Shown here piece after piece: positions 1 to 20,317 of a stretch of 20,317 bases of DNA. Within the stretch, counting starts at the first letter, position 1. Each line of letters opens with the position of its first letter. Both the position numbers and the translations under genes were made by a program. The notes under the pieces are model-generated. The model did no database searches. It was not told where the DNA came from and was given only the letters and a program-made list of their open reading frames with translations. Source of the DNA: a virus; IMG/VR virus record IMGVR_UViG_3300010885_014058, positions 1-20,317 of that record; one strand, 5' to 3'.

Positions 1-428
1 GACCAACCGGTACATTGGGTATTGTACATACATCCAGTCCAGTTCAAGTGGGTTCATTGACTAATTGGAAACAAGTTTCAGCCGGTAATTTTCATATGGT
101 AGCCATTAAGACAGATGGTACATTATGGGCATGGGGGCATAATAGTAGTGGTCAATTAGGACTAATTGATATTGTTCACAGATCCAGTCCAGTTCAGGTT
201 GGATCGTTGACTAATTGGAAATTAGTGGCAGGTGGGTATTACCACACCGCAGCCATTAAGACCGATGGAACCCTTTGGTCATGGGGACGTAATACCAATG
301 GTCAACTTGGTCTACAGGATATTGTCCATAGGTCCTCACCAGTTCAAGTGGGGTTATTGACCAACTGGAAACTAGTGGCAGGTGGGGGTTATCATACTAC
401 TACTATATCATCGCCAGATTTACCATAA
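1..428 (+). CDS. RCC1-repeat protein, C-terminal part (5' end outside window); probable tail-fibre/adhesin tip
   Basis: The reading frame is open from base 3 and runs off the left edge, so this is the last 141 residues of a longer protein; the TTG at 15 is not a credible start. It holds nearly three copies of a 50-residue unit of the form SSPVQVGxLTNWKxVxAG..H..AIKTDGTLWxWG.N..GQLGL, the hallmark of RCC1 beta-propeller blades. RCC1-like propellers mediate protein or ligand binding, and in phages they occur in large surface proteins. The location just upstream of a glycan-modification cassette and a T4-type tail block makes a distal fibre or adhesin role likely, but that is inference. The protein ends with a short SSPDLP tail after the third blade is cut off, so the propeller may be completed by repeats lying outside the window. 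The repeats are also nearly identical at DNA level, suggesting recent duplication. Confidence 0.75.
   Translation, partial: PTGTLGIVHTSSPVQVGSLTNWKQVSAGNFHMVAIKTDGTLWAWGHNSSGQLGLIDIVHRSSPVQVGSLTNWKLVAGGYYHTAAIKTDGTLWSWGRNTNGQLGLQDIVHRSSPVQVGLLTNWKLVAGGGYHTTTISSPDLP
33..400 (+). repeat. Tandem 150-bp repeats encoding RCC1 blades
   Basis: The same sequence register (TCC..CCAGTTCA.GT) begins at 33, 183 and 333, so the period is exactly 150 bases, or 50 codons. Copies differ by scattered substitutions, many at third codon positions (for example TTGACTAATTGGAAA against TTGACCAACTGGAAA). The array continues beyond the left edge. In-frame repeats of this kind can change copy number by recombination. 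Confidence 0.85.
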
Positions 429-432
429 AAAC

Positions 433-461
433 TTGACACCTATATAATTATGTAGTATAAT
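433..461 (+). promoter_or_regulatory. Consensus sigma70-type promoter for the glycan cassette
   Basis: TTGACA at 433-438 and TATAAT at 456-461 are separated by exactly 17 bases, a perfect match to the bacterial housekeeping promoter in both hexamers and spacing. Transcription would start near 468, giving a leader of about 22 bases before the TTG start at 490. It lies five bases after the preceding stop codon, so it marks the border between a late structural gene and the accessory cassette. By analogy with T4 early promoters it would be read by unmodified host RNA polymerase. Confidence 0.8.
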
Positions 462-489
462 ATCATTATATTTTATTGGAGTTTTTGAC

Positions 490-1917
490 TTGAAAGATGA
501 CAACCTAGAGATGTGGGCATCCATATCTAACACACTACCTCAAACTCCCACACCACCAAACACGCTGCCATTACCTGAAATCCTAAAGGTAATGCAGTTC
601 TGTGCTAATGACAAGGTCGAGCAATACGATATTACTATCAAACTGCTTGATATGATATCCACACTTAGGTCTGATATTGAGTTTCTAAACTGGAAATCAA
701 TGGTTGAGTATGACTGTAAGAAATACCTCCGCTCATTTGAAACATCAGAACAAATACTTAAATCTGCCAGAAATCACAACACATTATTTAATGCTGGCCG
801 TGCTGCATACAAAGCCAACAAACTAGAACATTCAGAGAAATATCTCAAAGAGGCTATGTCACTTGACCCAACCGATAGTTCCACCATATTAGATTATGCG
901 GTTACTGTCTGTACAATGGGACACTTTGACCAAGCTCTCGATATCATCAATAATATAGACAAGACCAAACTCGATACACTTCATGGTAAGATAGTTGACT
1001 TTAACAAAGGTTGGCATACTATCCGTAAAGGTGACTTCAAGAAAGGTATGGACTTACTCCATATTGGCCGTGAAATTGGCATGCTTGGTAACCATACCAA
1101 GGTATTTAATAGACCGCAATGGGATGGATATTCATATCCACACAAAACTATACATATCGTAGGTGAAGCAGGTATTGGTGATGAAGTTATCAATGCTAGG
1201 TTTTCTAAGATTATCAAAGACCGTGGAATGGATTGCGTTATGTCCACTGTACATAATAACACATCTATGCTTAGTTCTGTTAAGGACTTGGATGATGTGT
1301 TTAACTCAAGTGAGGCCGATAGTAAATCTTGGGATTATTGGGTACCCGCTATGGACCTGCCATATATATTAGGGCTTGAGGCAAATGATATACCTTCTGA
1401 ACCCTACATTTTGGCCAAACCAGAGTTTATTGCCAAGTGGAAAGATAAAATACAGACCAACAAGAAGTTAAAAGTCGGTATTCGTTGGATGGGTAATCCA
1501 CTATACGAATTAGAATTAGCTAGAACTATACCAATTGAACTGTTTGAACAACTGGCCGAATATGATATTCAAATGTATTCATTTCAAAAGGATGACGGCC
1601 TCAAAGACTTAAAAATACCGAGTGGTGTGATAGATATTGCAAAAGATTTAGAGTCGTGGGATGATACTATGGGTGCCATGGAGAACATGGACCTGATGAT
1701 AACTTCGTGTACTTCTGTACCTCATGTTGCTGGCGCCTTAGGTATTCCTACTTGGATTATAGTGCCTTTGTTACCATATTATACTTGGGCTGATATGAAG
1801 AAAGAATCTTACTGGTACGATTCAGTAAGTCTATATAGACAGAAGGTTTGGAAAGAATGGAATGAACCTTTTGAAGAAGTAAAAACTGACTTGAAAAAAT
1901 TATTGGAGATGAAATGA
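490..1917 (+). CDS. TPR domain + GT9-like glycosyltransferase
   Basis: This 475-residue protein has an N-terminal helical part with TPR-like repeats (about residues 95-195; AGRAAYKANKLEHSEKYLKEA and TMGHFDQALDI are typical helices). Its C-terminal half resembles the GT9/heptosyltransferase-type GT-B fold found in phage TPR-glycosyltransferases: GEAGIGDEV near 225-233, VGIRWMGNP at 329-337, YSFQK at 363-367 and the nucleotide-sugar-binding stretch TSCTSVPHVAGALGIPTW near 405-422. Its likely role is sugar transfer from a nucleotide sugar to a protein or glycan, with the TPRs binding the acceptor. The start is TTG, chosen because GGAG at 478-481 lies 8 bases upstream and the frame has no better ATG. 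It is the first gene after the consensus promoter, and its TGA overlaps the next ATG. The domain order is secure; donor and acceptor are unknown. Confidence 0.8.
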   Translation: MKDDNLEMWASISNTLPQTPTPPNTLPLPEILKVMQFCANDKVEQYDITIKLLDMISTLRSDIEFLNWKSMVEYDCKKYLRSFETSEQILKSARNHNTLFNAGRAAYKANKLEHSEKYLKEAMSLDPTDSSTILDYAVTVCTMGHFDQALDIINNIDKTKLDTLHGKIVDFNKGWHTIRKGDFKKGMDLLHIGREIGMLGNHTKVFNRPQWDGYSYPHKTIHIVGEAGIGDEVINARFSKIIKDRGMDCVMSTVHNNTSMLSSVKDLDDVFNSSEADSKSWDYWVPAMDLPYILGLEANDIPSEPYILAKPEFIAKWKDKIQTNKKLKVGIRWMGNPLYELELARTIPIELFEQLAEYDIQMYSFQKDDGLKDLKIPSGVIDIAKDLESWDDTMGAMENMDLMITSCTSVPHVAGALGIPTWIIVPLLPYYTWADMKKESYWYDSVSLYRQKVWKEWNEPFEEVKTDLKKLLEMK

Positions 1918-2771
1918 TATTCCCCGTAGAAGTATGTGGTGAGAAGTTTAAAATTCAAGTGCATGATGAAGATGAATGTGTGTCTAATATTATCAGAGAA
2001 AAGACAATATATTCTATCACTGATTTGAAACAATTTAATAAATTCTTAAGTAAAGGTGATTATTTTGTAGATGCCGGAGCAAATATTGGATGGCACACAT
2101 TGTTTGGTGCCGAAGTTGTGGGTGAAACCGGTAAGGTATTTGCCTTTGAACCTGGCACTAAGAACTTTGATTTATTAGAAATCAATATTAAATTAAACAA
2201 CCTGCAAAATGTTGAAGCAATCAAGTCTGCACTAACTGATTATGTTGGTAAGGCAGAATTAACTTGTTCTACTAAAAATTACGGTGACAATGTAACCATA
2301 CCTCTAACTAAAGATGATGTTGAGGTTAAGCTTCAAAATTGGTATGAAGATAAAATGTTATATTTGCCTGGCGATAAAGAGTCTATTGATTGTACAACGC
2401 TTGATGATTACATCTCAACTAATAATATTGACTCAAGTAAGATTAAATTAATTAAAATGGATATTCAAGGTTCAGAACCTAAGGCTCTTGATGGTATGGA
2501 GAAATTAATTAGAGACCACCATCCGGCAATTATCTTAGAATATTCACCTCATCATATTAAGATTTGTGATTCATCTCCATTTGAGATATTATCATTTATT
2601 GACAAATATGATTATGTACCTTATCACATTAGGGAAGATAGAGAAATACCCGATGATATGATATTATATAATACATCGGTTATTGATATTATTAATGCCA
2701 CACAGGATATATTTTCTAGTGGAATATCCAATGGATTTGACTTATTATTGGTACATAAAGGTCATCCTTAA
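1914..2771 (+). CDS. FkbM-family SAM-dependent methyltransferase
   Basis: This is a 285-residue class I methyltransferase. Motif I is FVDAGANIGWHT (51-62), followed by the acidic strand FAFEPG (76-81) that contacts the SAM ribose. The family signature KMDIQGSEPKAL lies at 181-192; the D-x-(Q/E)-G-x-E pattern is diagnostic for FkbM proteins. FkbM enzymes typically O-methylate sugars or small-molecule hydroxyls, and in phage and bacterial surface-glycan loci they sit beside glycosyltransferases, as here. The start ATG overlaps the upstream TGA (ATGA), and GGAG at 1905-1908 serves as ribosome site, so translation is probably coupled. A sugar O-methyltransferase role is the likeliest; the substrate cannot be read from the sequence. 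Confidence 0.85.
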   Translation: MIFPVEVCGEKFKIQVHDEDECVSNIIREKTIYSITDLKQFNKFLSKGDYFVDAGANIGWHTLFGAEVVGETGKVFAFEPGTKNFDLLEINIKLNNLQNVEAIKSALTDYVGKAELTCSTKNYGDNVTIPLTKDDVEVKLQNWYEDKMLYLPGDKESIDCTTLDDYISTNNIDSSKIKLIKMDIQGSEPKALDGMEKLIRDHHPAIILEYSPHHIKICDSSPFEILSFIDKYDYVPYHIREDREIPDDMILYNTSVIDIINATQDIFSSGISNGFDLLLVHKGHP

Positions 2772-2773
2772 TA

Positions 2774-3529
2774 ATGAAAATTGCAATTGCATTACGAACT
2801 TGCGGTAACGTATTCAATTATTGGAATAATAATGAAAGGATAGTTGATGCTGACAAGGCAACAATTATCCTTACATGCCTGAATAGTTTACTAAAGGCTA
2901 TTAAGTCTAGCGGGCATGAGGTAATATTCAGCATACACGATGATAGTTCTTCTGATGAGTTATTATCTCATATTGGAGAAGTATGTGGTATGCATAATGT
3001 ATCCGGCGAATTAATTAATTCAGGTAAATTGGGCAACTTTATCACGCAGTATGAATGGTTGAAAAAACAAGATTGTGATTATGTATATTGCATTGAGGAT
3101 GATTATCTTCATAGGGATTCTGCATTATTTGAAATGATGGAGATGATAGATTATTTAAAATCTATGAATCCTGGTGAGTATGCTATACATCCATTTAATT
3201 GTCCTCATAGATATGCAGGATTTCAATCATTATATCCATCATATATAATAAAAGGACCTAATCAATATTGGCGGTCTAATTTTCATAGTACACATTCATT
3301 CTTTATATCCAAAAATATGTTTACACAGTATGATGATATTATGAAAGAACAAGCCTATACATGGGCCACTAATGCCGCAGTAGAAGATTCAACAATAAAC
3401 AAGGTATGGAAAGAGCAAAAAGTGATGATGTTTACCCCTTTGAAATCTTTAGTATACCATATAGCAGACAAAACACAAGAAGATACATTTGATAATTGGC
3501 AACAACTTTGGACTGAGAATTTAATATGA
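2774..3529 (+). CDS. Probable GT-A-type glycosyltransferase
   Basis: This 251-residue protein has features of a GT-A nucleotide-sugar transferase: an N-terminal strand-loop (KIAIALRTCGN), an acidic stretch SIHDDSSSDE (53-62) similar to the GT2 'DDgSsD' signature, and a candidate metal-binding CIEDDYL (106-112) where a DxD motif is expected. The remainder is rich in aromatic residues and matches no common domain I can name. It starts 2 bases after the FkbM stop, and its final TGA overlaps the ATG of the small endonuclease relic. Family-level assignment is moderate; it could also be a divergent glycosyltransferase outside GT2. Confidence 0.6.
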   Translation: MKIAIALRTCGNVFNYWNNNERIVDADKATIILTCLNSLLKAIKSSGHEVIFSIHDDSSSDELLSHIGEVCGMHNVSGELINSGKLGNFITQYEWLKKQDCDYVYCIEDDYLHRDSALFEMMEMIDYLKSMNPGEYAIHPFNCPHRYAGFQSLYPSYIIKGPNQYWRSNFHSTHSFFISKNMFTQYDDIMKEQAYTWATNAAVEDSTINKVWKEQKVMMFTPLKSLVYHIADKTQEDTFDNWQQLWTENLI

Positions 3530-3771
3530 AAGCAAAAGGTTTAAGATTTGTATATGATGACTTGAAAGATGGGATTCAAAAATCTTTATATAATGGAGTA
3601 TTTTGGGAAGAAAAAGAACATAGAAATAAAATATCAAAGAGAATGGAAGGTAATAAGTACGCATTGGGTAGTATTCGAAAACTTGTAGTTTGCCCTTATT
3701 GTAATAAAGAAGGAGCAAATGGAGCAATGCAAAGATGGCACTTTAATAATTGTAAGGCAAAAAATGACTAA
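3526..3771 (+). CDS. Small zinc-finger protein, likely remnant C-terminal domain of a homing endonuclease
   Basis: This is an 81-residue lysine-rich protein. Its middle (EHRNKISKRMEGNKYALG, about residues 27-44) resembles NUMOD-type DNA-binding motifs. Its end, CPYCNKEGANGAMQRWHFNNC (56-76), is a Cys-x2-Cys...His-x3-Cys zinc-finger motif that recurs at the C-terminus of phage HNH and GIY-YIG homing endonucleases. No nuclease domain is present, so it is either a decayed endonuclease or a free-standing DNA-binding protein. It overlaps both neighbours by a few bases (ATG over the upstream TGA; TAA within the next ATGACTAA), so the frame is kept intact and probably translated. It is the only non-enzymatic frame in the cassette. 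Confidence 0.65.
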   Translation: MKAKGLRFVYDDLKDGIQKSLYNGVFWEEKEHRNKISKRMEGNKYALGSIRKLVVCPYCNKEGANGAMQRWHFNNCKAKND

Positions 3772-4618
3772 ACTAATAACTGCATGTTATACTATACTAA
3801 AAAATGAGAAGAAGTACATCGAGAAATGGTTGTATTACGCTGCGCCATTTGATTATCGTGTATTACTTGATACCGGTTCTACTGATGGTTCTTGGGAACT
3901 ACTCCAAGAGTATGCCAAGAAAGACCCCAATCTAATCATTGAACAAAAGACATTTACTCCGTGGCGATTTGATACCGCTCGTAAGTATAACATGACTATG
4001 ATACCTGAGGATGTTGTCTGGTGCCTGTCTCCTGACTTGGACGAATACTTTTCTATCAACACTCATGATGAAATGGAAAAGATTATTTCTTCCGTTCCAA
4101 CTATCACTAATATTGGCTGTGATAGACTTGATATATATTCTAGGACAGTCCGAGTGGGGCCTCCTAATTTCATTCCAACGAATAAGATACACCTCAAGAA
4201 TGACTATACTTGGAATCAACCTATCTATGAACACCTAAGTTGGATACACAAAGATAGACCTGAAAATGAATTATACTCTGAAGATATCTTTTTAGTACAT
4301 GACCAAGACTTTCAAAAAGAAGAAAGGTCTGAATTGTACATTAAAATGTTGGAAGATGAATATTCAACTAACCCAACAAATACTTGGACTTTATGGTATC
4401 TGTTATATCATTATCAAAAATCATTGCAAATGGAAAAATACATTAAAGCAGGTTGCGATTTTATTAGGTTTGAATCAAACAAACAAGGCGACTGGTACAA
4501 ATATGTATCCGCTGAACTAACTAATATTTACCAAAATGCTCCTATCTCTCAACTTCAAAAAGATGATATTAATTCTGTAATTACTTTTAATAATCCTTGG
4601 TCTGCTTGGAAAAAATAA
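3764..4618 (+). CDS. Family 2-like glycosyltransferase
   Basis: This 284-residue GT2-type enzyme has an N-terminal strand TACYTILKNEKKYIEKWL, the UDP-sugar signature LLDTGSTDGSWE (34-45), FDTARKYN (69-76) and the candidate metal-binding SPDLDEYF (89-96). This set is typical of GT2 proteins that act on glycan chains and that recur in T4-like phages of aquatic bacteria. I chose ATG 3764 over the upstream ATG at 3719 because the alignment-like start (TKLITACYT) follows directly and the longer version would read through the zinc-finger gene. It overlaps the upstream gene by 8 bases, and its stop TAA shares a base with the next ATG. Donor sugar and acceptor are unknown. Confidence 0.8.
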   Translation: MTKLITACYTILKNEKKYIEKWLYYAAPFDYRVLLDTGSTDGSWELLQEYAKKDPNLIIEQKTFTPWRFDTARKYNMTMIPEDVVWCLSPDLDEYFSINTHDEMEKIISSVPTITNIGCDRLDIYSRTVRVGPPNFIPTNKIHLKNDYTWNQPIYEHLSWIHKDRPENELYSEDIFLVHDQDFQKEERSELYIKMLEDEYSTNPTNTWTLWYLLYHYQKSLQMEKYIKAGCDFIRFESNKQGDWYKYVSAELTNIYQNAPISQLQKDDINSVITFNNPWSAWKK

Positions 4619-5403
4619 TGCAAACAATACACTTTTTATCAGGTTTACCAAGGTCAGGTTCTACTGTACTAGCTTCTATATTAAATCAAAATCCGGATGT
4701 ATATGTTACACCTACTAGTCCTATGTTAAATGTAGCCGTCAAGATGCAAGAAGCTTGGCGAGAAGACCCAACCGTTAAAGCCAATTACTTTGAAGAGCAA
4801 GCTCGTAATCTTACTAAAGCTATCTTGCCCGCTTTTTGGCATCATAGGCCTGAACGTATTATTATTGATAAAGGTCGTGGTTGGGCTAAGAACATGCCGA
4901 CAGTCAATGCCTTGTTTGGTCAAAGACTTAAAGTGGTGGTTGTTGAACGAGACCTTCCGAGTATTATGGCAAGTTGGTTGACTATTATTAAAAATCAAAC
5001 CAATCCTCAATTTGATATTAGTCTAAGACAAAAAGGAATGTTATCCACGGATGAAAATCGAATGGGTGAAATGTGGTTTAATATGGTCAAAGATTGTATG
5101 GAAGGTACTCAGCAAATTAAACGTGATGTTCCTGACCAAATAATAATAGTCAAATATGATGACATTGTAAACAATCCTCAGCATGAGATTGCAAAAATTG
5201 AAAAGTTTTTATTATTACCAAAACACGAGTATGATTTGAATAATATCCAAAGTGATACTACTGATGATGATATGTTAGCATGGGGATTTGAGGGTCTTCA
5301 TACTATCAGACCTAAGTTAGAAAAGACCTGTAAGAATCCAAAAGACATATTGGGTGATATGTTATATAACAGATTTGTAGAGATAGAGAAACAATATAAA
5401 TGA
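4618..5403 (+). CDS. PAPS-dependent sulfotransferase
   Basis: This 261-residue protein opens with the 5'-phosphosulfate-binding loop LSGLPRSGSTVLASIL (7-22); PRSGST is the sulfotransferase P-loop-like signature. The matching 3'-phosphate-binding region is VVVVERDLPSIMASW (106-120), where R111 and a following serine occupy the usual positions. Such enzymes move sulfate from PAPS to a hydroxyl or amine of a sugar, lipid or tyrosine. The next gene looks like an APS kinase, the enzyme that makes PAPS, so the two may form a donor-plus-transferase pair. ATG 4618 is used (overlapping the upstream TAA by one base) because the motif starts a few residues later; a TTG seven codons upstream is unlikely. 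The acceptor is probably the glycan built by the flanking glycosyltransferases, which is inference. Confidence 0.85.
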   Translation: MQTIHFLSGLPRSGSTVLASILNQNPDVYVTPTSPMLNVAVKMQEAWREDPTVKANYFEEQARNLTKAILPAFWHHRPERIIIDKGRGWAKNMPTVNALFGQRLKVVVVERDLPSIMASWLTIIKNQTNPQFDISLRQKGMLSTDENRMGEMWFNMVKDCMEGTQQIKRDVPDQIIIVKYDDIVNNPQHEIAKIEKFLLLPKHEYDLNNIQSDTTDDDMLAWGFEGLHTIRPKLEKTCKNPKDILGDMLYNRFVEIEKQYK

Positions 5404-5792
5404 AAATTTTAATCATGGGATTATCTGGTTCAGGTAAAACTACTTTAGCAGAACAAATATACAATAGGCGATTCTCAATTTGGTTAAATGCCGACAGAAT
5501 TAGAAAATCTTATAATGATTGGGACTTCTCATATGAAGGTCGAATTAAACAAGCTTATCGTATATGGCAGTTGTCTGAAGTTTGTGATGAAGAATTTATT
5601 ATTATCGATATGATTGCTCCGTTGGAAGAAATGCGTGATATTATTGATGCTGATTACACTATATGGATGAACACAGTACAATCTTCTCAATATATGGACA
5701 CAGATGCCATATTTGAACCAGCCATTGCGGCTGATTTGATTCTGACTAATTTTGAATATGACATCAATGATATAGTAAGGAAATTAAGATGA
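5400..5792 (+). CDS. Short APS-kinase-like P-loop kinase
   Basis: This 130-residue protein has the Walker A loop GLSGSGKTT (7-15), then LNADRIRKSYNDWDFS (29-44), which mirrors the APS-binding LDGDNVR...LGFS region of CysC, and IDMIAPLEEMR (69-79), similar to the ISP..R motif. It is much shorter than CysC (about 175-200 residues). The lid and APS-contacting segment between the central strand and the C-terminal helix is compressed to WMNTVQSSQYMDTDAIFEP. Similar short versions occur in phages and are named adenylylsulfate kinase-like. The ATG overlaps the sulfotransferase stop (ATGA), so the two are translationally coupled. Supply of PAPS for the sulfotransferase is the attractive role; another small-molecule phosphotransfer is possible because of the missing lid. 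Confidence 0.7.
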   Translation: MKILIMGLSGSGKTTLAEQIYNRRFSIWLNADRIRKSYNDWDFSYEGRIKQAYRIWQLSEVCDEEFIIIDMIAPLEEMRDIIDADYTIWMNTVQSSQYMDTDAIFEPAIAADLILTNFEYDINDIVRKLR

Positions 5793-6361
5793 AAGGCGAA
5801 TGGTGTTTCTTTCCAAGTCATTTTACGCCAGAAGAATGTGCTAAAATCTTAAAGTTAGGTCTCAAATTACCATCACAAGAAGCAACTATGGGTGTTGATG
5901 GTGCAGTTAAGATATCAGAATTTCGCAGAAGTAAAATTCGTTTTATTCTTCAGTCGGATCCAAATTTCACTTGGTTATTCGATGCTATGTGGAAGATGGC
6001 AATTACGGCCAATGACGAATGGTTCAAATTTCATATCACCAGAATCTCATATATACAATTAGCAGAATATGATGAGTCTTATCAAGGTGAATATAAAAAG
6101 CATAATGACATCTTTTGGATAAATGGTGACCCCGAGTACCACCGTAAACTTACAGCTGTAGTTCAATTAACAGACCCATCAACCTATGAAGGTGGGAATT
6201 TAGAATTATTTGGCTTGACTGAATATCCAATTGCCTCTGAGGTCAGAAAACAAGGCACGGCCTTTTTCTTTCCCTCTTTCTTGGAACACCAAGCAACGAT
6301 GGTCACCAAAGGTACTCGATATTCGTTAGCATGTTGGTTTGAAGGAAACAAATGGAGATAG
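5789..6361 (+). CDS. 2OG-Fe(II) dioxygenase (prolyl-hydroxylase/PiuC-like)
   Basis: This 190-residue single-domain oxygenase carries the iron triad: H105-x-D107 in KKHNDIFW and the distal H167 in FLEHQATMV, with R177 (GTRYSLACWF) as the 2-oxoglutarate-binding arginine. The double-stranded beta-helix context between them (LTAVVQLTDPSTYEGGNLEL) is typical of the phage 2OG oxygenases that are widespread in T4-like phages of aquatic bacteria. It would hydroxylate a protein or sugar. It overlaps the APS-kinase-like gene by 4 bases (ATGA). It probably supplies a hydroxyl or further decoration in the same cassette, but a role on tail protein prolines is equally open. Confidence 0.85.
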   Translation: MKGEWCFFPSHFTPEECAKILKLGLKLPSQEATMGVDGAVKISEFRRSKIRFILQSDPNFTWLFDAMWKMAITANDEWFKFHITRISYIQLAEYDESYQGEYKKHNDIFWINGDPEYHRKLTAVVQLTDPSTYEGGNLELFGLTEYPIASEVRKQGTAFFFPSFLEHQATMVTKGTRYSLACWFEGNKWR

Positions 6362-6362
6362 T

Positions 6363-6926
6363 ATGGAACATAATGATTTAGAATTTGAAATGGATTTCTG
6401 GGGCGATTGCACTAATACTTTTGGTGAAGACCAGAAGCATTATATTTATGGCAACTTAATGGGATTGACAGGTAGTTATTTCTCCTTTGATGCGCAAGAT
6501 AAAAGAATACTAGACATTGGTGGTGGACCAACCTCAATGTTATTAAAAACATACAAACTGATAGAAGGTAAAGTATGTGATCCTATTGATTATCCGCAAT
6601 GGACCAAAGATAGATACGCAATTAAAAATATATCAGTTCAGGTTGTCGGGGGCGAAGACATAGTTGAATCTGGTTGGGACGAAGTGTGGATTTATAATGT
6701 AATGCAACACTCGGAAGATCCAGAGAAGATTATAGATAATGCCAAGAAGTCTGCTAAAGTATTACGCATCTTTGAGTGGATTGATATTCCTGCACATGAA
6801 GGACACCCACATATGCTTACTCAATCAAACTTAGAGAAGTGGATTGGACAAAAAGGTAATGTCACAGAATTAACAGGTGAAAATGGTTGCTATGGCAAAT
6901 GTTTTTATGGAACTTTTGAACTATGA
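6363..6926 (+). CDS. Small SAM-dependent methyltransferase-like protein
   Basis: This is a 187-residue protein with a clear motif I, RILDIGGGPTSMLL (48-61), an acidic strand II (KVCDPIDYP), and a motif IV-like WIYNVMQHSEDPEKIIDNA that resembles class I methyltransferases of the methyltransf_11/25 type. Start ATG 6363 is preferred over the in-frame TTG 6339 because GGAG at 6354-6357 lies 5 bases before it. It sits between the 2OG oxygenase and the GT4 gene, whose ATG overlaps its stop. The substrate is unknown; a sugar intermediate is plausible given the neighbours. A small enzyme like this could also modify proteins. Confidence 0.75.
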   Translation: MEHNDLEFEMDFWGDCTNTFGEDQKHYIYGNLMGLTGSYFSFDAQDKRILDIGGGPTSMLLKTYKLIEGKVCDPIDYPQWTKDRYAIKNISVQVVGGEDIVESGWDEVWIYNVMQHSEDPEKIIDNAKKSAKVLRIFEWIDIPAHEGHPHMLTQSNLEKWIGQKGNVTELTGENGCYGKCFYGTFEL

Positions 6927-8071
6927 AGTTTCACGTTCTTTCCGTGCCTCACACAGTATCATCTACTGAATTTACATCTTGCGCTTTTACTCAAAAGGTA
7001 GTTAAGTTTTGTGAAATGATGCACGCTCGTGGCCATGAGATTATACATTATGGTCATGAAGATTCAGTTATTGATTGTACAGAACATGTATCCGTCTTGA
7101 CCAATGAAGATTGGAAAATTGCTTATGGTGATTATGATTGGAAAAAGACATTCTTTAAATATGATGTTAATGACCACGCATACTTAACGTATTACAAAAA
7201 TACGATTGAAGAGATTGGCAAAAGAAAACAACCTAAAGATTTCATTTTGGCTTTTTGGGGCAATCCAATGAAAGTAATCTGTGATGCTCATCCTGATTTA
7301 ATAAGTGTTGAACCAGGAATTGGTTATTCTTTTGGTCATTTTGCCCCGTATAAAGTGTTTGAATCTTATGTGGCACATTCGGCTTATTATAATTTAGATT
7401 CCTTGACCTATTGTAATGAGAAGTGGTATGATGTTGTTATTCCTAATTATTTTAAATTAGAAGATTTTGAATATACAGAAAAGAAAGATGATTACTTCTT
7501 ATACATTGGCCGGGTATATAATGGTAAAGGTGTTGATATTGCCATTGATGTTACTGGTAGAATTGGTGCCAAGTTAATTATTGCAGGCCAAGGTTCACTC
7601 AAAGAAATGGGATATAAAGAAGTTCCAAGTCATGTGACCGAATTTGGATTTGCTGGTGTTGAAGACCGCAAGAAACTAATGTCTAAGGCCAAAGGCTTAT
7701 TTGCGCCTTCTTTGTATAATGAACCATTCTGTGGAACACATGTTGAAGCCATGTTATCAGGTACTCCTGTAATCACTACTGACTGGGGTGCTTTTATTGA
7801 ATATAACTTACACGGGGTAACAGGATATCGATGTCGAACATTTGAACATTTTATGTGGGCTGCTAGAAATATCGATAAGATTGACCCTAAAGATTGTTAT
7901 GAGTGGGCATCCAAAAACTTTTCTTATAATAAAGTTGGCAAGATGTACGAAGAATATTTTAGTTCCATATTGAATATTTATGGAAAAGATGGGTGGTATG
8001 AGCTTAATGATTCTCGTACCGAACTGGATTGGTTGAAAAAAGAATATCCACAAGGCATAAATAAAGCATAA
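6923..8071 (+). CDS. Family 4 glycosyltransferase (GT-B)
   Basis: This 382-residue GT-B enzyme has an N-terminal acceptor domain (about 1-185). The C-terminal nucleotide-sugar domain shows YFLYIGRVYNGKGVDIAID (191-209), LIIAGQGS (218-225), APSLYNEPFCGTHVEAML (261-278) with the E-x7-E motif of retaining GT4 enzymes, and GTPVITTDWGAFIE (280-293). It closes the cassette; its 3' end also carries the NATAAATA late-promoter motif of gp13, so late transcription begins inside this gene. The first residues (FHVLSVPHT) match phage GT4 proteins seen in other aquatic T4-like phages. The enzyme class is secure; donor and acceptor are not known. Confidence 0.85.
   Translation: MKFHVLSVPHTVSSTEFTSCAFTQKVVKFCEMMHARGHEIIHYGHEDSVIDCTEHVSVLTNEDWKIAYGDYDWKKTFFKYDVNDHAYLTYYKNTIEEIGKRKQPKDFILAFWGNPMKVICDAHPDLISVEPGIGYSFGHFAPYKVFESYVAHSAYYNLDSLTYCNEKWYDVVIPNYFKLEDFEYTEKKDDYFLYIGRVYNGKGVDIAIDVTGRIGAKLIIAGQGSLKEMGYKEVPSHVTEFGFAGVEDRKKLMSKAKGLFAPSLYNEPFCGTHVEAMLSGTPVITTDWGAFIEYNLHGVTGYRCRTFEHFMWAARNIDKIDPKDCYEWASKNFSYNKVGKMYEEYFSSILNIYGKDGWYELNDSRTELDWLKKEYPQGINKA
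8056..8063 (+). promoter_or_regulatory. T4-type late promoter (CATAAATA) for gp13
   Basis: CATAAATA lies 28 bases before the gp13 ATG, inside the end of the GT4 gene. It fits the NATAAATA late-promoter pattern (T4 consensus TATAAATA) recognised by gp55-type sigma with gp33 and the sliding clamp. Three other copies precede structural genes in this window. Confidence 0.6.
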
Positions 8072-8091
8072 ATTAATATAAATGGATTATC

Positions 8092-8865
8092 ATGGCCAAT
8101 ATAACAAACAGACAAGGGTTTAAGGATTATTGCTTACGCCGTCTAGGTTTCCCTGTTATCGACATCAATGTAGATGACGACCAAGTGAATGACCGTGTGG
8201 ATGATGCGTTACAATATTGGCAAGATTACCATTACGATGGTATGCAAAAGACCTATTATATCCATAAATTGTCACAGGACGAAATTGATAAACGTGTTTG
8301 TGATATGTCCAATGTTTACGACAATTCAAATAATGCTGTTGAAGTCGTTGGTGTAACTCGTGTATTTCCAATCTCAGATTCAATTGCATCAGTCGGTATG
8401 TTTGACTTGCGATATCAACTTAGACTAAATGAGTTGTATGATTTTACTTCAGCCTCATATATCAACTACACTTTAACCATGCAACACTTACGCTCACTAG
8501 AGATTATGTTTACTGGTGAAGTTCCTATTCGTTTCCAAAGACACACCAAGCGACTATATGTTGACTGGAGATGGGACCAAGCTGCTGTTAGAAATGGTTC
8601 TATTGTTATTATCGAATGTTATACATCTTTAAGTCCAGATGCGTATGCTGATATATGGAATGACCGTTGGTTAAAAGAATATTGTACAGCTCTTATTAAA
8701 AGAAATTGGGGCTCAAATATGAAAAAATTCTCAGGCATGCAATTGCCAGGCGGTGTTATGGTAAATGGAGATAAAATTTTTCAAGAAGCGGAAGCAGAAA
8801 TCAAAGCACTAGAAGCTGAAATGGAATCTCGTTATGGGGGCGTGCTTGAATTTTTTCTGAATTAA
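8092..8865 (+). CDS. 13: gp13-like neck protein
   Basis: This 257-residue protein has the conserved N-terminus of marine T4-like gp13 (ITNRQGFKDYCLRRLGFPVIDINVDDDQVNDRVDDALQYWQDYHYDG). It also has the interior segment RFQRHTKRLYVDWRWDQAAVRNGSIVIIECYTSLSPD and an acidic C-terminus (EAEAEIKALEAEMESRYGG). gp13 caps the filled head with gp14 to form the neck to which the tail joins. Together with the following genes it fixes the T4 order 13-(HNH)-14-15. The ribosome site is weak (GGAT before ATG). The NATAAATA motif in the upstream gene should drive it late in infection. The next gene starts only 2 bases after its TAA. Confidence 0.9.
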   Translation: MANITNRQGFKDYCLRRLGFPVIDINVDDDQVNDRVDDALQYWQDYHYDGMQKTYYIHKLSQDEIDKRVCDMSNVYDNSNNAVEVVGVTRVFPISDSIASVGMFDLRYQLRLNELYDFTSASYINYTLTMQHLRSLEIMFTGEVPIRFQRHTKRLYVDWRWDQAAVRNGSIVIIECYTSLSPDAYADIWNDRWLKEYCTALIKRNWGSNMKKFSGMQLPGGVMVNGDKIFQEAEAEIKALEAEMESRYGGVLEFFLN

Positions 8866-8867
8866 TT

Positions 8868-9440
8868 ATGAAACATATACATCATATTATACCAAAACAT
8901 ATGGGTGGGTCAGATGACTCATCCAATTTAATAAAATTAACGGTAGCAGAACACGCTGAGGCTCATCGTATTCTTTTTGAACAACACGGCCAATGGCAGG
9001 ATAGAGTGGCTTGGAGAGCTTTAATTGGACATATAGGTAAGGAAGAAATTATTCATGAAATTCATAAGAATATGAATAAAGGTAGATTAGTGTCCGATGA
9101 AACCAGAGAAAAAATGGCTGCAGCAAAAAGAGGTAAATGTATTTCAGAGAAACACAAAAAAGCATTGAATGAAGGACGAAGAAATTCCAAAAATAGTCAA
9201 GAGCACAATGCCATATTAAGAAAAAGTGCCACTGGTAGAAAAATGTCAGCTGATTCAATAAAAAAATCTGTTGAATCCAGGAAAAAAAATAATGATACGG
9301 TAAAACTATCAAGTAATGCTGGTAAAATTAGTATGGAAAAATATAAAAATGATCCTGAAAGACAGAAAAGATTTTCTGAATCCATGAAAATTTCTTGGGC
9401 CAAAAGGCACCAATTAAAATTACAATTAGGAGTGGATTAA
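8868..9440 (+). CDS. HNH homing endonuclease inserted between gp13 and gp14
   Basis: This is a 190-residue protein with an N-terminal HNH/His-Me finger domain: HHIIPKHMGGSDDSSNLIKL (5-24) followed by EHAEAH (28-33). After it comes a lysine- and serine-rich chain (about 72-190) with NUMOD3-type DNA-binding motifs such as VSDETREKMAAAKRGK, ISEKHKKALNEGR and MSADSIKKSVESRK. It is a free-standing homing endonuclease, since gp13 and gp14 flank it as separate intact genes with no intron. No Shine-Dalgarno precedes its ATG, so it likely depends on translational coupling to gp13, 2 bases away. Its last codons contain the AGGAG that serves gp14. Base use (very A-rich) differs from gp13 and gp14, consistent with transfer. 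Confidence 0.9.
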   Translation: MKHIHHIIPKHMGGSDDSSNLIKLTVAEHAEAHRILFEQHGQWQDRVAWRALIGHIGKEEIIHEIHKNMNKGRLVSDETREKMAAAKRGKCISEKHKKALNEGRRNSKNSQEHNAILRKSATGRKMSADSIKKSVESRKKNNDTVKLSSNAGKISMEKYKNDPERQKRFSESMKISWAKRHQLKLQLGVD

Positions 9441-9444
9441 AATT
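9428..9444 (+). promoter_or_regulatory. Ribosome site and ATT start of gp14
   Basis: AGGAG at 9428-9432 lies 9 bases before ATT at 9442-9444. The frame contains no ATG or GTG early enough: a TAG at 9427 closes it upstream, and the first conventional alternative, TTG at 9505, would remove 21 conserved N-terminal residues (ISTSQYFNNYNALNEQRLF...). The site lies within the final codons of the HNH gene. Confidence 0.6.
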
Positions 9445-10323
9445 TCTACCTCACAATATTTTAACAACTATAATGCACTCAATGAGCAAAGACTATTTGA
9501 AGATTTGATTGTGGAGTCAATTAAGATTATGGGATTTGATGGATATTACCTGTCTAACGATAACGACCAAGCTCGTGATTTGTTGTATGGTGAAGACCCA
9601 TTAAAAACATTTACTTCAGCCTTTCCTATTGAAATGTACTTATCTTCGGCTATGGAACATACAGGCGAACGAGAATTCTTTTCCAAATTTGGCCTTGAAA
9701 TTAAAAACAATGTTTCCGTTATTCTTTCTAAACGAACATTTATGCAACGTGTGCCACAGAATAGATTTGATAGGCCCCGTGAAGGTGACTTGATTTATAT
9801 TCCAGTGACCAACCAAGGCGGTGAATTATTTGAGGTCAAGTTTGTTGACTCTAATAAAGACTTCTTTACATTAGGTCGTAAAATTCCGTATTTCTATGAA
9901 ATGCAACTTGAACGATTTAAATATTCAAATGAACGAATTGATACTGGTGTACCTGATATTGATATTGTCAATATTATGGATTCTTATACTATCAATCTTC
10001 AATTGGACAGAGGTGATTCAAATTATACACCAAATGAGGTTGTATTCCAAAGCGAAGATAACACATTTTCTAACTCTACAACCAGTGCGGTTGTTTCTAC
10101 TTGGGATTCTGTAGCAAAAACATTATCAGTTACTAACATCAAGGGTGAATTCCAAGTTGGTGCAAATGTGATTGGTAAAACTTCAGCTTCAAATATTATG
10201 TTAAATTCATTTGATCCATTAGATGTTACATTACCAGGTGAAGTTTATGATAATAGGGTTATTAAGTCTGAAGCAGACCAAATAATTGATTTCAGTGAAC
10301 AAAATCCTTTCGGAGAAATCTAA
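9442..10323 (+). CDS. 14: gp14-like neck protein, probable ATT start
   Basis: Read from ATT 9442 this is 293 residues beginning ISTSQYFNNYNALNEQRLFEDLIVESIKIMG, which matches the N-terminus usual in marine T4-like gp14. The body (GFDGYYLSND...LLYGEDPLKTFTSAFPIEMYLSSAMEHTGEREFFSKFGLEI and REGDLIYIPVTNQ) is also characteristic. gp14 joins gp13 on the head vertex and links the portal to the tail. The C-terminal part (about 10033-10200) contains a small beta-strand module also found in gp15, and the extreme C-terminus reads IIDFSEQNPFGEI. An ATT start is rare; the TTG at 9505 is the fallback if the ATT is not used. Its TAA overlaps the gp15 ATG by one base. Confidence 0.85.
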   Translation: MSTSQYFNNYNALNEQRLFEDLIVESIKIMGFDGYYLSNDNDQARDLLYGEDPLKTFTSAFPIEMYLSSAMEHTGEREFFSKFGLEIKNNVSVILSKRTFMQRVPQNRFDRPREGDLIYIPVTNQGGELFEVKFVDSNKDFFTLGRKIPYFYEMQLERFKYSNERIDTGVPDIDIVNIMDSYTINLQLDRGDSNYTPNEVVFQSEDNTFSNSTTSAVVSTWDSVAKTLSVTNIKGEFQVGANVIGKTSASNIMLNSFDPLDVTLPGEVYDNRVIKSEADQIIDFSEQNPFGEI

Positions 10324-11387
10324 TGGCCTATAATAAAATAATTAGAAAACTTGTGGTGGGATTTGGTAATCTTTTTGATGATATTACATTGGTGAGATAT
10401 AACCCCGATGGTTCAGAAGTTCAAAGACAAAAAGTTCCGTTAGCCTATGCTTCAAAAGAACGCTATGTTATGCGGCTACAAGGTGACCCAACTTTAAATA
10501 AAAAGGTTCAAATTTCTTTGCCTAGAATGTCATTTGATTTGACAGGAATGAACTATGACTCTTCTCGTAAACAAATAACGAATATTAAAAATTATGCACC
10601 TTCACGAAATGCTGATACAATCCTCTCACAATATAATCCTGTGCCTTATGATTTTGATTTTTCTTTATACATTTATGTAAGGAATATTGAAGACGGTACA
10701 CAAATTATTGAGCATATTTTACCCTATTTTACTCCTGATTATACAATTAGATTGAATCTTATTCCTGAAATGGGTATCGTTAAAGAAGTACCGGTTGTAT
10801 TAAAATCAACCAGCCAAGAAATTGATTATGAAGGAGATAGAGACCATGAAACAAGAACCATTATATGGACTTTAACTTTTACGGTCAAAGGATTTGTGTT
10901 TGGTGCTGTGTCTGAACCTAAGGTTATTAAAAAATCGATTACAAATATATATGATAATACTCTGTCAGATGGCGATACAGTTCAATTTGGTTTAGGTCCA
11001 GATGGATTAGGAAATTACAAAGAAGGTGAATTTGTATACCAAGGTTATAGTTTACAAAACTCAACAGCTTCGGCCAAAGTTTTGTCTTGGACGCCTTCTA
11101 CTTCTAAATTAGAATTAATAAATATTAGCGGTAATTTTGTGACCACATTTCCAATTTATGGAAGTCAAACAGGTGCAGTTTATTCATTTATGTCACATCA
11201 AGTATTACCACAACAATTAGTTAAGATTGTAGTAACACCTGATCCATTGAGTGCTAATTCTACTTCTGATTTCTTGTACCACGAAGTCATAACTGAATTT
11301 CCTTTTGCGGAAAATGAAGCTGGAAATTTTGATGCTGACGATGATTCTGTTGATACCTCCCATTTAACCATGGATGAAGATAATTAA
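10323..11387 (+). CDS. 15: gp15-like tail sheath stabiliser / tail completion protein
   Basis: This 354-residue protein has the gp15 N-terminus of marine T4-like phages (KIIRKLVVGFGNLFDDITLVRYN, ERYVMRLQGDPTLNKKVQISLPRMSFD) and DFDFSLYIYVRNIEDGTQIIEHILPYFTPDYTIRLNLIP, the region that packs in the hexameric ring closing the tail at the neck. T4 gp15 is 272 residues; the extra length includes a module (about 11022-11190; EGEFVYQG...ASAKVLSW...LELINISGNF) shared with gp14 and an acidic tail (NFDADDDSVDTSHLTMDEDN). The start overlaps the gp14 stop with GGAG upstream. The order 14-15 supports the call. Confidence 0.9.
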   Translation: MAYNKIIRKLVVGFGNLFDDITLVRYNPDGSEVQRQKVPLAYASKERYVMRLQGDPTLNKKVQISLPRMSFDLTGMNYDSSRKQITNIKNYAPSRNADTILSQYNPVPYDFDFSLYIYVRNIEDGTQIIEHILPYFTPDYTIRLNLIPEMGIVKEVPVVLKSTSQEIDYEGDRDHETRTIIWTLTFTVKGFVFGAVSEPKVIKKSITNIYDNTLSDGDTVQFGLGPDGLGNYKEGEFVYQGYSLQNSTASAKVLSWTPSTSKLELINISGNFVTTFPIYGSQTGAVYSFMSHQVLPQQLVKIVVTPDPLSANSTSDFLYHEVITEFPFAENEAGNFDADDDSVDTSHLTMDEDN

Positions 11388-11404
11388 AATAAAAAGAGAT
11401 TAAA

Positions 11405-12817
11405 ATGGCAAAACAAATTATTAAAGTAGGTTCAACAGCTAATGACGGCACTGGCGATACGCTAAGAGATGCTGGTGTAAAAATTAATGCTAATTTTACT
11501 GAACTTTATAGTATATCTGGTTTAGATACTACATTCACTCAAGGTGCTTTCAATACTGCTAATTCTGGAGTAATTTTAGCTCAAAGTGCTTTTAATAAAG
11601 CAAATACAGGTACATCATCTTCATCAAATACATTAGTCAATGGTTCTTATACAGTTGGACTAGATGTAAACGGATTTCTAAACTTAGCAAACACAAATAA
11701 TTCATTTTTGGGTAACTCAAGAATTGGTGGCGGATTAATTGGCCCTTACTTTGGTGATGGTGGTGGTATTTGGTTAGCTAACACTTTAAATAATAGTTTC
11801 TATACGGTTATGGCCACAGAATCGCCAACTGGCCTAGGTTATTTCTTTACTGCAACTTTTGGCGGAAATGATGTTGCTGCTGGAATTCAAACTTATGATG
11901 ATGCTAATACTCAGTATAATAATTGGACTTTTCAACCAAATGGAGAGATGCAATTACCTAATGGTGGTATAATTGGTGGTACTAATAATATCACAGGCAT
12001 CACTATGACCACTTCTCGTGGCCAAGTTTTATTTGGTAATATTCCAGAAGTAGGCCCAACGGATGTTCATCATTTCCACATAATGAAAGCTAATACAGCT
12101 AATACAGATTTATTCTTTGGTGATGATTTTAACTATGTTAAGTTACCAAAAGATTCAGATTCTGGTGTAGAAATTGGAACAAATTATAATAATAATATTT
12201 GGCGATTTGGCACTGATGGTGATTTAAATTTACCAATAAACGGCGGTATTGTATTTGACCGTGCTAACACTTCTATTCGTGTTGGTATGGGATTTCATAT
12301 TACGTCTGGTGAAGGCATCAACTTACAAGCGATTGACTCAAATAATAACTTTACTTCAAACAATTGGTATTTTAGTCCAACTGGGGTAATGAGTTTACCA
12401 AATGGTTCTTTAATTACTGATAACTCATCTGCATTATATTTACACGGTATAATGAATACTCAAATTCAAGCTGGTTTAGATGCTAACACAAAATCTTGGA
12501 ATTTTGATGCATCTGGAGCTCTTACTTTTCCAGATAATAAAAAACAAATAACGGCTTATGATGGTAAATTAACACTACCAGCAGATGGTTATATTGTAGA
12601 TTCACACGGAATTTCTGTTATAGTTCACCCATATGTTTTAGATGTTGAGATTGATGGTGGTACAACAAATTCTGTGTATAGTAAAAATGATATAGTATTT
12701 GATGGTGGGTCAACATCAACTATCTTCACTTTTGGTCAAGCTGTAATAGATGGATGTTCTGCTTTCTCACATTCAATTAGTAAAAACTTTGATGGTGGAT
12801 CCGCAGTTACCATCTAA
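11405..12817 (+). CDS. Fibre-like virion protein with W-F...G.L.LP repeats
   Basis: This 470-residue protein begins KQIIKVGSTANDGTGDTLRDAGVKINANFTELYS, a start shared by many structural proteins of marine T4-like phages. A helical linker (FNTANSG...FNKANTG) follows, then a repeated beta unit of the form W-x-F-x3-G-x-(L/M)-x-(L/F)-P around nucleotides 11921, 12197, 12362 and 12494, interleaved with irregular segments. The C-terminus carries spaced DGG motifs (EIDGGTTNSVY, VFDGGSTSTIF, NFDGGSAVTI). No enzymatic domain is visible. It sits between gp15 and gp16, where T4 has no gene. It is probably an exposed fibre or head/tail decoration, but the assembly site is unknown. Confidence 0.65.
   Translation: MAKQIIKVGSTANDGTGDTLRDAGVKINANFTELYSISGLDTTFTQGAFNTANSGVILAQSAFNKANTGTSSSSNTLVNGSYTVGLDVNGFLNLANTNNSFLGNSRIGGGLIGPYFGDGGGIWLANTLNNSFYTVMATESPTGLGYFFTATFGGNDVAAGIQTYDDANTQYNNWTFQPNGEMQLPNGGIIGGTNNITGITMTTSRGQVLFGNIPEVGPTDVHHFHIMKANTANTDLFFGDDFNYVKLPKDSDSGVEIGTNYNNNIWRFGTDGDLNLPINGGIVFDRANTSIRVGMGFHITSGEGINLQAIDSNNNFTSNNWYFSPTGVMSLPNGSLITDNSSALYLHGIMNTQIQAGLDANTKSWNFDASGALTFPDNKKQITAYDGKLTLPADGYIVDSHGISVIVHPYVLDVEIDGGTTNSVYSKNDIVFDGGSTSTIFTFGQAVIDGCSAFSHSISKNFDGGSAVTI
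11921..12600 (+). repeat. Degenerate W-F-G-LP motif repeats in fibre-like protein
   Basis: Four clear units (NWTFQPNGEMQLPNGG, IWRFGTDGDLNLPINGG, NWYFSPTGVMSLPNGS, SWNFDASGALTFPDNK) plus a weaker AYDGKLTLPADG recur with variable spacing. They share a Trp-x-Phe, a central Gly and a terminal Pro. The conservation is at protein rather than DNA level, so they look like old duplications within a beta-rich shaft or head domain. Confidence 0.7.
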
Positions 12818-12825
12818 CATAAATA
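12818..12825 (+). promoter_or_regulatory. T4-type late promoter (CATAAATA)
   Basis: CATAAATA begins at 12818, starting just after the stop of the 470-residue fibre gene and ending 21 bases before the next ATG. It matches the NATAAATA pattern also seen before gp13, gp18 and gp19, and would give late expression of the second fibre gene with gp16-gp17 downstream. Confidence 0.6.
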
Positions 12826-12846
12826 GAAAATCAATAGGAGATAAAA

Positions 12847-14412
12847 ATGGCAACAAAAATTCAATTACGAAGAGATTTAGAAACAAATTGGGAAACAAGT
12901 AATCCAATTCTAAGTCAAGGTGAACCTGGTCTTGCCATGGACATCAATCGATATAAAATTGGTGATGGTGTAAAAACTTGGAACGATTTACCATATGATA
13001 ATAGTTCATTATCCGTGTTATCTGATGGTTCCAGATTTGGTCAATATACGGTATCAGGTGTAAAAGAGTTTACATTCACCACTCGTGGTCATCGTTGGAC
13101 AGAAGCGGTTGCAGTTGCTACTACTAGTGATGGTACATTCACTATCGATGCTGCCACTTATCCAGATGTTGCTGAAGCTTACCATTTATGGGATATTGGA
13201 AATAGTTTTGGTCTATGGTTTAATGGTGATTATGGTACTTCTTATGATGTAAGCAACATTACTATCAATGGAACTGTCTATACATTTACACTTAACTCTG
13301 CAACTCCAACCATTAATACTGGTGATAGAATCACTATTATGGCATGGACTCAAGGAACTAGAGCAACATGGGATAGTGTATATCTATCAGATGAGTGGAG
13401 AGCTTACCAACCTACTTCAAATACCAACACGGTACAAGTAGAAATTGGAACTAATAACACCCTCACGACTAAGCTTCTTGCTAATCCAACAAAATCATCA
13501 ATTATTTTTGATGATAAACCAGTTAATTGGTATAACAACAACTCTCAAAAGTTAGTAGACGATGCTAGAAAAATTAAATCTATAACTCAATTAAACGGAG
13601 ATTCAAATCTTTATGAAATTGCTTTTGATGGTCCTCCAACAACAATAAGAACAGATGATGATTCTTTTTCTATTACCGCTAATGCTTCTGTGTCCACAAC
13701 TGGTCTTTCATATGTTGCAATAAGCCGAACTCTTTATCCAGAATTAGCAGAATATGTATATTATTCTGGTGGTCAAATTACTGTAAACGCTGAAACAATA
13801 AACATTTCAAGTATTCCAGATGCCTATGGAAGTACATATGAATATCCAAACATTGGTTATTATGGTGACAATTGGTTGATTAATTTAAACAGTGCCGTTA
13901 CTACATGTGCAGCTGGAGATCCAATTACAATTACTTGGACAAAACCGGGAACCAACATTTTATTTGTTGCTCATGATCCAGGTAAATCACAAGGTGGTAA
14001 TTTTATTCAATGGTTTGATTGGAGAAAAGACCTTCCATTCTTTAAAGCATCAAGAACTAATGGTGTAACTTCTGGTCGTATTGACTGGACTGTGAAGATT
14101 GCTCGTCCGGTTGATAACACTGTCGACACACAAAGCAGTTTTAATCCTTCACAAAACTTTGGCTATGATGCTGTTGGCAATTATATTGGTGGCCCAACTA
14201 CCGTTTACTTTGATAATTACAATTATAATTATGACCGTTGGTTTGGTACAGCTCACAGTAATCAAGAAAATTCAAATTTATTTTGGTGGTATGGTCCAGA
14301 AGGCATCTTCTTTAAAGAATACTCATATGGTAATCGTTCACAAGATGTTAAAGTGAAAGTTGCTTACAAAATGGATCTATTCATTTCTGATAATGATGAG
14401 TATTGGGATTAA
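12847..14412 (+). CDS. Fibre/structural protein with Mtd-type N-terminal domain
   Basis: This is a 521-residue protein whose N-terminus (KIQLRRDLETNWETSNPILSQGEPGLAMDINRYKIGDGVKTWNDLPY, residues 4-50) matches the anchoring domain seen at the start of the Bordetella phage major tropism determinant and many tail fibres. The following region is beta-rich and aromatic (FGLWFNGDYGTSYD, TINGTVYTF, RITIMAWTQGT) with related segments near residues 70-175 and 265-370 (SYVAISRTLYPELAEYVYY ... GDPITITWTKPG), suggesting internal duplication. The C-terminus is rich in Tyr, Asn and Trp. The initiation sequence AGGAGATAAAAATGGCA is identical to that of gp18. It is likely a receptor-binding or surface protein; the ligand is unknown. 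Confidence 0.7.
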   Translation: MATKIQLRRDLETNWETSNPILSQGEPGLAMDINRYKIGDGVKTWNDLPYDNSSLSVLSDGSRFGQYTVSGVKEFTFTTRGHRWTEAVAVATTSDGTFTIDAATYPDVAEAYHLWDIGNSFGLWFNGDYGTSYDVSNITINGTVYTFTLNSATPTINTGDRITIMAWTQGTRATWDSVYLSDEWRAYQPTSNTNTVQVEIGTNNTLTTKLLANPTKSSIIFDDKPVNWYNNNSQKLVDDARKIKSITQLNGDSNLYEIAFDGPPTTIRTDDDSFSITANASVSTTGLSYVAISRTLYPELAEYVYYSGGQITVNAETINISSIPDAYGSTYEYPNIGYYGDNWLINLNSAVTTCAAGDPITITWTKPGTNILFVAHDPGKSQGGNFIQWFDWRKDLPFFKASRTNGVTSGRIDWTVKIARPVDNTVDTQSSFNPSQNFGYDAVGNYIGGPTTVYFDNYNYNYDRWFGTAHSNQENSNLFWWYGPEGIFFKEYSYGNRSQDVKVKVAYKMDLFISDNDEYWD

Positions 14413-14431
14413 TTCCTAACAGGAAAATATA

Positions 14432-14875
14432 ATGTCTAAACTTGATGATAATTTAAGTGATTTGCTCGATATACCGGTGACACCGGCTGTTGATTTTCAA
14501 CAGCCGGCACCAGTACCTGTTGAATCAAAAACAGATGGTGTAATAGAACATGACTTGATGCAAGATTACAATGATTCACGCAGACGATTGCGTGAGATTG
14601 TCACCAAAGGAACTGATGCTATTGATGATATTTTGGCCATTGCCCGTGAATCTGAACACCCTCGTGCTTTTGAAGTAGCCTCTAAATTGATTGATTCTGT
14701 CACCAATGCTAATGAAAAACTTCTTGGTATTCAAAAACAAATGAAAGATATTCGTAATGTCAAAAATCAAGCACAAACTACTATAGGTAAGGCTGCAATC
14801 TTTGTAGGTTCAACGGCCGAGTTGTCCAAGATGCTAAAAGGCAACAATGATATGAAGACTATAGATGGCGAATAG
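14432..14875 (+). CDS. 16: gp16-like small terminase subunit
   Basis: This is a 147-residue protein. A proline-rich N-terminus (SDLLDIPVTPAVDFQQPAPVPVES) precedes a helical core (DYNDSRRRLREIVTKGTDAIDDILAIARESEHPRAFEVASKLIDSVTNANEKLLGIQKQMKDIR) that matches marine T4-like gp16. Small terminases oligomerise as a ring, recognise the concatemer for packaging and stimulate the large subunit. A strong perfect inverted repeat lies in its 5' coding part (14474-14507). It overlaps the gp17 start by 11 bases, so the two subunits are translationally coupled. Confidence 0.85.
   Translation: MSKLDDNLSDLLDIPVTPAVDFQQPAPVPVESKTDGVIEHDLMQDYNDSRRRLREIVTKGTDAIDDILAIARESEHPRAFEVASKLIDSVTNANEKLLGIQKQMKDIRNVKNQAQTTIGKAAIFVGSTAELSKMLKGNNDMKTIDGE
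14474..14507 (+). repeat. Overlapping perfect inverted repeats inside gp16
   Basis: CCGGCTGTTGA (14483-14493) and TCAACAGCCGG (14497-14507) are exact reverse complements with a TTT loop, an 11-bp stem. A second perfect repeat, CCGGTG-A-CACCGG (14474-14486), overlaps it, giving three CCGG tetranucleotides in 34 bases of an otherwise AT-rich genome. It could act as RNA (hairpin near the gp16 start) or as DNA (a recognition site for packaging). No terminal T run follows, so it is not a typical intrinsic terminator. Confidence 0.75.
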
Positions 14876-16544
14876 TAATCTAGGATACCGTGATAATTCC
14901 CTCTTAAAACGAGTTGATGTTTCTTACGACTACTCGCAAGAGGAGATTGCGGAATACATCAAGTGTTCCCAAGATGCCGTTTATTTCATTGAAAACTACA
15001 TTAAGATTGTCAACGTAGATGAAGGTCTAGTTCCATTCAAGATGTGGAACTTCCAAAAGACAATGGTGCAAACCTTTGTAGACAATCGTTTTGTGATTAT
15101 GAAGATGCCTCGTCAGGTTGGTAAAACGACCACGGCTGTTGGGTATCTACTCTGGCACACTATATTCCAAGACTCACAGAACGTGGCTATCTTGGCCAAT
15201 AAAGGTGCTCTTGCTCGAGATATTTTAGCTAAGTATCAGTTAGCTTATGAAAATTTACCTACATGGCTACAACAAGGCGTGGTTACATGGAACAAAGGTA
15301 ATGTAGAATTAGAAAATGGTTCTAAAGTCTTAGCCGCTTCAACATCATCATCTGCAATTCGAGGTGGGTCATTCAACCTTGTATTCTTGGATGAGTTTGC
15401 TTTCGTACCTAACAATATGGCCCTTGAGTTCTTTAACTCGGTCTATCCTGTAATTTCATCTGGTAAAACAACAAAGATTATTATTGTTTCTACTCCAAAT
15501 GGTATGAATTTGTTTTACAAAATGTGGATGAATGCTGTTGAGAAACGTAGTACCTATGTTCCATTAGAAATTCATTGGTCACAAGTACCAGGCAGAGACC
15601 AAAAATGGCGTGAAGAAACTATCCGTAATACAAGTGAAGAACAATTTAGTCAAGAGTTTGAATGCCACTTTTTAGGTTCAAGTAATACACTTATCTCTGG
15701 TCAAAAATTACAAACTTTAGTATTCAAAGACCCATTGGGTCAACATATGGATATGGACATCTATGAAACGCCAGTAAAAGACAATGATGATGGAACAATC
15801 AAAGACCATATATATGCTATTACAGTTGATGTGGCAGAAGGCAAAAGTCTTGATGCTTCAACATTTTCAGTAATTGATGTTTCGGTAATACCTTATAAAC
15901 AAGTGGCTAAATATAGAAATATTTCAATTTCACCAATATTATATCCAACCATTATATTTAATGCGGCTCGCTATTATAATGATGCCTATATATTGGTTGA
16001 AATTAATAATAATCCACAAATTGCAGAAATACTACATAGTGATTTAGAGTATGAAAATGTAATTAAAGTGATGACGGGAAATAAAAAGGCTCAGCAAATT
16101 TCGGCTGGGTTTGGTAGAGGAATACAATTAGGTGTCCGTATGACACCTCTTGTTAAAAGAGTTGGATGCGCAAATTTAAAAACTTTGATTGAATCCGATA
16201 AGTTAATAATTAATGATTTTGAAACAATATCCGAATTAACTACTTTTGTTGCAGGTAGAAGTTCTTTTGAAGCGGATGAAGGCGCAAATGATGACATGGT
16301 GATGAGCCTTGTATTATTTGCCTGGATGACAACTCAAAAATACTTTAAAGATATTGTATCACATGACATACGAAAACAATTACAACTGCAACATTTTTCA
16401 CAAGTAGATGAAGAACTTTTACCTGTAGGTGAATTAAGTGATGGAAGAGATATGCCTTTCTTTGTAGAAGGCGGAGATGTATGGGTAACGGGGTCTGGTG
16501 ATATGTACGATGAATATTTCAAAGATATTACCAGAGGTCTATAA
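14865..16544 (+). CDS. 17: gp17-like large terminase (ATPase-nuclease)
   Basis: This 559-residue packaging motor is complete. In the ATPase domain Walker A is MPRQVGKTTT (81-90), Walker B with catalytic acid is NLVFLDEFAF (171-180), and the coupling motif is IIIVSTPNG (205-213). The RNase H-like nuclease has the first acid in AITVDVAEGKSLDASTF (D322), a second in ILVEINN (E379) and the last in GANDDMVMSL (D476/D477), matching the D-E-D triad of T4 gp17. It cuts concatemeric DNA and drives it through the portal with gp16. T4 gp17 is 610 residues, so length is close. The ATG overlaps gp16. Confidence 0.95.
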   Translation: MANSNLGYRDNSLLKRVDVSYDYSQEEIAEYIKCSQDAVYFIENYIKIVNVDEGLVPFKMWNFQKTMVQTFVDNRFVIMKMPRQVGKTTTAVGYLLWHTIFQDSQNVAILANKGALARDILAKYQLAYENLPTWLQQGVVTWNKGNVELENGSKVLAASTSSSAIRGGSFNLVFLDEFAFVPNNMALEFFNSVYPVISSGKTTKIIIVSTPNGMNLFYKMWMNAVEKRSTYVPLEIHWSQVPGRDQKWREETIRNTSEEQFSQEFECHFLGSSNTLISGQKLQTLVFKDPLGQHMDMDIYETPVKDNDDGTIKDHIYAITVDVAEGKSLDASTFSVIDVSVIPYKQVAKYRNISISPILYPTIIFNAARYYNDAYILVEINNNPQIAEILHSDLEYENVIKVMTGNKKAQQISAGFGRGIQLGVRMTPLVKRVGCANLKTLIESDKLIINDFETISELTTFVAGRSSFEADEGANDDMVMSLVLFAWMTTQKYFKDIVSHDIRKQLQLQHFSQVDEELLPVGELSDGRDMPFFVEGGDVWVTGSGDMYDEYFKDITRGL

Positions 16545-16555
16545 AATTTAGTATT

Positions 16556-16563
16556 GATAAATA
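16556..16563 (+). promoter_or_regulatory. T4-type late promoter (GATAAATA) for gp18
   Basis: GATAAATA lies in the 70-base gap between gp17 and gp18, 51 bases before the gp18 ATG. Transcription from it would begin in the gap and give a leader of about 40 bases. It matches the NATAAATA set in this window. The rest of the gap shows only the ribosome site GGAG at 16605-16608. Confidence 0.6.
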
Positions 16564-16614
16564 GAATGTATAGTAATATATGTTCCATCATTATAACGAA
16601 ACAAGGAGATAAAA

Positions 16615-18318
16615 ATGGCATTTCAACTCTCTCCAGGCGTAAATGTATCTGAAATTGACTTAACAACGGTCATCCCTTCAGTATCCACTTCTGCCGGTGC
16701 AATTGTTGGGGACTTTGTTTGGGGTCCCGCAAACAAAAGAATTTTGGTTGATAGCGAAATAACGCTAGTTAACCGTTTTGGTAGACCAAATAACAACACT
16801 TTCGTATCATTTTTTGCCGCGGCAAACTTTTTAGCTTATGGAAATAATCTAAGAGTTGTTCGTGCTGTAAGTGATCCTCTCACAACTTTAACCTTATACG
16901 CTAACAATGCTACTGTTGTTGGTGCTGGTGTTCAAATTAAAAACGAAGATGTTTATGAATTGAATTACACAGCTAATACACATACTCAATATGGTGAATT
17001 TTATGCTCGCTATCCTGGTGCATTAGGTGATAACCTTGAAATTGCAGTTTGTTCAAATACAGCATCATTTTCTACATGGGCATACGCTTCATCTTTTTCA
17101 AGCGCTCCTAGCACATCTACATACGCAGCTTCAGTTGGTGGTTCACACGATGAATTACATGTTGCTGTTATCGATGCCACTGGTGTAATTACTGGTACAG
17201 CTGGTACAGTTCTTGAAACTTATCCACATGTATCAAAAGCATCAGATGCTAAGAATGACGATGGTAGCCCAAATTATTATGAAACTGTAATTTTTAATAA
17301 ATCAAAATATATCTATCTAGCTGCTCATTTAGATACAGGTTGGGGTGTTTCTGCTGTTGGTACAAATTTTGGTACAACAACTCCTTTATATGATGAAGTG
17401 CTTTCTGGTGGTTTAGATGGAACTGCAACTGCTGCAGATTACTCTATGGGCTGGGATTTATTTGCTAGTTCTGAAGATGTTGATGTTTCTTTACTTGTTG
17501 CAGGTGATGCTGGTAAAACAGCATTTGGTACAACAGTTCAAGAATACGTTGCTAATATAGCCACTAGTCGTAAAGATTGTGTTGCCTTTATTTCTCCAGA
17601 TTTAACTTCTGCTGTTGGTAATGCTGATCCAGCCACAGCTGTTGTTGTTTATAGAAATACATTAACAATTAATTCATCATACGCATTTATGGATTCAGGT
17701 TGGAAATATCAATTTGATAAGTATAATAACGTATATCGTTATGTTCCATTAAATGGTGATACGGCTGGTTTATGTGTTTACACAGATAATGTTCGTGATG
17801 CTTGGTGGTCACCTGCTGGTTTTAACCGCGGTATTGTTAAAAATGTTGTTAAACTTTCTTGGAATCCAAATAAAACAGACCGTGACACATTGTATCCATC
17901 TGGTGTTAATCCAGTTGTTGCATTCCCTGGCCAAGGTGTTGTATTATATGGTGATAAGACAATGCAAGCTAAACCATCTGCCTTTGATAGAATCAATGTT
18001 CGTAGATTGTTTATTGTTCTTGAAAAAGCAATCGCTGTTGCTGCTAAATATTCATTGTTTGAATTCAATGACCAATTTACACAAGCGCAATTTGTTGCTT
18101 TAGTAGAACCGTTCTTACGAGATGTTAAAGGCCGTCGTGGTATCTATGACTACCGTGTAGTTTGTGATTCTACAAACAATACTCCTGAAGTTGTTGATTC
18201 TAACCGATTCGTTGGTGACATTTACATCAAACCAGCTCGTTCAATTAATTTTATACAATTGAATTTTGTTGCTGTTAGAACTGGTGTAGACTTCACGGAA
18301 ATCGTTGGGAAGTTTTAA
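16615..18318 (+). CDS. 18: gp18-like contractile tail sheath protein
   Basis: This 567-residue protein has the conserved sheath N-terminus (FQLSPGVNVSEIDLTTVIPSVSTSAGAIVGDFVWGPANKRILV) and C-terminal sheath domain (FDRINVRRLFIVLEKAIAVAAKYSLFEFND..., ending ...SINFIQLNFVAVRTGVDFTEIVGKF). These C-terminal and N-terminal arms interlock subunits into the contractile tube. The variable middle holds the surface-exposed insertion domains, shorter than in T4 (659 residues). Strong GGAG ribosome site; codon use is uniform (GTT-, GCT-rich), typical of a highly expressed late gene. The next late-promoter motif begins inside its stop codon. Confidence 0.95.
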   Translation: MAFQLSPGVNVSEIDLTTVIPSVSTSAGAIVGDFVWGPANKRILVDSEITLVNRFGRPNNNTFVSFFAAANFLAYGNNLRVVRAVSDPLTTLTLYANNATVVGAGVQIKNEDVYELNYTANTHTQYGEFYARYPGALGDNLEIAVCSNTASFSTWAYASSFSSAPSTSTYAASVGGSHDELHVAVIDATGVITGTAGTVLETYPHVSKASDAKNDDGSPNYYETVIFNKSKYIYLAAHLDTGWGVSAVGTNFGTTTPLYDEVLSGGLDGTATAADYSMGWDLFASSEDVDVSLLVAGDAGKTAFGTTVQEYVANIATSRKDCVAFISPDLTSAVGNADPATAVVVYRNTLTINSSYAFMDSGWKYQFDKYNNVYRYVPLNGDTAGLCVYTDNVRDAWWSPAGFNRGIVKNVVKLSWNPNKTDRDTLYPSGVNPVVAFPGQGVVLYGDKTMQAKPSAFDRINVRRLFIVLEKAIAVAAKYSLFEFNDQFTQAQFVALVEPFLRDVKGRRGIYDYRVVCDSTNNTPEVVDSNRFVGDIYIKPARSINFIQLNFVAVRTGVDFTEIVGKF

Positions 18319-18324
18319 TAAATA
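18317..18324 (+). promoter_or_regulatory. T4-type late promoter (AATAAATA) for gp19
   Basis: AATAAATA overlaps the gp18 stop codon and lies 23 bases before the gp19 ATG. It matches the NATAAATA pattern and would give the abundant tube protein its own transcript, bounded by the hairpin terminator after gp19. Confidence 0.55.
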
Positions 18325-18347
18325 TAAAAAGAATATAGGAGAATAAA

Positions 18348-18884
18348 ATGGCATTTAATATATCAGAATTTAGATCCAACTTAATTGGTGACGGCGCACG
18401 CCCAAACTTATTTGAAGTTAATCTATCATTCCCATCATATGTTGATAATGCTAATCGTCAATTAACTTTTCTAGCAAAAACTTCACAAATCCCAGGTTCA
18501 ACACTTGGGGTTGCACCTTTGTTTTACTTTGGTCGTGAATTAAAATTTGCTGGTAATCGTACATTTGCCGATTGGTCACTTACAATTATTAATGATGAAG
18601 ATTTTAGTGTTCGTAGAGCATTTGAACAATGGATGAATAGCGTAAATAATCACGCTGCTAACTATCGTGATGGAGCTGCTTATAGTCCTTCACAATACTC
18701 CACTGATGCTTTTGTAACGCAATTTGACAAAGCTGGTGGCATACTTAAACAATATAAATTTGTAGGTATGTTCCCAACTGATTTAGCTCCAATCGATTTA
18801 GATTGGGGTACTAATGACTCTATCGAAGAATTCGGTGTGACATTAGCGTATCAATGGTGGGAATCAGTGGATTCTACTACTTAG
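18348..18884 (+). CDS. 19: gp19-like tail tube protein
   Basis: This 178-residue protein (T4 gp19 is 163) has the family features ISEFRSNLIGDGARPNLFEVNL, LTFLAKTSQIPGSTLGVAPLFYFGRELKFAGNRTFADWSLTIINDEDFSVRRAFEQWMN and the end IEEFGVTLAYQWWES. It polymerises as hexameric rings forming the inner tube inside the sheath. GGAG-type site (AGGAGAATAAAATG). It is followed by a hairpin terminator and preceded by its own late promoter, so it may form a single-gene transcript. Confidence 0.95.
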   Translation: MAFNISEFRSNLIGDGARPNLFEVNLSFPSYVDNANRQLTFLAKTSQIPGSTLGVAPLFYFGRELKFAGNRTFADWSLTIINDEDFSVRRAFEQWMNSVNNHAANYRDGAAYSPSQYSTDAFVTQFDKAGGILKQYKFVGMFPTDLAPIDLDWGTNDSIEEFGVTLAYQWWESVDSTT

Positions 18885-18896
18885 TATGTTATATAT

Positions 18897-18924
18897 AGAG
18901 AGGGGAGTAATCTCCTCTCTTTTA
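18897..18924 (+). terminator. Intrinsic terminator after gp19
   Basis: AGAGAGG pairs with CCTCTCT, with an inner AG/CT pair, a two-base GG bulge and a TAAT loop, followed by TTTT. It starts 12 bases past the gp19 stop. It would separate the gp19 transcript from gp20, which then needs read-through; no NATAAATA motif was seen between the two. Confidence 0.75.
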
Positions 18925-18957
18925 TGTTATTTTGATTATTGAAAAAAGGAATTAATT

Positions 18958-20317
18958 TTGGCTTTCTCACTTTTTGGGTTTCAAATATCTCGTCAACAGG
19001 ATGATATAGCAAGGCAAGAGGTTGAACAATCTTTTGCACCACCGACCAACGATGATGGGGCTTTAACCATTTCCCAGGCGGCTTATTATGGTACATATGT
19101 TGACCTAGATGGTACAGCAAAAAATGAAGTAGAGTTAATTGGTCGATATCGAGAAATGGCAATGCAGCCAGAAATAGAGTCAGCTATTGATGATATTTGT
19201 AATGAAGCTATTATTCAAAATGATGATGGTGAAAACATCAAATTGATTACAGATAAGTTAGTTTGTTCACCAAAGATTAAAAAAGCAATCGAAGCAGAAT
19301 TTCAAATTATTGTTCGGTTGTTGAATTATAATAACATGGCGCCTGACATTTTCAGACGCTTTTATATAGATGGCCGCCTGTTTTATCATATTTTGATTGA
19401 CAGAGAAAACCCTGCTGGCGGGATTAAAGAATTAAGATACATCGACCCCCGTAAAATTCGTAAGGTTCGTGAAGTTAAGAAAGAAAAAGAACCAAGAACT
19501 GGTGTCGAAATGGTTACAGTCGTTAATGAATACTATATCTATAATGATAAGTCAATTAATGGCTCACAGTCTAATTATGGTCCTGTTGGGGTTAGAATTG
19601 CCAAAGATTCAATTATTAATGTAAACTCGGGCTTGATGGATTCAAGACGAGCATCGGTATTATCATACCTGCATAAGGCAATCAAACCACTTAATCAGTT
19701 GAGAATGATTGAAGATGCGACAGTTATCTATCGTATCTCTCGTGCACCTGAACGCCGTATATTTTATATTGATGTAGGTAACTTGCCTAAAATGAAAGCG
19801 GAACAATATCTCCGTGACATTATGGTTAAGTATAAAAACAAAGTTGTTTATGATGCCGCTACTGGTGAAGTCAGAGATGACCGTAAATATTTGTCAATGA
19901 TGGAAGATTTTTGGTTACCTCGCCGTGAAGGTGGTAAAGGTACAGAAATTCAAACTCTACCTGGTGGACAAAACCTTGGTGAGTTGGAAGACGTTAAGTA
20001 TTTTGAGAAGAAACTTTATAAAGCTCTTAATGTACCAATGTCTCGGTTAGAAACATCTACATCATTTTCAATTGGCCGTGCTACAGAAATTAGCCGTGAT
20101 GAAATTAAATTTGCTAAGTTTGTTAATAAACTACGTAACCGTTTCACCGAATTGTTTGACGATGCCCTGAGAGTCCAATGTATTCTCAAAGGCGTTTGTA
20201 CTGAAGATGAATGGAAAATCTTCAAAGAAAGTATCTATTATGATTTCATTCGTGATAATAACTTTGCTGAATTAAAAGATGCTGAGTTATTAAGAGAAAG
20301 ATTAAGTTTGTTATCTC
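18958..20317 (+). CDS. 20: gp20-like portal vertex protein, C-terminal end outside window
   Basis: The frame is open from TTG 18958 to the right edge (453 codons seen). It begins AFSLFGFQISRQQDD and contains gp20 landmarks: AMQPEIESAIDDICNEAI, FYIDGRLFYHILID, ELRYIDPRKIRKVREV, SYLHKAIKPLNQLRMIEDATVIYRISRAPERRIFYIDVGNLPK and EDFWLPRREGGKGTEIQTLPGGQNLGELEDVKYFEKKLYKALNVPMSRL. The portal is the dodecameric ring through which DNA enters and leaves the head and on which the terminase docks. TTG is preferred as start because AAAAGGA at 18944-18950 precedes it by 7 bases and no upstream ATG fits. About 70-100 residues are probably missing at the end. Confidence 0.95.
   Translation, partial: MAFSLFGFQISRQQDDIARQEVEQSFAPPTNDDGALTISQAAYYGTYVDLDGTAKNEVELIGRYREMAMQPEIESAIDDICNEAIIQNDDGENIKLITDKLVCSPKIKKAIEAEFQIIVRLLNYNNMAPDIFRRFYIDGRLFYHILIDRENPAGGIKELRYIDPRKIRKVREVKKEKEPRTGVEMVTVVNEYYIYNDKSINGSQSNYGPVGVRIAKDSIINVNSGLMDSRRASVLSYLHKAIKPLNQLRMIEDATVIYRISRAPERRIFYIDVGNLPKMKAEQYLRDIMVKYKNKVVYDAATGEVRDDRKYLSMMEDFWLPRREGGKGTEIQTLPGGQNLGELEDVKYFEKKLYKALNVPMSRLETSTSFSIGRATEISRDEIKFAKFVNKLRNRFTELFDDALRVQCILKGVCTEDEWKIFKESIYYDFIRDNNFAELKDAELLRERLSLLS

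Follow-up and report, generated by a model that had tools for sequence, protein, structure and literature searches.

A fibre-linked gene island with predicted glycosylation and sulfation functions in an uncultured T4-like phage

What might be the role of nine enzyme genes that are placed between the end of a fibre gene and gp13 in a T4-like phage? This question is raised by the DNA of an uncultured T4-like phage (IMG/VR record IMGVR_UViG_3300010885_014058; the whole analysed stretch of 20,317 nucleotides is referred to as the window), in which the nine genes occupy positions 490-8071 and are flanked by an RCC1-repeat fibre end and gp13. Sulfotransferases have repeatedly been listed in phage genomes with a role that was called unclear (PMC10580990), and in the literature searched no paper combining phage, sulfotransferase, tail fiber and glycosyltransferase, and no such module, was found.

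Each of the nine enzymes which a sequence-only reading had assigned to this interval corresponds to an open frame at that place, and the flanks proposed by it are equally borne out. To the left lie RCC1 repeats, representing the C-terminal end of a beta-propeller fibre gene (3..428; Pfam RCC1 1.2e-31, PHROG regulator of chromosome condensation 1e-20), and to the right gp13 (head-tail adaptor and right boundary of the island, 8092..8865; phrog_211 2.6e-44), gp14, gp15, terminase and sheath. On the plus strand, as are all features given here, the island encodes (from 5' to 3') a TPR and GT-B glycosyltransferase of OGT/SPINDLY/FlmG-like architecture (gene A, 490..1917), an FkbM-type methyltransferase (B, 1914..2771; Pfam Methyltransf_21 3e-19, phrog_8156 3.5e-28), a GT-A type, GT2-like glycosyltransferase which is recurrent in such islands (C, 2774..3529; weak Glycos_transf_2 match, 0.0071), a GT2 family glycosyltransferase (D, 3764..4618; Pfam Glyco_tranf_2_4 5.9e-7, phrog_13126 beta-1,4-glycosyltransferase 3.5e-31), a predicted PAPS-dependent sulfotransferase (E, 4618..5403; Pfam Sulfotransfer_3 6e-18), a short APS-kinase-like kinase (F, 5400..5792; Pfam APS_kinase 1.1e-6), a 2-oxoglutarate/Fe(II) oxygenase (G, 5789..6361; Pfam 2OG-FeII_Oxy_3 2e-14), a class I methyltransferase (H, 6363..6926; phrog_3603 1.5e-85, with only a weak Methyltransf_23 match in Pfam) and a GT4 glycosyltransferase (I, 6923..8071; GT4 Pfam 3e-17, phrog_3408 2.4e-151). 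The domains of this nine-gene set are supported, but a tenth frame of 81 aa (c, 3526..3771) sits within the island; it is probably a homing endonuclease remnant, as suggested by its similarity to a C-terminal zinc-finger end (phrog_655 homing endonuclease 2.8e-4), and a relative of it sits after C in locus L112. The packing by ATGA overlaps applies to five junctions (A/B, C/c, E/F, F/G and H/I), while the others differ, D/E being TAATG, c/D overlapping by 8 nt, and B/C and G/H being separated by gaps of 1-2 nt. The most likely start codons are the ATG at 4618 for E, and those at 3764 for D and 6363 for H.

Dozens of independent contigs carry these genes together and in a matching neighbourhood, which indicates that the island is more than a product of chance. 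Absence of a conserved neighbourhood, named in the sequence-only reading as a refuting outcome, is contradicted by this co-occurrence, by a gene order that is kept across distant backbones and by fusions of the enzymes to each other, these being E-A in 12 loci, A-E in two (E is thus joined to A in at least 14 phage proteins) and A-methyltransferase in many. The linkage extends to the fibre: for 102 of the 119 A genes (56 of 69 following dereplication), an RCC1 gene ends no more than approximately 1 kb upstream, and each of the exceptions that were checked is either preceded by another large fibre-like gene or a second copy of A. Among 40 gp13-anchored loci, all five that carry RCC1 also carry A, 33 carry neither and two, which are cut upstream, carry A alone (Fisher p 3e-5, relatedness ignored). 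Co-evolution of RCC1 and A was considered but is not supported, the co-variation of their sequences being weak (Mantel rho 0.20, p 0.07).

The view of the island as one co-ordinated set had to be divided, since A to F travel with the RCC1 fibre, whereas G and I follow their own backbone. Locus L116 keeps the order A-B-C-D-E-F with RCC1 upstream, and its identity to the window amounts to 71% for RCC1, 69% for A, 76% for B, 71% for C, 81% for D, 57% for E and 51% for F, as opposed to 35%, 35% and 42% for gp13, gp14 and gp15, which argues that RCC1 and A to F move as a block. In locus L003, G (87%), I (71%) and gp13 (86%) are close to those of the window on the same backbone, but A (45%) and C (26%) are not. 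Therefore, with RCC1-A-F being mobile and G and I remaining with the resident backbone, the island joins two modules, and a single nine-gene unit was discarded. H comes and goes among relatives and adjoins I in cyanophage ACG-2014f and contig L033. The G protein of the window contains a metal triad (HND and a distal H167), of which the HxD and H motifs are retained in near relatives, and its substrate may be protein rather than sugar.

For A, Pfam TPR hits are located in the N-terminal half, which is all-helical in the AF2 model (mean pLDDT 83), and the best Foldseek matches of this model are SPY (SPINDLY), OGT and GT9, with low full-length TM-scores (0.33-0.39). The C-terminal half has no Pfam match, and A does not match Pfam GT41 (PF13844), for which a true GT41 in bacterial locus L274 scores 1e-45. 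Its domains and predicted fold make A most likely a cytoplasmic glycosyltransferase of the OGT/FlmG-like kind, with the fibre as its target. In the Caulobacter flagellin O-glycosyltransferase FlmG, a TPR domain brings a cytoplasmic glycosyltransferase to a fibre-forming protein (PMC7591256), and by analogy A may be built to reach such a protein through its TPR domain. The two share a predicted cytoplasmic location, an N-terminal TPR acceptor-binding domain and a C-terminal GT-B domain; unlike FlmG, A is a phage gene that is tied to RCC1 fibre genes and occurs with, and fused to, sulfotransferase and methyltransferases. Many relatives of A are without most of the TPR domain, their match starting only at residue 133 or 171. 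These TPR-poor relatives, the low TM-scores, and the approximately half of A islands without a separate sulfotransferase (one being present nearby in 42 of 81) count against a role in fibre modification, as does the weak co-variation of A with RCC1.

The predicted sulfotransferase E scores 66 bits against PF13469 (Pfam cut-off 27), and its PAPS-contacting residues are invariant in 17 sequences, namely P11-R12-x-G14 (PRSG loop; 5'-phosphosulfate) together with R111 and S119 (3'-phosphate). In L274 (uncultured bacterium, JAUSIP010000006), cysD, cysN and a short APS kinase adjoin E, C, A and methyltransferases. This complete set of PAPS-synthesis genes and the conserved residues support PAPS-dependent sulfation. 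L274 differs from the window in being a cellular contig that encodes ATP sulfurylase and GT41 enzymes of its own. The sole notable NCBIfam match of E, NoeE, is confined to the PAPS loop, so that the sequence cannot settle whether the substrate of E is a sugar or a peptide.

The operon is preceded by a perfect sigma-70 promoter (TTGACA-N17-TATAAT, 433..461), the only 12/12 site within the window. Across relatives, ten sites of at least 11/12 precede A genes where 0.5 is expected from dinucleotide shuffles, and this enrichment is seen before A and not before RCC1, gp13 or gp14. A T4-type late promoter motif, CATAAATA (8056..8063), is predicted to restart late transcription for gp13; in 74 of 104 gp13 genes left after dereplication, the late-promoter core ATAAATA lies no further than 110 nt upstream, against 8.4 expected.

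From the gene content, order, fusions, fibre linkage, backbone exchange and promoter type observed here, we infer, with the balance tipping somewhat in its favour, that the island serves as a cassette for glycosylation and sulfation tied to the fibre, with the acceptor, sugar, order of steps, timing and purpose all part of the inference. A run of enzymes beside a fibre gene, and the presence of the same block on unrelated backbones, make it probable that the phage attaches a sulfated sugar chain to its own fibre, a modification that is not known to have been described before. The TPR domain of A would bind the acceptor, a protein for which the RCC1 beta-propeller fibre encoded directly upstream is the most likely and the better candidate, and the GT-B domain would add the first sugar. 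The glycan would be extended by C and D, O-methylated by the FkbM enzyme B (in relatives also by other methyltransferases) and sulfated by E using PAPS, which F would help to supply by phosphorylating APS. Transcription from the host-type sigma-70 promoter would precede the switch-on of late structural genes, so that, as is proposed, enzymes and PAPS are ready once fibre protein appears. G, H and I would form a second, backbone-bound block which either acts on a virion protein in its own right or contributes further to that glycan. Being charged and methylated, the glycan would change receptor binding or act as a shield for the fibre. The full version, in which a sulfated and methylated O-glycan is carried by the phage's own beta-propeller receptor fibre, and fibre and enzymes form one mobile receptor-and-coat cassette exchanged among unrelated T4-like backbones and driven by host-type promoters, is put forward tentatively, at less than even probability.

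Early-type expression fits a change of the host surface at least equally well. The enzymes might thus alter the receptor glycan recognised by the RCC1 fibre, by which the infected cell would be closed to further phage or progeny kept off debris, and the fibre linkage would arise from the need to swap genes for binding a receptor jointly with those for masking it. Such a role, which we consider unlikely, is favoured by the confinement of promoter enrichment to A, by the swapping of fibre and enzymes as one block and by LPS-heptose type genes (HldE-like, Pfam) in the islands of some relatives, but A resembles protein O-glycosyltransferases, and the island is without a membrane protein, a flippase or a lipid-linked initiating transferase. 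The absence of a clear membrane helix from the nine island proteins (highest 19-residue hydropathy 1.62) counts against synthesis of a lipid-linked host surface glycan and, in line with the lack of a membrane flippase or membrane-bound transferases, sets the island apart from serotype-converting gtr clusters. Independent morons, gathered at a permissive spot before gp13 and sharing no common pathway, would explain the content that varies among relatives and the unrelated genes which other gp13 neighbours hold at this spot; the conserved gene order, the repeated fusions and the close tie to the fibre already disfavour this reading, which is very improbable. It is also improbable that E is a protein sulfotransferase acting on fibre tyrosines or other residues, with glycosylation as a separate process: its best solved-structure matches are protein-tyrosine sulfotransferases, though weak (E-value 1e-3), but E is fused to the glycosyltransferase A in both orders.

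A further alternative concerns F alone and is compatible with fibre glycosylation and sulfation by the other genes, namely that F is a related nucleotide kinase (e.g. one used in NAD salvage or for a donor of the phosphoramidate type) and that E uses host PAPS; we give it a substantial chance, though not an even one. The assignment as APS kinase is supported by Pfam (29.2 bits, gathering score 21.1) and by fold, APS kinases being the top Foldseek matches (for the model of a fused relative, L061), by the co-occurrence of E and F upstream of gp13 (both in six loci, E only in two, F only in three, neither in 69) and by the short true APS kinase at the same place in L274, beside cysDN and E, with which F shares 33% identity over 91 aa. 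Against it, the commonest relatives of F carry a fused NMNAT-like domain (NMN adenylyltransferases: PDB 5e-6; NCBIfam), occur in phage contigs, the largest of 383 kb, that lack a PF13469 match above the Pfam cut-off, and in a Stenotrophomonas phage adjoin NADAR, while L003 carries F without E. F also remains far below the NCBIfam apsK equivalog cut-off (27.6 versus 138.7 bits) and has a shortened lid, and is therefore named APS-kinase-like only; a PAPS-making kinase is plausible on these sequence comparisons. The NMNAT-fused relatives in phages without recognised sulfotransferases count against the PAPS-supply step. The fused relatives were also considered as ATP sulfurylase and APS kinase, which was rejected as the extra domain matches NMN adenylyltransferases and not ATP sulfurylase, and divergent sulfotransferases beside fused F in large phages (families k10, k12, k23 and k38) are not claimed, since profile comparison with E yielded at best a short PAPS-loop match, for k23, and no convincing one.

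Phage-encoded glycosyltransferases that decorate virion proteins are also known from mycobacteriophages, for which glycans on capsid and tail tube are reported (Freeman et al. 2023, cited in PMC12619734). In the island, glycosyltransferase genes are linked to virion fibre genes, as would be expected of a virion glycosylation system, and form, unlike in mycobacteriophages, a multi-enzyme block with predicted sulfation that is linked to and exchanged with a receptor-type fibre. Synechococcus phages ACG-2014f and S-CAM7 resemble the right-hand part of the island only, having the GT4 gene I and a 2OG oxygenase (25-28% identical) beside fibre genes, and in ACG-2014f also H, but being without sulfotransferase, A and F. 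A cyanobacterial host for the relatives was considered and not adopted, psbA being absent from all 20 tested. Should the proposal hold, sulfated glycans can be part of virions, and fibre chemistry, which is ignored by sequence-based host prediction, could shape host range alongside fibre sequence. The fibre linkage offers phage sulfotransferases a specific candidate acceptor, a donor pathway and partners. Two cultured phages are suited to testing. The freshwater Synechococcus phage S-SRM01 (NC_070963), whose record reports no function, carries within a single stretch RCC1 genes, the TPR protein A, a 2OG oxygenase, a beta-1,4-glycosyltransferase and E, although its A and E are only 27-34% identical to those of the window and F and the G-H-I block are absent from that stretch. 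In BUCT-ZZ01, cultured on the laboratory strain Synechococcus PCC 7942, the RCC1 fibre is followed by an A-methyltransferase fusion.

The window, a 20.3 kb record of an uncultured virus, has T4-like structural genes, and its large terminase is closest to those of Synechococcus phages (~55% identity). The interval between the end portion of an RCC1-repeat fibre gene (3-428, the left flank of the island) and gp13 (the head-tail adaptor gene, starting at 8092, the right flank) contains nine genes for enzymes, together with a small frame that is probably the remnant of a homing endonuclease. The enzymes, designated A to I (490-8071), are a TPR-glycosyltransferase (A), an FkbM enzyme (B), a GT-A enzyme (C), a GT2 enzyme (D), a sulfotransferase (E), an APS-kinase-like protein (F), a 2OG oxygenase (G), a methyltransferase (H) and a GT4 enzyme (I). 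The nine enzymes listed by the sequence-only reading were confirmed and every family had been assigned correctly, with start codons and gene overlaps requiring small changes.

A scan of public viral contigs for GT4 and sulfotransferase genes, for gp13 and for the families of A (the TPR-glycosyltransferase) and F yielded ~260 loci, which were mapped using profiles built in this analysis. The common layout consists of one or more RCC1 fibre genes, followed by A, a variable set of enzymes (drawn from sulfotransferase E, methyltransferases, C, D, B and F) and gp13. This recurrent arrangement represents the conserved neighbourhood that had earlier been proposed as a check on the island. Among the 119 A genes having upstream sequence, 102 are preceded by the end of an RCC1 gene at a distance of at most 1 kb, and this is the case for 56 of 69 following dereplication; the exceptions inspected are second copies of A, or A genes located after another fibre-like gene. 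For 40 gp13-anchored loci, selected blind to the presence of A and counted without regard to kinship, RCC1 and A are both present in five, RCC1 alone in none and neither in 33, the remaining two carrying A alone and both being cut upstream. A weak point is that covariation between the A and RCC1 sequences is slight.

Comparison between backbones divides the island into two blocks. When the window is compared with locus L116, the fibre end and A-F exhibit 51-81% identity, as opposed to 35-42% for gp13, gp14 and gp15, and the same pattern is observed for RCC1, A, C and D in L112 and for RCC1, D, E and F in L013. Conversely, locus L003 possesses a backbone like that of the window (gp13 86%, gp15 90%), to which G (87%) and I (71%) conform, whereas A and C share just 45% and 26% identity, respectively. 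Judged from these contrasts in sequence identity, A-F travels with the fibre and G-(H)-I is a resident block belonging to the backbone; in the cyanophages ACG-2014f and S-CAM7, an H-I-G or I-G set adjoins fibre genes. The earlier interpretation of the island, as a single nine-gene cassette for glycosylation and sulfation, is partly supported; it is refined here into a mobile cassette that combines the fibre with glycosylation and sulfation and adjoins a resident block. Literature searches retrieved no description of a module of this kind.

Proteins in which E is joined to A were found in 12 phage loci, with the reverse order (A-E) in two, and proteins joining A to a methyltransferase are many. 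Furthermore, L116 and a second locus, L117, retain the order A-B-C-D-E-F with two insertions. Based on these fusions and the kept gene order, the island enzymes appear to form one pathway.

With regard to sulfation, E retains the PAPS-binding residues, and F is APS-kinase-like both by Pfam and by fold, the latter being judged on the model of a fused relative (from locus L061). In L274, a locus from an uncultured bacterium, cysD, cysN, a short APS kinase, E, C, A and methyltransferases occur within one stretch. This grouping connects E and A with the synthesis of PAPS. The locus (1966-13117) also encodes GT41 enzymes, and the phage module may have come from a cellular locus such as this one.

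A weak point is that relatives of F carrying a fused NMNAT-like domain are common; some of them are encoded in large phage contigs that lack a recognised sulfotransferase, and in one case the fused gene adjoins NADAR. This combination of an APS-kinase-like and a small NMN-adenylyltransferase-like domain constitutes a very common phage family (L192-L271; L061, 7611-8447), also found in Stenotrophomonas and Xanthomonas phages. In three loci (L234, L235 and L236), ~8 RCC1-repeat genes in tandem are located upstream of a fused F gene.

For A, structure prediction (mean pLDDT 83) gives a TPR half made of helices, joined to a GT-B half; the best structural matches are SPINDLY, OGT and GT9 enzymes. 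The same layout is present in FlmG of Caulobacter, the TPR half of which binds flagellin (PMC7591256). Considering that A adjoins a fibre gene and that no membrane protein was found in the island, the most economical prediction is that the adjacent RCC1 fibre acts as its acceptor. Modification of the host surface instead of the fibre is a live rival explanation, to which promoters of early type are a good fit. A perfect sequence match to a sigma-70 promoter is located at 433-461, and sigma-70 sites matching at least 10 of 12 positions occur within 110 nt upstream of 23 of 85 dereplicated A genes, where dinucleotide shuffles gave an expectation of 4.8 and a maximum of 11; sites matching at least 11 of 12 occur in 10 of the 85 (0.47 expected). 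The same analysis revealed no excess of sigma-70 sites for gp13, gp14 or RCC1 genes; instead, 74 of 104 gp13 genes carry the T4 late motif, against an expectation of 8.4. Judged from these motifs, control of the island appears to differ from that of the neighbouring genes.

A carbamoyltransferase gene located near a sulfotransferase and FkbM in locus L212 (4339-6033) suggests that islands of this kind carry additional decorations. The islands of L024, L074 and L080 contain genes of the ADP-heptose type, some on the opposite strand, with an epimerase-like gene in all three and an HldE-like gene in L024 and L080.

Elsewhere in the window, the interval between gp13 and gp14 harbours an HNH homing endonuclease gene (8868-9440), relatives of which occupy the same site in six loci (L032, L033, L050, L052, L053 and L083). 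The products of gp14 and gp15 (9505-11387) appear to have a related C-terminal module in common, since residues 242-293 of gp15 match the gp14 family phrog_460. The region 12847-14412 encodes a fibre-like protein with an N-terminal domain of the major-tropism-determinant type (Mtd_N).
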